This document shows positions 1 through 64,000 of a DNA stretch of 64,000 nt, in pieces; the first letter of the stretch is position 1; each line of letters starts with the position of its first letter. The translations under genes and the position numbers were made by a program. The notes below the pieces were generated by a model that ran no database searches, was not told the DNA's origin, and saw nothing but the letters and a program-made list of their open reading frames with translations. Origin of the DNA: Nevskia sp. (GTDB lineage Bacteria; Pseudomonadota; Gammaproteobacteria; Nevskiales; Nevskiaceae); the NCBI RefSeq assembly GCF_021732705.1, contig NZ_JAKFUM010000011.1, positions 186,001 through 250,000 of the forward strand, in the 5' to 3' direction.

Positions 1-624
1 GTCGACCGGCTCGACGCGCTGCTGCCGCAGACGCAGTGCCGCCGCTGCGGCTTCGACGGCTGCCGGCCCTACGCGCAAGCGCTTGCCGCGGGTGAGACAA
101 CGCTGAATCGCTGCCCGCCCGGCGGTCTGACCACGATTGCTGCGCTCGCCGAAGTGCTGGCGCAGCCGCCGCTGCCGCCGGATGCCGACGTCTGGCCGCA
201 GGACGCCGTGCTGCGCGCCGATCAGTCGCTGCTGCCCACCGTCGCGCGGATCGACGAAAGCCGCTGCATCGGCTGCTTCAAGTGCGTGCTGGCCTGCCCG
301 GTCGACGCGATCATCGGCGCGCCGAAATTCCTGCACACGGTGCTGAGCGATGACTGCAGCGGCTGCGACCTGTGCCTGCCGCCGTGCCCGGTGGATTGCA
401 TCGAACTGGTGCCGCGGCCGCCCGAACTGCCGCCGGTGGATGCGATGGCCGAGCGCTGGCGGCAGCTGCATCGGATGCGCAAGGCGCGGCTGGCGCGCGA
501 ACGCGAAAGCCGCGACGAGGCGCGCCGGCAGCGCCGGGGCGAAGTGCTGGCGGCGCAGGCGCAGTCGATCGACATTGCCGCGGCCATCGCGCGGGCCCGC
601 GCCCGGCGAACGAATCCTTCGTGA
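1..624 (+). CDS. rnfB: RnfB-type ferredoxin subunit of the electron transport complex (5' end missing)
   Basis: The reading frame is open from base 1 and stops at 622-624, so the N-terminus, normally a membrane anchor, lies outside the window. Near the start is the RnfB-specific cluster site (CRRCGFDGC, then a Cys in NRCPPGG). Two ferredoxin-type 4Fe-4S sites follow: CIGCFKCVLACP and CSGCDLCLPPCP. The C-terminus is a charged, Arg-rich helix. RnfB passes electrons between the Rnf/Rsx complex and ferredoxin at the inner membrane. Only rnfB is visible here; the other rnf genes may lie upstream or be absent, since lone rnfB copies next to nth occur in Xanthomonadales (family knowledge). nth follows after 16 bases, so the two are probably co-transcribed. 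Confidence 0.9.
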   Translation, partial: VDRLDALLPQTQCRRCGFDGCRPYAQALAAGETTLNRCPPGGLTTIAALAEVLAQPPLPPDADVWPQDAVLRADQSLLPTVARIDESRCIGCFKCVLACPVDAIIGAPKFLHTVLSDDCSGCDLCLPPCPVDCIELVPRPPELPPVDAMAERWRQLHRMRKARLARERESRDEARRQRRGEVLAAQAQSIDIAAAIARARARRTNPS

Positions 625-640
625 ATCCAGACAATTGCCG

Positions 641-1459
641 ATGAAACCCGAACACCGCGTCGAACTGTACCGGCGGCTGGCCGCCGTCAATCCGAACCCG
701 CGCAGCGACCTCGAGTACTCGAACCACTTCGAGCTGCTGATCGCCGTGGTGCTGTCGGCGCAAGCGACCGATGTCAGCGTCAACAAGGCCACGGCGCGGC
801 TGTATCCGGTGGCGAACACGCCGCAGGCGATCCTCGCGCTTGGCGAAGCGAAGCTGCGCGACTACATCAAGACCATCGGTCTCTATCAGACCAAGGCCAA
901 GAACGTGATCAAGCTGTGCGAACTGCTGATCGCGCAGCATGGCGGTGAGGTGCCGAATGATCGCGCCGCGCTCGAAGCGCTGCCCGGCGTCGGCTCGAAA
1001 ACCGCCAGCGTCGTGCTGAATGTCGCGTTCGGGGTGCCGACGATCGCGGTCGATACCCACATCTTCCGCGTGGCGAACCGCACCGGGCTGGCGCCGGAGA
1101 AGACAGCGGACAAGGTGGCCGCGAAGCTCGAGAAGGTCACGCCGAAGGACTACCTGCTGAACGCGCACCACTGGCTGATCCTGCACGGGCGCTATGTCTG
1201 CAAGGCGCGCAGCCCGGAATGCTGGCGCTGCCAGATCGTCGAACTGTGCCGCTACAAGCCGAAGTCGCGTGCGGCAGACGCCGAGCCGGAACCGCTGAAG
1301 GGCAAGCCGGTGGCGAATGCATCGCGCACGGCGGCGAAGTCGGCCCGAAAAGCTGTGAAGAAGGCGGTCAGAAAGGGCGCCAAAGCTGCCTCGAAGCCGC
1401 GTTCGCCGCGCGCGGCCACTACCGTTGCCTCGAAACGCGAGCGCAAGCCGTCCGCATGA
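641..1459 (+). CDS. nth: Endonuclease III (DNA glycosylase/AP lyase) with a basic C-terminal tail
   Basis: Base-excision repair enzyme that removes oxidised pyrimidines and cuts the abasic site. The helix-hairpin-helix reads LPGVGSKTASVVL, with the catalytic Lys in GSKTA, and the catalytic Asp is in VDTHIFRV. The 4Fe-4S cluster has the usual C-x6-C-x2-C-x5-C spacing (CKARSPECWRCQIVELC). The ATG at 641 gives the family N-terminus (MKPEHRVELYRRL); upstream in-frame sequence overlaps rnfB and looks non-coding. At 272 residues it is about 60 longer than E. coli Nth. The extra part is a Lys/Arg/Ala-rich tail after the cluster, resembling histone-like tails and probably helping DNA binding (inference). 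Confidence 0.95.
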   Translation: MKPEHRVELYRRLAAVNPNPRSDLEYSNHFELLIAVVLSAQATDVSVNKATARLYPVANTPQAILALGEAKLRDYIKTIGLYQTKAKNVIKLCELLIAQHGGEVPNDRAALEALPGVGSKTASVVLNVAFGVPTIAVDTHIFRVANRTGLAPEKTADKVAAKLEKVTPKDYLLNAHHWLILHGRYVCKARSPECWRCQIVELCRYKPKSRAADAEPEPLKGKPVANASRTAAKSARKAVKKAVRKGAKAASKPRSPRAATTVASKRERKPSA

Positions 1460-1602
1460 CCGGCGACCGTCGGCCCGAGGTTTGCTTTCGCTGACCGGCT
1501 GTTTTGCAGTTTTTTCGAAATCGGCCGATAAGCTTTCCGAATTCCCGCATTCGTGCGCCGCTGGCCGACCCCGGCCGCGGCGCCGACACCTGATCTGAAT
1601 CG

Positions 1603-2619
1603 ATGGACGACGGACTCGCCCCTACCGAATTTTCCGCCCGCCCTGCCTGGCAGACCGCGCTGGCGCAAGCAATCACGCGTCCGGCGGATCTGCTGACCGC
1701 GCTCGGAATCGATCCGGCGCTGCCGGCGCTCGACACCGAACGGCTGCGCGATTTTCCGATCCGCGTGCCGCACAGCTTCATCGCGCGCATGCGCAGGGGC
1801 GATGCGCAGGACCCGCTGTTCCGGCAGGTCTGGCCGTCGAATCAGGAAGCGGAGGACGTGCCGGGGTTCACCGCGGACGCCGTCGGCGACCTGCACAAGC
1901 TGAAAACCGGCGGCGTCATCCACAAGTACCACGGCCGCGCGCTGGTGATCGCGACCGGCGCCTGCGCCGTGAACTGCCGCTACTGCTTCCGCCGGCATTT
2001 CCCGTACGGCGACACGATGGCCGCGCGCGGCCAGTGGCGCGAAACGCTGGTGGCGCTCGACGCCGACCCGAGCATCGAGGAAGTGATCCTGTCCGGCGGC
2101 GATCCGCTGGCGCTGACCGACGACAAGCTCGCCGCGTTTGCCGAAGCGCTCGAATCCCGGCCGTGGATCCGGCGCCTGCGGCTGCACACGCGGGTGCCGG
2201 TGGTGCTGCCGGCGCGGGTCGATGCCCGGCTGACCGCGTGGCTGCGCGCCAGCCGCCTGCAGAAAGTGGTGGTGCTGCACATCAATCACGCGAACGAAAT
2301 CGATGATGCGGTGGCCACTGCCTGCCGCGATCTGCGCGACGCCGGAGTGACGCTGCTGAACCAGGCCGTGCTGTTGCGCGGAATCAATGACGCGACGGAA
2401 GACCAAGTCAAGCTGTCCGAACGGCTCTTTTCTGTCGGAATTTTGCCCTACTATCTTCACGTACTGGATCGAGTGTCAGGCGCCGCCCATTTCGACGTGA
2501 GCGACAAACACGCCCAAAGCATCATGCAAGGCCTGGCGGCCCGGCTGCCGGGGTATCTGGTGCCGCGCCTCGTCCGGGAAATCGCCGGCGAACCTGCGAA
2601 GACTCTGCTGCCGTGGTAG
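1603..2619 (+). CDS. epmB: EF-P (R)-beta-lysylation pathway lysine 2,3-aminomutase
   Basis: Radical-SAM, PLP-dependent enzyme that converts lysine to (R)-beta-lysine, which EpmA attaches to elongation factor P to help ribosomes through polyproline stretches. The radical-SAM motif CAVNCRYCFRRHFPY is clear, followed by the SAM-binding segment EVILSGGDPLAL. At 338 residues it is the short EpmB form, not the longer catabolic aminomutase. The 143 bases upstream hold no gene. In related genomes efp often lies beside epmB, but it is not in this window. The stop is only a few bases from the next gene, suggesting coupling. Confidence 0.92.
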   Translation: MDDGLAPTEFSARPAWQTALAQAITRPADLLTALGIDPALPALDTERLRDFPIRVPHSFIARMRRGDAQDPLFRQVWPSNQEAEDVPGFTADAVGDLHKLKTGGVIHKYHGRALVIATGACAVNCRYCFRRHFPYGDTMAARGQWRETLVALDADPSIEEVILSGGDPLALTDDKLAAFAEALESRPWIRRLRLHTRVPVVLPARVDARLTAWLRASRLQKVVVLHINHANEIDDAVATACRDLRDAGVTLLNQAVLLRGINDATEDQVKLSERLFSVGILPYYLHVLDRVSGAAHFDVSDKHAQSIMQGLAARLPGYLVPRLVREIAGEPAKTLLPW

Positions 2620-2621
2620 CG

Positions 2622-4727
2622 ATGCCCGCCGACACCTACGCGCCGATGGTGGCCCCGGTGGCCGCTGCCGATGCCGTGTGCGGCGTGCTGCTGGTGGTCA
2701 CTGCGGCCGAGGATGTCGCCAAGCGCATCGAAAGCCATCTGCGCAATGCCGGGCATCCGCTGCGGGTCACCTGGGTCAACACGCTCGAAGACGTCGAGGA
2801 CTGGATTCGCCGCGCACCGCCGGACCTGATTCTGGCCGACAAGGACGTGCGCGCCGCGCCGCGCGACCGCGTGCTGGAGTCGGTTCGCCGCCTGCAGCCC
2901 GATCTGCCGGTACTGCTGCTGAGCCGCAGCCCGACCTTGGAAGCAACCGTGCTGGCGATCAGTAGCGGTGCGCAAGACCTTGTTTCGTATGAGGACGCCA
3001 CCCAGCTTCGGCATCTGGAACTGGTCGTTGTCCGGGAGTTCCTGAAACACCAGCAGCTGCGCCGCCTGCGCACGACCGAAGCCCGGCTGGCCGATTTCGA
3101 GTCACGGCACTCGCAGCTCACCGACTGCACGGCCGATGCCGTCGGCGTGGTGCAGGAAGGCATCCTGGCCCGCGCCAATGTCGCGTTCGCCCGCCTGCTC
3201 GGCTACGACGATCCGGCGCCGCTGGCCGGCCAGCCGCTGATCGATCTGGTCGAGGCTACCCAGCAGCTCAAGATCAAGGAGCGGCTGCGCGCCGTGCTGA
3301 AGGGCAAGCATGTCGGCGAACTGCTGGAACTTCGCCTGGTCGGTCGCACGGGGCCGGTCGAGGTCAAGGCCCAGCTGATCCTCGGCAATCAGGACGGCGA
3401 ACGCGTGATCGAGTTGCTGATCCGCGCGGCGGGCCCCGTGGATGCCGTGATCGATCCGCCGGCCTGTGCGCCGTCGGCCCGCGCCGGCCGCACCGATCTG
3501 GCGCGGGCGCTGGCCACGCCGAACCTGAGCACCGGCACCACGCGCAGCGCGCTGCTGCTGCGGATCGACGATTTCGCCGGCCTTGAAGACCGCGTCGGCC
3601 ACGCCGATGCCGAAACGCTGACGGCGCAGGTGGCAGCCTCGGTGCAGCGGCAGCTCGGTCCGCTCGACCAGCTGTTTCCGTTTTCGACCGATGAGCTGGC
3701 GCTGCTGGTGTGCCGACCGGACGCCGGCGATGTCGAGAAGCTCGCCGAATCGCTGCGCAAGGCCCTGCGCGACGAGATCTACACGCTGGACGATCATGAA
3801 TCGCAGGTGTCGCTGAGCATCGCCGTGTTCCATCTCGGTGCGGCCGACGGCGCACAGGCCGTGATCCGGCAACTGGTCACCGAAGCGCGCAGCGCGTCGT
3901 GCAAGGGCGGCAATCGCGTGGTACTGCTCGGCAGCACGGCGCGGGCGACGCAGAACGTGCGCGAGGAAGCACGGCTGGCCGCGCAAACCCGCCGCGCGAT
4001 CGCCGAAGACCGGCTGAAGCTGGCGTACCAGTCGATTGCCAGTCTCGAAGGCGAAGCGCGCAGTCACTACGACGTGCTGGTGCGCATGTTCGACGACGCC
4101 GGACGCGAGTGGACGGCGTCGGAATTCCTGCCGGCCGCGCAGAAATTCAATCTGATGCGGTCGGTCGACCGCTGGGTCGTCGGCACCGTCATCGACATCA
4201 TCCTGAGCCGCAAGCCGAACGCCGAGGCCTCGGTGCTGTTCGTGAAGCTGTCCGAAGACACGCTGCGCGATTCCGAAGCCTTCATCGTCTGGCTGCGCAC
4301 GGTGCTGAACGGCCGCCGGCTGAAAGCCGACGAGATCGTGTTCGAGGCGCAGGAACTGGTGCTGCAGAACCATATCCGCAAGGCCAAGGCGCTGACCCGC
4401 GAACTGGCCGACCTCGGTGCCGGCATCGCGATCGAGCATTTCGGCATCGGCTCGAACTCGATCCAGATGCTGGACCACATCCCGGCGCAGTTCCTGAAGT
4501 TCCACGCCTCGTTCACTCACGCGTTCGGCGAGAAGGACAGCCAGCGCCGGCTGGTCGAACTGGTCGAGGCGGCCAAGATCCGGAAGATCAAGACCATCGT
4601 CAGCCATGTCGAGGACGCCAACGTCATGGCCCGGCTCTGGCAGATGGGCGTCAACTTCATTCGGGGCTACCACGTGCAGGAGCCCGAAGTCGTGCTGCTC
4701 AGCGGGGATTTCGTGCAGCGGCGCTGA
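2622..4727 (+). CDS. FimX-like multidomain c-di-GMP effector (REC-PAS-degenerate GGDEF-degenerate EAL)
   Basis: About 700 residues with four parts: an N-terminal receiver-like domain (about 20-145, LLVVTAAEDVAKRIESHL and DLILADKDV), a PAS domain (about 170-285), a GGDEF-like domain (about 300-445) and an EAL-like domain (about 460-700). Both catalytic signatures are lost. The GGDEF site reads FSTDEL (around 354-359) and the EAL site reads YDVLVRM (around 483-489). This fits FimX proteins, which bind c-di-GMP without making or degrading it and control type IV pilus assembly at the pole. The late motif EHFGIGSNSIQMLDHI is also FimX-like. ATG 2622 was chosen; GTG 2613, overlapping the epmB stop, is an in-frame alternative. 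A terminator follows. Exact orthology to FimX is inferred. Confidence 0.85.
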   Translation: MPADTYAPMVAPVAAADAVCGVLLVVTAAEDVAKRIESHLRNAGHPLRVTWVNTLEDVEDWIRRAPPDLILADKDVRAAPRDRVLESVRRLQPDLPVLLLSRSPTLEATVLAISSGAQDLVSYEDATQLRHLELVVVREFLKHQQLRRLRTTEARLADFESRHSQLTDCTADAVGVVQEGILARANVAFARLLGYDDPAPLAGQPLIDLVEATQQLKIKERLRAVLKGKHVGELLELRLVGRTGPVEVKAQLILGNQDGERVIELLIRAAGPVDAVIDPPACAPSARAGRTDLARALATPNLSTGTTRSALLLRIDDFAGLEDRVGHADAETLTAQVAASVQRQLGPLDQLFPFSTDELALLVCRPDAGDVEKLAESLRKALRDEIYTLDDHESQVSLSIAVFHLGAADGAQAVIRQLVTEARSASCKGGNRVVLLGSTARATQNVREEARLAAQTRRAIAEDRLKLAYQSIASLEGEARSHYDVLVRMFDDAGREWTASEFLPAAQKFNLMRSVDRWVVGTVIDIILSRKPNAEASVLFVKLSEDTLRDSEAFIVWLRTVLNGRRLKADEIVFEAQELVLQNHIRKAKALTRELADLGAGIAIEHFGIGSNSIQMLDHIPAQFLKFHASFTHAFGEKDSQRRLVELVEAAKIRKIKTIVSHVEDANVMARLWQMGVNFIRGYHVQEPEVVLLSGDFVQRR

Positions 4728-4784
4728 GGCCTGCGAGGTTTGGCGGAAGCGCAGTCCAGATGAATCCGGACCCGCAGAAAGACA

Positions 4785-4818
4785 CAAAAAAGGCGACCCG
4801 AGGGTCGCCTTCTTGTTT
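4785..4818. terminator. Bidirectional-type rho-independent terminator
   Basis: An A-run, then a GC-rich stem (AGGCGACCC paired with GGGTCGCCT, 4791-4810) followed by TCTTGTTT. It lies 60 bases after the fimX-like stop. The A-run on the far side could let it also act on leftward transcripts coming from htpX. Confidence 0.8.
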
Positions 4819-4831
4819 GCAGCGCCGCCGC

Positions 4832-5093
4832 TCAGACCGAAGCCTGAAGACAGGCGATGCGGTCCTCCGGGGGCGGGTGCTCACGATAGTCACCGACCGA
4901 GGGCCCCCGCGCGCTTTCCGCGGGGATCGGTCGCAAGGCGATCGGGAGCGGCATCGCCCCGCTCACACCGAAGCCTGAAGACGAGCGATTCGATCCTCCA
5001 GGGGCGGGTGCTCACGATCGTCACCGACCGAGGGCCCCCGCGCGCTTTCCTCGGGGATCGGTCGCAAGGCGATCGGGAGCGGCATCGCCCCGC
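4832..5093. repeat. Two tandem 131-bp repeats that copy the 3' end of htpX
   Basis: Copies at 4832-4962 and 4963-5093 are nearly identical. Each starts with about 48 bases that also form the last codons and stop of htpX (5094-5141), giving a third, partial copy. Read leftwards, both extra copies still spell HPP-EDRIA-LQASV-stop with a few changes. The remaining ~82 bases hold two hairpins: in copy 1 a large one at 4894-4933 (CGACCGA...CCCCGCG against CGCGGGG...TCGGTCG) and a small one at 4937-4958 (GGCGAT/ATCGCC). The period of 131 is not a multiple of three, so it is not a coding repeat. Confidence 0.9.
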
Positions 5094-5966
5094 TCAGACC
5101 GAAGCCTGAAGACGAGCGATGCGGTCCTCCAGGGGCGGATGCGTCATGAACAGGCTCTTGACGCCGCCGGCGATGCCCATCGCCTGCATGCCCTGCGGCA
5201 GGCTCGACGGTTCATGCGCGGCCTTCAGCTTCTGCAGCGCGGCGATCATCTTGCGCTTGCCGGCGTAGTGGGCACCGCCGGCGTCGGCCGCGAACTCGCG
5301 GCGGCGGCTGAACCAGGCGACGACGATCGATGCGGCGAAGCCGAGCACGACCTGCATCACCATCGAGGTCACGTAGTAGCCGATGCCGGGACCGCTGCGG
5401 TCGTCGCCGCGCTTCAGTGCCGAGTCCACCGCATAACCGATGACCTTCGACAGGAAGATCACGAAGGTATTGAGCACGCCCTGAATCAGCGTCAGCGTCA
5501 CCATGTCGCCGTTGGCGACGTGGGCGATCTCGTGGCCGAGCACGGCCTCGGTCTCGTCCTGGCTCATCGAGCGCAGCAGGCCGGTCGACACCGCGACCAG
5601 CGCGCTGTTCTTCGACATGCCGGTGGCGAAAGCATTGATTTCCGGCGCGTCATAAACCGCGACTTCCGGCATGCCGATGCCGGCGGCGCGGGCCTGGCGC
5701 TCGACCGTCGCCAGCAGCCAGGCCTCGGCCGCGCTCTTCGGCTGCTCGATGACCACGGCGCCGGTCGAGCGCTTCGCCATCCACTTCGACATGGCCAGCG
5801 AGATGAACGAGCCACCCATGCCGAACACGGCCGAAAAGATCAGCAGGCTGCCCAGATTCAAGCCCTGCCGGGTCAGGAAGCGGTCGCCGCCGAGCAGGCT
5901 CACGACCACCGACAACACCAGCATGATGGCGATATTCGTCAACAAAAACAGGCCGATGCGCTTCAT
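5094..5966 (-). CDS. htpX: Inner-membrane zinc metalloprotease HtpX
   Basis: M48-family protease that degrades damaged membrane proteins. The zinc motif is HEIAH in [14 protein letters not shown], with the downstream Glu ligand expected in [14 protein letters not shown]. Four hydrophobic segments are visible: two near the N-terminus ([19 protein letters not shown] and [19 protein letters not shown]) and two flanking the region after the active site. The 290-residue length is normal for the family. The last 15 codons and stop are the part copied in the adjacent 131-bp repeats, but this gene is intact. It is followed on the minus strand only by the repeats and the terminator. Confidence 0.95.
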
Positions 5967-6025
5967 GTTCCGTTCCGTGTCAGTCCTTCAGGTGTATCGA
6001 CAAATTGGCGATGGCGCGTCCGGAA

Positions 6026-8269
6026 TCAAGACCCTGATTCGCCGGTGCGGCCGCTGGCGATCGCGGCCAGCCCATCGACTCGCTGATAGCCGCGCGGCAG
6101 CGGGTTGCCGCGCGAAGCCCGGGCGGCCACATAGCCCGACTCCAGATCGCTGGCCTTGATCGTCAGCCGCCGCTTCAGGCTCATCACTTCCAGCGCCGAT
6201 CCGGCCGGCAGCAGGCACGACGCGACGATGCGGTCCTCGCCCTTCAGCTGGATCAGCTTGTTGCCCTTGCCCTTCGCCAGCTCGGGCAGTTCCGACACCG
6301 GGAACACCAGCAGCCGTCCTTCCGCCGTCGCCACCGCGTAACGATCGGTGGCTGAATTTCGCGTCAACAGCGGTGCCAGCGGCGTGCCGTCGAGGCTGAG
6401 GCAGGCCTTGCCGGCCTTGTTGCGACCCTGCAGGTCGTCAAGCTTGGCGACAAAGCCGTAGCCATCGGACCCGGCCAGCACGTAGCGATCGCCGCCGTCG
6501 CCGGCCAGCATGGCGACGATCGCGGCCCCGTCCTGCAGATCGAGCTTGGTCGTCACCGGCTCGCCCTGCCCGCGCGCGCTCGGCAGCTCGCGCGGGTTCA
6601 GCGTGTACGCGCGGCCCTTGGAATCGAGCAGGATCAGCAGGTGGTTGGTGCGCCCGGCCACCGAGGTCAGATATTCGTCGCCGGTCTTGTAGCTCATGCC
6701 GGTGACGTCGACCTCGTGCCCCTTGGCGGCACGGATCCAGCCAGCCTTCGACAGGATCACCGTGATCGGCTCGCTCGGCAGGATCTCGGTCGCTTCCAGC
6801 GCCACCGCCGGCGCACGCGCGACCAGCGGGCAGCGCCGTGCGTCGCCGTATTTCTTCGCGTCCTCGTCGATTTCCTTGCCGACCAGCTTCTTGAGCTTCG
6901 CGTCCGACGACAGCAGGTCCTGCAGCTTGTCGCGTTCGGCGGCGAGTTCGGCCTGCTCGCCCCTGATCTGCATTTCCTCGATCTTCTGCAGGTGGCGCAG
7001 GCGCAGGTCGAGAATCGCGGTGGCCTGAAGATCGCTCAGGCCGAAGCGGCGCATCAGTTCAGCGTGCGGATCTTCCTCGTAGCGGATGATCCGGATCACT
7101 TCGTCGATGTTCAGGAACGCGATCAGCAGGCCATCGAGGATGTGCAGCCGCTCGTTGACCTTCTTCAGGCGGAATTCAAGGCGGCGCTTGACCGTCGCGA
7201 CGCGGTAGACCAGCCACTCGCGCAGGATTTCCGGAAGGTTCTTGACCCGCGGACGGCCATCCAGCCCGATCATGTTCAGGTTCACGCGCACCGACTTTTC
7301 CAGATCGGTGGTCGCGAACAGGTGCGTCATCAGCGCATCGATGTCGACGCGATTGCTGCGCGGAATGATGACGATCCGCGTCGGGTTCTCGTGGTCCGAT
7401 TCGTCGCGCAGATCCTCGACCAGCGGCAGCTTCTTCGCCCGCATCTGCTCGGCGATCTGCTCCTGGATCTTGGCCGGCGAGACCTGATGCGGCAGCTGGG
7501 TGATGACGACGTTGTCGTCCTCCTTTTCCCAGCGCGCGCGCATCCGCACCATGCCGTTGCCGGTGTCGTACAGCTTCCGCAACTCCGCGGATTCGCTGAT
7601 GATTTCGCAGCCGGTCGGGAAATCCGGCCCCGGCAGCACGGTCATCACCTCATCGAGCGTCGCCTGCGGGTTCTTCAGCAGCATCTGGCAGGCGGCCGCC
7701 AGCTCGCGCAGGTTGTGCGGCGGAATGTCGGTGGCCATGCCGACCGCAATCCCGGTCGTGCCGTTGACCAGAATGTTCGGCAGTCGCGCCGGCAGCAGCT
7801 TCGGCTCGGTCATCGTGCCGTCGAAGTTCGGCACCCAGTCGGACGTGCCCATTTCCAGCTCGCCGAGCAGGGTCGCCGCGTACGGCGTCAGCTTGGCTTC
7901 GGTGTAGCGCATCGCCGCGAAGCTCTTCGGATCATCCGCCGAGCCCCAGTTGCCCTGACCATCGACCAGCGGATAGCGATAGCTGAACGGCTGCGCCATC
8001 GTCACCATCGCCTCGTAACAGGCGCTGTCGCCATGCGGATGGAACTTGCCGATGACGTCGCCGACGGTGCGGGCGGACTTCTTCGGCTTCGACTGCGCCG
8101 ACAGCCCCAGCTCGCTCATCGCGTAGATGATGCGGCGCTGCACCGGCTTCAGGCCGTCGGCGACATGCGGCAGCGCGCGGTCGAGCACGACGTACATCGA
8201 GTAGTCGAGATAGGCCTTCTCCGCAAACAGGCGGAGCGGGATGCGTTCGGTTTCAGTCGGTTCGCTCAT
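6026..8269 (-). CDS. parC: DNA topoisomerase IV subunit A
   Basis: Breakage-reunion subunit that unlinks daughter chromosomes together with ParE. The catalytic Tyr lies in [10 protein letters not shown], and the quinolone-resistance region [12 protein letters not shown] keeps the sensitive Ser and Glu. The winged-helix region, tower and coiled segment ([19 protein letters not shown]) and a C-terminal beta-pinwheel are present. The 747-residue length and the [21 protein letters not shown]-terminus are typical of ParC rather than GyrA. parE lies further upstream on the same strand, separated by a GMC oxidoreductase gene. Confidence 0.96.
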
Positions 8270-8458
8270 GAATCGCGTGCACAGTCAGATGGCGCCGCAG
8301 CGGCAGCGGCGGAGGGCGCGGAGTTTGGCATTGACGCCGCGAAAAGTGGCGATACCGCGGCCGTCGCCAGCATCAGGCGAAACCGGGTGGCGCGTTTCAG
8401 GCGTCTGCATTCGACCCCCCATTCCGGCCTACCGTTCGCCAGCAATGACGCCGAACGA

Positions 8459-10108
8459 TCAGGCCGCGCGCAGCCGCGCCGCCAGCCGCACGGCAAGCGC
8501 GACGATGGTGAGGGTCGGATTGGCCTGACTCGACGTCGGGAACACGGCGGCACTGGCGATCGACAGGTTCCGCACGCCGTGCACGCGCAGATCGGCGTCG
8601 ACGACGCTGGTCTTCGGGTCCGCCCCCATGCGCGCGGTGCCGATGTGGTGGCCGCCGTACGCGCCGTAGCGCAGCGCTTCCTCGGCCACCGTCGCCTCGT
8701 TGTATTCCAGCCGGCCGCAGCCGGTGCGCGCCAGTTCGTCGCGGATCACACCGAGCGAGACGCGCACGGTGTCGATGTCCCACTGCGTGTAGCGCCAGTC
8801 GATGCGGATCTGCGGCAGGCCGAGCGCGTCGCGCTGCTCGATCAAGGTGATGCGGCTGTCCGGCGACGGCTGCTGTTCGGAGTGGAAATCGAGGCTGAAG
8901 CGGTTCGCGCGCGACGGAATCACCACCGACGGGAACTTGCGTCTGGCGAGCGTGCGCTTGGTGATCCAGTGCCACAGGAAGGCCAGCGTGTCGAACGGAT
9001 CGAACACGATGTTGCGCGCATGCAGCAGCCAGGTCTTGAACGTGCGCGGCTGGCCGTCGTGCAGGCGCTTGGAGTACTCATAGCTGATGAACGACTTCGC
9101 CAGATACAGCCCGGACAGGATGCCGCTGCGGTGCGCCGGATTGTTCAGATTGGCGAAATGCAGGCGGGCGATGAAGTTGCCGACCCTCAGTGCGCGCTGC
9201 ACCGGCTCGTTGATCGCGAAGCGGCGGCGGGCGTAGATGCCGTCCGGCGTCACGACGTAGCCGTGGTGCACGTCGCTGCGCGGCTTGGTGACGGTCAAGG
9301 TGCCGGCGGTGCCGGCGATGTGGCACATGTAGTAGCGGCCGACGACGTCGTGATCGTTGCCGACACCCGCCGGCTTCACGTCATTGCTCGCCAGCAGCAG
9401 GCGCGGCACTTCCAGCCCCCCGGTCGCCAGCACGACTTCACGCGCCTTGACCGTGAACCGCGGGCCGTCGAGCACCGCGACATCGAGATGATCGACCGCC
9501 GTGCCATCGGCGGTCAGGCGGATGCCGGTGCAGTTGGCATGCAGCAGCACGCGGACATTGGTCGCGGCCGCCAACTTGTCGCCGTGGCTCGCTGCGAAAT
9601 TGGTCGGCAGGCTGAAGCGTTCGAGCCGGTTCTGGCTGACCTTGTCGCTGTCGAAGCCACGGATCGCCGGCGGTGCCGGACCGTCATACGCGGTCTCGGC
9701 GGTGTAGGCGAACTTGCCGGCCTCGACCAGTTCGTTGGCGCGCGGATAGAACGGCGCCAGATCGTCGTACCGGATCGGCCAGCCGCTGTGCGGCAGGTAG
9801 TCGCGCGCCTCGAAATCGATCGGATCGAGCGGCATGCAGCGGCCGCCCCAGATCGTGGTCGAACCGCCAAAGGTACGCACGCGGTACTTGTCCGGCGGCG
9901 GATGCAGCGCTTCGTCCGTCGTTTCACCGGTGTACAGCGCCTGTGCGCTGTCCTCCGGCTTCATCCCGCCGGATTCGAGCACCAGGACCGACTTGCCGCT
10001 GCCGATCAGTTCCAGCGCCAAGGTGATGCCGGCGGCACCGGCGCCGACGATGCAGATATCGGCGGTCAGTTCGGTGCCGGGGCGGGTGGTTTTGGCGTCG
10101 TCGATCAT
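8459..10108 (-). CDS. FAD-dependent GMC-family oxidoreductase
   Basis: The N-terminus has the Rossmann dinucleotide site CIVGAGAAGITLALEL, followed by the flavin-contact segment FGGSTTIWGGRC. The C-terminal GMC domain carries GGHHIGTARMG with the active-site His, then the conserved FPTSSQANPTLTIVALAVRLA. At 549 residues it resembles choline dehydrogenase and related alcohol/sugar dehydrogenases. No signal peptide or partner subunit is visible. It sits alone between parE and parC with intergenic gaps on both sides, and its substrate cannot be told from sequence. A second, only distantly similar GMC protein lies at 25344-26792. Confidence 0.85.
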   Translation of the reverse strand: MIDDAKTTRPGTELTADICIVGAGAAGITLALELIGSGKSVLVLESGGMKPEDSAQALYTGETTDEALHPPPDKYRVRTFGGSTTIWGGRCMPLDPIDFEARDYLPHSGWPIRYDDLAPFYPRANELVEAGKFAYTAETAYDGPAPPAIRGFDSDKVSQNRLERFSLPTNFAASHGDKLAAATNVRVLLHANCTGIRLTADGTAVDHLDVAVLDGPRFTVKAREVVLATGGLEVPRLLLASNDVKPAGVGNDHDVVGRYYMCHIAGTAGTLTVTKPRSDVHHGYVVTPDGIYARRRFAINEPVQRALRVGNFIARLHFANLNNPAHRSGILSGLYLAKSFISYEYSKRLHDGQPRTFKTWLLHARNIVFDPFDTLAFLWHWITKRTLARRKFPSVVIPSRANRFSLDFHSEQQPSPDSRITLIEQRDALGLPQIRIDWRYTQWDIDTVRVSLGVIRDELARTGCGRLEYNEATVAEEALRYGAYGGHHIGTARMGADPKTSVVDADLRVHGVRNLSIASAAVFPTSSQANPTLTIVALAVRLAARLRAA

Positions 10109-10454
10109 GTCAGGTGCGCGTTCGGATCCGGTGCTGCTTCAGTCGCAACATCATTCGTGCCGAAGGGCGGCGGCATCGCCATTCGGTCGGAGACATTCTT
10201 GCTCGTCCTGAGCGCCGTGCAGGAACCGGACGGTCCGTGCTCCGCCCGGCTCCGGCGTGAAATGGCGGGTGCGGCTTCCGCAAGCCCTTGAAGGTATGCG
10301 GGAATCCAGGTCGGAATGCGGCGCGGCAGCGCGCGGGTTTTCGGCAATCCGGCGACCGGCATCGCGCCATTCCCTCGCGTGGCTGCGGGCACGAGCGGGG
10401 CGGTTTCGGGCACTGGAAGCGGTCATGCCGATCCGATGCCCCACGCAGGGGCGC
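10109..10454. other. 346-bp gap between parE and the GMC oxidoreductase; no convincing gene
   Basis: Short frames exist on both strands here, but they are Arg/Pro/Ala-rich, overlap each other and show no recognisable domain. Any promoter for the leftward GMC gene would lie in this gap, but none can be assigned with confidence. Confidence 0.5.
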
Positions 10455-12410
10455 TCAAACCTCCGCCTTGTCGCCCTTCTCTTCCAGCCAGGCCTTGCGA
10501 TCCCCCGCCCGCTTCTTGGCCAGCATCATGTCCATGATCTGGTCGACGGTGGTGACCGGGGCGGCGTCCTCGGCATCCGGAATGCCGGTGTCGAGGCTGC
10601 CGTCGAGCGTCAGCTGGACCAGACGTCGCGTGTCGCGCGCCATCGTCGTTTCGCGTAGCTGCAGCGGGTTCATCTCACCGAGACCCTTGAAGCGGGTGAC
10701 GCTGATCTTGGCCTTGTTGCCTTCGGCCTCGAGGCGCTTCAGCACGCCTTCGCGCTCGGCATCGTCCAGCGCGTAGAACACCTGCTTGCCAGCGTCGATG
10801 CGGAACAGCGGCGGCATCGCGATGTAGACGTGGCCGGCCGCGACCAGCGGCCGATAGTGCTTCAGGAACAGCGCGCAGAGCAGCGTCGCGATGTGCAGGC
10901 CGTCGGAATCGGCATCGGCCAGCACGCAGATCTTGCCGTAGCGCAGGCCGGTCAGATCCTTGGAGCCCGGATCGACGCCGATCGCCACCGAAATGTCGTG
11001 GATTTCATTCGATGCGAGCGCTTCGTTGGCGTCCACTTCCCAGGAATTCAGGATCTTGCCGCGCAGCGGCATGATCGCCTGCGTGTCGCGATCGCGCGCC
11101 TGCTTGGCGCTGCCGCCGGCGGAATCGCCTTCGACCAGGAACAGCTCGGTCTGATTGAGGTCGGTCAGCACGCAGTCGGCCAGCTTGCCGGGCAGCGCCG
11201 GGCCGCTGGTGACCTTCTTGCGGACGACCTGCTTCGCGAGCTTCATCCGCGCATTGGCGTTGGCGATGACCAGTTGCGCCACCTGCTCGCCTTCGGCCGG
11301 ATGCTGGTTCAGCCACACGGAAAACGAGTCGTGGACCACGCCCTGCACGAAAGCCGCGGTCTCGCGCGACGACAGCCGTTCCTTGGTCTGGCCGGCGAAC
11401 TGCGGATCGAGCATCTTGATGCTGAGCACGTAGCTGCAGCCGGCCCAGACGTCTTCCGGCGACAGCTTCAGACCACGCGGCAGCAGGTTGCGGAACTCGC
11501 AGAATTCGCGGATTGCCTCGGTCAGCCCGGTGCGCAGGCCGTTGACGTGGGTGCCGCCCTGCGCCGTCGGAATCAGGTTGACGTAGGACTCCGACACCGC
11601 CTCCGCCCCGGCGCCGCCTTGGGCGCCGACCGACCAGCACAGCGCCCATTCGGCTTCCTCGCGCTTGGCGGCGAACTTGCCGACGAAGGGCTCGGCCGGC
11701 AGCACCTCGGCACCGTTCAGCGAATCCTTCAGATAGTCGAGCAGGCCGTTCTCGTACTGCCAGACGGTCTGCTCGTTGCTGATCTGGTCATCGAGCGTGA
11801 CCTTCAGGTTCGGGCACAGCACCGCCTTCGCGCGCAGCACCTGCTTGAGTCGCGGAATCGAGAACTTCGGCGAGTCGAAATACTTCTCGTCCGGCCAGAA
11901 ATGCACGGTGGTGCCGGACTTGCGCGGCGGTGCGTCGCCGACCCGGGTCAGCTCGTTGGCCTTGTGCCCGTCGGCGAAGCCGATCAGGTACTCGCCACCG
12001 CCGCGGACCACGCGCACTTCCAGCACCTTCGACAGCGCGTTGACCACCGACACGCCGACGCCATGCAGGCCGCCGGAAAAGCCGTAGGCCTTGTTCGAGA
12101 ACTTCGCACCCGAGTGCAGCTTGGTCAGGATCAGCTCGACACCGGACACCCCGTGTTCCGGGTGGATGTCGACCGGCATGCCGCGGCCGTCGTCGCTGAC
12201 CTTCAGCGAGCCGTCGGCCAGCAGGGTGACGTCGATGCGCTTGGCGTGGCCGGCGAGCGCCTCGTCGACCGAGTTGTCGATCACTTCCTGCGCCAGATGG
12301 TTCGGGCGCGCGGTGTCGGTGTACATGCCCGGGCGCTTGCGCACCGGGTCGAGCCCGCTCAGAACTTCGATCTGATCGGCGCCATAGGCGTTGTTGTTCG
12401 GGGTGGCCAT
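10455..12410 (-). CDS. parE: DNA topoisomerase IV subunit B
   Basis: ATPase subunit of topoisomerase IV. The GHKL ATP-binding site is visible: VIDNSVDEALAG with the catalytic Glu/Asn region, then DDGRGMPVDIHPEHG and GLHGVGVSVVNALS. The TOPRIM domain has the metal-binding Glu in LVEGDSAGGSAKQARDR and the acidic ADADSDGLHI. The C-terminal segment FKGLGEMNPLQLRET is standard. The 651-residue length suits ParE rather than the longer GyrB. It pairs functionally with parC at 6026-8269. Confidence 0.96.
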   Translation of the reverse strand: MATPNNNAYGADQIEVLSGLDPVRKRPGMYTDTARPNHLAQEVIDNSVDEALAGHAKRIDVTLLADGSLKVSDDGRGMPVDIHPEHGVSGVELILTKLHSGAKFSNKAYGFSGGLHGVGVSVVNALSKVLEVRVVRGGGEYLIGFADGHKANELTRVGDAPPRKSGTTVHFWPDEKYFDSPKFSIPRLKQVLRAKAVLCPNLKVTLDDQISNEQTVWQYENGLLDYLKDSLNGAEVLPAEPFVGKFAAKREEAEWALCWSVGAQGGAGAEAVSESYVNLIPTAQGGTHVNGLRTGLTEAIREFCEFRNLLPRGLKLSPEDVWAGCSYVLSIKMLDPQFAGQTKERLSSRETAAFVQGVVHDSFSVWLNQHPAEGEQVAQLVIANANARMKLAKQVVRKKVTSGPALPGKLADCVLTDLNQTELFLVEGDSAGGSAKQARDRDTQAIMPLRGKILNSWEVDANEALASNEIHDISVAIGVDPGSKDLTGLRYGKICVLADADSDGLHIATLLCALFLKHYRPLVAAGHVYIAMPPLFRIDAGKQVFYALDDAEREGVLKRLEAEGNKAKISVTRFKGLGEMNPLQLRETTMARDTRRLVQLTLDGSLDTGIPDAEDAAPVTTVDQIMDMMLAKKRAGDRKAWLEEKGDKAEV

Positions 12411-12565
12411 CGTCGCGGGGAGTCGAATCGGGACTGCGAAAGTGCGCGGACGGTACCCAATGCCTTCCCGGGTCGCAAGCGAGTCTCCGGTCAGGCGCAG
12501 CGGCGAACGCGAAACCCGGCGTGCCGGCGCCCCGGCACTTCAGCGAGCCCGGAACCGCGGGGGAT

Positions 12566-12991
12566 TCAGCGCTCGCGCAGTGCCGAGAACGAGCAGGCGT
12601 AGGCCAGCACGACCGGTACCAGCACCATCATCTGCACCGGCGAAAAATTCCGGAAATCAAGCAGATGCAACAGGTTGTCGACGATGAAGGCACCCGCCGG
12701 GGTCAGGCCGACGGCCGCCGCGCTGCCGACGATCGCCGCCATCGGCACGATCCACTTCGGGGCCGGCTTGCGCGGCGCCGGCATGTTCATCATCACGCGG
12801 AACGCGAAGCCGTCATCGGCGATGTGCGGCTGGCGCGCGGCATCTTCGCGCAGCAGGCTTTCGATCCAGGCATCGCTGCCGGCGTCGCCGCGATCCATCG
12901 GGCCGCCGAAACCGGCCGGGAACATCGATCCGTCCATTGCAGGGTCCTCGGGTTGTCCCGGAGCTGGGGGGGGCTTGCGCTCGATAGTCAT
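12566..12991 (-). CDS. Small membrane protein paired with the ECF sigma factor (possible anti-sigma factor)
   Basis: 141 residues with an acidic/proline-rich cytoplasmic N-terminus and two hydrophobic segments near the C-terminus (about 83-110, KWIVPMAAIVGSAAAVGL, and about 118-137, VQMMVLVPVVLAYACSF). Its start overlaps the sigma factor stop by four bases (ATGA), so the two are translationally coupled. Sigma-coupled membrane proteins of this shape are often anti-sigma factors, but no zinc-binding anti-sigma motif (HxxxCxxC) is visible, so the role is inferred from context. Confidence 0.65.
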   Translation of the reverse strand: MTIERKPPPAPGQPEDPAMDGSMFPAGFGGPMDRGDAGSDAWIESLLREDAARQPHIADDGFAFRVMMNMPAPRKPAPKWIVPMAAIVGSAAAVGLTPAGAFIVDNLLHLLDFRNFSPVQMMVLVPVVLAYACSFSALRER

Positions 12992-13599
12992 GACGTTCGT
13001 GGCTCCCAGACCTGCAGATGCGCCTTCAGCTTCTGCTTGGCACGCGAAATGTGCGATTTCACCGTGCCCAGCGGGCAGTCAAGCGCGTAGGCCGCTTCCT
13101 CGTGACTGCGATCCAGATAGTAGCACTGGGCAATCACGGCTCTCTCGGCCGGAGACAGGATCGCGAATGCGCGCTGCAGATCCATCTGCAGGTCGGCGGT
13201 CGTCTCTTCCGGGTGCAGGTCCTGCGGTCCTTCGTCGTCGACGTCGTTCTCGTGATCGTCGAGCGATTCCTCCACGTGGCGCGAGCGGATCGCCATCAGG
13301 AAGCTGTTGTAGGCGATGCGGTAGATCCACGTGCTGAAGCGGGCATCGCCGCGAAACTGGTCGAGCTTTCGATGCGCCTGCAGGAAGGTTTCCTGCGCCA
13401 GATCGTCGGCGAAGGCATCGTCACCCTTGCACAGCCGGCGCAGCAGCGCGCGCACCGCGCCCTGGTGGCGACGCACCAGCACCGCGAAGGCGTGGCGGTC
13501 GTCGCCGGCCAGCACGCGGGCCACGAGGGCGGAATCCGGCGGCCCTTCCGAGGGCACCGGTTCCTGCGCGGCGGCTACCTTGACGGCGTCGCTGGACAT
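12988..13599 (-). CDS. ECF-family RNA polymerase sigma factor
   Basis: 203 residues. Region 2 reads DDLAQETFLQAHRKLDQFRGDARFSTWIYRIAYN, including the standard -10 recognition helix. Region 4 reads LSPAERAVIAQCYYLDRSHEEAAYALDCPLGTVKSHISRAKQKL, with the -35-binding helix. The linker between the two is unusually acidic (ESLDDHENDVDDEG). It is followed by the coupled membrane protein at 12566, its probable regulator. The target genes cannot be told from this window. Confidence 0.92.
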   Translation of the reverse strand: MSSDAVKVAAAQEPVPSEGPPDSALVARVLAGDDRHAFAVLVRRHQGAVRALLRRLCKGDDAFADDLAQETFLQAHRKLDQFRGDARFSTWIYRIAYNSFLMAIRSRHVEESLDDHENDVDDEGPQDLHPEETTADLQMDLQRAFAILSPAERAVIAQCYYLDRSHEEAAYALDCPLGTVKSHISRAKQKLKAHLQVWEPRTS

Positions 13600-13621
13600 G
13601 TCGCGTCGTGCGGGCTCGGGC

Positions 13622-14044
13622 TTACTTCGGCTGCTGTTCGATCTTCCACGCGATCAGCTGGCCGACCCCGATCGCCAGCGGGATGAAGCCGATGCCGATC
13701 GCTTCGTCGGCGCCCGCGAACCAGAAGAAGCCCATCAGGCCGACACCGGCGCCGACCAGGCTCAGGCCGGAACTGATGTCGCTCTTGCGCTTCTTGCCCG
13801 GCTCCAGAAACAGCTCCGGCGGGATCGGCTGACCCTTGTCGGCGAGCTTCAGCACCATTTCGTTGATCGATTTCTGCCGATTGGCGCGGTAGCGCAGCAC
13901 GGCCAGCACGATCACCACCGGCATGCCGAACACGGCGACGATGCCGAACAGCGGCACCAGTGCCTCGACCATCGTGAAGCCGGAATCACCGCCGGCGTGC
14001 TGGCCGAAGTCGATGCCGAACTCTGCTGCTGATGCAAGAAACAT
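13622..14044 (-). CDS. Small membrane protein of the DUF6249 type
   Basis: 140 residues starting [10 protein letters not shown]. An N-terminal hydrophobic segment ([20 protein letters not shown]) is followed by a charged cytoplasmic stretch ([20 protein letters not shown]). The phrase [13 protein letters not shown] and two more hydrophobic segments come after. This layout matches uncharacterised DUF6249 proteins that often sit beside ECF sigma genes. The start at 14044 was chosen because GGAG lies just upstream; a longer frame to 14152 exists but its extension looks non-coding. It lies 22 bases upstream of the sigma gene and is probably co-transcribed. Function unknown. Confidence 0.75.
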
Positions 14045-14191
14045 GGGGTGCTCCGGGTGGCGTTGGGTTCGGTCAGTCAGATGCAGCGGTCCGCGGAAAC
14101 GGATGCAGCAGCCTACGCGATGGCTGCCGGCGTTCGGCCGGCCGGCGACCACTGACCTACAATTGCGCCGCCCGCCTTGAATCCCGATCCG

Positions 14192-14437
14192 ATGACCAAG
14201 AAAGCCGCCGCTGCCGAAACTCCCGCCGACGATCCGGTCTCGCGCTTCGAAGGCTCGCTGGCCGAACTCGAAGCGATCGTCGCCAAGATGGAGCGAGGCG
14301 ATCTGCCGCTGGAGGAAAGCCTGGTGCTGTTCGAGCGCGGCATGGGCCTGACCAAGGTCTGCCGCAGCTCGCTCGAAACCGCCGAACTGCGGGTCCGGAA
14401 CCTGCTCGATGCCGACGCCGGTCCGTCCGAGGCCTGA
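14192..14437 (+). CDS. xseB: Exodeoxyribonuclease VII small subunit
   Basis: 81 residues with the XseB core [33 protein letters not shown]. It joins XseA in the single-strand-specific exonuclease VII. ATG 14192 is preferred; an in-frame TTG at 14177 would add five residues. dxs starts 14 bases after its stop. In many gammaproteobacteria ispA lies between xseB and dxs, but here it does not. Confidence 0.93.
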
Positions 14438-14451
14438 GCGCAGCGCTGTCC

Positions 14452-16341
14452 ATGAATGACATCCCCGGCTACGCGCTGCTCGGCGGCATTGCCGATCCGG
14501 CCGACCTGCGCCGGCTGTCGGCGGCCGACCTGCCGCAACTGGCGCACGAGATCCGGCGCTACCTGATCGAGACCGTGTCGCGCGTCGGCGGCCACTTTGC
14601 CGCCAGCCTCGGCGTGGTCGAGCTGACTCTGGCGCTGCACCGCGTCTACGACACGCCGCGTGATGCGCTGGTCTGGGACATCGGCCATCAGGCCTATGTC
14701 CACAAGATCGTCACCGGCCGCCGGGCACGGCTCGACAGCATTCGCCAGCACGGCGGGCTGGCCCCGTTTCTCGATCGCGGCGAAAGCGCGTACGACACGT
14801 TCGGAGGCGGCCACGCGGGCACCGCGATTTCCGCCGCGACGGGCTTCGCTGCGGCCGCGCGCGCGCAAGCCACCCGCGCCAAGACGGTCGCCGTCATCGG
14901 TGATGGCGGCCTGACCGCCGGCATGGCGTTCGAAGCGCTGAATCACGCCGGTGCGCTCGGGCTCGACCTGCTGGTCTGCCTGAACGACAACGACTGGTCG
15001 ATCTCGGAAAACGTCGGCGCGCTGCGCGACACCGTGGCCCGGCAGCTTGGCCGCAGTCGTCCGGCGGCGGGCGGCGGCGCGACCCTGGCGGCGATGGTCG
15101 AGGCGCTGGGCTTCACGTACAGCGGGCCGATCGATGGTCACGATCTCGACCGCCTGCTGCCGGCGCTGCAGCGGCTGCGCCAGACACCGGGGCCGCAGTT
15201 CCTGCACGTGGTCACGGTCAAGGGCAAGGGTTATGCCCCGGCCGAGGCCGATCCGATCGGCTTCCACGGCGTCACCCGCTTCGATCCGGTGACCGGCACG
15301 CGGCCGGCAACGACGGCACCCTCGCCCGCCTATTCCGAAGTGTTCGGCCAGTGGCTGTGCGAAGCGGCGGCGGCCGATCCGCGCATCGTCGCGATCACGC
15401 CGGCAATGCGCGAGGGCTCGGGCCTGGTCGACTTCGCGAAGGCGTTTCCGGATCGCCTGTTCGATGCCGGCATCGCCGAGCAGCATGCGGTGACCTTGGC
15501 CGCCGGCATGGCCTGCGCCGGATTGAAGACGGTGGTCGCGATCTATTCGACGTTCCTGCAGCGCGCGCTCGATCAGGTGATCCACGACGTGGCGCTGCAG
15601 AAGCTGCCGGTGCTGTTCGCGGTCGACCGTGGCGGGCTGGTCGGGGCCGATGGCGCGACCCACCACGGCGCGTTCGACCTGTCGCTGCTGCGGGCGATTC
15701 CGAACCTGCTGCTGATGGCACCGAGCGACGAGCAGGAATGCCGTGCACTGCTCGCGACCGGGCTCGCCCACGCTGGCCCGAGTGCCGTGCGCTATCCGCG
15801 CGGCCGCGGGCCGGGCGCGACGATCGCCGCAGCCGAGCCGGTCGCGATCGGCCGCGGCGTGATCCGCCGCGAGGGCCGCGGGCGGCGCGGCCAGAAGGTG
15901 GCGCTGCTGTCGTTCGGCACCTTGCTGCCGGCCGCGCTCGACATCGCCGACCTGCTCGATGCCACGGTCGCCGACATGCGCTTCGTCAAGCCGCTCGACG
16001 GCGCGCTGATCGACCGGCTGGCCGCGCGGCACGACCTGCTGGTGACGATCGAGGACAACGCCGTTGCCGGCGGCGCCGGCAGCGCGGTCAACGAATGGCT
16101 GGCGGCACAGGGCCTCATCCGCTCGGTGCTGAACCTCGGCCTGCCGGATCATTTCGTCAGCCACGGCAGCCGCGAGCAGCTGCTGGCCGATTGCGGGCTC
16201 GATGCCGGGGGCCTGCTGCGGGCGATTCAGGCGCGCCTGCGGCTGTTGTGCCGTGCCGATGGCACCGCAGCCGCGAGAACCGTCGACATGCTCGCGGAAG
16301 CCGCGCCCGGCGCCGGCCGGAAACTCGAAAACCCGACGTGA
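14452..16341 (+). CDS. dxs: 1-deoxy-D-xylulose-5-phosphate synthase
   Basis: First enzyme of the MEP isoprenoid pathway, a thiamine-diphosphate enzyme that joins pyruvate and glyceraldehyde 3-phosphate. The TPP/Mg site reads [20 protein letters not shown] with [15 protein letters not shown], and the catalytic Glu is in [16 protein letters not shown]. The transketolase pyrimidine and C-terminal domains are complete. At 629 residues it has the usual length. The ATG at 14452 gives the family N-terminus; the longer open frame upstream overlaps xseB and is not coding. It supplies isoprenoid precursors, the same class of building block needed for the polyprenyl carriers implied by the next block. 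Confidence 0.95.
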
Positions 16342-16371
16342 ATCAGGGCACCCGTCACAGTACCTGACGGC

Positions 16372-16384
16372 TTGATCGGATCAA
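16372..16384. promoter_or_regulatory. 13-bp perfect palindrome (possible operator)
   Basis: TTGATC-G-GATCAA lies in the 176-bp gap between dxs and the membrane protein at 16518. It could be a repressor site for the downstream polyprenyl-sugar operon, but a palindrome this short could also occur by chance. Confidence 0.25.
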
Positions 16385-16517
16385 TCGACGAGCGGTGTGC
16401 TTTCATCAATGCCAAAGCCGTTGTGCACTGCGACAATACGGGAATGCAACCACCGTCACCACGACGCGACGCCGTGTCCACCACGGCCGCGAACCAGGCT
16501 GAACGCTCCATGCATCG

Positions 16518-17513
16518 TTGCCGGGGAACCGCTTGACCGCTGAACTCGCGAAACCGTCCAACGGACGCCGACGGGCGCTGATCGCGATCGCCGGGCTCGG
16601 CGTGCTGGTCTATCTGGCGGCGGCGGTGATCACCGATGCCGATCGTCTCGAAGCGGCGCTGCTGGCGCTCGGCTGGGGCGGCACCGCGCTGGTGCTCGGC
16701 GCCTCGGCGCTGAACTATCTGCTGCGCTTCGGGCGCTGGTCGATGTACATCCGCGAACTCGGGCACGACGTGCCGCGCGGGCGTCACCTGCTCTATTACC
16801 TCTGCGGTTTCGCGTTCACGGTGAGTCCGGGCAAGGCCGGCGAGGCCGTGCGCTCGCTGTACCTGCGCGAGCACGGCGTCAGCTATCCGGACAGCATTGC
16901 CGCGCTGTTCGTCGAGCGCGTGCTCGATCTGATGGCGATCGCGCTGATCGCCTGCCTGATCGTGCTGAAGGATCCGTCGTACTGGCCGGTGCTGGTCGGC
17001 GCGCTCGGCACGACCCTGGCGCTGGTCGTGTTCATCGGCCGCCCGCAGGTCGCACGCGGCTTCGACCGTCTCGGTGCGCGGCGCAGCGGCCGCATCGCGG
17101 CGGCCCTGACCGGCATCGCCAATCTGCTGCGCTCGTCGAAGGCCCTGCTGACGCCGCGCCTGCTGCTGTCCGGGCTGGTGCTCGGCGTGGTCGCCTGGGG
17201 TGCCGAGGGCGTCGGGTTCTACTGGATTCTCCAAGGTCTGGCGATCGAGTCGTCGATTCCCGAGGCGACCGGCATCTACGGTGTGTCGGTGCTCGCCGGT
17301 GGTGCCGCATTCTTCATGCCTGGCGGCATCGGCGGCATGGAAGTGGTGATGCCGGCGCTGCTGGTGGCGCAGGGCGTGCCGCTGGCCACGGCCGTCATCG
17401 CGATGCTGCTGTGCCGTCTCGCCACGCTGTGGTTCGCCGTCGTCCTCGGTCTGATCGCAGCCACCGTGCTTGAAACCCGTGCCGTTCCCGCCCCCGTTTC
17501 CGGTTCCGTCTGA
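16518..17513 (+). CDS. Lysylphosphatidylglycerol-synthase-like transmembrane protein (flippase-like)
   Basis: 331 residues, mostly hydrophobic, with about eight transmembrane segments. It carries features of the LPG_synthase_TM (UPF0104/AglD-like) family: LNYLLRFGRWSMYIRELG, the small-residue turn FTVSPGKAGEAVRSLYLRE, FVERVLDLMAIAL and the C-terminal FMPGGIGGMEVVMPALL. Relatives that lack the lysyltransferase domain sit in glycolipid and polysaccharide operons and probably move or handle lipid-linked substrates. The start is uncertain: TTG 16518 is used and TTG 16533 is an alternative. The stop is four bases from the HAD-UbiA gene, so they form one operon. Confidence 0.8.
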   Translation: MPGNRLTAELAKPSNGRRRALIAIAGLGVLVYLAAAVITDADRLEAALLALGWGGTALVLGASALNYLLRFGRWSMYIRELGHDVPRGRHLLYYLCGFAFTVSPGKAGEAVRSLYLREHGVSYPDSIAALFVERVLDLMAIALIACLIVLKDPSYWPVLVGALGTTLALVVFIGRPQVARGFDRLGARRSGRIAAALTGIANLLRSSKALLTPRLLLSGLVLGVVAWGAEGVGFYWILQGLAIESSIPEATGIYGVSVLAGGAAFFMPGGIGGMEVVMPALLVAQGVPLATAVIAMLLCRLATLWFAVVLGLIAATVLETRAVPAPVSGSV

Positions 17514-17517
17514 CTCC

Positions 17518-18948
17518 ATGACCGCTTCTGCACCTGCCGGCTTCCCGCTGTGCGTCGACCTCGACGGCACGCTGACGCCGATCGATACCCTGCACGAAAC
17601 CCTGCTCGGGCTGGCCAAGCAGTCGCCGTCGTCGCTGCTCGCCCTGCCCGGCTGGGTCGCGCAGGGCAAGGCGACGTTCAAGCGCGAAGTCTCGGCCCGG
17701 GCTGAAATCGATGTCAGCAGCCTGCCGTACCGCGAGGACCTGCTGGCCTGGCTGCGCGAGCAGCGCGCCGCCGGCCGGCCGCTGATTCTCGCGACCGCTG
17801 CCCACCGCTCGATTGCCGACGCCGTCGCCGCCCATCTCGGCATCTTCGACGAGGTCATCGCGGCGGATGGCGGCGACAACCTGTCCGGCGAGCGCAAGCG
17901 CGCGGCGCTGGTCGCCCGCTACGGCGAAAAGGGTTTCGACTACGCCGGCAACGACACGGTCGACCTGAAGGTCTGGTCGTCGGCGCGGCAGGCCATCGTC
18001 GTTGCCGGGCCTGGGCTGGCCGATGCCGCCAGTCAGGTCACGGAACTCGGCCCGGTGTTCCCGGCGCTGCGCAGTTCGCCCAAGCTGTGGATCAAGGCGA
18101 TGCGCATCTATCAGTGGGTCAAGAACCTGCTGATCTTCGTGCCGGCACTGCTGGCCCACAAGGTGCTCGACGGCGCCGTGCTCGGCAACAGCCTGCTGGC
18201 CTTCGTCGCGTTCGGGCTGTGCGCCTCGAGCGTCTATCTGTTCAACGACCTGCTCGACCTGTCGTCCGATCGCCGCCACAAGCGCAAGCGTCATCGGCCG
18301 TTCGCATCGGGCGCCTTGCCGGCCAGCCGCGGCGTGATGGTGGCCGGCGGTCTGTTCGTTGCGGCGCTGGTCATCGCGCTCGAGGTCGGCTGGCAGTTCG
18401 TCGCCGTGCTCGGCGCGTATTACGTGTTCACCTGGGCCTATTCGCTGCGCTTCAAGCGCGCCGCGATCGTCGACGTGATGATGCTGGCCGGCCTGTACAC
18501 GATCCGCATCATCGCCGGCGGTGCCGCGAGCGGCGTCACCGTGTCGTTCTGGCTGCTGGCGTTCTCGATCTTCCTGTTCCTGAGTCTGGCCGTGGTCAAG
18601 CGCTATGCCGAACTCGACGACGCCGCCCGCGCCGGCAAGGGCAAGGCCGCCGGCCGCGGCTACACCGCTGACGATCTGCCGCTGCTGATGAGTCTCGGCA
18701 CCGCCAGCGGCTATGCCGCGATCGTGGTCATGGCGCTGTACATCAACAGCCCGGAATCGGCCGCGCTGTATGCCGATTCCAAGCCGCTGTGGCTGGTACC
18801 GCCGCTGATGCTGTACTGGATCAGCCGGGTCTGGCTCTTGACCACGCGCGGCCAGATGCACGACGACCCGATCCTGTTCGCGATCCGCGACCGGATCAGC
18901 ATCGCGGTGATCGCGATGATCGGTGCCATCGTCGCCTTCGCGATCTGA
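17518..18948 (+). CDS. HAD phosphatase - UbiA prenyltransferase fusion (decaprenyl-phosphate phosphoribosyltransferase-like)
   Basis: The N-terminal ~190 residues are a HAD hydrolase (CVDLDGTLTPIDTL with the nucleophile Asp, then LATAAHRS). The rest is a UbiA-type membrane prenyltransferase. Its first Asp motif is NDLLDLSSDRRHKRKRHRPF and the second region is YSLRFKRAAIVDVMMLAG. Mycobacterial Rv3806c-like enzymes move phosphoribose to polyprenyl phosphate; a fused HAD domain would dephosphorylate the product, supplying the next step in the same chain. The two genes after it (DprE1- and DprE2-like) overlap or adjoin it, which strongly supports the polyprenyl-phospho-ribose to arabinose route. 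Activity is inferred from family and context. Confidence 0.85.
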   Translation: MTASAPAGFPLCVDLDGTLTPIDTLHETLLGLAKQSPSSLLALPGWVAQGKATFKREVSARAEIDVSSLPYREDLLAWLREQRAAGRPLILATAAHRSIADAVAAHLGIFDEVIAADGGDNLSGERKRAALVARYGEKGFDYAGNDTVDLKVWSSARQAIVVAGPGLADAASQVTELGPVFPALRSSPKLWIKAMRIYQWVKNLLIFVPALLAHKVLDGAVLGNSLLAFVAFGLCASSVYLFNDLLDLSSDRRHKRKRHRPFASGALPASRGVMVAGGLFVAALVIALEVGWQFVAVLGAYYVFTWAYSLRFKRAAIVDVMMLAGLYTIRIIAGGAASGVTVSFWLLAFSIFLFLSLAVVKRYAELDDAARAGKGKAAGRGYTADDLPLLMSLGTASGYAAIVVMALYINSPESAALYADSKPLWLVPPLMLYWISRVWLLTTRGQMHDDPILFAIRDRISIAVIAMIGAIVAFAI

Positions 18949-20255
18949 TGGCAGCGCCGGGGACCAGCTGGGGCCGCTGGCCGCGCGCGAGCCATCGCGT
19001 GCACGGCCTCGCGAGCCGCTTCGACCGGCTGCCGGACGAGGCCTCGATGCTGCCGTTCGGCAACGGCCGCAGCTATGGCGACTCCTGCCAGAACGATGGC
19101 GCGGCGCTGCTGAATGCCCGTCAGCTCGACCGCTTCATCGCGTTCGATCCGGCCACCGGCGTGATCGAGCTGGAAGCCGGTGTGCTGCTGAGCGAAATCA
19201 TCGATCTGGCGCTGCCGAGCGGCTGGTTTCCGCCGGTGACGCCGGGCACCCGCTTCGTGACCGTCGGCGGCGCCATCGCCAACGACGTGCACGGCAAGAA
19301 CCATCACCGCGCCGGCAGCTTCGGCAATCACGTGCTGGCCTTCACGCTGCGACGATCCGATGGCAGCACCCTGCGCTGCTCGCCGAGCGAGAACAGCGAC
19401 TGGTTCGCCGCCACCATCGGCGGGCTCGGCCTGACCGGCCTGATCGTCAGCGCCACGGTGCAGCTGAAGCGCGTGCCGGGGCCGTGGCTGCGCGGCGACA
19501 GCCAGCGCTTCGGCAATCTGCGCGAGTTCTTCGAGATCGCCGCCGAATCCGAGCGCGATTGGGAATACACCGTCGCCTGGATTGACTGCTCCGGCGTCGG
19601 CCGGCGGCTCGGCCGCGGCCACTTCATCCGCGGCAATCACGCGGTGACGCCGGCCAGCGCCCGCGGTCCGGGCAGCGGCACGATGACGATGCCGTTCACG
19701 CCGCCGCTCTCCGCCGTCAACGCGCTGAGCCTGACCGCGTTCAACAAGCTGTACTACCACCGTCCGAGTGCAGTGGCGCAGGACGCGCTGTGGCACTACC
19801 GGCCGTTCTTCTATCCGCTCGATTCGATCCTCGAATGGAACCGGATGTACGGCCCGCGCGGCTTCTACCAGTACCAGTGCGTGGTGCCGCAGGACGGCGC
19901 CGAAGCGGTGCTCAGCGAGATGCTGCGGCAGATCGGCCAGTCCGGCCTCGGCTCGTTCCTCGTGGTGCTGAAGACGTTCGGCACGGTCGCGTCGCGCGGG
20001 CTGCTGTCGTTCCCGCGTCCCGGCGCGACCCTGGCGCTGGATTTCCCGAACCGCGGCGCGAAGACGCTGGCGCTGCTCGAATCGCTCGACGGGCTGACGC
20101 GCAGCGTCGGCGGCGCGGTCTATCCGGCGAAGGATGCGCGGATGAGCGCCGCGTCGTTCCAGCAGTATTTTCCGCAGTGGGAAGCGTTTTCCCGCTACGT
20201 CGATCCGAAATTTTCGTCGTCGTTCTGGCGACGCGTCACGGAAACCGCGAAATGA
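18948..20255 (+). CDS. DprE1-like FAD-dependent decaprenylphosphoryl-ribose 2'-oxidase
   Basis: 435 residues with a FAD_binding_4 domain. The flavin segment is FGNGRSYGDSCQNDG, and the DprE1 hallmark NDVHGKNHHRAGSFGNH is present, with the His that contacts the flavin. In mycobacteria this enzyme oxidises the 2'-OH of decaprenylphosphoryl ribose, and DprE2 then reduces the ketone to give the arabinose epimer. Its ATG overlaps the stop of the HAD-UbiA gene by one base, and the SDR partner follows with a four-base overlap, so the order is synthase, oxidase, reductase. Similar sets outside actinobacteria supply D-arabinose for glycan or pilin modification (established for a few proteobacteria). 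Confidence 0.88.
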   Translation: MAAPGTSWGRWPRASHRVHGLASRFDRLPDEASMLPFGNGRSYGDSCQNDGAALLNARQLDRFIAFDPATGVIELEAGVLLSEIIDLALPSGWFPPVTPGTRFVTVGGAIANDVHGKNHHRAGSFGNHVLAFTLRRSDGSTLRCSPSENSDWFAATIGGLGLTGLIVSATVQLKRVPGPWLRGDSQRFGNLREFFEIAAESERDWEYTVAWIDCSGVGRRLGRGHFIRGNHAVTPASARGPGSGTMTMPFTPPLSAVNALSLTAFNKLYYHRPSAVAQDALWHYRPFFYPLDSILEWNRMYGPRGFYQYQCVVPQDGAEAVLSEMLRQIGQSGLGSFLVVLKTFGTVASRGLLSFPRPGATLALDFPNRGAKTLALLESLDGLTRSVGGAVYPAKDARMSAASFQQYFPQWEAFSRYVDPKFSSSFWRRVTETAK

Positions 20256-20989
20256 GAAGAGTGTTGATCATGGGCGCCACCTCGGCGATCGCCGAAGCCA
20301 CCGCCCGCGAATTTGCCGCGCTGGGCGATGCCCTGTTCCTCGTCGGTCGCAACCCGGATCGCCTCGGCGCGATTGCCGATGACCTGCGCCTGCGCGGTGC
20401 GCCGCAGGCCGAGATCCACGTGATGGATGCCCGCTCGCTGACCGACTACCCGGCGCTGGTCGATGAAGCCACGCGCCGCCTCGGCGGGCTCGACACCGCG
20501 CTGATCGCCCACGGCACGCTGACCGATCAGACCGCTGCCCAAGCCTCCAGCGACCTGATGCTGGCGGAGTTCCAGACCAATGCGCTGAGCTACATGGTGC
20601 TGTGCACCGAGCTCGGCAACCGCTTCGAGGCGCAGGGTCGCGGCTCGATCGCGGTGATCTCGTCGGTCGCCGGCGATCGTGGCCGGCAGTCGAACTATGT
20701 CTACGGCTCGGCCAAGGCTGCCGTCACCGCGTTCACCAGCGGCCTGCGCCAGCGCCTGCACCCGAAAGGCGTGCACGTGCTGACGATCAAGCCCGGCTTC
20801 GTCGACACGCCGATGACCGCCAGCTTCAAGAAAGGCCCGCTGTGGGCGACGCCGGCGTCGGTCGCGAAGTCGATCGTCAAGGCCGTGCAGCGCGGCAAGC
20901 CGGTGCTCTACACGCCATGGTTCTGGTGGGGAATCATGCAGATCATCAAGAACGTGCCGGAAACGATCTTCCGCAAGCTCAAGCTCTGA
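20252..20989 (+). CDS. DprE2-like SDR family oxidoreductase (keto-ribose to arabinose reductase)
   Basis: 245-residue classical short-chain dehydrogenase. The nucleotide site is GATSAIAEATAREFA, close to the GATSAIA pattern of DprE2 proteins, and the catalytic triad lies in ISSVAGDRGRQSNYVYGSAKAA (Ser, Tyr, Lys). The C-terminus FWWGIMQIIKNVPETIFRKL is basic and amphipathic, suiting contact with a membrane-bound lipid substrate. It overlaps the DprE1-like stop by four bases (ATGA). It would finish the epimerisation to polyprenyl-phospho-arabinofuranose (inference). Confidence 0.87.
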   Translation: MRRVLIMGATSAIAEATAREFAALGDALFLVGRNPDRLGAIADDLRLRGAPQAEIHVMDARSLTDYPALVDEATRRLGGLDTALIAHGTLTDQTAAQASSDLMLAEFQTNALSYMVLCTELGNRFEAQGRGSIAVISSVAGDRGRQSNYVYGSAKAAVTAFTSGLRQRLHPKGVHVLTIKPGFVDTPMTASFKKGPLWATPASVAKSIVKAVQRGKPVLYTPWFWWGIMQIIKNVPETIFRKLKL

Positions 20990-21071
20990 GCCCGCTGCGC
21001 GAACGCGGTTCGCCGCGTCGCGCGCGAGTGCGGCGTGGTCGCCGGCGCGTTCTGGGCGACCGCGCGCGGAC

Positions 21072-22922
21072 TCAGTCGGCTGACCAGATGCGATACCGGC
21101 GCTGGCCCGGGTCGTAGTAGATCACCCGGAAATCGCCGTCGACGGTGCAGCTCAAGCGCATGAATCGGCCGAAATCGATCGGCTGCGGCAATGCCACGGT
21201 CAGATCCGGGAAGTGATAGCGGCACTGCATCGTGGTCAGGCTGTCGCCGTCGCGGAACTGCAGCAGGCGCTCGTAGCGCACATCCTCGAACTGGTAGCGC
21301 AGGTAATCCGGCAACTGCGTCTCGACGACGATGCCATCACCGTCGCGGCGGATGCGCACCGAGTCGATCGGGAAATCCGCTGGTGGACGCCGGTGCGACA
21401 TCGAATCGTCGAGATAGCCGACGCTGTTCAGGCGGGTCAGCCGGCCGGGCACGCCGGCGAAACGCCGCAGGTCCTCGTTGCTGGCGTATCGCGACGAGAA
21501 GTCGTTGACGACCAGCAACTGGCGATCCGGTGCCGCGTGTTCGCGCATCAACGCGAACAGCGCGAGCTGATTTCGATTGCGCTCGATGTTGGTTTCCAGA
21601 TAGCCGTTGTTGACCAGACCGATGCTGGTCAGGACGTTGGTCACCGCCACGACCGTCAGCAGCGCCATCGACGCGCGTCGCATCCAGACCTGGCGCGCGT
21701 CCTGCCACAGGGCGCCGATGATGCACGCCGCAAACACCGTCACCGCGTGCCCGATGCGGGGCGACACGGCCGTCAGCAGCAGCATCAAACCGAGCCACAA
21801 CAGCCACCAGCAGCTGTCGAACAGATGCGCGCGATCGTTGGTCACCGGCGGCGATGTGGCTGGCGTTGCCGGGATCGCTCGCCAGCGCTGCCACAGCGCC
21901 ACGACCACCAGCACGAAAAACGCGGCATTGGCCGCGACCTGCGCATAGAAGCCGGGGGACACGGCGAGCAGATTCCGATGCCGCAGCGCCGACACCGACT
22001 CGCCGTTGATCATGCCGTCGTTGAACGGCCATTCCAGCAACTGGCGAATGTAATGCAGCACGGGGCTGTGGACACCGGTCGACGCCACGGCAACGCCGAT
22101 CTGATCCCCGAACGCCAGCCAGCGCAGCCCGAGCCACGCCAGGACCGGCAGGCCGACCATGCCGGCGATCGCAAGGCCACGCACGAAACCCTGCTTCGGC
22201 GATTCGATCGCCGATGCGGCTGCAGGCCGCCGGCCGAAGACAAAGCGGGCGCGGCGCGGATCGATCAGCGGCAGTTCGTGCAGCAGCACGCCCGTGAACG
22301 CCGCCGCAGCGGCGGCGAGTGCCGTTTCCTTGGTGAACACTGCAATCGCGAGAATCAGGGTCATGCCGAAGTAGTTCCGGGCCAGATAGGCACGAAACGC
22401 CAGCACGATCATGGCCGTCACCACGGCATCGAAGGCGAAGGTCGGATTGAAGAACAGTTCGCCGTTGAACCACGCCGACGACGTGGTGGCCATGCTGATC
22501 GCCACCACCACCAACGGCCAGCCGCGAAGGTGATAGGTCCGGAACGCGAGGTCGACGGTCAGCACCAGCACCAGTGCATACAGCGCGTAGCAGGCAATCA
22601 GATAGCCGCTCCACCACGTGCCGATAAGCGCGAACAGCAGGAAGAACGCCAGATTGACGCCCGGCCGCAGGTAATTGGTGTGCGGTTCGCTCCACTCCGG
22701 GAACACGTACCAGTAGTTCGAAAAACCTTCGGTGAACCAGGATTTGACGCGTGGCCAGAACGGCTCCTGGCCGAAGTCGGTGGAATGCAGGATCAGCGCA
22801 ATGTCGTCATTGGCGGGGTGATAGCTCTGCCAGACGTCGCGAAACAACCACAGCTCGATGCCGAAGGCTGCCGCGAAAAGTCCGAGATAGGCCGCCAGTG
22901 TTAATCGATTGCAAGCTAGCAT
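21072..22922 (-). CDS. GT-C-like polytopic membrane protein, candidate glycosyltransferase
   Basis: 616 residues with about ten to eleven hydrophobic segments and a soluble C-terminal domain of roughly 150 residues. Right after the first membrane helix the loop reads SYHPANDDIALILHS. Acidic pairs in this loop are the catalytic signature of GT-C enzymes, which use polyprenyl-phosphate sugars and face the periplasm. No named family is recognised. It is transcribed toward the DprE2-like gene, converging with the polyprenyl-arabinose operon, so it is a good candidate user of that donor (inference). Confidence 0.65.
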   Translation of the reverse strand: MLACNRLTLAAYLGLFAAAFGIELWLFRDVWQSYHPANDDIALILHSTDFGQEPFWPRVKSWFTEGFSNYWYVFPEWSEPHTNYLRPGVNLAFFLLFALIGTWWSGYLIACYALYALVLVLTVDLAFRTYHLRGWPLVVVAISMATTSSAWFNGELFFNPTFAFDAVVTAMIVLAFRAYLARNYFGMTLILAIAVFTKETALAAAAAAFTGVLLHELPLIDPRRARFVFGRRPAAASAIESPKQGFVRGLAIAGMVGLPVLAWLGLRWLAFGDQIGVAVASTGVHSPVLHYIRQLLEWPFNDGMINGESVSALRHRNLLAVSPGFYAQVAANAAFFVLVVVALWQRWRAIPATPATSPPVTNDRAHLFDSCWWLLWLGLMLLLTAVSPRIGHAVTVFAACIIGALWQDARQVWMRRASMALLTVVAVTNVLTSIGLVNNGYLETNIERNRNQLALFALMREHAAPDRQLLVVNDFSSRYASNEDLRRFAGVPGRLTRLNSVGYLDDSMSHRRPPADFPIDSVRIRRDGDGIVVETQLPDYLRYQFEDVRYERLLQFRDGDSLTTMQCRYHFPDLTVALPQPIDFGRFMRLSCTVDGDFRVIYYDPGQRRYRIWSAD

Positions 22923-22988
22923 TCAGGCGTCAGGGTTGGTCATGCGGTACGCAGCAGCTCGCACCGGGATCAATTGAAGGGCCGATAT

Positions 22989-23011
22989 TTTTTGCCGCAC
23001 TGCAGCAAAAA
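22989..23011. terminator. Weak hairpin with T/A arms between the epimerase pair and the GT-C-like gene
   Basis: TTTTTGC pairs with GCAAAAA around a nine-base loop. The stem is AT-rich except for two GC pairs, so it may only attenuate leftward transcription from the epimerase genes into the membrane protein. Confidence 0.35.
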
Positions 23012-23016
23012 GCAAA

Positions 23017-23934
23017 TCACGTCGATGCGCCGGTCTGCACCCGATCGTCGAGCGCCGCCGCAGCGGCCTTCACGCCGATGTCCAGCGGCGTCCAGCGCAG
23101 ACCCAGCACCTGCTCCGCACGCTGCACGTCGAGTCGCAGGGTCTGACGGCAGGTCGCCGGCAGCGACGGCGGAATCGGCTCCGGGATCCGGATCGCGCCG
23201 AGCTTCAGCGCGCGCAGCAACCGTTGAAGCACTTTCAGCGGGACGGCCAGCAGCAGCGTCTCGATGGCCAGCCGCCACGGCGGAATCGCCTTCAGCGGAC
23301 GGCCCAGCGCCGCCGCGTAGGCCGCGAAGTAGCCGTTCCAGCTCGGTGCGTCGCGCTGCGCGATGTTGAACGCCTGCGCCTCGATACCGGGCACCCGCAG
23401 CGCAGCGATCAGCGCCGCCACCAGGTCATCCACCAGCACGAGGTTGCAGACGCCCTCGCCGTCCGCACCGAGATCGCCGATGCGATCCGCCAGCAGCCAG
23501 CGACCGACCCGCTCGCCCCACGCCGGGGCACCGGGCCCGTACTCGACCCCGGCGCGCAGCACCACCGCGCCGACGCTGCGCGCCAGCTGTTCCGCGGCGT
23601 ACTGCACCGCCGCATAAGGCCCCAGCGCACCTTCCGGCCCGGCGTGCTCATCGACCTGCCCGTGCGCGGCCCCGTAGATCGTCATCGAGCCGAGATGGAC
23701 GATGCGCAGCGGCGCGCCTTCGCGAGCATCGAGCGTCCGGTACAGCGCGCGTGCGGTCGACAGGATCGCCTTCGGCTCGCCGACCGTGCAGTTGACCACC
23801 GCTTTCACGCCGACGAAGCTGCCGACGCCGATCGGCCCGGCGATCACCGGTTCCGCCCAGTCGCTGGCGTTCAGGGCTTCGACGAGGCGACGGCCGACGA
23901 AGTTGTCCGCGCCGACCACCAGAACGCGAATCAT
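23017..23934 (-). CDS. Extended SDR (NAD-epimerase-like) protein with altered active-site residues
   Basis: 305 residues with an epimerase fold: N-terminal VLVVGADNFVGRRLVEAL, then IVHLGSMTIYGAAHG and CNLVLVDDLVAALIAAL. The glycine-rich site reads GADNFVG instead of GxxGxxG, and where YxxxK is expected the sequence is PYAAVQYAAEQ, so the catalytic Lys appears to be Gln. The start overlaps the stop of its paralogue by four bases (ATGA). Both end in a similar segment (LDVQRAEQVLGLRWTPL here, LSVRRAEQELGMRWTPL there), so they arose by tandem duplication. It may be a partner subunit or have a changed function. Substrate unknown. Confidence 0.75.
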   Translation of the reverse strand: MIRVLVVGADNFVGRRLVEALNASDWAEPVIAGPIGVGSFVGVKAVVNCTVGEPKAILSTARALYRTLDAREGAPLRIVHLGSMTIYGAAHGQVDEHAGPEGALGPYAAVQYAAEQLARSVGAVVLRAGVEYGPGAPAWGERVGRWLLADRIGDLGADGEGVCNLVLVDDLVAALIAALRVPGIEAQAFNIAQRDAPSWNGYFAAYAAALGRPLKAIPPWRLAIETLLLAVPLKVLQRLLRALKLGAIRIPEPIPPSLPATCRQTLRLDVQRAEQVLGLRWTPLDIGVKAAAAALDDRVQTGAST

Positions 23935-24902
23935 GACGCTGCTCCGCCGCGACGCCCCGCGTGCCAGGCCGCGGTTTGCGCGAGGCCGGTGGCCAGCGGC
24001 GTCCAGCGCATGCCGAGTTCCTGCTCGGCACGCCGCACCGACAGGCTGATGGGCTGCGCGCACAAGCGCGTCAGCCACGGCCGGATCGGCGGGCCGACCT
24101 TGCCGACGCCGAGGGCGATTTCGCCGATCTTGCGCAGCGGGCCGAAGGCTTTCAGTTCCAGCGCCAGCCGGCCCGGCGTGATCGCGGCGACCGGGCCGGC
24201 GCCCAAGGCCTCGGCATAGGCGCGGAAGTAGTCGTTCCACGTCGGCACCGGCGCCGGGTGGCCGAGGTTGTAGACGCGGCCGATGCTGGCCGGTGTGGCC
24301 AGCGACGCGACGACGGCGGCAGCGACGTCGTCGACATGCACCAGATTGCAGCCGCCGGCGCCGGCAGCTCCGAGATCGCCGAGGCGTCGGGCCAGCAGCA
24401 GGTCGCCGATCAGCTGGCTCCATTCACGGCTGCCCGGTCCGTAGACGATGCCCGGCCGCAGCAGCGTGACGGCGGCCGACGACGCATTGGCGCGGCCTTC
24501 GGCAGCCAGTTTGGCGCGGCCGTAGTCATCGAGATCGCCCCGACTCAGCACCTCGAAATCGATCGCTTCATCGACCACGCCATGCATCTGGCCGTACACC
24601 GACATCGTGCTCAGATGCACGACTCGGCGACCGGCCGCCGCCGTGAACAGTGCCGCCGCGTTGGCGACGATGGTGGCGCCATCGCCCGCGACCGAATTGA
24701 CGATGGCATCGGCGCTCGAAGCGGCGGCGGCAATCGAATCGGCGGCGGTGGCATCGACGGTCACGGATTCGACGCCGGCCGGGAAGCCGGCACCGGCCTG
24801 TCGGACACCGGCAAGCACGCGCATGCCGCTCGCGGCGAGTGCGGCCACGATCCGGCGACCGATGAAGCCGCCGGCGCCCAGCACCAGGACGGATGACGTC
24901 AT
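23931..24902 (-). CDS. Extended SDR (NAD-dependent epimerase/dehydratase-like) protein
   Basis: 323 residues. The cofactor site VLGAGGFIGRRIVAAL is intact, and the catalytic motif lies in DDYGRAKLAAE with Tyr and Lys in place, following VVHLSTMSVYGQ. The start at 24902 was chosen because the longer open frame upstream is Arg/His-rich and does not look coding. It precedes its altered paralogue at 23017-23934 with a four-base overlap. Both lie downstream of a long non-coding gap shared with the divergent GMC gene. Members of this family act on nucleotide sugars or steroid-like alcohols; the substrate here cannot be told. Confidence 0.8.
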   Translation of the reverse strand: MTSSVLVLGAGGFIGRRIVAALAASGMRVLAGVRQAGAGFPAGVESVTVDATAADSIAAAASSADAIVNSVAGDGATIVANAAALFTAAAGRRVVHLSTMSVYGQMHGVVDEAIDFEVLSRGDLDDYGRAKLAAEGRANASSAAVTLLRPGIVYGPGSREWSQLIGDLLLARRLGDLGAAGAGGCNLVHVDDVAAAVVASLATPASIGRVYNLGHPAPVPTWNDYFRAYAEALGAGPVAAITPGRLALELKAFGPLRKIGEIALGVGKVGPPIRPWLTRLCAQPISLSVRRAEQELGMRWTPLATGLAQTAAWHAGRRGGAAS

Positions 24903-25343
24903 GGCCGGACGGCGCCGTCTGCGCCGGTGGCGGAGCACAGGCCTGACGCGCGGATCGCGCAGCGGATGATGGCGGCGTGAGACCCGGGCAAGGCGCTCGG
25001 TTCGATCATGGTCGGGAAAGTAATGATGCGGAAAGGTGGCGACCCGCACGCACCCAGGCACGTGGCAGCAAGGCAGGCAGGTCGGCCGGCACGCATTTTG
25101 TCAGACGCATGTGCGCAAAGTCTCAGCGACACGAAGCCTGTGCAGAAAATAACTCCCCATCGCGTCTGCAGAGTGGAATCATCCGGTTATCGTCACTTCA
25201 ATACCGCTCATCGCGGGCGCCCGGACAATCGGCTGACCGTCGCAACGAGCGAACGATTTCAAATCAATTTCAATTGACGGGCAGTCGCCACCGGCGTTGG
25301 TGCATCACGGTGGCGAATTGGCTGTGAATCTCAGGGGAAGATA
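24903..25343. promoter_or_regulatory. 441-bp divergent intergenic region
   Basis: It separates the leftward SDR pair from the rightward GMC gene, so promoters for both are expected here. No convincing gene is seen. Its right half is clearly more AT-rich than the flanks (for example around 25255-25275). AGGGGAAG sits just before GTG 25344 and is a good ribosome-binding site. Individual promoter boxes cannot be assigned safely. Confidence 0.45.
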
Positions 25344-26792
25344 GTGGCGGGTAGATATGACCTGATTGTGGTCGGGACCGGCTTCGCCGGTGCCTTTTTC
25401 TTGATGCGATACCTGGAGAAAGCGCCCGCGAACGCGCGAATCCTGGTTCTCGACCGCGGCGGTCACGACCCCAAACGCTGGCAGATCGAGAATCGCCGCA
25501 CCTCGCGCATCGCGCCGACCGAGGTCTTCAAGAATCTGACGCCCGAGAAGGAATGGCTGACCAGCCCCGGCTTCGGCGGCAACTCGAATTGCTGGTGGGG
25601 CGGCACCACCCGGATGATGCCCGGCGATTTCGAGCTGAAGTCGCGCTATGGCGTCGGCTACGACTGGCCGATGCGCTATGACGATCTCGAACCGCACTAC
25701 ACGGTGGTCGAGGACATCATGTCGATCTCCGGGCCGCCCGACAGTCCGCACCGGCGTTCGAAGCCCTATCCGCAGCCGCCGCACCGCTTTTCCGAGCCGG
25801 ACGAACTGCTGAAGAAGAAGTTCCCGGATGGCTGGTTTCACGGCGCCACCAGCCGCGCCCGTGTGGCCACCGGCACCCGCGGCGTCTGCTGCGCCAGCGG
25901 CATCTGCGAGCTGTGCCCGGTCGACGCCAAGTTCACTATCCAGAACGGGCTGGCCAGCATCTATCAGGATCCGCGCGTCACGCTGCAACTGCTGTGTCCG
26001 GTCGAAGCGATCGAAACCGCGGCCGGCATCGCCACCGGTGTCGTCTACCGGCGGGACGGCAAGACCGAACGCGCCGACGGTGATCTCGTCGTGCTCGCGG
26101 CGAGTGCGATGTTCAACCCGCACGTGCTGCTGCGCTCGGGCATCGACCACCCGCTGGTCGGCAAGCGGCTGCACGAGCAGATGTCGATCGATGTCTGTCT
26201 CGACCTTCGCGGCGTCAAGGGCTACGGCGGCTCGTCGACGGTCTCCGGCAACGGCTACCTGTTCTACGAGGGCGAGCATCGACGCCACTACCCGGGCTGC
26301 ATGATCGAGACCTGGAACGCGCCGTTCGCCTACGGCCATCCCGCTTTCCGCCTCGAGCGCGGCCGTCATACCGAACGGATGTACATGCGGTTCATGTTTG
26401 ACGAGATTCCGCAGGACGACAACACGGTCACGATCAATCCCGACAATCCGGACATGGCGGTCGCGAAATTCGTGCGCTATTCCGACTACGCCAATCGTGC
26501 GTGGGCCGAGCTGCCGCGGATGATCGACGTGCTGAGCCAGGCGCTGCCGATCGAGCGCGTGGTCAAGACCGAACTCGGGCCGACCACCGCGCACATTCAG
26601 GGCACCGTGGTGATGGGCAAGGACCCGGAAACCAGTGTCGTCGACGGTCACCTGATCCATCACCAGCTGCGCAATCTGCTGGTGCTTGGCGCCAGCGCCT
26701 ACCCGACGGCATCGCCGGCCTACCCGTCGCTGACCATCTCCGCACTGTCGTTGTGGGCGGCGGATCATCTGCTGGAATCGAAGGCGTCATGA
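25344..26792 (+). CDS. GMC oxidoreductase large subunit with a Cys-rich insertion
   Basis: 482 residues. The FAD site is LIVVGTGFAGAFFLMRYL and the flavin contact region is GFGGNSNCWWGGTTRMMP. In the middle is a Cys-rich stretch, GVCCASGICELCPVDAKF, resembling the Cys/Pro motif of bacterial membrane-associated GMC dehydrogenases. The C-terminal GMC segment contains AHIQGTVVMGKDP and YPTASPAYPSLTISALSL. The GTG start is supported by AGGGGAAG just upstream. The next gene overlaps by four bases and encodes a Tat-exported small protein, a pairing seen for gluconate-2-dehydrogenase-like enzymes. It may oxidise a sugar, alcohol or pathway intermediate; the substrate is unknown. Confidence 0.85.
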   Translation: MAGRYDLIVVGTGFAGAFFLMRYLEKAPANARILVLDRGGHDPKRWQIENRRTSRIAPTEVFKNLTPEKEWLTSPGFGGNSNCWWGGTTRMMPGDFELKSRYGVGYDWPMRYDDLEPHYTVVEDIMSISGPPDSPHRRSKPYPQPPHRFSEPDELLKKKFPDGWFHGATSRARVATGTRGVCCASGICELCPVDAKFTIQNGLASIYQDPRVTLQLLCPVEAIETAAGIATGVVYRRDGKTERADGDLVVLAASAMFNPHVLLRSGIDHPLVGKRLHEQMSIDVCLDLRGVKGYGGSSTVSGNGYLFYEGEHRRHYPGCMIETWNAPFAYGHPAFRLERGRHTERMYMRFMFDEIPQDDNTVTINPDNPDMAVAKFVRYSDYANRAWAELPRMIDVLSQALPIERVVKTELGPTTAHIQGTVVMGKDPETSVVDGHLIHHQLRNLLVLGASAYPTASPAYPSLTISALSLWAADHLLESKAS

Positions 26793-27238
26793 GTGCCAAG
26801 CTGCTGTCGCGTCGCACGTTCCTGTTTGGCGGCGCCGCTGCCGTTGGCCTCGCCGCGCTGCACCTCGGCTTGACCCAGCCGGAGGATGCGGTGGTCACGG
26901 TGCTGCGCAAGCGCCTGTCGTATCTCAAGCTCGACGAAGCCGGGCTGCGTGCCTTCGCGCACGACTACACCGCCGCCGGCAAGATGGCGCGCGGAAAGTT
27001 GCGGCTGATCGCCGCGCTGGCACCGCTGTATCGATGGCTGCCCGCCGATGACAGCACGCCGGCCGCGGTACGCCATGGCGAGGAGCGCGTGGTATCGGCC
27101 TACCTGCTGTCGAGCGATTTCTTCGCCAACGGAGCGGACGAGCAGCAGCCGGTCGGATATCTCGGCCTGTTCGATCCCTGGGCGAACCCGCTGGCCTGCC
27201 AGAACCCGTTTGCCCGACTCGGAAACGACGCCGCGTAA
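26789..27238 (+). CDS. Tat-exported small subunit (gluconate 2-dehydrogenase subunit 3-like)
   Basis: 149 residues with a twin-arginine signal, SRRTFLFGGAAAVGLAAL, at positions 7-24. The mature part is mostly helical and ends GYLGLFDPWANPLACQNPFA. Small Tat-dependent proteins like this carry GMC flavoproteins across the membrane (gluconate 2-dehydrogenase gamma type), because the flavoprotein itself lacks a signal, as here. It overlaps the GMC stop by four bases. Family assignment is by context and the signal; the mature sequence is not strongly conserved. Confidence 0.7.
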   Translation: MSAKLLSRRTFLFGGAAAVGLAALHLGLTQPEDAVVTVLRKRLSYLKLDEAGLRAFAHDYTAAGKMARGKLRLIAALAPLYRWLPADDSTPAAVRHGEERVVSAYLLSSDFFANGADEQQPVGYLGLFDPWANPLACQNPFARLGNDAA

Positions 27239-27946
27239 TCACGCACACGCGCTCGCCGCGCGGCGAGCCGGCTGAACGACGCTTTCCGGCCCCGTCATCG
27301 GACACCGATCGATGGGGGCCGGCGCGTGCAGCGTGACGGGGCTCACAGTTGCGCCGTGCTGCGGGCCCGAAATCCGAAGAACGGTGAGGGAACGCACATC
27401 GCGTTCACCGCGCCGTCGCTAGAATCGGAAAATGCCGTCGGGCAAAGCGTTCCGGCGCCGCTTGCGGAGGCCGCACGGCGTCTGGGCCTGCCGGCGAACA
27501 AGCGGCATCACGACCGGCCTCGCAATCGCAACGGTTTCTTGAAATATCGTTCGAGTTCGTGGTTGCGTCCGCTTTTCGCCTCGAAACCGGCAATGTGCTT
27601 CAGAAACCCGACCAGATGCCGATTCCGTTTTGATGATGCCGTCCGTGGCGCAGACTGACGTTCGCGCGTGCATCATCGAAGTGTCGAGAAGGCGGCGAAT
27701 TCGCCCCGAAACTGTTGCGAACTGTTGCGCCGTAGGCGGTGAAGATCGGGAAAATTTGCAGCGGAAGGAACCGCGGGCCTGACCGTCATCGAAACGGCCG
27801 GTTTGCGGCGTGGGCAAGGTGTCTCATCAGTGCCCGGCAACGGTCGTTTATGATGTACAACGATCGACGCCGTGACAGAAAAGAACTCAGGGAATTCAGC
27901 AACATGGCCGAGCCCAGGAAGCCATAGGTTGAGCAATCGGGAACCG
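27239..27946. promoter_or_regulatory. 708-bp non-coding leader upstream of the NRPS/PKS operon
   Basis: No convincing gene: the short open frames are Arg/Ser-rich shadows on both strands. The region is less GC-rich than its surroundings. A -10-like TATGAT is at 27849-27854, but no good -35 box is found 16-18 bases before it. GGGAA lies just upstream of the chosen NRPS start (27947). The length suggests promoter or leader control of the biosynthetic operon. Confidence 0.4.
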
Positions 27947-29896
27947 ATGTCGGAACGCGACCCCGCAAACGCCGTCCACGGCATGGCCGTGAAAATGGCG
28001 TCGGGAAAGTCCGTGCCGGCTGCATTCGAGCAGGCTGTCCGCGCGTATTCCGAACGCGTGGCGCTGACCTGTGGCCGCGACACGCTGACCTATGCCGCGC
28101 TCGACGCCCGTGCCAACGCCATTGCCAGCGGCCTGATCGCGCGCGGCGTGACGCCGGGCAGCCTCGTCGGCCTGTTCATGGGCCGCTCGATCGACACCGT
28201 CGCCGCGATCCTCGGCGTGCTGAAGGCCGGCGCCGCCTACGTCCCGTTCGACCCGGCCTACCCCGCCGCGCAGCTCGCGTTCATCCTCGACGATGCCGCA
28301 CCGGCCGTGATCCTGACCACCGGCGCGATGCAGGCCCTGCCCGCCGCCAGCGTCTTCGCCGCGCGCGCCACACTCGACCTGGCACGCGATTTCCCGCCGG
28401 TGACGACGGCGCCCGCGTTGCCGGCGATCACGCCGGACGCGCTGGCCTATGTCATGTACACCTCGGGCTCCACAGGCCGCCCGAAAGGTGTGCAGATCCC
28501 GCACAGCGGCATTCTGCGGCTGGTCATCGACAACGATTTCGCGACCTTCGGTGCCGACGAAACGGTGCTGCACCTCGCCCCGCTGGCCTTCGACGCATCG
28601 ACCTTCGAGCTGTGGGCCGCGCTGTTGCACGGCGGCAGTCTGGCCATCGTCCCGGATGCGCATCCATCCCTCGCGGACATCGCCGGCGCGATCCGCGAGC
28701 ACGGCGTCACCACCGCCTGGCTCACGGCCGGCCTGTTTCACCTGATGGTCGATCACCAGCTCGACGCGCTGCGCGGTCTGCGCCAGCTGCTGGCGGGTGG
28801 CGACGTGCTGTCGGTCGCCCATGTCGATCGCCTGCTGGCCGCGCACCCGACGCTGCGGCTGATCAACGGCTACGGGCCGACCGAGAACACCACGTTCTCC
28901 TGCTGCTACACGATTCCGCCGATCGGTCATGGCGACCGCCAGCCGGGGCCGATTCCGATCGGCCGCGCCATCCGGCATTCGGAAGCCTGGGTGCTGGACG
29001 CTGCGCTGCAGCCGGTGCCGGACGGCAACGACGGTGCGGTCGGCGACATGGGCGAGCTGTTTGTCGGCGGACCAGGACTTGCACGCGGCTATCTGAATCG
29101 CCCGGAGCTCGACCTTGAACGCTTCATTCCGCACCCGTTCGACCCGACGCCCGGCGCGCGCCTGTACCGCACCGGCGATCTCGTGCGCCGTCGCGCCGAT
29201 GGCGTGCTGGAGTTCCACGGCCGCGCCGATCGTCAGGTCAAGATCAATGGCAAGCGGGTCGAGCTCGACGAGATCGAAGCCGTGCTGCGTCGCCACCCGT
29301 CGGTTCGCGAAGCCGCGGTGAAGACCTTCGAGCCGGTCGCCGGGGATCGGCGCATCGCCGCGTTCGTCACCGCCGGTGACGGCGGCGCGATCGATCTCGA
29401 CGCGCTGCGCGGCTTCGTGCGCGCCGAGCTGCCGGACTACATGCAGCCGGCACAGTTGCTCGCACTCGAAGCCTTCCCGCTGACCACGTCCGGCAAGGTC
29501 GACCGCGCGAAGCTCGCCGTGCCGGACGCTGCGCCGTCGAGCCCGGCGCGCGCCGCCGCCGGCAACGCGCTCGAAGCCAGCCTGCTGCGCGTCTGGCGCG
29601 AGGTGCTCGGCAGCGACGACATCGGCGTCGACGACAATTTCTTCGACATCGGCGGCTCCAGCCTGCAGATGATGAAAGTCCACGCGGCGATCCAGCCGCT
29701 GCTGCCGCGGCCGGCGTCGATCGTCGACCTGTTCACCTATCCGCGCATCCGCCTTCTGGCGAACTGGCTCGCGAACGCGACACCAGCGGCCGCACCGCAG
29801 GCATCCGCGGCCATGCTCAACGCGCAGGAACGCGCCCGCCGCCAGAATGCGGCGCTGGCCCGCGCGCGCCCCGCTCCCCGTCCCACGGTCCGATGA
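27947..29896 (+). CDS. NRPS initiation protein, A-T (predicted valine-activating)
   Basis: 649 residues: an adenylation domain (about 20-535) and a peptidyl-carrier domain (about 545-620), with the phosphopantetheine Ser at 572 in IGGSSLQM. The core motifs are intact: YTSGSTGRPKG (A3), NGYGPTEN (A5), YRTGDLVRRRADG (A7), KINGKRVELDEIE (A8) and the catalytic Lys in TTSGKVDRAKL (A10). Aligned by hand to GrsA, the specificity residues read D-A-F-W-L-G-G-T-F, the pattern known for valine. There is no condensation domain, so it should load the starter unit. ATG 27947 is preferred; a GTG at 27872 would add 25 residues. Its stop overlaps the start of the next gene (ATGA), so transfer is to the KS of that protein. 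Confidence 0.88.
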   Translation: MSERDPANAVHGMAVKMASGKSVPAAFEQAVRAYSERVALTCGRDTLTYAALDARANAIASGLIARGVTPGSLVGLFMGRSIDTVAAILGVLKAGAAYVPFDPAYPAAQLAFILDDAAPAVILTTGAMQALPAASVFAARATLDLARDFPPVTTAPALPAITPDALAYVMYTSGSTGRPKGVQIPHSGILRLVIDNDFATFGADETVLHLAPLAFDASTFELWAALLHGGSLAIVPDAHPSLADIAGAIREHGVTTAWLTAGLFHLMVDHQLDALRGLRQLLAGGDVLSVAHVDRLLAAHPTLRLINGYGPTENTTFSCCYTIPPIGHGDRQPGPIPIGRAIRHSEAWVLDAALQPVPDGNDGAVGDMGELFVGGPGLARGYLNRPELDLERFIPHPFDPTPGARLYRTGDLVRRRADGVLEFHGRADRQVKINGKRVELDEIEAVLRRHPSVREAAVKTFEPVAGDRRIAAFVTAGDGGAIDLDALRGFVRAELPDYMQPAQLLALEAFPLTTSGKVDRAKLAVPDAAPSSPARAAAGNALEASLLRVWREVLGSDDIGVDDNFFDIGGSSLQMMKVHAAIQPLLPRPASIVDLFTYPRIRLLANWLANATPAAAPQASAAMLNAQERARRQNAALARARPAPRPTVR

Positions 29897-32800
29897 ACGC
29901 CGATCCGAACCTGCCCGAGTCCGCCGACGACGCACCGCCGCCCGGCGGCATCGCGATCATCGGCATGGCCGTGCGCCTGCCCGGTGCCGACAGCGGCTGC
30001 AGCACGGTCGAGCAGTTCTGGCAGAACCTCGCCGCCGGTCGCGAATCGATCACCCGCTTCAGCGATGCCGAGCTCGAAGACGCGTTCGATGCCGACACTC
30101 GTGCCGCCCCGAACTTCGTCAAGGCCCGGCCGATCCTGCGCGGCATCGAGAACTTCGATGCCGAGTTCTTCGGCATGTACGCGAAGGAAGCCGAGCTGAC
30201 CGATCCGCAGCACCGCGTGCTGCTCGAGTGCGCGTGGGAAGCGTTCGAGCACGCCGGCCATGATCCGGCGCAGTTCGGCGGCAACATCGGCGTGTTCGCC
30301 GGCTCCAGCATCAACACCTATTTCCTGCGGCATGTGATGACCGACCGGCAGAAGGTCGCGGACTTCACCAGCGGCTACCAGGTCAGCCAGTACCCGCAGC
30401 TGCTCGGCGCCGGCCATGATTTCACCGCCACCCGGATCGCCTACAAGTTCGACCTGCGCGGCCCGGCGATCAACCTGAACTCCGCCTGCTCGACCTCGCT
30501 GCTCGCGGTCGCCCAGGCCTGCCAGAGCCTGATGCTGTACCAGTCGGACATGGCCCTGGCCGGCGGCGTGTCGATCAGCCTGCCGCAGCAGCGCGGCTAC
30601 CAGCACCTCGAAGGCGGCATGGCTTCCGCCGACGGTCACTGCAAGAGCTTCGATGCCGATGCCACCGGCACCGTGTTCGGCAGTGGCGCCGGCATGGTGC
30701 TGCTGAAGCGCCTCGAAGACGCGCTTGCCGATGGCGACACCGTCTACGCGGTGATCCGCGGCTGCGGCGTCAACAACGACGGTGCGGGCAAGGTCGGCTT
30801 CACGGCACCGAGCGTCGAAGGTCAGGCCGGCTGCATCGAGATGGCCCACGCCGCGGCGGGTGTCGATCCGCGCGCGATCTCGTACGTCGAATGCCACGGC
30901 ACCGCCACGCCGCTCGGCGATCCGATCGAGATTGCCGGGCTGACGCGCGCGTTTCGCAGTGCAACCGACGATGCGCAGTTCTGCCGCATCGGCTCGGTGA
31001 AATCGAACATCGGCCATCTCGATGCCGCGGCCGGCGTCAGTGGCCTGATCAAGACGACGCTGGCGCTGCACAAGCGGCAGATTCCGGCCTCGCTGCACTA
31101 CACGCGGCCAAATCCGCAGATCGACTTCGCGTCGACCCCGTTCTTCGTCAACACCGCGCTGACGCCGTGGCACTGCGACGGTCCACGTATCGCCGGCGTC
31201 AGCGCATTCGGCGTCGGCGGCACCAATGTCCATGTCGTGGTCGAGGAAGCGCCAGCGGCAGTTCGCGATGATCGCGATGCCGGCCCGCAGCTGCTGGTGC
31301 TGTCGGCGCGCAATGCCGCAGCGCTCGCCGCCGCACGGGACAACCTCGCCGCGCATCTCCGCGCCACGCCGTCGGCAAGCCTCGCCGATGTCGCGTGGAC
31401 CCTGCAGGCCGGCCGCCGCGGCTTCGACCAGCGCTGCGCGATCGTCGCGTCGTCGGTCGAGCAGGCAATTGCCCGGCTCGCCAGTGCTGAGCCGGCGCGG
31501 GTGGCCAGCGGCGCGAAGCCCGCGCAGCCGTCGCCAGTCGTCTTCATGTTTCCCGGTCAGGGCGCGCAGTATCCCGACATGGGCGCCGGCCTGTACGCCG
31601 CCGAGCCGGTGTTCCGCGACGCCGTCGATCGTTGTGCGGCCATCCTCGCCCCGCACCTCGGGCTGGACCTGCGGACCCTGTTGTATCCGAAGGCCGATGC
31701 CGACGGCGCCGCGAAGGCGCTGATGTCGACGCTGGCGGCGCAGCCGGCGATCTTCACCATCGAGTACGCCACCGCCCAGCTCTGGCTGAGCCTCGGCATC
31801 GCACCCACCGCGATGATCGGCCACTCGATCGGCGAGTTCGTCGCGGCCACGCTGTCCGGCGTCATGACGCTGGACGATGCGCTCGCCATCGTCGCGGCCC
31901 GCGGACGTCTGATGGCGGAGCTGCCGGGTGGCGCGATGCTGTCGGTCCGCCTGCCGGAAAGCGAGCTGCTGCCGCTGCTGGACTCTGGATCCGGATCGGG
32001 GCTGGCGATTGCCGCGATCAACGGACCGAGCCTGTGCGTGGTCTCGGGCCCGTTCGACGCGATTGAAGCCTTCGAGACGCGGCTGACCGAGCGCGGCAGC
32101 GTTCATCGCCGCCTGCACACCTCGCATGCGTTCCACTCGGCGATGGTCGAGCCGATCGTGGCGCCGCTGCGCGAAGTCGTCGCGAAGGCAAGGCTGTCGG
32201 CCCCGACGATCCCGTACGTCTCCTGCGTCAGCGGCACCTGGATCAGCGCCGAGCAGGCCACCTCGCCCGACTACTGGGCGCGCCACGCGCGGGTTCCGGT
32301 GCGCTTTGCCGATGGACTGGCAACGGTTGCAGCCGACGGCGCGCCGCTGCTGCTCGAAGTGGGCCCCGGCAATGTGCTGACCACGCTCGCCACGCAGATC
32401 ACCAAGGGCCGCGGCCTGACCATCACGCCATCGCTGCCGGACGCCGAGCGCGAGATCGCCGATGTCGACATGGTGCTGTCCGCGCTCGGCAAGCTGTGGA
32501 TCGCCGGTCACGTGCCGGACTGGCGCGCGCTGCACGGCGGCACCCGGCAGCGGATCGCGCTGCCGACCTACCCGTTCCAGCGCAGCCGTCACTGGCTGGA
32601 TGCGCCTGCCGTCGGCGACGTTTCCGCCGCGGCGCTGCCGGCGCGGCGCGAAGCACCGGCCGCGACCGCCGTCGCCCGCGATTCCGCACCGGCTGCCGAT
32701 GCGGCCCCGAATTCCTCTTTCCCCGTTGCCCTTGCCAGTCAGGACACTCCCGTGACGACATTCGCCACTGCCGATGCCCACCTCGAATCGATTCGCGCGA

Positions 32801-35800
32801 CCGTCGTCGCGATCCTCGAAGACCTGTCCGGCGAGACGCCGCCGGCCGACGAGCCGAATCTCAGCTTCCTCGAGATGGGCTTCGATTCGCTGTTCCTGAC
32901 CCAGGTCGCGCAGCGCATCCAGAGCAAGCTGAAGGTCAAGATCACGTTCCGCCAGTTGCTCGGCGACTACGCGACGATCCCGACGCTGTCGCAGTTCCTC
33001 GCCGATTCGACGCCGCGCCCGGCCGTGGCCGCTGCAGCGCCGGCCGCGCCGAGCCCGGCACCGTCAGCCGCGCCGCAGCCGTATGTCGCGCAGATGATGC
33101 CGATGCCGACGATGTCCGCCGCAGCGGTCGCCGGCAGCGGCATCGAGGCGCTGTTCCGCGAGCAGATCGCGGCCATGTCGGCATTGGTCCAGAACCAGAT
33201 GGCAGCGCTGCAGGGCCTCGGCATCAGCGGTGGCTCGGCCCCGGCGATGCCAACAAACGTGGTGCCGCCAGCGGCTGCGACACCCGTTGCCGCGACGCCC
33301 GCAGCACCGGCTGCCGACACCGAAGGCGAATTCCACCGGCCGTCGCGCTTCGACATCTTCAAGGAAGTCCGCAAGAAGACTGCGGATACCTCGGCCTCGC
33401 CGGAACAGGTCGCGCACATCGCCGAACTGGTCGAGCAGTACGCGACACGTCTCGCCGGCTCCAAGGCCCACAGCCAGGAATTCCGCCGGCCGCATGCCGA
33501 TCCGCGCACGGCCTCCGGCTTTCGCGCCGAGTGGAAGGAAATGGTGTTCCCGGTGGTCTGCGCGCGGTCGAAAGGCTCGAAGATCTGGGATGTCGACGGC
33601 AACGAGTACGTCGACCTCGTCAACGGTTACGGCCAGACCGCGTTCGGGCATTCGCCGGACTTCGTGTCCGACGCGGTGAAAGCGCAGCTCGACCGCGGCT
33701 TCGCGATCGGTCCGCAGGCCGACCTCGCCGGCAAGGTTGCACAGATGTTTGCCGAGATGACCGGCAACGAGCGCGTGACCTTCTGCAACACCGGCTCGGA
33801 AGCGGTGATGGCGGCGATGCGCGTGGCCCGCAACATCACCGGCCGCATGAAGGTCGTCGTGTTCAACGGCGACTATCACGGCCAGTTCGACGAAGTGCTG
33901 GTCAAGGGCGTGCAGAAGCCCGGCGCGAAGCCGCGGACCAAGCCGGGTGCCAACGGCATTCCGGAAGAATCGGTCGCCAACATGGTCGTGCTCGACTACG
34001 GCACGCCGGAATCGCTGCAGTGGATTCGGGACAACGCCGAGGACTGCGCGGCGGTCATCGTCGAGACGATCCAGAGCCGCCATCCGCATCTCTACCCGCT
34101 GGAGTTCCTGCGCGAAGTGCGCAAGATCACCGAGGCTGCGGGTACGGTCTTCGTGATGGACGAGGTGGTCACCGGTTTCCGCGTGCATCAGGGCGGCATG
34201 CAGGCGCTGGCCGGCATCGAGGCCGACATGGCGGCCTACGGCAAGGTGGTCGGCGGCGGCATGCCGGTCGGCATCCTCGCCGGCAAGGCCAAGTTCATGG
34301 ATGGCCTCGACGGCGGCTTCTGGCAGTACGGTGACGATTCCTACCCGGAAGTCGGCGTGACCTTCTTCGCCGGCACCTTCGTGCGCCATCCGCTGGTGCT
34401 GGCCGCGGTTCACGCGGTGCTGCTGCACCTGAAGCAGGAAGGCCCGCAGCTGCAGGAGCGCCTGACTGCGCGCACCACCGCGCTGGTGGCCGATCTCAAC
34501 GCGATCTTCGCCGAAGGCGGCCTCAAGACCCGCATCGAAAGCTTCTCGAGCTGGTTCTATTTCAACCTGTCGGGCGAGCATCCGCTGGCGACGCTGTTCT
34601 TCTATCACCTGCGCCTGCGCGGCATTCACATTCAGGACGGCTTCCCGTGCTTCCTGACCACGGCGCACAGCGACGAGGATCTCGACCGCATCCGCCGCGC
34701 GTTCCGCGAAGCCGTGAACGAGCTGCGCAAGGTCGGCATCTTCGGCGCAACGGCCCCGGCGCTGGCTGCAGCGCCGGCAGCCGCGGTGGCGACGGTGGCC
34801 GCCCTGCCGCCGGCCGAAGTGCCGAAGGCGATTCCGGCGCACGAGGCCAGCCAGCCGGCGCAGGCCGGCCTGCCGCTGACGCAACCGCAGGTCGAGATCT
34901 GGCTGTCGGCGCAGCTTGGCGAGGAAGCGTCGTGCGCGTTCAACGAGTCGGTGTCGCTGCGCATGAACGGCACGCTGAATCCTGAAGCGCTGCAGCACGC
35001 GTTGACCCGCGTCGTCGCCCGCCACGACGCGCTGCGCGCCTCGTTCAGCGAGACCGGCGAGACGATGAACATCGCGGCACCTGCCGCCTTCGCCTACCCG
35101 ACCGTCGACGTGTCCGGTGCCGACGCCGAAGCCCGGCTTGCCGAATTGCTCGACGAAGACGCGCGCACGCCGTTCGATCTCGTCGCCGGCCCGCTGATGC
35201 GCGCCAAGCTGGTCCGCCTCGCGCCGACCCAGCACGTGCTGATGATCACGGCGCATCACATCGTCTGCGACGGCTGGTCCGTCAACGTCATCGTCAACGA
35301 ACTGGCCGACATCTACGCTGCCGCCTGCGAAGGCCGGGTTGCCGAACTCGCGGCACCGCTGCCGTTCAGCACCTACGCCCGGACCGAGATCGAGCGCAAT
35401 GCCGCCGATGGCGCGAAGACCGAGGCGTTCTGGCTGAAGGAGTTCGAGGCGCCGGTGACGCCACTGGACCTGCCGACCGATCGTCCGCGCGGTGCGCTGC
35501 GCGGCTATCACGGCGCCAGCCTGTGCCGCCGCATCGACGCCGAGCTGTACAAGACGGTCAAGAAGTCCGGCGCCCGCCTCGGCAGCACGCTGTTCGCAAC
35601 CCTGCTGGCCGCATTCGAGGCGCTGGCCGGACGTCTGAGCGGGCTCGAAGAGGTGGTGGTCGGCGTGCCGACCGCCGGCCAGTCGCTGCTCGAAGACCAG
35701 GTCCTGGTCGGCCACTGCGTGAACTTCCTGCCGATCCGCGGCGCCTGGTCGAAGGACATGAAGGTGTCCGAGCATCTGGGCGCAGTCGCCAAGCAGGTGC

Positions 35801-38049
35801 TGAACGCGTTCGAGCACCAGAGCTACACCTTCGGCACGCTGGTCCGCCGGCTCACCGAGCGCGGCCTGCTGAAGCGCGAACCGAACCGCCTGCCGCTGAC
35901 CGAAATCCAGTTCAACCTCGAACGTCTGGCCGATCGCCTGCAGCTGCCGGGCCTCACCGTCGATGTCGCGCCGAACGCCAAGGCCTTCGTCAATTTCGAC
36001 ATCTTCCTGAACGTCATCGAGTCGAACGACGGCCTGCGGCTGGACTGCGACTACAACACCGAGCTGTACGACGAAGCGACGATCGGCCGCTGGCTCGACG
36101 CCTATCAGGCGCTGCTGCAGGCGTTCGTCGCCGATCCGGCGCAGCCGCTGGTCAAGGCCAACTGCCTGCTGCCGGCGGCGCGCGAACAGCTGCTGACCGC
36201 CTTCAACCACACGGCCAGCGACTATCCGCGCGAACACTGCGTGCACCAGCTGTTCGAGACGCGCGCCGCCGCGAGCCCGGACGCACCGGCCGTGAGCTTC
36301 GGCGACACCACGCTGAGCTACCGCGAGCTGAATGCGCGGGCCAACCGCTTCGCCAACCTGCTGCTGGCGCGCTCGGCGTCGAACCAGCCGGTCGGCGTGC
36401 TGATCGAGCGTTCGACCGACATGCTCGCCGCGCTGCTCGGCGTGATGAAGGCCGGCCGCACCTACATCCCGCTCGATCCGACGCACCCGGCCGCGCGCCT
36501 CAAGCACATCCTCGGCGAAGCGAAGATCTCGGCACTGATCACCGATGATCCGACCGCGATCGGCACGATCGACGTCGGCGCGCCGGTGATCGAACTGAGC
36601 CGCGATGCCGCCGCGCTCGATGCCGCGTCCGCCGACAAGCCGAGCGTGGCGACGAACGCCGAGAGCATCGCGTACACGATCTACACCTCGGGGTCGACCG
36701 GCCTGCCGAAGGGTGTCGAAGTCAGCCACCGCGCGGTGGTCAACCTGCTGATGGCCATGGCGCGCCAGCCCGGCCTGAGCCGCGACGACGTGCTGTTCGC
36801 CGTGACCACGATCTCGTTCGATATCGCAGCGCTCGAACTGTTCCTGCCGCTGATCGTCGGCGCCCGCGTGGTGATTGCCGAGCGCGAAGAACTGGCCGAC
36901 GGCTTCCGGCTGCTGAGCCACCTTGAAAGCGTGAAGGCGACCGCGATGCAGGCCACGCCGGCGACCTGGCGCATCCTGCTCGAAGCCGACTTCAAGCCGA
37001 AGGCCGGCTTCAAGATGCTGTGCGGCGGTGAAGCGCTGCCGCGCGAACTGGCGAATCGCCTGATCGCCGCCGGCGACGGCCAACTGTGGAACATGTACGG
37101 CCCGACCGAGACCACGATCTGGTCATCGTGCGATCGCGTCACCGCCGGCGACGAGCCGATCAGCATCGGCAAGCCGATCGCCAACACCCAGTTCCACATC
37201 CTCGATGCCAACGATCAGCCGGTGCCGCTCGGCGTCGCCGGTCAGCTGCACATCGGCGGCGACGGCCTGGCGCGCGGCTACTACCAGCGCGAAGCCCTGA
37301 CCGCGGAGAAATTCATCGCCAATCCGTTCGGCGCCGGCAGGATCTATCGCACCGGCGACCTCGCCCGCTGGCTGCCGGACGGCCGCGTGCAGCATCTCGG
37401 CCGCATGGATCACCAGACCAAGCTCAGAGGCTTCCGCATCGAGCTGGGCGAAATCGAAGCCGGGCTGATGACCCACGGCGGCGTGGCCAATGCCGCCGTG
37501 CTGCTGCGCGAGGACACGCCGGGCGCGCCGCGTCTCGTCGCGTACTACCAGCTGGCACCGAGCATCAGCCGCAGCCCGTCCGACCTGCGCGCCGCGCTCG
37601 CCCTGCATCTGCCGGAGTACATGATCCCGGCGGCGTGGCTGGAACTGCCGCAGCTGCCGCTGACGCCGAACGGCAAGATCGACCGCCGCGCACTGCCGGT
37701 GCCGGATGCCGCGCAGACGGTTGAAGCCGAGTACCACGCCCCCACATCCGACACCGAAGCGACGTTGGCGCGCATCTGGGCCGAAGTGCTGAAGCGCGAG
37801 CGCGTCGGCACCGGCGATGACCTGTTCGCACTCGGCGCCGATTCGATCCAGATCTTCCAGATCGCGGCCCGCGCCAACCGCGAGAACATCAAGCTGACGG
37901 CGAAGCAATTGATCCAGAGCCGCACCATCTCGGTGCTTGCGAAGTCGCTGGCCGCCGCCCCGGCGGAGGCCCCGGCCGCTACCGGCAAGGCGCTGCCGAC
38001 GCTGGCGCAGTTCCAGCGGAAGCGCCGCACCGGCACCGAAATCCGGTAA
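29893..38049 (+). CDS. Hybrid PKS-NRPS: KS-AT-ACP-aminotransferase-C-A-T
   Basis: 2718 residues. KS about 17-440 (Cys199 in SACSTSLLA, His335 in CHGTAT, His375). AT about 548-830 (Ser645 in GHSIG, HAFH at 745-748, a malonyl-CoA signature). ACP with Ser999 in GFDSLFLTQ. An Ala/Pro-rich linker. Then a class III PLP aminotransferase related to glutamate-1-semialdehyde aminotransferase, about 1150-1610 (Asp1423 in FVMDEVVTGF, Lys1451). C domain about 1655-2100 (intact HHIVCDG at 1788-1794). A domain about 2115-2610. T domain with Ser2651. No ketoreductase is present, so the beta-ketone is available for amination, as in iturin- and microcystin-type synthases. The A-domain residues read D-I-L-Q-L-G-M-I-W, the glycine pattern. 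Start overlaps the previous stop (ATGA). Confidence 0.92.
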   Translation: MNADPNLPESADDAPPPGGIAIIGMAVRLPGADSGCSTVEQFWQNLAAGRESITRFSDAELEDAFDADTRAAPNFVKARPILRGIENFDAEFFGMYAKEAELTDPQHRVLLECAWEAFEHAGHDPAQFGGNIGVFAGSSINTYFLRHVMTDRQKVADFTSGYQVSQYPQLLGAGHDFTATRIAYKFDLRGPAINLNSACSTSLLAVAQACQSLMLYQSDMALAGGVSISLPQQRGYQHLEGGMASADGHCKSFDADATGTVFGSGAGMVLLKRLEDALADGDTVYAVIRGCGVNNDGAGKVGFTAPSVEGQAGCIEMAHAAAGVDPRAISYVECHGTATPLGDPIEIAGLTRAFRSATDDAQFCRIGSVKSNIGHLDAAAGVSGLIKTTLALHKRQIPASLHYTRPNPQIDFASTPFFVNTALTPWHCDGPRIAGVSAFGVGGTNVHVVVEEAPAAVRDDRDAGPQLLVLSARNAAALAAARDNLAAHLRATPSASLADVAWTLQAGRRGFDQRCAIVASSVEQAIARLASAEPARVASGAKPAQPSPVVFMFPGQGAQYPDMGAGLYAAEPVFRDAVDRCAAILAPHLGLDLRTLLYPKADADGAAKALMSTLAAQPAIFTIEYATAQLWLSLGIAPTAMIGHSIGEFVAATLSGVMTLDDALAIVAARGRLMAELPGGAMLSVRLPESELLPLLDSGSGSGLAIAAINGPSLCVVSGPFDAIEAFETRLTERGSVHRRLHTSHAFHSAMVEPIVAPLREVVAKARLSAPTIPYVSCVSGTWISAEQATSPDYWARHARVPVRFADGLATVAADGAPLLLEVGPGNVLTTLATQITKGRGLTITPSLPDAEREIADVDMVLSALGKLWIAGHVPDWRALHGGTRQRIALPTYPFQRSRHWLDAPAVGDVSAAALPARREAPAATAVARDSAPAADAAPNSSFPVALASQDTPVTTFATADAHLESIRATVVAILEDLSGETPPADEPNLSFLEMGFDSLFLTQVAQRIQSKLKVKITFRQLLGDYATIPTLSQFLADSTPRPAVAAAAPAAPSPAPSAAPQPYVAQMMPMPTMSAAAVAGSGIEALFREQIAAMSALVQNQMAALQGLGISGGSAPAMPTNVVPPAAATPVAATPAAPAADTEGEFHRPSRFDIFKEVRKKTADTSASPEQVAHIAELVEQYATRLAGSKAHSQEFRRPHADPRTASGFRAEWKEMVFPVVCARSKGSKIWDVDGNEYVDLVNGYGQTAFGHSPDFVSDAVKAQLDRGFAIGPQADLAGKVAQMFAEMTGNERVTFCNTGSEAVMAAMRVARNITGRMKVVVFNGDYHGQFDEVLVKGVQKPGAKPRTKPGANGIPEESVANMVVLDYGTPESLQWIRDNAEDCAAVIVETIQSRHPHLYPLEFLREVRKITEAAGTVFVMDEVVTGFRVHQGGMQALAGIEADMAAYGKVVGGGMPVGILAGKAKFMDGLDGGFWQYGDDSYPEVGVTFFAGTFVRHPLVLAAVHAVLLHLKQEGPQLQERLTARTTALVADLNAIFAEGGLKTRIESFSSWFYFNLSGEHPLATLFFYHLRLRGIHIQDGFPCFLTTAHSDEDLDRIRRAFREAVNELRKVGIFGATAPALAAAPAAAVATVAALPPAEVPKAIPAHEASQPAQAGLPLTQPQVEIWLSAQLGEEASCAFNESVSLRMNGTLNPEALQHALTRVVARHDALRASFSETGETMNIAAPAAFAYPTVDVSGADAEARLAELLDEDARTPFDLVAGPLMRAKLVRLAPTQHVLMITAHHIVCDGWSVNVIVNELADIYAAACEGRVAELAAPLPFSTYARTEIERNAADGAKTEAFWLKEFEAPVTPLDLPTDRPRGALRGYHGASLCRRIDAELYKTVKKSGARLGSTLFATLLAAFEALAGRLSGLEEVVVGVPTAGQSLLEDQVLVGHCVNFLPIRGAWSKDMKVSEHLGAVAKQVLNAFEHQSYTFGTLVRRLTERGLLKREPNRLPLTEIQFNLERLADRLQLPGLTVDVAPNAKAFVNFDIFLNVIESNDGLRLDCDYNTELYDEATIGRWLDAYQALLQAFVADPAQPLVKANCLLPAAREQLLTAFNHTASDYPREHCVHQLFETRAAASPDAPAVSFGDTTLSYRELNARANRFANLLLARSASNQPVGVLIERSTDMLAALLGVMKAGRTYIPLDPTHPAARLKHILGEAKISALITDDPTAIGTIDVGAPVIELSRDAAALDAASADKPSVATNAESIAYTIYTSGSTGLPKGVEVSHRAVVNLLMAMARQPGLSRDDVLFAVTTISFDIAALELFLPLIVGARVVIAEREELADGFRLLSHLESVKATAMQATPATWRILLEADFKPKAGFKMLCGGEALPRELANRLIAAGDGQLWNMYGPTETTIWSSCDRVTAGDEPISIGKPIANTQFHILDANDQPVPLGVAGQLHIGGDGLARGYYQREALTAEKFIANPFGAGRIYRTGDLARWLPDGRVQHLGRMDHQTKLRGFRIELGEIEAGLMTHGGVANAAVLLREDTPGAPRLVAYYQLAPSISRSPSDLRAALALHLPEYMIPAAWLELPQLPLTPNGKIDRRALPVPDAAQTVEAEYHAPTSDTEATLARIWAEVLKRERVGTGDDLFALGADSIQIFQIAARANRENIKLTAKQLIQSRTISVLAKSLAAAPAEAPAATGKALPTLAQFQRKRRTGTEIR

Positions 38050-38079
38050 CTCACCCACCACGCCATCACGCAACACGGA

Positions 38080-41000
38080 ATGAACAGCCTGCGGAATCCG
38101 GATTTCGAGCCCGACAAGATTGTCGAGGCCGATTCCATGGAGGTCGAGTTCGACAGCGGCGTCTCCGACGCGGCTGTCGATGACGGCCCCCTGCTGTTCC
38201 CGTGCTCGATCGCCCAGGAACGCTTCTGGCTGCTGGATCGTCTCGAACCGGGCAACTCGTCACTGAATGTCGCGGTGCGCTGGCGACTGCTCGGCAAGGT
38301 CGACACCGCACTGCTCGAGAAGGCGTGGCTGCACCTGATCAATCGCCACGAAGTGCTGCGGACGATCTTCCGCGAAGTCGACGGCAAGCCGGTGCAGGAA
38401 GTGCTGCCGCGCTCGCAGTTCCGGCTCGCCGAGATCGATCTGACCGGCCTGCCGGAAGATGCCCGCAATGCCGAAGGCGATCGCATCGGCGTGATCGAGG
38501 CGCGCGCACCATTCGATCTGATTGGCGGTCCGCTGGTCCGCGCCACCCTGCTGCGCTATGCCCCGGACGACGCGGTGATCCTCGTCACCACGCACCAGAT
38601 CGTGTCCGACGGCTGGTCGATCGGCGTCATGGCGCGCGAGATGGGGTTGATCTACCAGGCGCTGCGCGCCGGCAAGCCGATTCCGCTCGAAGATCTGGCG
38701 CTGCAATACGCCGACTACGCGCAGTGGCATCTGGAATGGACGCGCGAGCGCGGCACGGCGGCGGAGGAGGCGTACTGGTCGAAGCAGCTGGCCGGCCTGA
38801 AGCCGTTCAAGGTGCCGGCCGACAAGCCGAAACCGCTGGTGCCGACGACCAACGGCGCGATCACGTCGATCGTGCTGCCGCGGGAGTTGACCAACCGGGC
38901 GCAGTCCGTCAGCGCCGATCACGGCGCCACGCTGTTCGCGGCGGCATTCGCCGCGCTGACCACGATGCTGCACCGCTACACCGGCGAGACCGAGATCGTC
39001 ATCGGCACCCAGGTGTCCGACCGCGATCAGGTCGAGCTCGAAGGCATGGTCGGCCAGTTCGTCAATTCGCTGATCCTGCGCAACGACCTGTCCGGCAATC
39101 CGAGCTTCGGCACGCTGATCGAGCGCCTGCGCGATGTCAGTGCGCAGGCGCTGGAGCATCGGCACATCCCGATCGAGCGCCTGCTGTCGATGGTCAAGGG
39201 CGAGCGCAACAGCGCCCAGAGCGCGCTGATCTCGGTCAACTTCATCTTCCAGCGCACGTTCATCCAGAACGACGACTACGGCGATTTCCGGCTGGTCGAC
39301 ATGCCGTCGCTGCCGGCGGGCGCGATCTACGACCTGAATTTCTTCATGGTCGAACGGCCGGATGGCTGGCGCTTCTCGTGCCAGTTCAACACCGACCAGT
39401 TCGAGCGCGAGACCGTCGACCGCCTGCTGGGCTACGTGCAGACGGTGCTCGATCTCGCCACCCGCAAGCCGAGCCTGCGCCTCGCCGAGATCGACCTGAT
39501 CGGCGCCGACGAGCGTGCGCGGCTGCTGCCGCCGGTGGCCGAGGCCGCGGAGTTCGTCAGCATTGGCCAGCGCTTCGCGGCCCAGGTGGCACGCGTGCCG
39601 GACGCCATCGCCATCGTCGGTGACGAGCGCCGCCACACGTTCCGCCAGGTCGATTTCGAATCGGCACGACTGGCCCATCACCTGCTGTCTCGCGGCGTCG
39701 CAGCCGGCTCGCGGCTCGGCATCTGCCTGCCGCGCGCCGCCGAACTGCCGATCGCGCTGCTGGCTGCCCAGCGCGTCGGCGCAAGCGTCGTGCTGCTCGA
39801 TCCGCAGGAGCCGCCGACGCGACTTGCGGCCTTCATCGACGCCGGGCGCATCAGCGCCGTGGTGCTGCGCACGGCGCAGGCTGGGCTGTTCGCCGCGACA
39901 CGAACCTCGCTGATCGATATCGACGCCGAAGCCGCCGTCATCAGCCGCGGGCCAGGCAGCATCGCCGACGCCTACGTCCGGCCGGAAGACGAGGCCGTGC
40001 TGAGCGTGCAGGGCTGGTCGAAAGGCAAGGCCGTGGCGTTCCGGTATTCGCATGGCGCGCTGGCCGAACGGCTCGCGACGCTGGCCGCGCAGCCGGGTCT
40101 CGGTGACGGTGACGTGCTGGTCGCCACCGCGCCGGTCTCGCTCGACTTCGCGCTGGCCGAACTGCTGCTGCCGTTGCTGGTCGGCGCCCGTCTGGTGATC
40201 GCCGGCGAGCGCGAGTCGCTCGACATCCGCCGGCTGACGACCCTGCTGATGACGCTGCGCACGGACCGCGTGACGATGGCCAGCACGCCGGTGCTGTGGT
40301 CGCGCCTGCTCGCCACCGAATGGGATGGCATCCCGCGCCTGCGCATGTGGACCCATGGCGAGCGTCCGGACGCGCGGCTGGCGCAGCGCATGCTCGAACT
40401 CGGCCACGAACTGTGGACGCTGTACACGGTGCCGGGCGTGGCGCTGTTCGCGACGGCGCAGCGTCACGAGCGTGCCGACGAAGTCGCGCTCGTCGGCATC
40501 GCCAACGGGACCTGCCGCATACGCGTCCTGAATGCCGAAGGCCAGCTGCTGCCGACCAGCGCCGTCGGCGAGCTGCATGTCGGGGGCGTCGGCGTGTCGT
40601 TCGGCATGCTCGACGAGGATGCCGAGCGCGAAAGCTTCCGCGCCGATCCGTTCGTGGCCGATGCCTCGCTGCTGCGCACCGGCGATCTCGGCCGCGTGCG
40701 GCTCGATGGCCGGGTCGAATGGCTGGGCCGGCAGGACCGCGCGCGTCGGCTCGACGGGCATCGGATCGATCCTGCCGAGGTCGAAGCCGCGCTGACCCGT
40801 CATCCGAACATCGCCGACGCCGCCGTGACCTTCGCGAATGACGGCAACGGCCAGCCGGCCCTGACCGCGTGGGTCGTGCTCAGCGGTGGCGGCGGCATCA
40901 GCGATGTCGGCGAGGCGCTGCGCACGACATTGGCGCAGCGGCTGCCGCCACGCCTGCTGCCACAGCCGCTGCAGATCGTGCCGTCGCTGCCGCGCGCGGC

Positions 41001-42147
41001 GGATGGCACGGTCGATTTCCGCCAGTTGCGCCGACCGGCCACGCCGCCGGAACTGCGGCTCGGTGCGCCCAGCGCGATCGAAGGCCGTCTGACCACGCTG
41101 TGGGCCTCGATGCTCGGCCGTGACGACCTCGACGCCGAATCGAACTTCTTCGAGCTCGGCGGCCATTCGTTGCTGGCGGCGCGCATGCTCGGCAAGGTCG
41201 AAGCCCTGTTCGGGCGACGCGTCAGTCTGGCCGCGCTGTTCCGCGCACCGACGATCCGCGAACTGGCGCAACTGCTGGAGCGCAGCGACTCGCGCGACTT
41301 CGATTTCCGCCAGGTGGTGAAGCTGCAGCCGCACGGCTCGCGGCCACCGATGATCGCGATCAACAACACCGGCAGCTATTACCTGCTGGCCAAGCGCCTC
41401 GGGCAGGACCAGCCGGTGACCTCGCTGCAGCTGTTCGATCCCTCGGTGCAGGGCGAGGCGCTGCCAAAGACGCTGGAAGAGATCGCCGCCGGCTACGTGC
41501 AGCTGATCCGCCGCGTGCAGCCGCAGGGCCCGTATTCGCTGGTCGGCTGGTGTGTCGCGGGTGCGCTTGCCTTCGAGGTCGGCCGGCAGCTGCAGGCCGA
41601 AGGCCAGACCGTGCGCAACCTGTACCTCATGGACTCGTGGGTGCCGAACTACCTGAAGCGCCTGTCGCCGCTGCGCCGCCTGATCAACGGCTACACGCTG
41701 CGCTGGCAGTTCATCTTCGAGGACTGGCAGAGCAAGCAGCAGACCGGCAAGGGCTTCGGCGCGTTCCTCGCGAACCGCGGCTTCGTCAAGGCGCTGCGCG
41801 AGCTGTTCGGCGGAGGCGGTCGCATGCCGCGAGCGGAAGCCGCGATGGCCCAGCAGGCGGCGCCGGAGGATTACGACCAGTGGCTGCTCGGCTACCTGCA
41901 GGACGTGACCTCGCGCTACGAGCCAAAGACGTTCGACGGTCGCATCACGCTGTTCCGCAGCTACCGGGAACCGACCGGCCTGTGGTTCGATCCGCATGCC
42001 GGCTGGGGGCCGTTTGCCCGGCAGGGCGTGGAGCTGCACATGGTCGACGGCGATCACTTCACGATGTTCCAGGACCCCGGCGTCAGCCAGATGGCCGCGC
42101 AGATCACCGCGCAACTGGATCAGGCCGCGTCCGGTCCTGCGAGCTGA
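38080..42147 (+). CDS. Terminal NRPS module C-A(degenerate)-T-TE
   Basis: 1355 residues. C domain about 40-480, whose catalytic motif reads HQIVSDG (172-178), so the second His is Gln. A-like domain about 500-1000, missing its key motifs: A3 is replaced by VLSVQGWSKGK (640-650), the GPTE motif by TVPGV after Tyr782, and the A10 Lys by Thr977 (DGTVDF). It keeps only weak A7/A8 remnants (LRTGDLGRVRLDG, DGHRIDPAEVEAAL). T domain intact (Ser1030 in LGGHSLLAARML). Thioesterase about 1075-1345 with GWCVAG, so Cys1158 replaces Ser; Asp1185 and His1326 complete the triad. It likely releases the product. Activation of its own amino acid looks unlikely, so loading in trans or skipping are options. Confidence 0.9.
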   Translation: MNSLRNPDFEPDKIVEADSMEVEFDSGVSDAAVDDGPLLFPCSIAQERFWLLDRLEPGNSSLNVAVRWRLLGKVDTALLEKAWLHLINRHEVLRTIFREVDGKPVQEVLPRSQFRLAEIDLTGLPEDARNAEGDRIGVIEARAPFDLIGGPLVRATLLRYAPDDAVILVTTHQIVSDGWSIGVMAREMGLIYQALRAGKPIPLEDLALQYADYAQWHLEWTRERGTAAEEAYWSKQLAGLKPFKVPADKPKPLVPTTNGAITSIVLPRELTNRAQSVSADHGATLFAAAFAALTTMLHRYTGETEIVIGTQVSDRDQVELEGMVGQFVNSLILRNDLSGNPSFGTLIERLRDVSAQALEHRHIPIERLLSMVKGERNSAQSALISVNFIFQRTFIQNDDYGDFRLVDMPSLPAGAIYDLNFFMVERPDGWRFSCQFNTDQFERETVDRLLGYVQTVLDLATRKPSLRLAEIDLIGADERARLLPPVAEAAEFVSIGQRFAAQVARVPDAIAIVGDERRHTFRQVDFESARLAHHLLSRGVAAGSRLGICLPRAAELPIALLAAQRVGASVVLLDPQEPPTRLAAFIDAGRISAVVLRTAQAGLFAATRTSLIDIDAEAAVISRGPGSIADAYVRPEDEAVLSVQGWSKGKAVAFRYSHGALAERLATLAAQPGLGDGDVLVATAPVSLDFALAELLLPLLVGARLVIAGERESLDIRRLTTLLMTLRTDRVTMASTPVLWSRLLATEWDGIPRLRMWTHGERPDARLAQRMLELGHELWTLYTVPGVALFATAQRHERADEVALVGIANGTCRIRVLNAEGQLLPTSAVGELHVGGVGVSFGMLDEDAERESFRADPFVADASLLRTGDLGRVRLDGRVEWLGRQDRARRLDGHRIDPAEVEAALTRHPNIADAAVTFANDGNGQPALTAWVVLSGGGGISDVGEALRTTLAQRLPPRLLPQPLQIVPSLPRAADGTVDFRQLRRPATPPELRLGAPSAIEGRLTTLWASMLGRDDLDAESNFFELGGHSLLAARMLGKVEALFGRRVSLAALFRAPTIRELAQLLERSDSRDFDFRQVVKLQPHGSRPPMIAINNTGSYYLLAKRLGQDQPVTSLQLFDPSVQGEALPKTLEEIAAGYVQLIRRVQPQGPYSLVGWCVAGALAFEVGRQLQAEGQTVRNLYLMDSWVPNYLKRLSPLRRLINGYTLRWQFIFEDWQSKQQTGKGFGAFLANRGFVKALRELFGGGGRMPRAEAAMAQQAAPEDYDQWLLGYLQDVTSRYEPKTFDGRITLFRSYREPTGLWFDPHAGWGPFARQGVELHMVDGDHFTMFQDPGVSQMAAQITAQLDQAASGPAS

Positions 42148-42238
42148 GCATGCAGGCCCGGTCATGCTGCGCCACGATTCCCCTTCCCCGGACACGACCG
42201 GCCGACGCGCCGTGTCGGTCGATCGAGAGAGCCCCGTC

Positions 42239-43216
42239 ATGAACGCTGAAATTCGCGACTACTCCGAGGCCGGCGCTCGCCGACACGGTCTCGCCGGCAA
42301 CGGCACGCTGCTGAATCTGGACCGTGCCGAGTTCGAGGCCAACTTCAACCGGAACTTCTTCGAGGTCCAGCACCAGCTGGCCGACCATCCGCTGTTCCAG
42401 ATCCCGCGCCTGCTGGAACTGGCCGACGAGATGACCAAGAAGTGGCCGAAGGACATCTACTTCGACGCCGGCGTCGACGACATCGGCCAGCGCTGGAGCG
42501 GCGCGCCGGCCGACATCACGGTCGAGGACCTGATGCGCCGCATCGAGACCTCGAAAGCCTGGATCGATTTCAAGTCGGCCGAGCGCAGCAAGGAGTACGG
42601 CAAGGTCCTGAACACGATCATCTGCGACATCCTGAAGATCAGCGGCCGCCAGCTCGAAAAGAACATGCGGCGCAAGCAGATGGCGATCTTCGTGACCTCG
42701 CCGAACCGCATCAGCACGTACCACATCGACAGCGAAGTGAACTTCCTGCTGCAGATCCGCGGCGAGAAGGAGATCAGCCTGTTCGACCGCAAGGATCGCG
42801 AGGTGCTGCCGGAAGTCGAGATCGAGCGTTCATGGACGGTCGACGTCAACGCTGCCGTCTACAAGCCGCATCTGCAGGACCGCGCCACGGTGTTCAAGCT
42901 GCGGCCCGGCAATGGCGTGCACATTCCGGTCAACAGCCCGCACTGGGTCAAGAACGGCAACAACATCTCGGTGTCGGCGGCGATCCTCTACCACTCGTGG
43001 GACAGCGCCTACTACAACCTGTACAGCACCAATTACTACCTGCGCCGGATGGGGCTGAATCCGACGCCGCCGTTCCAGTCGAAGCTGCTCGACGCACTGA
43101 AGCAGCCGGTCGGCGCGGCGATCCAGGCCTATCGGACGGCGCGCTTCGGCAACCTGCGCAACATCGGGCCGAACGCCGACGGCATTCACGATCGCACGCC
43201 GGACGACGCGTTCTGA
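42239..43216 (+). CDS. JmjC/cupin-like Fe(II) 2-oxoglutarate oxygenase candidate (copy 1)
   Basis: 325 residues. A JmjC-like cupin core has the metal triad HxD...H: His162 and Asp164 in STYHIDSEVNF, with His235 in VNSPHWVKNG as the likely third ligand. The region after the first ligands (LLQIRGEKEISLFD) is typical of cupin-8/JmjC proteins. Such enzymes hydroxylate amino-acid side chains or small molecules. It directly follows the terminal NRPS gene on the same strand, and a clear paralogue sits at 50026-50988. The shared phrases TSPNRIS/SSPNRIT, YHxDxExN and GIHIPV/GVHIPV show common ancestry. Likely a tailoring hydroxylase (inference). ATG 42239 was chosen; upstream sequence in this frame overlaps the NRPS gene. 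Confidence 0.75.
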   Translation: MNAEIRDYSEAGARRHGLAGNGTLLNLDRAEFEANFNRNFFEVQHQLADHPLFQIPRLLELADEMTKKWPKDIYFDAGVDDIGQRWSGAPADITVEDLMRRIETSKAWIDFKSAERSKEYGKVLNTIICDILKISGRQLEKNMRRKQMAIFVTSPNRISTYHIDSEVNFLLQIRGEKEISLFDRKDREVLPEVEIERSWTVDVNAAVYKPHLQDRATVFKLRPGNGVHIPVNSPHWVKNGNNISVSAAILYHSWDSAYYNLYSTNYYLRRMGLNPTPPFQSKLLDALKQPVGAAIQAYRTARFGNLRNIGPNADGIHDRTPDDAF

Positions 43217-43250
43217 TGCGGCCCGCCAACGGCTGAGCCACGTCTGCATT

Positions 43251-43272
43251 CGACCCGCCGGGACGCGGGTCG
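43251..43272. terminator. GC-rich hairpin after the first JmjC gene
   Basis: CGACCCG pairs with CGGGTCG around an eight-base loop. No T-run follows, so it may be only a weak pause or mRNA-stability element between the NRPS part and the membrane-protein part of the locus. Confidence 0.3.
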
Positions 43273-43381
43273 ATCAGGCGCCGACCTGATCGCCACCGCG
43301 CAGCGGTACGGCAGGCCCGCGCCTTCACGAGCGTCCTGACTGCGGGAACGGGCGGGACCGCTGCGCTGACACTTTCGGGGG

Positions 43382-44878
43382 GTGTCCTTGAAGCTGTTCG
43401 AGTTGCTGGTCTGGCTGGCTGCGGCCCTGCAGCTCGGCCGCTGCTTCGTGGCCAGCCCGCGCGGCTCGACGACTGTCGCGCTGGCGCTGCTGGCCGCGAG
43501 CGTCGGCCTGATCCTGCTGCAGGTCTTTTTCGAAGGCTGGCGCAAGCCGATCGTATTCGCGGCGGTGGCGCTGCTGGGACTGTGCCTCATGCCGCTCGTA
43601 CTGTCGCTGCTGAAGCTGCCGGGCGACGGCATCCTTGCGCGGCTCGGGCTGGCTGCGGCCGGTCTGCTGCTGATCGCCAGCACCGCGAGCAACTGGCTGC
43701 GTCCGGCGGTCAGCTACCCGACGCCCGGTGGCGAGTACGCCGTGATCGGCCAGATCGCGTTTCCGGTGCTGGGCCAGTCACCGGTCGGCGATGTCCCGAC
43801 CCCCGACGAACTGCGCCATCCGCCGCCGTTGCTGAAGCTCTGGTACCCGGCCGTGGCCCCGGGCGGCAGTCGCCTGCTCGATCCGGCCTTCCTTGCGGAG
43901 CGGGTCGCCGCCTTCGGCGAGCGCGGCAAGCAGCTGCCGGAACCGGCCATCCGCAACGCGCCGCCGGTCGATCTGCCATCGCCAGCGCCGCTGCTGTTCT
44001 ACTTTCCCGGCTGGCCGGGGGTGGCGATCGAAAGTGCCGCGCTGGTTCGCGAGCTGGTCAGCCATGGCTACTACGTCGCCACGATCGAGTACCCGGGACG
44101 ACAGGCGGGGATGTCCGACGCACGCTGGCAGGCACTCAAGGCGGAGCTCGAGCGCGATTTCTACTACGGCAGCGAAGCGCGCTATCTCGAACTGGTCGAG
44201 ATCTCGAAGGACCGCGTGCGCAGCCGCGCGCGCGACGCCTCGGCCGCGCTGACCCGGCTCGCGGAGGTCGCGGCAACGCCCGGCCAGGTCTTCAGCGGCC
44301 GTTTCGACGCCAGCCGCGCCGGCTTCGTCGGCTTCTCGCTTGGCGGCGCGGTGGCCGTGCAGGCCGCGAATCAGGACCCGCGCTTCATCACGGCGATCAA
44401 CCTCGACGGCCGCATGTGGGCCGAGGGCCGTGCCGATGGCGCGAACAAGCCGATGCTGATGATCAACGAGGAACTGGCACCGATCGATCCGGCGCTGTTC
44501 ACCGCCGATGATCCGGACACGCGCTACAACGCGATCGAGGATCAGACCGACGGCGACGCGCTGCTGCGCAACCTCGCCCGGCACGGGGGCCAGCACGTGA
44601 TGATCGCGGGCACGCAGCATTTCAATTTCGCCGATCTCTGCCTGACCTCGCCGCTCGATCGCATCGCGGGGCGCGGCCCGATTGCGCCGCTGCGCGGCTA
44701 CGAGATCCTGCACGCCTATGTGCTGGCCTGGTTCGACCGCGCCCTGCGAGGCAAGACGTCCCCGCTGCTGGACAGCGATCGGTCGCCGTATCCCGAGGTC
44801 ACCAGCCGCTACTGGCCAACGCCGGTCCGCAACGGCGTGATGGCTCCCGCTACCTCCTCGATCGACGCAACGCCATGA
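43382..44878 (+). CDS. Membrane-anchored PAF-acetylhydrolase-like alpha/beta hydrolase
   Basis: 498 residues. The first ~110 form four hydrophobic segments. The rest is an alpha/beta hydrolase of the platelet-activating-factor acetylhydrolase/dienelactone hydrolase type, with the nucleophile in GFSLGGAVAVQ, the strand APLLFYFPGWPGVAIES before it, and a late His in GTQHFNFADL. The membrane part should anchor it in the inner membrane; the sequence does not show which side the catalytic part faces. The start is GTG 43382, just after a G-run. The next gene overlaps by four bases, tying it to the GT-C-like proteins. It could cleave an ester or amide of the cluster product, or be a resistance or editing enzyme (inference). 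Confidence 0.75.
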   Translation: MSLKLFELLVWLAAALQLGRCFVASPRGSTTVALALLAASVGLILLQVFFEGWRKPIVFAAVALLGLCLMPLVLSLLKLPGDGILARLGLAAAGLLLIASTASNWLRPAVSYPTPGGEYAVIGQIAFPVLGQSPVGDVPTPDELRHPPPLLKLWYPAVAPGGSRLLDPAFLAERVAAFGERGKQLPEPAIRNAPPVDLPSPAPLLFYFPGWPGVAIESAALVRELVSHGYYVATIEYPGRQAGMSDARWQALKAELERDFYYGSEARYLELVEISKDRVRSRARDASAALTRLAEVAATPGQVFSGRFDASRAGFVGFSLGGAVAVQAANQDPRFITAINLDGRMWAEGRADGANKPMLMINEELAPIDPALFTADDPDTRYNAIEDQTDGDALLRNLARHGGQHVMIAGTQHFNFADLCLTSPLDRIAGRGPIAPLRGYEILHAYVLAWFDRALRGKTSPLLDSDRSPYPEVTSRYWPTPVRNGVMAPATSSIDATP

Positions 44879-46473
44879 CCCTGAACCGCGAAGCCGATCC
44901 GCGCTCGACCGATCTCCTGCGCTTCCTGATGCTGTTCGGCAGCATGTTGGCGATGGTGCTCGCCTCGTGGCCGACCGAATTCTCGTTCGATCTCTGGGTG
45001 TTCAAGGATCGCGGCAACTTCCTGAACTTCGCCTACCTGCTCGACAAGGGCTTTCGGCCCGGGGTCGACACCTATTACCTCTACGGCCTGCTGCCGGTAC
45101 TGCTGCAGGACGTGGTGTTCGACCTGTTCGGCCGCGGCCCTTGGCCGATCATCGGCCTGCACGTCTGCTACCTGGCGTTGATGAGCGCCGCGCTGACCGT
45201 GGTGGTCCGGCACACGCCGAAGCCGATGCTGTGGAATCTCGGCGCCATCGCGCTGGTGCCGATCATCATCTGGGTCAATCCGAACCTGTCGTACGTGCTG
45301 GTGCAGGTGACGATGCTGTGGTCGATCGCGCTGCTGCTGGAACGGCGCTACCGGCTGGCCGTGGTGGTCTCGGCCTTCGGCTGCTGGAGCGTGCCGAGCA
45401 TGCCGCTGGTCCTGTCGGCGTCGCTGGTGGTGCTGCTGTTCGCCTGCTGGTGGCTCGAAGGGCCGCGCACGCTGAAGCGGCTGCTGCAGCTCGGCTATCC
45501 CGGCCTGCTCGCGTATCTCGGCATCGGGGCCGGGCTCGCCGCGTACTTCGGCATCGACTCGGTGCTGGCGACCGCGCTGCCGTTTCAGGGCGCCTCGTTC
45601 TACAAGGCCGTGAACTACGGTTTCCTGAGCTCGCTGAAGGTCTTCCTGTATCCCGGCCAGACCGAATCCCGTCCGAACTGGTCGGCACTGCGCTACTTCG
45701 TGTTCGACCGCGCCACCTGGTGGGTCCTGGCCACGGTGTTGCTGACCGTCTTCGGCACCCGCGGCTTCCTGCGCATGTGGCGCGAGCGGCAGCTCGATCC
45801 GAAGGCCCTGTTCGTGCTGTTCTGCGCCGTGATGCAGATCGTGTTCATCCTCGTGGCCTACGGCACGCCGCCGCAGCACATCATCTACGACCCGCTGGTT
45901 GCAGCCGGCACCTTGCTGGGCCTGTCGATGCTCGCCGCGTCGCGCGCCCGCAACCTTCTGATCGGCGTGTTCTTCACGGTCACGGCGCTGAGTCACGGCA
46001 ATCAGGCCTCGTACACCTGGTGGCTGTGGAAAGCGACGAAGCCGAGCCCGGACAGCGCCGGCTTCTATTCGCCACCGGAGTTCACCAGCGCGTGGAAGGA
46101 AGTCGTCGATCTGTCGAAGCAGCGGCCGGTGTTCCTGCTGTCGTACGCCACCGGCGTGCATCACTACTTCCCGACGATCGATACCGCCGAAAGCTGGCTG
46201 ATCCAGTGGGGCCAGACCTTGCCGCCGGACCGTGAGCGGCTGCTGGCCAAGCTGCGCACGGCCGAGGTGGTGGTCGAGGACGTCACCGGCATCACCACGA
46301 TCTTCGAGCGCGACGAGGAGATCAAGGCCGAGCTGGCCAAACTCTGCATGTTCAGGATGAATCCGTACTTCATCTACTGGAGCCGCACGCCGGACCCGGT
46401 CACCGGCGAGTGCAGGACCTACGTCAAGGAACTGCCGGCCGACCCCCGGATGCGCGGCGAGAACGCGGTCTGA
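44875..46473 (+). CDS. GT-C-like polytopic membrane protein (tandem copy 1)
   Basis: 532 residues with about ten hydrophobic segments and a C-terminal soluble part. After the first helix the loop reads VFKDRGNFLNFAYLLDKG, followed by GVDTYYLYGLLPVLLQD. This is the layout of GT-C glycosyltransferases, with an Asp in the first periplasmic loop, though no named family is recognised. Strongly similar to the next gene over most of its length (GRGPWPIIG, ATALPFQGASFYK, SYATGVHHYFPT), so a tandem duplication. It overlaps its neighbours by four bases upstream and one base downstream (TGATG). Likely a sugar transfer enzyme using polyprenyl-phosphate donors (inference). Confidence 0.65.
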   Translation: MTLNREADPRSTDLLRFLMLFGSMLAMVLASWPTEFSFDLWVFKDRGNFLNFAYLLDKGFRPGVDTYYLYGLLPVLLQDVVFDLFGRGPWPIIGLHVCYLALMSAALTVVVRHTPKPMLWNLGAIALVPIIIWVNPNLSYVLVQVTMLWSIALLLERRYRLAVVVSAFGCWSVPSMPLVLSASLVVLLFACWWLEGPRTLKRLLQLGYPGLLAYLGIGAGLAAYFGIDSVLATALPFQGASFYKAVNYGFLSSLKVFLYPGQTESRPNWSALRYFVFDRATWWVLATVLLTVFGTRGFLRMWRERQLDPKALFVLFCAVMQIVFILVAYGTPPQHIIYDPLVAAGTLLGLSMLAASRARNLLIGVFFTVTALSHGNQASYTWWLWKATKPSPDSAGFYSPPEFTSAWKEVVDLSKQRPVFLLSYATGVHHYFPTIDTAESWLIQWGQTLPPDRERLLAKLRTAEVVVEDVTGITTIFERDEEIKAELAKLCMFRMNPYFIYWSRTPDPVTGECRTYVKELPADPRMRGENAV

Positions 46474-48095
46474 TGACGAGCCCTGCCATGCCGACCGAAA
46501 TAGCGACTCCGTTCCGTTTCACGTCCGACGACGCGCGCCGCGCCGCGATCCTGTTTGCCGGCTTCGTCCTGCTGCACCTCGTGTCGTGGCCGGTGGAGTA
46601 CTCGTTCGGCTACTGGGTGTTCGGCGATCGCGGCAACTTTCTGAATCTCGCCTATCTGCAGGATGCCGGGCTGCGGATCGGCGTCGACACCTACTACCTG
46701 TACGGTCTGCTGCCGGTGCTGGTGCAGGACGGCCTGTTCGCCGTGTTCGGGCGCGGACCGTGGCCGATCATCGGCTGCCATGTCGTCTATCTCGCCCTGA
46801 TGGCTGGCGGCTTCGCGGTGCTGGTCCGCAACGCGACCCATCCGCTGCGCTGGACGCTGCTGCTGTTCGCGATGAGCCCGATCATCATCTGGGTCAACCA
46901 GAACGTGCAGTACCTGTTCGTGCACGTGTCGATGATCTGGGCGCTGGCGCTGGTGCTCGAACGGCGACTGCCGCTGGCGCTGGTCGTGTCGGCGATCGGC
47001 TGCTGGAGCGTGCCGAGCCTGCCGCTGGTGCTGACCGCCGGGTTGCTGCTGCTGATCGCCATCGACTGGTGGCGCAGCGAAAGCCGCAGCCTTGCCGCGC
47101 TGCTGCGCGCCGTGGTTCCGGCGGCGATCGCCTACCTCGCGATCGGCGCGGCATTGACTCTGCGCTATGGCTTCGAATCGGTGCTGGCCACGGCACTGCC
47201 GTTCCAGGGCGCGTCGTTCTACAAGAGCGTCGACTACGGCCTGTTCACGTCGCTGAAGATCTTCCTGTACCCCGGACGCACCGAAGCGCGGCCGGAATGG
47301 TCGCCGCTGCGCTACTACCTGTTCGACCGCGCGACCTGGTGGCTGCTGAGCTCCGCGCTGCTGACCGTGTTCAGCGCAGCGGCATTGAAGGACGTGCTGG
47401 TCAAGCGGCGTCCTTCCGCGCGCAGCCAGTTCATCCTGCTCGCCGGCGGTTTGCACATCGTGTTCGTGCTGGTCGCCTACGGCATTCCGAGCCAGCACGT
47501 GTTCTACGACTTCCTGCTGGTGGCCGGCGTCGTCGTCGCATTGGCCGGCATCACCCAACCCACGCTGCAGCGCGGGCTGATCGGCATCTGGGCGCTGGTG
47601 GCGGTCATGAGCCTCGGCAATCAGGCCGGCAACACGCGCTGGCTGTGGAAATCGACCCAGCCCAGCGCCGAAAGCCGCGGCTTCTACGCGTTCCCCGAGG
47701 TGGTGAAGGATTTCGGCGAGATCGTCGCGTTGTCGAAGCAGACCAAGCTGCTGCTGCTGACCTATGCCACCGGCGTGCATCACTACTACCCGACGGTGCA
47801 CACGCCGCAGAGCTGGATCATCAACTACGGCCAGCTGCTGCCGGCCGACAAGACCCGGCTGCTGGCCAGCATTGCCGATGCCGAGCGCGTGGTGCTCGAC
47901 ATGACCCGCATCACCACGTTCTTCGAGCGCGACCCGGATGTGGTCAAGGCGCTGTCGGCGATGTGCCTGGTCAGCCGCGGCAACCACTTCGCGATCTGGC
48001 GCCACACGCCGCCCGATCCGGCGACCGGCCAATGCGAGTCCTGGGTGAAGCCGCTGCCGGAAGACATCCGGCTGCGCGGAGAATTCGCGCTGTGA
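46473..48095 (+). CDS. GT-C-like polytopic membrane protein (tandem copy 2)
   Basis: 540 residues, paralogue of the preceding gene. The loop after the first helix is VFGDRGNFLNLAYLQDAG and GVDTYYLYGLLPVLVQD. Other matching stretches are GRGPWPIIG, ALPFQGASFYKSVDYG and TYATGVHHYYPT. Start ATG 46473 overlaps the previous stop by one base (TGATG). The stop overlaps the GtrA start, so the gene is in the same transcript. The two copies may act on different positions or acceptors, or form a heterodimer; this cannot be decided here. Confidence 0.65.
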   Translation: MTSPAMPTEIATPFRFTSDDARRAAILFAGFVLLHLVSWPVEYSFGYWVFGDRGNFLNLAYLQDAGLRIGVDTYYLYGLLPVLVQDGLFAVFGRGPWPIIGCHVVYLALMAGGFAVLVRNATHPLRWTLLLFAMSPIIIWVNQNVQYLFVHVSMIWALALVLERRLPLALVVSAIGCWSVPSLPLVLTAGLLLLIAIDWWRSESRSLAALLRAVVPAAIAYLAIGAALTLRYGFESVLATALPFQGASFYKSVDYGLFTSLKIFLYPGRTEARPEWSPLRYYLFDRATWWLLSSALLTVFSAAALKDVLVKRRPSARSQFILLAGGLHIVFVLVAYGIPSQHVFYDFLLVAGVVVALAGITQPTLQRGLIGIWALVAVMSLGNQAGNTRWLWKSTQPSAESRGFYAFPEVVKDFGEIVALSKQTKLLLLTYATGVHHYYPTVHTPQSWIINYGQLLPADKTRLLASIADAERVVLDMTRITTFFERDPDVVKALSAMCLVSRGNHFAIWRHTPPDPATGQCESWVKPLPEDIRLRGEFAL

Positions 48096-48502
48096 CCGTC
48101 AGGCTGCCGCGCGAGGTGGCGACGCAGTTCCTGCGCTTCGTGCTCGTGGGCGGCACCGCCACCGGCATTCATTACGGCATCCTGATTTTGCTGCACGAGC
48201 ACTACGGATGGCCGCTGGTGCCGGCGACCTCGACCGGCTTCGCGATCAGCGCGATGTTCAACTTCACCGCCAGCTACTTCTTCACGTTCCGGAGCGCCGC
48301 GCCAATCACCCGCTCGATCGGCCGCTACGTGGTGGTGTCCGGCACCGGGCTGGCGCTGAATGCCGGCATCTTCTGGCTGCTGAACAAGGCGCTGCACAGC
48401 CACTACATGGTGGCGCAGGTGCTGGCGACCGGGACGGTGATGATGTGGAACTTCAGCCTCGGCCGCCTGTTCACGTTCGCCGGCAATCGCGCGCCGCGCT
48501 GA
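48092..48502 (+). CDS. GtrA-family small membrane protein
   Basis: 136 residues with four hydrophobic segments (FLRFVLVGGTATGIHYGILILL first) and the GtrA-like motifs ISAMFNFTASYFFTFRS and WNFSLGRLFTFAG. GtrA proteins are thought to flip or assist polyprenyl-phosphate-linked sugars across the membrane for GT-C enzymes. GTG 48092 overlaps the previous stop by four bases. It ends the rightward run of genes that started with the NRPS; the next gene converges on it. Confidence 0.88.
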   Translation: MTVRLPREVATQFLRFVLVGGTATGIHYGILILLHEHYGWPLVPATSTGFAISAMFNFTASYFFTFRSAAPITRSIGRYVVVSGTGLALNAGIFWLLNKALHSHYMVAQVLATGTVMMWNFSLGRLFTFAGNRAPR

Positions 48503-48505
48503 CGC

Positions 48506-49954
48506 TCAGCGGCGCTTGAAGCGCCGCAGGATCTTGTCGAGAAACGGTCGCGCCGCGTCCGGCGCCAGCTTCTGCAGCAGCCCGGCATAGCTGAGCACGC
48601 CGCTGAGCGTGGCCACCGCGAGCACCACCGCATCGTGCGCGTGGCCGCGCAGCAGCAGGATCACGCCGCTGACGACCACGCCCATCCCGATCGCCGCAGC
48701 GAGCAACGGCGCCTGCGCCCGCAGCACCGTGGCGAGCCCGATGCCGGATGCTCGTCGCAGGTAGTGCACCGGCAGCACGGCCGTCAGCACCGGCTGGATC
48801 GCCAGCGCCGCCGCGGCCGGAACCAGGCCGAATGGCGCTGCCACCGCCATTGCCAGCACCGTCGACGCGGTCTGCACCGTCGACGTCTTGGCCACGGGCT
48901 TCTGCTGATGCAGTCCGAGCAGCGCCGAGCTGAGCGCGTAGTGGGTGACGTACGGCAGGCACATCAGCATCAGCAGCTGCGCGGCGACGACACCGCCGGC
49001 CCAGCGGGCATCGAGCCAGACCGCGAACAGCACCGGCATCACCGCGGCCGCACCGATCGCCATCGGGAAGCTCAGCACCGCCATGTCGCGCAGCACCCGC
49101 GCCAGTGCGTCGGCGAGGCCGGTTTGATCATCGGTGTAGCGGCGCATCTCGATTCGCGCGACCTGGAAGCGCGGCGAGATCGTCAGCTGCAGCAGGATTT
49201 CGTTGAGTCGCGACGCCAGACTGAACAGCCCGACTTCGGTCGTGCCGACATACAGGCCGAGGATGAAGCGTGGTGCCTGCCCGGCGCCCCAGGACATGGT
49301 CTGCGTGATCAGCATCGGCCCGGTGAACGGCATCATCTCGGCCATGTGCCGGCGGCTGTAGCCGAGTTCGAACGGCAGCGGGACGAAGTACCAGATCAGG
49401 ATCAGGTTGATCGCCCGCTGCAGCATCGCCTGCCAGACCAGCGCCCAGACGCCGTAGCCGAGCACGGTCAGGGTCAGGCCGACGATGCCGCTGATGCCGA
49501 TCGACAGGATCGTCCGCTGCGCCAGCGGCTTGAAGTTCATCTCGCGCCGGGCGGCGGCGTTGGGTGCCGTGGTGATCGCGGTCAGCACCGGCAGCAGCGC
49601 CATCCAGCGCAGCACCGGCGCCAGTTCCGGCTCCTTGAACAGCATGGCGATCGGCTCCGCGCACAGCGCCACGGTCACGCCGAGCACGATGGCGAATGCA
49701 CCACCCGCCGTCGTCATCGTCGCGTAGTGCCGGCGATCCGGTTCGCGCAGCGCCAGCAGCGCTTCGGTGGTCGCGATCTCCATCACGTGCTCGCAGAAGC
49801 CGACGAAGATCATCACCAGCGTGATCAGCCCGAAGGCATGCGGCCCCAGCAGCGGCGCCTGCACTGCGAACAGCAGCAGGCCGAAGCCCTGCGCAAACAG
49901 GTTGCGCAGCGTGTTCCAGGCAGTGGGCGACAGGTCAGGCAGGCGCAGCGCCAT
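48506..49954 (-). CDS. Wzx/MOP-type polysaccharide or lipid-linked glycan flippase
   Basis: 482 residues with about 12 transmembrane segments and the fold pattern of the MOP superfamily: WNTLRNLFAQGFGLLLFAVQAPLLGPHAFGLITLV at the start, then an internal repeat of similar helices. The C-terminus is a basic tail (LDKILRRFKRR). It would move undecaprenol-linked oligosaccharides or lipid-linked product across the inner membrane. It lies on the opposite strand to GtrA and converges with it at 3 bases. The JmjC-like gene (50026-50988) is upstream on the same strand, 71 bases away. Confidence 0.82.
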   Translation of the reverse strand: MALRLPDLSPTAWNTLRNLFAQGFGLLLFAVQAPLLGPHAFGLITLVMIFVGFCEHVMEIATTEALLALREPDRRHYATMTTAGGAFAIVLGVTVALCAEPIAMLFKEPELAPVLRWMALLPVLTAITTAPNAAARREMNFKPLAQRTILSIGISGIVGLTLTVLGYGVWALVWQAMLQRAINLILIWYFVPLPFELGYSRRHMAEMMPFTGPMLITQTMSWGAGQAPRFILGLYVGTTEVGLFSLASRLNEILLQLTISPRFQVARIEMRRYTDDQTGLADALARVLRDMAVLSFPMAIGAAAVMPVLFAVWLDARWAGGVVAAQLLMLMCLPYVTHYALSSALLGLHQQKPVAKTSTVQTASTVLAMAVAAPFGLVPAAAALAIQPVLTAVLPVHYLRRASGIGLATVLRAQAPLLAAAIGMGVVVSGVILLLRGHAHDAVVLAVATLSGVLSYAGLLQKLAPDAARPFLDKILRRFKRR

Positions 49955-50025
49955 CGGCGGAGGGCTCGAATCGCATCAGGATGAAGGTCGGACCGGTGGC
50001 GTTCGCCGATCCGGCGGCGCAGGGC

Positions 50026-50988
50026 TCAGCGCGGCGTCCAGACCTGCCAGGTCGGCGGCGGCGGGGCCGGCTTCAACAGACCCCGCAGGCCTTGCAGGCT
50101 GGTCGCCGAAGCCGCTTTCATACCATCGAGCATTGCCGAACGGCCGGGCGATGACGGATTGATGCCGAGCTTGCGCAGCCGGTGGTTCAGCCAGTAACTC
50201 TTGGCGCGCTGCGCGACCGACTTCAGCTCGTAGTTGATCGACAGCGCCACCGAGATGTTGTCGCCGTTCTGCACCCAGTGCGGGGCCGTGACCGGAATGT
50301 GAATGCCCTGCCCGGCCTTGAGGTCATAGACGGTGGCGTGCGCCTGCTTCGCCTCGCCGTAGCGTGCGGCACTCGGCGCGCCGGAGAAATAGCCTTCCAG
50401 TTCCTCGTCGGTCACCTGCTGCGCCTTGGTGTGATCGAAGACGTGGAAGGTCTTGTCGCCGGTGACCTGCACGAGGTAGTTCAGCTCGGCATCGAAGTGG
50501 TACGGCGTGATCCGGTTCGGTGACGACACCAGGATCAGCGATTCGCCGACGATCACGTCGTCGCGCATCTGCGCGCCCGAATACTCGACGAACTTCGACA
50601 GGATTTCCTGCAACACCGGGCCGATCACCGGGTCCTGCTCGGTGTGCTTCATGATCACGATCGAGTTGTTGTCGGCAATGCCGCGGATCGTGTCCTGCAG
50701 CGAATAGCGCTCGGCCATTCCCTTTTCCCAGGGATCGTTGATCGAGACCCGGCCGTTCGACCAGTACGCGAAGTCCGGATGCGCCGGCAGCCGCTTCGAC
50801 AGCTCGACCAGGCTGTCGAGTTCGAACAGCGGATTGCCCTTCAGGCCGTGCTCGAAGCAGAAGCTCTGACGGTTGTAGTGGCGGGCGAAATCGCCGTTCG
50901 GGTCGTTCAGCACCGGCCGGCCGTTCTGGCGCAGCGGATCGTGGTTCGGTGCCGTTGCCGGGGTCGGTGTCGCGTGCATGCCTGTCAT
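50026..50988 (-). CDS. JmjC/cupin-like Fe(II) 2-oxoglutarate oxygenase candidate (copy 2)
   Basis: 320 residues. The metal triad is His164 and Asp166 in TPYHFDAELNYLVQ and His237 in VTAPHWVQNG. It resembles the first copy (42239-43216) in the core but has its own N-terminus and a Pro-rich C-terminus (LKPAPPPPTWQVW). Start ATG 50988 is used; ATG 50979 is nearby in frame. It is co-directional with the flippase. Likely a second hydroxylase acting on the same product or on its lipid/glycan carrier (inference). Confidence 0.72.
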   Translation of the reverse strand: MTGMHATPTPATAPNHDPLRQNGRPVLNDPNGDFARHYNRQSFCFEHGLKGNPLFELDSLVELSKRLPAHPDFAYWSNGRVSINDPWEKGMAERYSLQDTIRGIADNNSIVIMKHTEQDPVIGPVLQEILSKFVEYSGAQMRDDVIVGESLILVSSPNRITPYHFDAELNYLVQVTGDKTFHVFDHTKAQQVTDEELEGYFSGAPSAARYGEAKQAHATVYDLKAGQGIHIPVTAPHWVQNGDNISVALSINYELKSVAQRAKSYWLNHRLRKLGINPSSPGRSAMLDGMKAASATSLQGLRGLLKPAPPPPTWQVWTPR

Positions 50989-51100
50989 CCGTTCAGCCTG
51001 TTGCTAGACACCGGCAAGTCTGTTGACCCAGCCCCCCCTTGTCAAAGGTCAGGATGCGCTAGCGATCCGTCTGCAGCGAGCACCGCTTCTCGCGACGCCG

Positions 51101-52030
51101 TCACGCAGCGAAGGGGCGACCGGCGATCAGCAGCGGGGCCTGCATCTGGCCGCCGGCAAAGTCGTCGCACAGGTCCTGCCGTCGGGCTTCGCTCTGCGCG
51201 ATGGTCGGCACGTGGCCGAGGAATTCGAGCAGATCCAGCGTCAGCCGGGACTTGTCGGTCGCGAACAGGCCGTGTGGCGCGCCGGGATACTCGATCAACC
51301 GCGCCTGCGGAATGCCGCGCGCGGCGGCACGGCCAGCGGCGTCGATCGGCACGGTCTTGTCGGCCGTGCCGTGGATGATCAGGGTCGGCAGATCGAAGCT
51401 CGCGAGATCCGGTCTGAAATCGGTGGTCGCGAACGATTTCGCGCATTCCAGCGTGGCCTTGAGGCTGGCCTGCATCGCCACCGTCTGACACCAGCGCAGC
51501 AGCTCGCTGCCGACCGGATGGCTGATCAGGCTCACGCCGAAGAAATCGCGGAAGAAACCTTCGAAGAACGCCGCGCGATCGGCGGTCATCGACTGCGCCA
51601 TCTCGGCGAACACCGTGGCGTTGGTGCCATCGGGGTTGTCGTCGGTCTTCGGCATGTACGGCACCACCGACGAGATCAGTGCGACGCGGCTGATCGCGGC
51701 GCGTCCGTGCCGCGTCAGATACCGGGCAATCTCGCCGCCGCCCATCGAGAAGCCAACGAGCGTGACATCGGATACACCGACGTGCGCGATGACATCGGCC
51801 AGATCGTCCGCGAGCGTGCCGTAGTCATAGCCGACCCAGGGCTGGGACGAGCGACCGAAGCCGCGCCGGTCATAGGCGATGGTGCGATAGCCGGCCTCGG
51901 CGATTGCCATCGCCTGATCGTCCCAGCTGTCGGCGGACAACGGCCAGCCGTGCAGAAAGATCACGGCCGGGCCGCTGCCCCAATCCTTGTAGTACAGCGA
52001 GGTCTGGTCGCGCGTGGTGACGATCGGCAT
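51101..52030 (-). CDS. Alpha/beta-fold hydrolase (non-heme chloroperoxidase/esterase-like)
   Basis: 309 residues. Oxyanion region FLHGWPLSADSWDDQ, nucleophile in GFSMGGGEIARYL, Asp in IHGTADKTVPIDAAG and His in PHGLFATDKS. The whole layout matches bacterial cofactor-free chloroperoxidase-like esterases. The start at 52030 is backed by AGGAG nine bases upstream; the longer frame to 52111 looks non-coding. A 144-bp gap separates it from the divergent gene at 52175. A role in the cluster is possible but nothing shows it. Confidence 0.87.
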   Translation of the reverse strand: MPIVTTRDQTSLYYKDWGSGPAVIFLHGWPLSADSWDDQAMAIAEAGYRTIAYDRRGFGRSSQPWVGYDYGTLADDLADVIAHVGVSDVTLVGFSMGGGEIARYLTRHGRAAISRVALISSVVPYMPKTDDNPDGTNATVFAEMAQSMTADRAAFFEGFFRDFFGVSLISHPVGSELLRWCQTVAMQASLKATLECAKSFATTDFRPDLASFDLPTLIIHGTADKTVPIDAAGRAAARGIPQARLIEYPGAPHGLFATDKSRLTLDLLEFLGHVPTIAQSEARRQDLCDDFAGGQMQAPLLIAGRPFAA

Positions 52031-52174
52031 GGCGGGCGGCTCCTGGGGTGAACGGGACAAGGCCATCGCACTGTCGGTGCGATCTTCGGGGCGTTCCGTT
52101 CGCTGCCCCACCGAGCCCCGGCCGCAGCCCTCGCGTCAGCGCGACGCGGGCACGGCGCATGCGGCCCTGCGGTC

Positions 52175-52891
52175 ATGACATCCCATGTGCAGCATCGATC
52201 CGGCCCGAGCCAGCGTCCGCGCGGCACGGCCGGCCGTGCGCTCGCGTCGCTGCTCGTTGTCGGGCTGATGGCGGCGGCGCCGGCGGGTTGCGACGATCGG
52301 AAGATGGCGCCCGCTGCGCCGGCCTCGGCAGCCGCGAAGGTGCCGGCACCGGCGGGTGATCGCGCCCGGCGCGAGCTGAATGTCGGCTACAGCCTGCTGT
52401 ACCAGCAGGCTGTGGGGATTCCGAAGATCGAATGGCTGCTGATGTTCAAGCAGCAGCGCCCGAATCTGCTGCCGGTGACCACCGAGCTGCTCGATCTGTA
52501 CCGGCGCTTGTCGGCATCGCTGGAAAAGCTTGCCGGCCAGTATCCGGCGCTGCGGCTCGATGCCGAAACGATGCCGCCGGTCATAGCCGAAACGCGAACG
52601 GCCGTCGGAATGGATCTGGCGAAGGACATCGCGCCGCTGACCGGCGCCAGCGGCCTGCCGTTCGAGCGGCAGTTGCTGCTGACCTTCTACTACGCGCTGG
52701 ACGAACAACGGCATCTGGTCGGCGTGATGATCGAACGGGAACCCGAGCCGGGGCTCAAGCAGTTCCTGCAAGGCATCAAGGACGAGCTGGACGCGCGCCG
52801 GCTTGCCATCGGCCAGTTGCTTGAACGTCAGTACTTTCGCCCGGCACGCGGGCCCGCCCCTGCCATCCGACGAAAACCGACAAGGCCATGA
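52175..52891 (+). CDS. Putative exported lipoprotein of unknown function
   Basis: 238 residues. A long Arg-containing start is followed by a hydrophobic stretch, ALASLLVVGLMAAAPAGC, with Cys39 as a possible lipidation site. Position -3 is Pro rather than Leu, so the lipobox is atypical. The mature part is helical and ends in a basic, Pro-rich tail (RPARGPAPAIRRKPTRP). No family recognised. Overlaps the DUF4142 gene by four bases. Confidence 0.6.
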   Translation: MTSHVQHRSGPSQRPRGTAGRALASLLVVGLMAAAPAGCDDRKMAPAAPASAAAKVPAPAGDRARRELNVGYSLLYQQAVGIPKIEWLLMFKQQRPNLLPVTTELLDLYRRLSASLEKLAGQYPALRLDAETMPPVIAETRTAVGMDLAKDIAPLTGASGLPFERQLLLTFYYALDEQRHLVGVMIEREPEPGLKQFLQGIKDELDARRLAIGQLLERQYFRPARGPAPAIRRKPTRP

Positions 52892-53439
52892 GCGCACGAA
52901 AATCGCTGCGCATCCTGCTGCTTGCCGGCGCCGCCGCACTCGCAGCCTGTGCCGGCGGGCCGGACAGCGTGGCGGCCGCACGCCGGGTCAATGCCGAGCG
53001 GCCGGTGACCCTCAGTCGACCGTCCGTGCTGTTCCTGATCGACATGACCGATGCCCGGCGGATGGACATCGAGGAGAGCCGGCTCGCGCTCGAACGCGCG
53101 ACCACGCCAGCGGTTCGCGACTATGCCGACACCATGCTGCGTGACCAGCCGCGGCTGCTGGCCGAACTGCGCGCGCTTGCGCTGGCAGCCAACGTGGTGC
53201 TGCCGGCGACAATCGGCGCCGACAAGCGCAGCGGCCTCGCCGCGCTGGCCGAGGCGAACGGCGCGCCGTTCGAACCGCGCTATCTGCGCTCGATCCGGAT
53301 CGACCACGTGCGCGATGTCGCCGTCTTCCGCGACGCGCAGGACCTGCCCGATCGCGCGATTGCCGACTTCGCGCGGCGTCAGCTGCCGCTGATCCAGTCG
53401 CATCTCGACGGCGTGCGGCTGCTCGAACGCACGCCCTGA
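52888..53439 (+). CDS. DUF4142-like small lipoprotein
   Basis: 183 residues with a lipoprotein signal ending LAAC (Cys21). The mature part is a helical bundle whose pattern (MDIEESRLALERATTPAVRDYADTM then DHVRDVAVFRDAQ) fits the ferritin-like DUF4142 family of periplasmic proteins. Its start overlaps the previous stop. Followed by a strong terminator. Family assignment is by pattern; metal ligands are not obvious. Confidence 0.65.
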   Translation: MSARKSLRILLLAGAAALAACAGGPDSVAAARRVNAERPVTLSRPSVLFLIDMTDARRMDIEESRLALERATTPAVRDYADTMLRDQPRLLAELRALALAANVVLPATIGADKRSGLAALAEANGAPFEPRYLRSIRIDHVRDVAVFRDAQDLPDRAIADFARRQLPLIQSHLDGVRLLERTP

Positions 53440-53451
53440 GCCGCACCCACG

Positions 53452-53478
53452 AAAAAGCCCGCGCGAGGCGGGCTTTTT
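53452..53478. terminator. Strong rho-independent terminator at the edge of the prophage
   Basis: AAAAAGCCCGC pairs perfectly with GCGGGCTTTTT, giving an 11-bp stem with A- and T-runs built in. It closes the lipoprotein operon and lies about 100 bases before the first phage gene. Confidence 0.9.
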
Positions 53479-53577
53479 CACAACGATGCAGCGAATGAGT
53501 TGGCTCCCCGACCATGCCGTGCTGCGAACCCGGAGTCTGGTGGTTTCCTTGCCGGATCGACTGAGGCGCGCGGCGTG

Positions 53578-54543
53578 ATGGATGGGCGGTCGCTGAACTT
53601 TCATTGTCGGGGCTGCCAGCTGCGGTTCGTGGCGGTGCCGACGCGCTCCGAGGAGATGCCGGAGCGGGAGTTTCTGCCGACCGCTTACTTCGCCAATTGC
53701 CGCGATTGCGGGGCGGAGGCGGAGCAGGCGGCCTGGGAGGTGAACCTGGCCAAGGCTTGGACGCGGGCAACCGGGCCGCGGACGGACGGCGGCAAAGCGG
53801 CCAGCGCGGCGAACCTGAAGGGGCACCCGACGCCGGAGGAGGCGCGGATCACCCGCTTCAATGCGATGAAACACGGCGTTTTTGCCGAAACCGCGCAGTA
53901 CTTTCCGGCCCGGCCGGGGCAGTACCCACACTGCGACGGCTGCGAGCACTTCAATGCTGGCTGCGACGTTCGGCCGGCGCGCGGGCACAAGAACCCGCCG
54001 GGCTGCCTGAAGCGCACCGAGCTGTTCATGGATTTCACGATCGCCTTCGATACCCGGGATCCGAAGATGCTGGGGCGGTACCAGGCGCGGCTGCAGGCGC
54101 TGGTCTGGCAGATGACGAACGACATGATCCTGACGATCCTGAAGGATGGGGTCAGCTTGCGGACGCCGGAATGGGCGTTGGACAAGGAAGGCACTGTGCG
54201 ACTGGCGACCTATGTCGATGACTACGGCGACACGCGGACGATCCAGAAGGTGGAGGCGCACCCGCTGCTGAAGCTGATCATCGAGTTCATGAACCGCAAC
54301 GGCATGACCCTGCCGGATTCGGGCATGACGATGAAAGTGAAGGATGAGCAGGAAACGATCAGCGGCTTCCTGACCGACGACAAGCAGGCAACCGACAGCG
54401 CCAACGACTTCCGCGCCCGACAGACGGCGGCACTGGAGAAGCTGGGCACGCTGATCCAGCGATCGCAGCAGCGCGCGAGCCGTGACCCGGTGCTCCTCGA
54501 GCACGAGGCGCTGGAGAACGACGATGGCCAGCCCAAGCCCTGA
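53578..54543 (+). CDS. Phage protein, probable small terminase subunit or related packaging protein
   Basis: 321 residues. Two Cys pairs near the N-terminus (CRGC and CRDC, positions 10-45) and a later CDGCEHFNAGC resemble zinc-binding sites. The middle phrase GPRTDGGKAASAANLKGH then FNAMKHGVF matches the short motif common in phage small terminase-like proteins. It lies two genes upstream of the large terminase, the usual place for the small subunit. GTG 53575 is an alternative start. The exact role is inferred from position. Confidence 0.6.
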   Translation: MDGRSLNFHCRGCQLRFVAVPTRSEEMPEREFLPTAYFANCRDCGAEAEQAAWEVNLAKAWTRATGPRTDGGKAASAANLKGHPTPEEARITRFNAMKHGVFAETAQYFPARPGQYPHCDGCEHFNAGCDVRPARGHKNPPGCLKRTELFMDFTIAFDTRDPKMLGRYQARLQALVWQMTNDMILTILKDGVSLRTPEWALDKEGTVRLATYVDDYGDTRTIQKVEAHPLLKLIIEFMNRNGMTLPDSGMTMKVKDEQETISGFLTDDKQATDSANDFRARQTAALEKLGTLIQRSQQRASRDPVLLEHEALENDDGQPKP

Positions 54544-54775
54544 GCTGCCGGCGGATCAGCAGGCGGTGCTGCGGCACGCGCTGGGCCTTGACCGCAAGAA
54601 GACGCCGTACCGGAACCATTTCTGCGCCGATGTGGGGCACACCGACTGGGCCGCGCTGCAGGCGCTGGTGCAGGCCGGGCTGATGCTGCAGCGGCGCAGC
54701 GCGATCTCGCCGGGCTGGATTTTCTTCGTGACCGATGCCGGCCGGGCGGCGATCACCGAGGGCCTGCCGGCGTGA
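54524..54775 (+). CDS. Small phage protein of unknown function
   Basis: 83 residues, starting within the 3' end of the previous gene (20-base overlap) and overlapping the large terminase start. The middle (YRNHFCADVGHTDWAALQALVQAGLM and a late FVTDAGRAAITE) looks like a small winged-helix-type fold. Proteins like this often sit beside terminases. No function assigned. Confidence 0.65.
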   Translation: MASPSPELPADQQAVLRHALGLDRKKTPYRNHFCADVGHTDWAALQALVQAGLMLQRRSAISPGWIFFVTDAGRAAITEGLPA

Positions 54776-56355
54776 GCGGCGATCGCGTCAGCCCGGCGCA
54801 GCGGCTGCGGGCGCGGAACCTCGCCGAGGTGGAGGTGATGCGCTACGCCGACGATCACGCGATGTGGCACAAGCACGTGCACAACGTGGATCTGGACACG
54901 ATGCAGATCCTGAAGATGACGGAGATGGATCAGCACCCGTCGACCGTCGATTTCAGCTGCCGCCGCACCGGCAAAACCTCGACCAAGGAACTGTGGGATC
55001 TGAAGTACCTGGCGACCAACGCCGACCAGGAACTGGGCGTGGTGGCCCCGCGCGAGGCACAGGCGCAGGTGAACCTGCGCTATCACCTGGACGCGATCCG
55101 GCGATCGCCGGTGCTCGATGCCTGGCTGATGTTCGACCGCGGCCGGCGCCAGTTCGGGGACACCCGGTACCAGTTCGCGAACCGCAGCGTGGCGGCGAGC
55201 TACGGGATCATGAGCCAGGTGGACGGCGGCGACCTGACGGTGGCCAGCCTCGAGGAGGTGGACGACATGCCGGCGGACCGGCTGTACAGCCGCTTCCTGC
55301 TGATGCTGGGATCCAGCCGCCGCCTCGGTGCCAGCACGGAATCCGTGAACCGACCGATCATCCGGATCACCGGGGTCTACAAAGGCGCGGACACCTTGGC
55401 CAACATGGTGGCCAGCGGCAAGTACCACGCGCTGCCGGTGGTGGACGTCCATCTGGCGATCGAGATGGGCATCGTCAACGCGGCGTTCATGGAGGAGATG
55501 CGGGATAGCCTGCCGGCGCACGAGTACATCCGGCAGCTGCTGTGCCGGAACGTGTCCGGCAAGAACCTGATCTGGGAAGCCTGGGTGCGCGCGGCGATCC
55601 AACTGGCGATCAAGGCGAAGATCGAGATCTGCGAGCCGATCCCGGGCGACACGTACCGCAAGCGCGGGCTGATCTCGTTCGGCTATGACCACCTGGGCCA
55701 CGGCGAGGATCCGACCAGCTCGCGATCGGCGCTGGTAGTGCTGGAGCAGATCGGCAATTTCGAGGTGCCGATCTATGCCCGCACCTGGTCATCCACCGCC
55801 GACGAAACCGACGTGAAGAACGACCTGCGTTCTTTCTGGCGCTACTACCGGCCGGACTACGCGATGGGCGATGCCTATGGCATCGGCATGCTGACGGCGC
55901 TGAACGATGACCTGCTGGCCACCGGCCTGACGCCGATCGACCGGCGGACGATCGGCGACGGGCAATCCAGCCCGGCCACGTGGGCGGAGTGGGCCTTTGC
56001 GCCGATCCGCTTCGAAGGCATGACCAAGCACACCATGGCGCAGCAGCTGCGCGCCAGCTTCCAGAATCACCGCGTGGCGATGCCCTACGTGGATGACGCA
56101 CCGGACACCGACCGCGCCGCGGTGGACATGCGCGACCTGCAGCGGCAGCTGACGAACATTGTGGCCAGCGCCACCAGCAAGGCCTACAGCAGCTACAGCC
56201 GACAGGAAAAGAAGATCGGCGATGACCTTTTCGACGCCTACTGCGCCGCCAGCCACGCGCTGAACACGCGCGGCACCGGCCAGGTGCAGACCCTGATCCT
56301 GACGCGCCAGCAATCCGAAGCGGATCTGCTGGGCACCACCGTGGAGCTGATGTGA
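54772..56355 (+). CDS. Phage terminase large subunit
   Basis: 527 residues. The ATPase part shows a Walker-A-like STVDFSCRRTGKTSTK and a Walker-B-like LTVASLEEVDDM. The nuclease part has scattered acidic residues (FGYDHLGHGEDP, YAMGDAYGIG, IGDDLFDAYCAA), as expected for an RNase-H-like domain. It pumps DNA into the prohead and cuts it. The GTG start overlaps the previous stop by four bases. The portal gene follows directly. Confidence 0.85.
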   Translation: MSGDRVSPAQRLRARNLAEVEVMRYADDHAMWHKHVHNVDLDTMQILKMTEMDQHPSTVDFSCRRTGKTSTKELWDLKYLATNADQELGVVAPREAQAQVNLRYHLDAIRRSPVLDAWLMFDRGRRQFGDTRYQFANRSVAASYGIMSQVDGGDLTVASLEEVDDMPADRLYSRFLLMLGSSRRLGASTESVNRPIIRITGVYKGADTLANMVASGKYHALPVVDVHLAIEMGIVNAAFMEEMRDSLPAHEYIRQLLCRNVSGKNLIWEAWVRAAIQLAIKAKIEICEPIPGDTYRKRGLISFGYDHLGHGEDPTSSRSALVVLEQIGNFEVPIYARTWSSTADETDVKNDLRSFWRYYRPDYAMGDAYGIGMLTALNDDLLATGLTPIDRRTIGDGQSSPATWAEWAFAPIRFEGMTKHTMAQQLRASFQNHRVAMPYVDDAPDTDRAAVDMRDLQRQLTNIVASATSKAYSSYSRQEKKIGDDLFDAYCAASHALNTRGTGQVQTLILTRQQSEADLLGTTVELM

Positions 56356-57749
56356 TGAGCTTGCTCGATCCCCTGATGCGGTATTTCCGAAGCAACCCGG
56401 CCCCGCTGCCCACGCTGACGGCGCCGACGATCGGCACGCTGCTGCCCGGCGAATCGCCACCGCGCACCACCGAGGCCGGCTTCCGCACCACGCCGGAACA
56501 GCAGCTGGAGCTGATGTACCTGCGCATGGAGCCGAGCTTCGTGCTGCGCAACACGATCAACGAGATCCGCGAGATGGATCAGCGTGATCCGCGGGTGAAG
56601 AAGATCCACGAGCGCACCGCCCGGGCGGCCTGCAAGGGCGGGCTGATGCTGAAGGTGAGCCCGCAGGCAGACACGGTGAAGCGGCTGTGGGACAGCTATC
56701 ACCGGCGGCTGGAGCTGCACCGGCGCGAGAAGCTGGAAAGCGACATGCGCGGCGCGCTGATGGAGGGCAACCTGCCGATCCAGTGGGTGATCGACCACGA
56801 CAGCGCCCGCGTGATCCGCGGCGTTCGAATGCCGACCGAAACGATCAAGCCGCTGGTGGGCGCGAACGGGCAATTCGAAGACCCGGCAGCGGCTTACCAG
56901 CAGTGGGATTGGCTGCGCGGTCAGGCGATCGCGAAGTTCCCGCTGTGGCAGCTCAACCTGGTGCGGATCCGGCCGGACAATTACGACAACTGGGGCAGCT
57001 TCGGCCGGCCGTACCTGGACGCCACGCGCACCGTGTGGCGCCAACTGGTGATGACCGAACGGGATCTGGTGGTGCGCCGCCACACTCGCGCGCCGCAGCG
57101 CCAGGTGCACGTGCTGGAAGGCGCCACCGATGCCGAGCTGCAGGCCTACGAGCAGAACCACCGGAGCAAGCAAGGCTTGGTCACGACGGACTACTACCTG
57201 AACCGCAAGGGCGGCGTGACCGGCATTACCGGCGACGCCAACCTGGACCAGATCGCCGATGTGTCCTACCTGCTGGACACGTTCTTTTCAGGCGCGCCGG
57301 CGCCGAAGGCCCTGTTCGGCTACCTGGGCGAGACCGCGCGCGATGTGCTGGCGGACCTGAAGCAGGATTACTTCGACGAGCTCGACGCGCTGCAGGACAA
57401 CGTGAGCTTCATCTACGAGCTGGGCTTCCGGCTGGAGCTGCTGCTGCACGGCATCAACCCGGATGCGGAGGAATTCAGCGTGCAGTTCGCCGAACGCAAG
57501 ACCGACACCCCGAACCAGCGCGCGGATCTGGCGCTGAAGCACCAGGCACTGGGCGTGCCGCGGCCGATGGTCTGGAGCGCGGCCGGTCTGGATCCTTCGG
57601 AGGTGCAGAGGCACATCGACGCCGCCGGGGAGAACTACGACCCCTACCCCGGCGCCGCCGGCGGCACTGGCCGGCCGCAGCCGCGGGTGTCGATCACGCC
57701 GGGGAATCGGCCGAAGGGGGAAAGTGCAACGAGTGTCACGAATACCTAG
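56355..57749 (+). CDS. Phage portal protein
   Basis: 464 residues from ATG 56355 (GTG 56352 would add one). It begins SLLDPLMRYFRSN and has portal-like features: DQRDPRVKKIHERTARAA, then PLWQLNLVRIRPDNYDNWGSFG, and a late helical stretch (DVLADLKQDYFDELDALQDNVSFIYELGFRLELLL). Portal proteins form the 12-mer through which DNA enters. Position between the terminase and the head-morphogenesis protein fits the usual order. Family call from position and length. Confidence 0.75.
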   Translation: MSLLDPLMRYFRSNPAPLPTLTAPTIGTLLPGESPPRTTEAGFRTTPEQQLELMYLRMEPSFVLRNTINEIREMDQRDPRVKKIHERTARAACKGGLMLKVSPQADTVKRLWDSYHRRLELHRREKLESDMRGALMEGNLPIQWVIDHDSARVIRGVRMPTETIKPLVGANGQFEDPAAAYQQWDWLRGQAIAKFPLWQLNLVRIRPDNYDNWGSFGRPYLDATRTVWRQLVMTERDLVVRRHTRAPQRQVHVLEGATDAELQAYEQNHRSKQGLVTTDYYLNRKGGVTGITGDANLDQIADVSYLLDTFFSGAPAPKALFGYLGETARDVLADLKQDYFDELDALQDNVSFIYELGFRLELLLHGINPDAEEFSVQFAERKTDTPNQRADLALKHQALGVPRPMVWSAAGLDPSEVQRHIDAAGENYDPYPGAAGGTGRPQPRVSITPGNRPKGESATSVTNT

Positions 57750-58301
57750 TAGGGGGCTGAGCGTGTCCACGCGCACGCACGAAGTCATGAGGGCCGGGAG
57801 GTTGCTGTGCGAGGCATCCGGCCATTCGCAGATTGCTGCCTCTGCTCGCACCGTAAGCCCCCGCATCGCGACGGCCGCCGATACCCCTGAAGGCGGAGGA
57901 AGACAGAAAGCGGCAGTGGGGAGATTGGCTGCCGCTGATAGTCGAATTCCACCCACGCATGCTATGCGTCGGCATCTGGAACTGGAAGGGTCCGCCACTG
58001 CCGAAGTTCTGGCCGACGTTGCCGGTATTCCTTCCGGCCGTGTCAGTGCCTTGTTGGGCTGGATATTGCCGAGCTGTTGAAACATGCGCTTGAACTGGCG
58101 ATTGCGGGAGGTTTTGTGCTGCCGCCACTGCCGCCTGGGATTGTTCTACACCCGCGGCTAGGCGACTTGCACGACCGCCTTCAATTACAGGGCTACGGGT
58201 TGTTGGTGGCTCGATCACTGCTGCAATACGCTTTGAAGCCCAACGTGGGTTATCCGACAAATTGACAGATAACAACCTTTTAGCCGAGTTATAAGACACG
58301 A
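57750..58301. other. 552-bp gap inside the phage head block, lower in GC than its neighbours
   Basis: It lies between the portal and head-morphogenesis genes, which are normally adjacent. Its right half is visibly more AT-rich than the flanks (58200-58300). It contains one possible broken gene (57964-58265) and no other supportable gene. It may be a late insertion (moron) in the phage. Confidence 0.5.
57964..58265 (+). pseudogene. Possible frameshifted small helix-turn-helix gene
   Basis: From ATG 57964 the frame reads MRRHLELEGSATAEVLADVA then GIPSGRVSALLG, a winged-helix-like start, and then stops at 58078-58080. Adding one G to the GGG at 58056-58058 would continue into the next frame as LDIAELLKHALELAIAGGF and run to 58265. 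The joined protein would be about 100 residues. Alternatively the region is simply non-coding. Confidence 0.25.
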
Positions 58302-59438
58302 ATGGCGGATCTCACCCCTACCCAGCAACGCGCGATTAATCAAGGTCTGAACCAAGCGCTGCGGAACGCCTGGGATCAGGTCGCAGCCCTCGATGCCGAA
58401 TCCCAGCGGCTGGTGCTGGCGGAGTACCAGGCCGCGGCGGTGGAGATCCTGCGCGGGCTGCGGGCCGCAGCGGATCGCGACGGCGCGGTGCCGGTGGCGG
58501 CGCTGCAGGAAGTGATCGGCCGGGTGAATCTGGCGCTTGAGGCCTTGCTGGTGGCGCAGCAGGCGCTGGCGGAGCAGCAGGTGTTCCGGGCGGCGGTGAT
58601 CGGCGCCGGGGCGATTGATCAGTTGCGGCTGCTGGCGACGAATGGCGAGATCGAGGCGGATTCGGTGGCGCGGCTGCCGGATGCGCGCGAGGTGGCGGAA
58701 CGCGTACGGCAGCAACTGGTGCACGCGCCCGGGCCGGATGGCCTGCGGCTGTCCGACCGGATCTGGCGCAATCATCAGGGCCTGCGGGCGGAGCTGCTGC
58801 CGGCGATCCAGACAGCAATCATCAACGGGCAGGCCGCGCGGGATGCCGTGCGCGGCGTGCTGGGCCGGGCCGGTGCCGCCACGGCGCAGCAGATCGGCGA
58901 CATCGAGCTGGCCAAGGCCGGCGCGCTGGGTGACCGGGCGGCGGAGATCCTGACCGGGCCGGAGGCCAAGGCCTATGCCAATGCGCTGCGGGTGCTGCGC
59001 AGCGAGGTGGACCAGGCGAACATCCTGACGACGCGCGAAGGCATCTATGCCGTCGAGGACGTGGTGGGCACGCGGTTTCTGCTGAGCCCGTCTCACCCGA
59101 AGTTCGATATCTGCGATCTGCACGCCAACGTGAACCTGCACGGCCTGGGCCGCGGCGTGTATCCGCGCGGGCAAAGCCCGCTGCCGGCACACCCGAACAC
59201 CCTGAGCTTCGAGGAAGCGGTGTTCAGTTGGGAGGTCACGCCGGAGGACCGCGCGCAGCGGGATGATCCGATCGCCTGGCTGCAAGGCCGCCCGGCCGGC
59301 GAGCAGCTGGGCGTGCTGCAGAGCCGGGACAAGGTGGCGGCGCTACAGGCCGGCCTGCTGCAGCCGGGGGAGATCACCACGCCGTGGCGGCTGCTGGCGT
59401 CAAAATACGGCACCCGCCTTCCGGAGCGCGCCGCTTGA
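58302..59438 (+). CDS. Phage head morphogenesis protein (SPP1 gp7/Mu gpF-like)
   Basis: 378 residues. The N-terminal two thirds are helical, Ala/Glu-rich (AEYQAAAVEILRGLRAAADR). The C-terminal core has SPSHPKFDICDLHANVNLHG with CDLH and later PAHPNTLSF, the conserved Cys/His pattern of the SPP1 gp7 family. These proteins help start prohead assembly and link portal and capsid. Start ATG 58302 is clear. Fits its place after the portal. Confidence 0.82.
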   Translation: MADLTPTQQRAINQGLNQALRNAWDQVAALDAESQRLVLAEYQAAAVEILRGLRAAADRDGAVPVAALQEVIGRVNLALEALLVAQQALAEQQVFRAAVIGAGAIDQLRLLATNGEIEADSVARLPDAREVAERVRQQLVHAPGPDGLRLSDRIWRNHQGLRAELLPAIQTAIINGQAARDAVRGVLGRAGAATAQQIGDIELAKAGALGDRAAEILTGPEAKAYANALRVLRSEVDQANILTTREGIYAVEDVVGTRFLLSPSHPKFDICDLHANVNLHGLGRGVYPRGQSPLPAHPNTLSFEEAVFSWEVTPEDRAQRDDPIAWLQGRPAGEQLGVLQSRDKVAALQAGLLQPGEITTPWRLLASKYGTRLPERAA

Positions 59439-59464
59439 GCCTTCCCCTGCCCGTTCAGCCTCGC

Positions 59465-59656
59465 ATGGCCACCGTGGTCGACCTGACCGGTGAGCGCCAG
59501 CGCGTGGTCTGTGTCTGCAATCACACGATTTTCGATGGCGTGGTGATCAAGAGCCGCGTGGTGCGGCTGCTGCCGCGCGGCGGTGCCGAGGCGCTGTGCC
59601 GCTGCAAGGCCTGGGTGGCGGTACCGGTGACCTATGCGCCACCGGGCACGGCATGA
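59465..59656 (+). CDS. Com-like small zinc-finger phage protein
   Basis: 63 residues. Two Cys pairs, CVCNHTIFDG and CRCKAWVAVP, bracket about 25 residues, which is the plan of Mu Com and related phage zinc fingers that bind mRNA or aid translation of a neighbour. ATG 59465 is used; a TTG at 59435 overlapping the previous stop is an alternative. No mom-like gene is visible nearby, so its target is unknown. Confidence 0.6.
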   Translation: MATVVDLTGERQRVVCVCNHTIFDGVVIKSRVVRLLPRGGAEALCRCKAWVAVPVTYAPPGTA

Positions 59657-59988
59657 AGCCCTGGCGCGAACGGCTGCGGGATGCCGCGCTGGGTTCGCTG
59701 AAGCCCGAGGAGATCGCACGGCTTGATCGTGTGGACCAGGCGCACTTCGCTGCGATTGCCGTGTTCGGCAACGATGCCGACGCCGGGCGGTGGTACTACG
59801 GCACCACCTCCGAATTCGGCGGCTGGCGATCACCGGAGGCCGTAGCCGCGGACGGCGATGAAGGGCTGGCGCAGGTGCTGGCCAAGCTGGAGGCGATGAA
59901 AGCTACCGTCACGCCGAAGCCGGACCCGTTCCCGATCACCAGCGCCGGCCGCCGGCGCGTGTTCAAGGCCCGACGCTCCCCGATTTGA
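59653..59988 (+). CDS. Hypothetical phage protein
   Basis: 111 residues, starting MKPWRERLRD with a four-base overlap with the previous stop. The middle phrase FGNDADAGRWYYGTTSEFGGWRS is distinctive, and the C-terminus is basic (RRRVFKARRSPI). No family recognised. A hairpin terminator follows. Confidence 0.65.
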   Translation: MKPWRERLRDAALGSLKPEEIARLDRVDQAHFAAIAVFGNDADAGRWYYGTTSEFGGWRSPEAVAADGDEGLAQVLAKLEAMKATVTPKPDPFPITSAGRRRVFKARRSPI

Positions 59989-60041
59989 CCGCGCCCGCAG
60001 TTGGCGCATACTGGAGAGGCAAGGCATAACGCCACGTCGCG

Positions 60042-60076
60042 AAAGCCGCCGCACTCGATAAGGGTGCGGCGGCTTT
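60042..60076. terminator. Rho-independent terminator upstream of the capsid gene
   Basis: A 13-bp stem (AAAGCCGCCGCAC with GTGCGGCGGCTTT) around a nine-base loop, followed by more T. It separates the first head-gene group from the capsid gene, which starts 21 bases later, so the capsid may be served partly by read-through or by its own promoter. Confidence 0.82.
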
Positions 60077-60096
60077 TTTCGTTTCTGGAGCCGCAC

Positions 60097-62490
60097 ATGC
60101 AGCACCGCCGCCGCATCACGCTGAATGAAGGGGCTGACACCCAGCGCCACTACTACGCCCTCGCCGCCGTCGAGACCGGCCCCGGCGCGGGGCTGCGGTC
60201 GATTGAGCAGCTGGCGCGGCCGATCGATGCCAACCATTCGCTGTTCGGCAAGGTGCGGCTGAACGCGGAGACCTTCCGCAGCTTCGTCCGCAACTTCGAG
60301 GCGAACACGCTGGGGCAGGAGATCTACCTGGACCGGAACCACAACCCGGGCGATGGCGTGAACGGCGTATTCCGCGGCCTGCAGGTGGACCGGCAGGGCC
60401 GGCTGCTGGGAGATCTGGAGTGGAAGCCGTTGGGCGTGAAGACGTTCACCGAGGACGGCTTCAAGTACTTCTCGATCGACTTCACCGACGACTTCGTGCA
60501 CCCGGAAACCGGCAAGAGCCACGGCCCGCTGCTGTTCGGCGCTGGCCTGGTGCCGCGGCCGTTCATCAAGAACATGACCCCTTCGGCCGGACCCGGCCGC
60601 CTGATGCTGAGCGACCAAGGGCGCTCGGTGTTCGTTCCTTCCCACCTGCGTCTCGAGGACTGCGACATGAAGAAGTATCTGGAGGCGCTGCGCGCCAAAC
60701 TGCTGAGCCTGAAGCTGAGCAACGCGATGGTCGCCACCCTGCTGGCGCAGTTCGAGGCGCAGGCGATCGCGCTGGGCCTGGGCGACGATGAAGGCAAGCT
60801 GCACAAGCTGGGCGAGACCTTCGAAGCCACGGCAACGCAGCTCGCCGCCGGCGAATCGAACGTGACGCTGACCGTGAACGGCGGTCTGACGGCAGACGCG
60901 ATCAGCACGGCCGTGGCCAAGGCGCTGGCCGATGCCGAGACCCGCCGCGTGACCCTGGCGCAGACGGCCGAGACCCACCGCAAGACGTTCACCGATGCCA
61001 TCAACGCGGCACAGGGCTTGAGCGAAGTCACCCGCGCCTCGCTGCGCAAGCAGGCCGCCGCCATCACGGCGGAGATGACGGCCGAACAGGTCAAGACGCT
61101 GGCCGATGCGGCGATCGAGATCGGCAACGCCACCGAGGTGACGCTGCGGCGCGCGCAGCTTGGCTTTGGCGGCACGATGACCGGCGTACTGCCGAACGTG
61201 ATGCTGACCAGCGATATCGGCACGCAGGCGCACGGCCTGATGCGCGAGCACCTGCAGTTCTCGGCCGCGAACGCCGGCCTGCGGCTGCCGGAGGAAAAGC
61301 AGCTGACCAGCTTCGCCCGCAAGGTGCTGGCCGAGTTCGATCGCCTGCACGGTGCGCGGCTGGATGCCGAGGTGAAGCGGCTGGCCGGTGATGGCAGCAC
61401 CAACGTGGCGGACAGCCAGTTCCCGGTGGTGGCGCAGCGCCAGGTGATCATCGAGCTGCTGGCCGATCTGCGCTTCCTGCAGATGGTGCAGACCATTGTC
61501 GACCCGCAGGCGCAGGCGACGATGCAGATCCCGTACGAGCAGCGCAACACCGGCCAGGTGACCAACGGCGCGGTGGTGTACGAGGGCAACCCGATTCCGT
61601 ACGGCGGCGTTCGCCAGCTGATGGATCAGGCCTACGTGGTGCCGCGCAAGATCGCCATGCTGATGAGCAATGAGCTGATCCACTTCACCCAGCGCGCGCT
61701 GATCAACTGGGATGCCTGGGCGCGCAACATCGCCAGCAATGCCCGCCTGATGCGCGACATCATCGCCACCGCCGTGGCGAACGAGATGCAGCGCAGCGCC
61801 GATGCCTTCGGCGCCGGCACGGTGACCAGCGAAACCATCACCGCGCAGGTCAACGGCACCCGCACCACGTTCAAGACCGCGCAGTTCCCGGTGGTGCGGC
61901 CGCGCACCGTGCGGGATCTGCAGGGCAACGCGATCGGCACCGAACAGAACGCGATCACGCTGACCATCAGCGGCACGCCCCGGCCGATGTACGACGGCAC
62001 CGGCACGCAGGGCGCCGGCAACTACTGGCGCTTCACCGACTGGAACCTGGGCTATTTCCAGATCGTCAACCAGGCCGGCGCGGTGCAGACGCTGGCCAAT
62101 GCCACGGCGGTGGTCATCAGCTACTCGAACAGCACCAACCGCAGCCTGTTCGATCTGGATATTCCGGGCGGCGTGGCCAGCTTCCGCGACCACGCGAACA
62201 CGCTGCTGGACATCATCGGCCGGCGCAAGGCGATCCTCAGCCAGGAGCGTTTCGTTCAGGCGCAGTTCCTGGTCTGTGCCGCCACGCTGCACAACACGAT
62301 CACCGAGGCCACCCAGTTCGAGCGTGATCAGCAGAAGGACGGCACCAACCTGGACGTGCGCGGCGACCTTGCCAACGTCAAGGGCCTGCCGGCGTTCGGC
62401 ACCAACCAGCCCGGCATCGATCTCGGCGAAAGCCGGATCCTGATGGGCGAATCGAACGTGTGCAGCTACGCATCGCCAAGCCGTTCGTGA
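60097..62490 (+). CDS. Phage protease-scaffold-major capsid fusion, C-terminus displaced by a frameshift
   Basis: 797 residues. The first ~195 resemble a Mu gpI-like prohead protease (YLDRNHNPGDGVNGVFRGLQ, YFSIDFTDDFVHPETGKSHG). Residues ~191-390 are helical, Ala/Thr-rich and scaffold-like. The rest is an HK97-type capsid (LMDQAYVVPRKIAMLMSNEL, FDLDIPGGVASFRDH). An internal ATG at 60667 (residue 191) starts MKKYLEALRAKLL with GAGG upstream and could yield a protease-free capsid. At the end the frame reads ESNVCSYASPSRS and stops, while the next frame (62460-62651) carries what looks like the natural C-terminus. Removing two bases (one TG of GTGTG at 62458-62462) joins them as ESNVQLRIAKPFV. 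Confidence 0.8.
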   Translation: MQHRRRITLNEGADTQRHYYALAAVETGPGAGLRSIEQLARPIDANHSLFGKVRLNAETFRSFVRNFEANTLGQEIYLDRNHNPGDGVNGVFRGLQVDRQGRLLGDLEWKPLGVKTFTEDGFKYFSIDFTDDFVHPETGKSHGPLLFGAGLVPRPFIKNMTPSAGPGRLMLSDQGRSVFVPSHLRLEDCDMKKYLEALRAKLLSLKLSNAMVATLLAQFEAQAIALGLGDDEGKLHKLGETFEATATQLAAGESNVTLTVNGGLTADAISTAVAKALADAETRRVTLAQTAETHRKTFTDAINAAQGLSEVTRASLRKQAAAITAEMTAEQVKTLADAAIEIGNATEVTLRRAQLGFGGTMTGVLPNVMLTSDIGTQAHGLMREHLQFSAANAGLRLPEEKQLTSFARKVLAEFDRLHGARLDAEVKRLAGDGSTNVADSQFPVVAQRQVIIELLADLRFLQMVQTIVDPQAQATMQIPYEQRNTGQVTNGAVVYEGNPIPYGGVRQLMDQAYVVPRKIAMLMSNELIHFTQRALINWDAWARNIASNARLMRDIIATAVANEMQRSADAFGAGTVTSETITAQVNGTRTTFKTAQFPVVRPRTVRDLQGNAIGTEQNAITLTISGTPRPMYDGTGTQGAGNYWRFTDWNLGYFQIVNQAGAVQTLANATAVVISYSNSTNRSLFDLDIPGGVASFRDHANTLLDIIGRRKAILSQERFVQAQFLVCAATLHNTITEATQFERDQQKDGTNLDVRGDLANVKGLPAFGTNQPGIDLGESRILMGESNVCSYASPSRS

Positions 62491-62651
62491 CCGGCACGCC
62501 GTTCGAGGTGATGGACCCGACGACGATGCGCCCGACCGGCGAAAAGCAGGCGTATGGCGAGGAGTACTCGACCATCCACGTGCCGCTGCCGCTGCGTGGC
62601 CGCCTGACCAGCGTGATCGTCTACTCGGCCACCGCCCGCGCCGCGGTCTGA
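62460..62651 (+). pseudogene. Displaced C-terminal end of the capsid gene
   Basis: 63 codons in the frame next to the capsid gene: QLRIAKPFVTGTPFEVMDP, then GEEYSTIHVPLPLRGRLTSV. This is a plausible beta-rich capsid C-terminus with the same codon use as the upstream gene. It overlaps the end of the shifted frame by 31 bases. It has no clear ribosome-binding site of its own, so it probably belongs to the capsid gene and was separated by a 2-bp change. Confidence 0.6.
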
Positions 62652-62714
62652 GCCCTTTCCTCCGACGCACCCTTGGGGCGGGCAACCGCCCCGATCCTTT
62701 TCGAGGACCGATTC

Positions 62715-63035
62715 ATGACGCTGAAGATCATCACGCACCCGATCGACGCCCGCGGCCCGACCTATATCGGCAGCCGGCTGGTGTACCCGGGCGAATCCGT
62801 CACTGCGGACGTGCCGGATGCCGACGAAACCTCCACCACGAACGACGGCACGGCGCCGACGCTGGCCGATCTGCAGAAGGGCAGCATCGACTCGATCAAG
62901 AAGGCGCTGCCAGCGCTGACCGGTGGCGATCTCGATGCGCTGCTGAAGCTGGAGCAGGATGCTGCAAAGCCCCGCACCACGCTGATCAGCGAGATCGAGG
63001 CGGAGAAGCTGAAGCGCGCGGCAGGCGGGGCGTAA
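62715..63035 (+). CDS. Phage head-region protein of unknown function
   Basis: 106 residues. The N-terminal part (LKIITHPIDARGPTYIGSRLV) is beta-like and the C-terminal part is acidic-helical (SIDSIKKALPALTGGDLDALLK then ISEIEAEKLKRAAGG). Its position right after the capsid suggests a head decoration or completion protein. No recognised family. Start ATG 62715 with GAGG about eight bases upstream. Confidence 0.6.
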   Translation: MTLKIITHPIDARGPTYIGSRLVYPGESVTADVPDADETSTTNDGTAPTLADLQKGSIDSIKKALPALTGGDLDALLKLEQDAAKPRTTLISEIEAEKLKRAAGGA

Positions 63036-63042
63036 GCCGGCC

Positions 63043-63516
63043 ATGCACTTCCTGTTCGAGCGCACGCTGGTGGAACCGAACGGCGTGTTCGGCCGGCTGG
63101 CGCTGGATCAGGTGCCGTTCTGCGTCACGGCCGAACAGCCGTGGCGCAACAACGCGAAGGGCCGCAGCTGCATCCCCGCCGGCGACTACGAGCTGCGGCC
63201 GTGGGACAGCCCGCAGTTCGGCATGGTGCTGATGTTCGTGAACCCTGCACTGCAGGTGTTCGCGACCGAAGCTGATGTGCCGCCGGCGCAGCGCGGCATC
63301 GGCCGTTCGCTGGTGCTGATGCACGCCGCCAACTGGCCGCACCAGCTGCAGGGCTGCATCGCACTGGGCAAGCACATCGCCCCGCTGCCGCCGTACGGCA
63401 TGGCGGTGACCGACAGCCAGGACACGCTGAAGGCGCTGCGCAAGGTCTGGGGCAACCGGCGCGGCCACACGGCGACGGTGCGCTGGTTGTGCCCGATTCC
63501 GAAGGCCGCCCCGTGA
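63043..63516 (+). CDS. DUF5675-family phage protein
   Basis: 157 residues with the DUF5675 pattern: LFERTLVEPNGVFGRL, CVTAEQPWRNNAKGRSCIP and AGDYELRP, then VLMHAANWPHQLQGCIALG. Members occur in many prophages near lysis or tail genes; function unknown, possibly peptidoglycan-related. It directly precedes and overlaps the spanin gene. Confidence 0.8.
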   Translation: MHFLFERTLVEPNGVFGRLALDQVPFCVTAEQPWRNNAKGRSCIPAGDYELRPWDSPQFGMVLMFVNPALQVFATEADVPPAQRGIGRSLVLMHAANWPHQLQGCIALGKHIAPLPPYGMAVTDSQDTLKALRKVWGNRRGHTATVRWLCPIPKAAP

Positions 63517-64000
63517 CTGCGCTGTTCACGGCGTGGCTGGTGCGGCGCTTCGGTGCTGCGGCGGCCGAGCGGATTCAGTCCCTGCTGTGGGCGCTGCTGG
63601 CGATCACCATTGTGGTGGGGTTCTGGGCCGCCTACTCGGTAGCCGCCTACCGCTACGGCGTCAGCGTGGAGCGCACGCGCGGTGCGCAGAAGGCCCTGCA
63701 GCTGGCGCTGCAGCACGAGCGCGCGCTGAGCGATCAGCGGGCGCGTTCCCTGAAGCTGCTGAATGAGTCGGTGACGATTGCCGAGCAGCTGCGCGATCAC
63801 ATCGACCGGCTGGCGCAGCAGCGCCAGACCACCGTGCGGACCATCATCAAGAGGATCCCCGATGTCACCACTGTCTATGTGCCGGCACCTGGTGCAGCCG
63901 CTGAGCCGCTGCCTGCTTGCCTGTTCACTGCTGGCTATCGCCGCCTGTGGAACACAGCCCTCGAGGCCGATCGCCTGCGAGCCGCAACCGATCCCGACGC
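63513..64000 (+). CDS. Inner-membrane spanin (Rz-like), runs off the window
   Basis: The GTG start overlaps the previous stop by four bases. The first part has one membrane helix (LLWALLAITIVVGFWAAYSVAAY), followed by a charged coiled coil (ERTRGAQKALQLALQHERAL, then QLRDHIDRLAQQRQTT). This is the plan of Rz/i-spanin proteins that disrupt the outer membrane during lysis. The 3' end is outside the window; 162 codons are seen. The embedded Rz1-like frame inside it strengthens the call. Confidence 0.8.
   Translation, partial: MTALFTAWLVRRFGAAAAERIQSLLWALLAITIVVGFWAAYSVAAYRYGVSVERTRGAQKALQLALQHERALSDQRARSLKLLNESVTIAEQLRDHIDRLAQQRQTTVRTIIKRIPDVTTVYVPAPGAAAEPLPACLFTAGYRRLWNTALEADRLRAATDPD
63863..64000 (+). 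CDS. Outer-membrane spanin (Rz1-like lipoprotein) nested in Rz, runs off the window
   Basis: In another frame within the Rz gene, ATG 63863 opens MSPLSMCRHLVQPLSRC, then LLACSLLAIAACGTQPS, a short lipoprotein signal with lipobox IAAC, followed by Pro-rich residues (PIACEPQPIPT). A Pro-rich lipoprotein nested in Rz is the known arrangement of the o-spanin. The end is not visible. Confidence 0.7.

Follow-up and report, generated by a model that had tools for sequence, protein, structure and literature searches.

In trans-AT PKSs, non-elongating ketosynthases (KS0) have lost their catalytic His and are kept as domains that pass the chain on. To our knowledge, no C-domain equivalent of KS0 is known, and no C domain has been demonstrated to shift a chain between carrier thiols. 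The terminal NRPS module described here is a conceptual parallel to KS0, with a different fold and chemistry. It can also be compared with module 13 of the glidonin line (GdnB, Schlegelella brevitalea), which the relevant sections of PMC10587159 describe as a line-ending C-A*-T-TE with an A domain unable to activate an amino acid. Glidonin differs in that its A domain lacks the core, by deletion, and its TE region carries two GxSxG motifs; our module has a full-length A domain with point lesions, Gln in place of the C-domain His and a Cys TE. The same sections mention kutzneride, where an inactive A domain is likewise retained and a second protein helps to charge the T domain. As for the TE, a Cys nucleophile is also found in AB3403 (Acinetobacter baumannii C-A-T-TE, PDB 4zxh), with its Asp in position I (PMC11298585, in the part consulted), and in the type I TEs of ObiF1 (obafluorin) and SulM (sulfazecin), whose Asp is placed in position II by the corresponding passages of PMC6668435 and PMC11298585.

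The window, a stretch of 64,000 nucleotides from a Nevskia sp. genome, carries the features below. The genes around the module were predicted with a simple home-made gene caller, and specificity codes were assigned by eye in GrsA numbering.

25368..26792, + strand: GMC-type oxidoreductase (family F20), 65% identical to the gene ending the exopolysaccharide (EPS) operon of G162
27947..29896, + strand: A-T loading protein, 649 aa from the given start, code DAFWLGGTF(K), which we take to be Val-like
29893..38049, + strand: KS-AT-ACP-AMT-C-A-T protein containing module 2, 2718 aa, A domain intact, code DILQLGMIW(K), presumably Gly-like
38080..42147, + strand: terminal module C*-A*-T-TE, 1355 aa, from ORF call and Pfam
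38200..39528, + strand: Condensation domain of this module, HQIVSDG (Gln173), Pfam Condensation score 303 bits, omega against the sister species 0.19
39574..41034, + strand: relic adenylation domain (omega 0.68) spanning residues 499-985, without A3, A5 and the Lys of A10
41086..41277, + strand: thiolation domain, LGGHSLL intact, from Pfam and motif
41302..42114, + strand: thioesterase domain, proposed triad Cys1158, Asp1185 and His1326
42239..43216, + strand: putative Cupin_8 (JmjC-like) oxygenase, directly downstream of the terminal module
43382..44878, + strand: alpha/beta hydrolase (family F18), a family that also adjoins the module in G016 and G017
48506..49954, - strand: polysaccharide flippase-type protein (family F19), a neighbourhood gene

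Pfam delimits in a single protein the Condensation (residues 41-483), AMP-binding (499-840), AMP-binding_C (900-976), PP-binding (1003-1066) and Thioesterase (1099-1344) domains, the order of a terminal C-A-T-TE module. The initial annotation had pointed to three departures in it: loss of motifs A3, A5 and A10, Gln173 for the catalytic His, and Cys1158 for the Ser nucleophile. Each was found again. Ten homologues have a normal A domain. At A3, nine of them carry YTSGSTGxPKG and the remaining one (G024) FTSGSTGRPKG, and this protein has SVQGWSKGKAV; A5 is YTVPG versus YGPTE in all ten; A10 is DGTVDF, and the GK of the ten aligns there so that Thr977 takes the place of the A10 lysine. Lacking all three marks of an active A domain, it is inactive as judged by motif, in keeping with its dead look noted earlier, yet it retains its full length (499-985) despite the point lesions, the core being present. 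Residues 172-178 are HQIVSDG instead of HHxxxDG, with codon CAG for Gln173; the domain nonetheless scores normally overall on the Condensation profile. The nucleophile elbow is GWCVAG.

The homologue set has 12 members, this protein included. One comes from a sister species (G016), 67% identical over the whole protein, with the same A-domain lesions, among them Thr785Pro, Glu786Gly and Thr788Ala. A dead A domain occurs in these two of the 12 only; A3, A5 and A10 are normal in the other ten. The profile scores agree: 141 and 172 bits against AMP-binding for the pair versus 289-317 in the eight other homologues scanned, a set that leaves out G067 and G069. The A domain has 137 columns conserved in at least nine of the other ten homologues; 45 are altered in both sister species, 10 of these with an identical replacement. 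In the C domain 16 of 72 conserved columns are altered in both species, and at 13 of these the replacement is the same; S379A, R380Q and N381S, which we assign to the C7 region, are among them. The C domain was altered before the species split and then froze. Its scores in the pair (303 and 296 bits) stand beside the 261-315 of five scanned terminal C domains of the HH type, and those in G024 and G009 are lower (204 and 173 bits). The second His of HHxxxDG is kept in six of the 12 homologues and lost in three groups of a tree with an unresolved backbone.

Sequencing error or a lone pseudogene is ruled out by the lesions common to a second species and by the constrained C, T and TE domains. The homologue comparison proposed in the initial annotation gave a divided answer: the changes are conserved in one relative, but ten of the 12 proteins have normal A motifs, half keep the His, and the A lesion is limited to one two-species clade. 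Nor do the three departures form a single set. Cys is the TE nucleophile in every member seen (12 of 12), and His loss and A loss each occur in parts of the family.

We then compared constraint on the domains, by NG86 with bootstrap. Between this protein and that of G016, omega is 0.19 (0.14-0.27) for C, 0.68 (0.55-0.84) for A, 0.18 (0.13-0.38) for T and 0.24 (0.16-0.35) for TE; the A domain of module 2 in the same species pair gives 0.18. NG86 omega is rough in a GC-rich genome, and because the Solimonas pair G075-G069 gives 0.39-0.64 in all five stretches, contrasts were used within a pair only. Neutral simulation of the A domain yields median omegas of 0.76-1.38 depending on the mutation model. 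The observed 0.68 lies at or below what this simulation gives; residual constraint is possible, and the structural role suggested earlier for the A domain is conjectural. A near-neutral A domain could also mean that the whole terminal module is dying. We consider this very improbable: constraint on C, T and TE greatly exceeds that on A, and the gene is one stop-free open frame in both species.

The contrast between constrained C, T and TE domains and a drifting A domain counts for our preferred reading, held tentatively: a non-elongating release module, in which the chain goes via C* and T to the Cys TE and probably from there to a polysaccharide acceptor. On this view the terminal module releases the product of a PKS-NRPS line that consists of three proteins and belongs to an EPS system. 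Ancestrally, its A domain would have chosen an amino acid, and the specificity code was probably Gly-like. In the branch leading to this protein and that of G016, the A domain would have become inactive and the second His would have disappeared from the C domain, leaving a module that adds no residue. The C domain would be retained as a dock for the module 2 carrier, from which it would move the completed chain onto the terminal T domain. The Cys TE may then accept the chain as a thioester and transfer it, the likeliest acceptor being an amine or hydroxyl group on a building block of the polysaccharide. The domain content, the lesions and their distribution, the constraint pattern and the genomic tie to the EPS operon are observed; we infer the hand-off without elongation, the loading of T, transfer over hydrolysis and the glycan acceptor.

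The distribution of the upstream PKS-NRPS protein bears on this. It occurs at 54% identity or more in six genomes, G000 (this genome), G016, G017, G075, G067 and G069. Four of them, from two lineages, keep both the His and the A domain; the two sister species have lost both, as one event. That the two features are kept or lost together where the upstream protein exists counts for a hand-off, and G001, where the His is lost (HR) and the A domain good, counts against it. G001 also holds pieces of another PKS-NRPS line, at 36-45% to the line of this window. These contig-end pieces seem to belong to a separate line that has a hydrolase end of its own, and for this reason G001 was not counted among the genomes with the upstream protein; if that other line feeds its module, the coupling of A and His where a partner exists would break. 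In addition, the C domain here may still condense, as mutating the second His does not always abolish condensation according to the part of the review PMC11546977 that deals with it.

C-domain decay as a repeated result of an absent upstream module was considered and dropped. G024, G009 and G014 are one clade, maybe one event. In the G009-G014 pair, where an upstream module is undetected, the C domain drifts (omega 0.54) and the A domain is kept (0.24). HH is still present in G162, a genome without any other C domain, and in Methylocapsa, where the genes scanned around the module hold no other NRPS module.

A C domain that still condenses would suit a different reading, which we regard as rather unlikely: the terminal T domain would be charged by an A domain from elsewhere, the simplest candidate being the Gly-like one of module 2, and the Gln173 C domain would condense. 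The dead A domain would then be a spacer only, and the product would retain its terminal residue. Module 2 and G017's terminal A domain, which is intact, share a predicted code type (DILQ-G-IW pattern), which would make a third A domain redundant. For G000, G075 and G067, half of the six module 2 rows, a scripted A4 pattern hit the wrong place; A4 of G000 was then read directly, and those of G075 and G067 were left out of the code reading. Strong purifying selection on C also fits, as does the kutzneride precedent, cited in the sections of PMC10587159 consulted, of an inactive A* reported to need the stand-alone KtzN. Unlike in kutzneride, no dedicated stand-alone partner was seen among genome matches at E 1e-30 or better: a module 2 C-A-T query returned three, namely the terminal module, module 2 itself and the A-T protein. 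The genome has two C domains, and weaker adenylate-forming enzymes occur elsewhere in it. Moreover, charging from another A domain leaves the loss of His173 alongside that of the A domain unexplained.

It is improbable, in our estimate, that the C domain joins the module 2 chain directly to a free amine, perhaps an amino sugar, with A*, T and TE mainly stabilising the protein. In glidonin, putrescine is added by the C domain of the C-A*-T-TE module 13 (PMC10587159, in the part describing it), and here, by identity, no domain of the sister pair is better conserved than C (87%). However, the second His of glidonin is said to keep a positioning role where our module has Gln, and the TE triad is kept in 12 of 12 homologues, needless for a bystander. 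Quite improbable too is a C* domain that neither condenses nor transfers and serves as a docking platform, recruiting an oxygenase such as the Cupin_8 protein while the TE unloads the module 2 carrier. The Cupin_8 gene lies immediately 3', and the related family F12 is found in the fetched neighbourhoods of the module in G016, G024, G014 and G162. Yet F12 also turns up beside modules whose A domain is normal or for which no upstream module was detected, so its link to the lost His is weak, and the TE would bypass its own, conserved T domain.

The earlier suggestion of skipping or of an altered release step is still a good one; strained-ring release, for which obafluorin had been named, is not supported. 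Asp1185 is invariant in the 12 homologues and present in all 30 rows of the TE comparison, and aligns, from sequence only, with the Asp of AB3403 in position I and not with position II after strand beta7 as in ObiF and SulM. The elbow, Trp-Cys-Val, differs from the Gln-Cys-Asn of SulM (PMC6668435 and PMC11298585, in the passages on this motif). A Cys nucleophile is also common elsewhere: it occurs in seven of 27 non-family NRPS TEs, taken from 32 non-family loci with a long enough TE match, the other five being left out. The position of the Asp and the frequency of Cys elsewhere led us to reject the assumption that a Cys TE by default means strained-ring release. AB3403 is the best profile match among solved TEs in a comparison on the TE only; by single sequence the match is local, covering residues 26-118 of the TE query. 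The best TE match in the plasmid collection is 32%, and G251, at 35% to the TE, has a Ser nucleophile.

The module co-occurs with, and is linked to, a Wzy-type EPS operon comprising Poly_export/SLBB, Wzz, Wzy_C, acyltransferase, GT2 and related genes. Such a tie was unexpected. The operon marker F8 is found in all 11 module-bearing genomes (ten in the family and G162, Methylocapsa being outside the count) and in one (G035) of about 415 others. Module and F8 are together in 11, the module alone in none and F8 alone in one of at most 426 genomes; these are raw genome counts that ignore kinship. The figure of 426 is an upper one, from a class sample of 369 and 58 family genomes that may overlap beyond G000, and the two class samples of 369 were taken as the same since their rows agree among the matches listed. 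The module adjoins the operon in nine of the 11 genomes. In this genome and its sister it is unlinked, the operon lying on another contig and about 390 kb away, respectively, and two of nine core EPS families, F2 and F3, were not found in either. In both species the F8 match spans one TGA, here at its extreme end. These points count against a hand-off to an EPS acceptor.

A genomic tie to one EPS gene set hints that the line decorates a polysaccharide. Among the matches listed, no NRPS-polysaccharide system appeared in the titles and abstract openings of the open-licence literature. We advance with considerable doubt the broader proposition that the invariant-Cys-TE family acts as a peptidyl or aminoacyl transferase of an EPS system, of which the terminal module here is a non-elongating member, like a non-elongating ketosynthase. 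If the tie is functional, assembly-line peptides would join the bacterial means of decorating surface polysaccharides. The family is also a natural domain-knockout series, with all-intact lineages, an A-lost lineage and a clade with a decaying C domain, T and the Cys TE being kept throughout in the 12 members seen. It makes testable what a C domain can do without its second His, and if release from a terminal module is possible when no residue is added. Finally, the F18 hydrolase family, which neighbours the module in the window, lies within 10 kb of it in Methylocapsa as well.

The terminal module is the last protein of an assembly line encoded by the following genes:

27947-29896, A-T protein, preceding the PKS-NRPS gene
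29893-38049, KS-AT-ACP-AMT-C-A-T protein (PKS-NRPS), preceding the terminal module
38080-42147, + strand, terminal NRPS protein of 1355 aa, C-A-T-TE in Pfam domain order

The first two genes overlap by 4 bases, and 30 bases separate the PKS-NRPS gene from the terminal module. The C-A-T end of the PKS-NRPS protein, module 2, terminates in an intact A domain with a Gly-like code. The three departures from the norm reported for the terminal module in the initial annotation are borne out: its C domain reads HQIVSDG at residues 172-178, with Gln173 in place of the second His; motifs A3 and A5 and the A10 lysine are gone; and the TE nucleophile motif is GWCVAG, with Cys1158 instead of Ser.

We searched 61 genomes (the window's and 60 relatives) and obtained six other homologues covering most of the protein. 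The TE has matches in 10 of the 58 genomes of the taxonomic family, window's genome counted; at class level, 27 of 369 genomes have one with an E value of at most 1e-20. Among the matches listed for the class, only that of genome G162 is close (53%); the next, in G251 (35%), has a Ser nucleophile. In a scan of named genomes covering the best 80 of at least 594 relatives, members with the Cys occur in Solimonas soli (41%; taken as G069) and, more distantly, Methylocapsa aurea (33%).

Conservation of the three changes among homologous terminal modules, proposed as a check, holds in part. In a motif table of 12 proteins, the window's included, the TE Cys is present in all, but A3, A5 and A10 are normal in 10 and lost only in the window's genome and its sister species, G016. 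The second His of the C motif is kept in six (G017, G075, G067, G069, Methylocapsa and, as HHxxxDS, G162). It is replaced by Gln in the two sister species and G024, by Arg in G001 and by Ala in G009; the C domain of G014 is without its N-terminal part.

Asp1185 and His1326 are, like Cys1158, shared by all 12 proteins. The Asp and His also stay constant across a broader sample of 30 TEs, in which the nucleophile is Ser in 20 and Cys in 10, three of which are family members. The oxyanion loop (residues 1093-1101) carries NNTG in 10 of the 12, with HNTG in G162 and NDAM in Methylocapsa; many other TEs have HxxGG. The top profile match among solved structures is AB3403, whose Cys TE is described as having its Asp in position I, as against position II in ObiF and SulM (PMC11298585). 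In ObiF, acyl transfer to the TE is reported to shield the thioester from solvolysis (PMC6668435). A Cys thioester awaiting an acceptor other than water would fit glycan transfer.

The A and C domains decay in opposite ways. Between the two A-dead sister species, omega is 0.19 for C (bootstrap 0.14-0.27), 0.68 for A (0.55-0.84), 0.18 for T (0.13-0.38) and 0.24 for TE (0.16-0.35); in module 2 of the same pair the A domain stands at 0.18 and the other measured domains at 0.12-0.14. Between G009 and G014 it is 0.54 for C (0.41-0.71), 0.24 for A (0.18-0.31) and 0.25 for TE (0.17-0.39). Omega is compared here within a pair only, since G075 and G069, with normal motifs, give 0.39-0.64 across all stretches measured. 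Pfam scores are concordant. For the two A-dead proteins, AMP-binding comes to 141 and 172 bits, versus 289-317 for eight others, and Condensation to 303 and 296 bits. Elsewhere Condensation scores 261-315 bits in five members with both His, 288 in G001, 204 in G024 and 173 in G009, and is in broken pieces in G014. Thus either A or C may decay, depending on the lineage; the T domain and the Cys TE are retained in all 12.

Among 137 conserved A-domain columns, each agreed by at least nine of the ten other homologues, 45 are altered in both sister species, 10 of them to the identical residue, while a further 11 differ only in the window's genome and 14 only in G016. This is most simply explained if the lesion arose before the two species split and drift continued after it. 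In the C domain, 16 of 72 conserved columns are altered in both, 13 identically, and just three in one species, which reads as a domain altered in the common ancestor and then frozen. The shared replacements include S379A, R380Q and N381S, in what we take to be the C7 region. For TE, 9 of 85 columns are altered in both species and one in each alone; for T, none of 22 in both and one in the window's genome alone.

The C-A-T region of module 2 has matches of 54-86% in G016, G017, G075, G067 and G069. A profile scan of the genomes found no second full C domain in G024, G014, G162 or G009, the absence being least certain in G009, whose assembly is in 570 contigs; nor was a second full C-A-T module found in G009 and G014. 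G001 has NRPS fragments at contig ends (36-45% to the window's protein) that seem to belong to another assembly line, one ending in a hydrolase of its own. The upstream protein is present in six genomes, the window's included: four, in two lineages, keep both the His and the A domain, and the two sister species have lost both. This joint loss, a single event, is the main reason, together with a C domain otherwise frozen, why we favour a hand-off: the finished chain would pass from the module 2 carrier to the terminal T without elongation, the A domain being a relic, then move to the Cys TE, which would deliver it to a polysaccharide acceptor. The main counter-example is G001, with A kept and His lost. 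The strongest rival is loading in trans, in which the module 2 A domain charges the terminal T and Gln173 is tolerated; mutation of the second His is reported not always to abolish activity (PMC11546977), and this His has been described as a positioning residue (PMC7804268). A C-A*-T-TE module, with an inactive A domain, can terminate a line by joining an amine, as described for glidonin (PMC10587159).

The module also has a genomic tie to a polysaccharide system. A conserved Wzy-type exopolysaccharide (EPS) operon adjoins the module in G017, G001, G024, G014, G075, G067, G069, G162 and, in the visible part of a short contig, G009. By Pfam, the G017 genes encode Poly_export/SLBB, Wzz/GNVR, a ParA-type kinase, Wzy_C, Acyl_transf_3, a HAD protein and two GT2. 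The gene usually following the operon (F13), one homologue of which matched no Pfam family, reads as a flippase-type membrane protein. With the HAD protein (family F8) as operon marker, we found it in 11 of the 58 family genomes, namely all ten module carriers and G035, and in 2 of the 369 class genomes, the window's and G162, exactly those with a close module. Over at most 426 genomes of the two samples, Methylocapsa lying outside, both occur in 11, the module alone in none, F8 alone in one and neither in 414 (Fisher p ~ 7e-21, kinship ignored).

In the two sister species the operon lies away from the module (on contig C8 in the window's genome, about 390 kb off in G016) and contains seven of nine core families; F2 and F3 were not found in it, although a relative of F2 adjoins the NRPS genes of G016. 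Six further families of the EPS neighbourhoods (F11, F12, F18, F19, F20 and F22) have relatives in the window. The Methylocapsa module has two group 1 glycosyltransferases and an F18 hydrolase within 10 kb. In G035, the F8 exception, the operon occurs with a fused A-T-KS-AT-ACP-AMT-C-A-T synthase beside three further EPS-neighbourhood families, F10, F14 and F16; the family TE search found no Cys TE module there, and the synthase is without a thioesterase domain by Pfam. This synthase (L142:6703-16242) is one chain of 3180 aa adjoining the EPS-neighbourhood genes.

Inactive A domains, Cys TEs and C domains tolerating mutation of the second His are already known. At listing level, an open-licence literature search gave no precedent, most notably, for the tie of an NRPS module to an EPS operon, nor for loss of A and His combined with a Cys TE in one clade, nor for the opposite decay, C drifting and A kept, in another.

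Four genes in a row at 16602-20989 (LPG_synthase_TM, HAD-UbiA, FAD_binding_4 and a short-chain dehydrogenase) resemble a pathway from a polyprenyl-phosphate ribose to an arabinose donor, of the DprE1/DprE2 type. At 44875-48502, two related proteins (F21; about 530 aa, 54% alike, no Pfam match) are perhaps membrane glycosyltransferases; a GtrA-like domain comes next, and F21 and the small gene after it also occur in G016. Two Cupin_8 (JmjC-like) genes, 42239-43216 and 50026-50988, bracket a block of hydrolase, membrane-protein and flippase genes; G024, G014 and G162 have relatives of them in their EPS neighbourhoods. Finally, two genes at 54772-57749 overlap by 4 bases, the second a weak match to a T4-like portal protein, and are possibly a prophage remnant.
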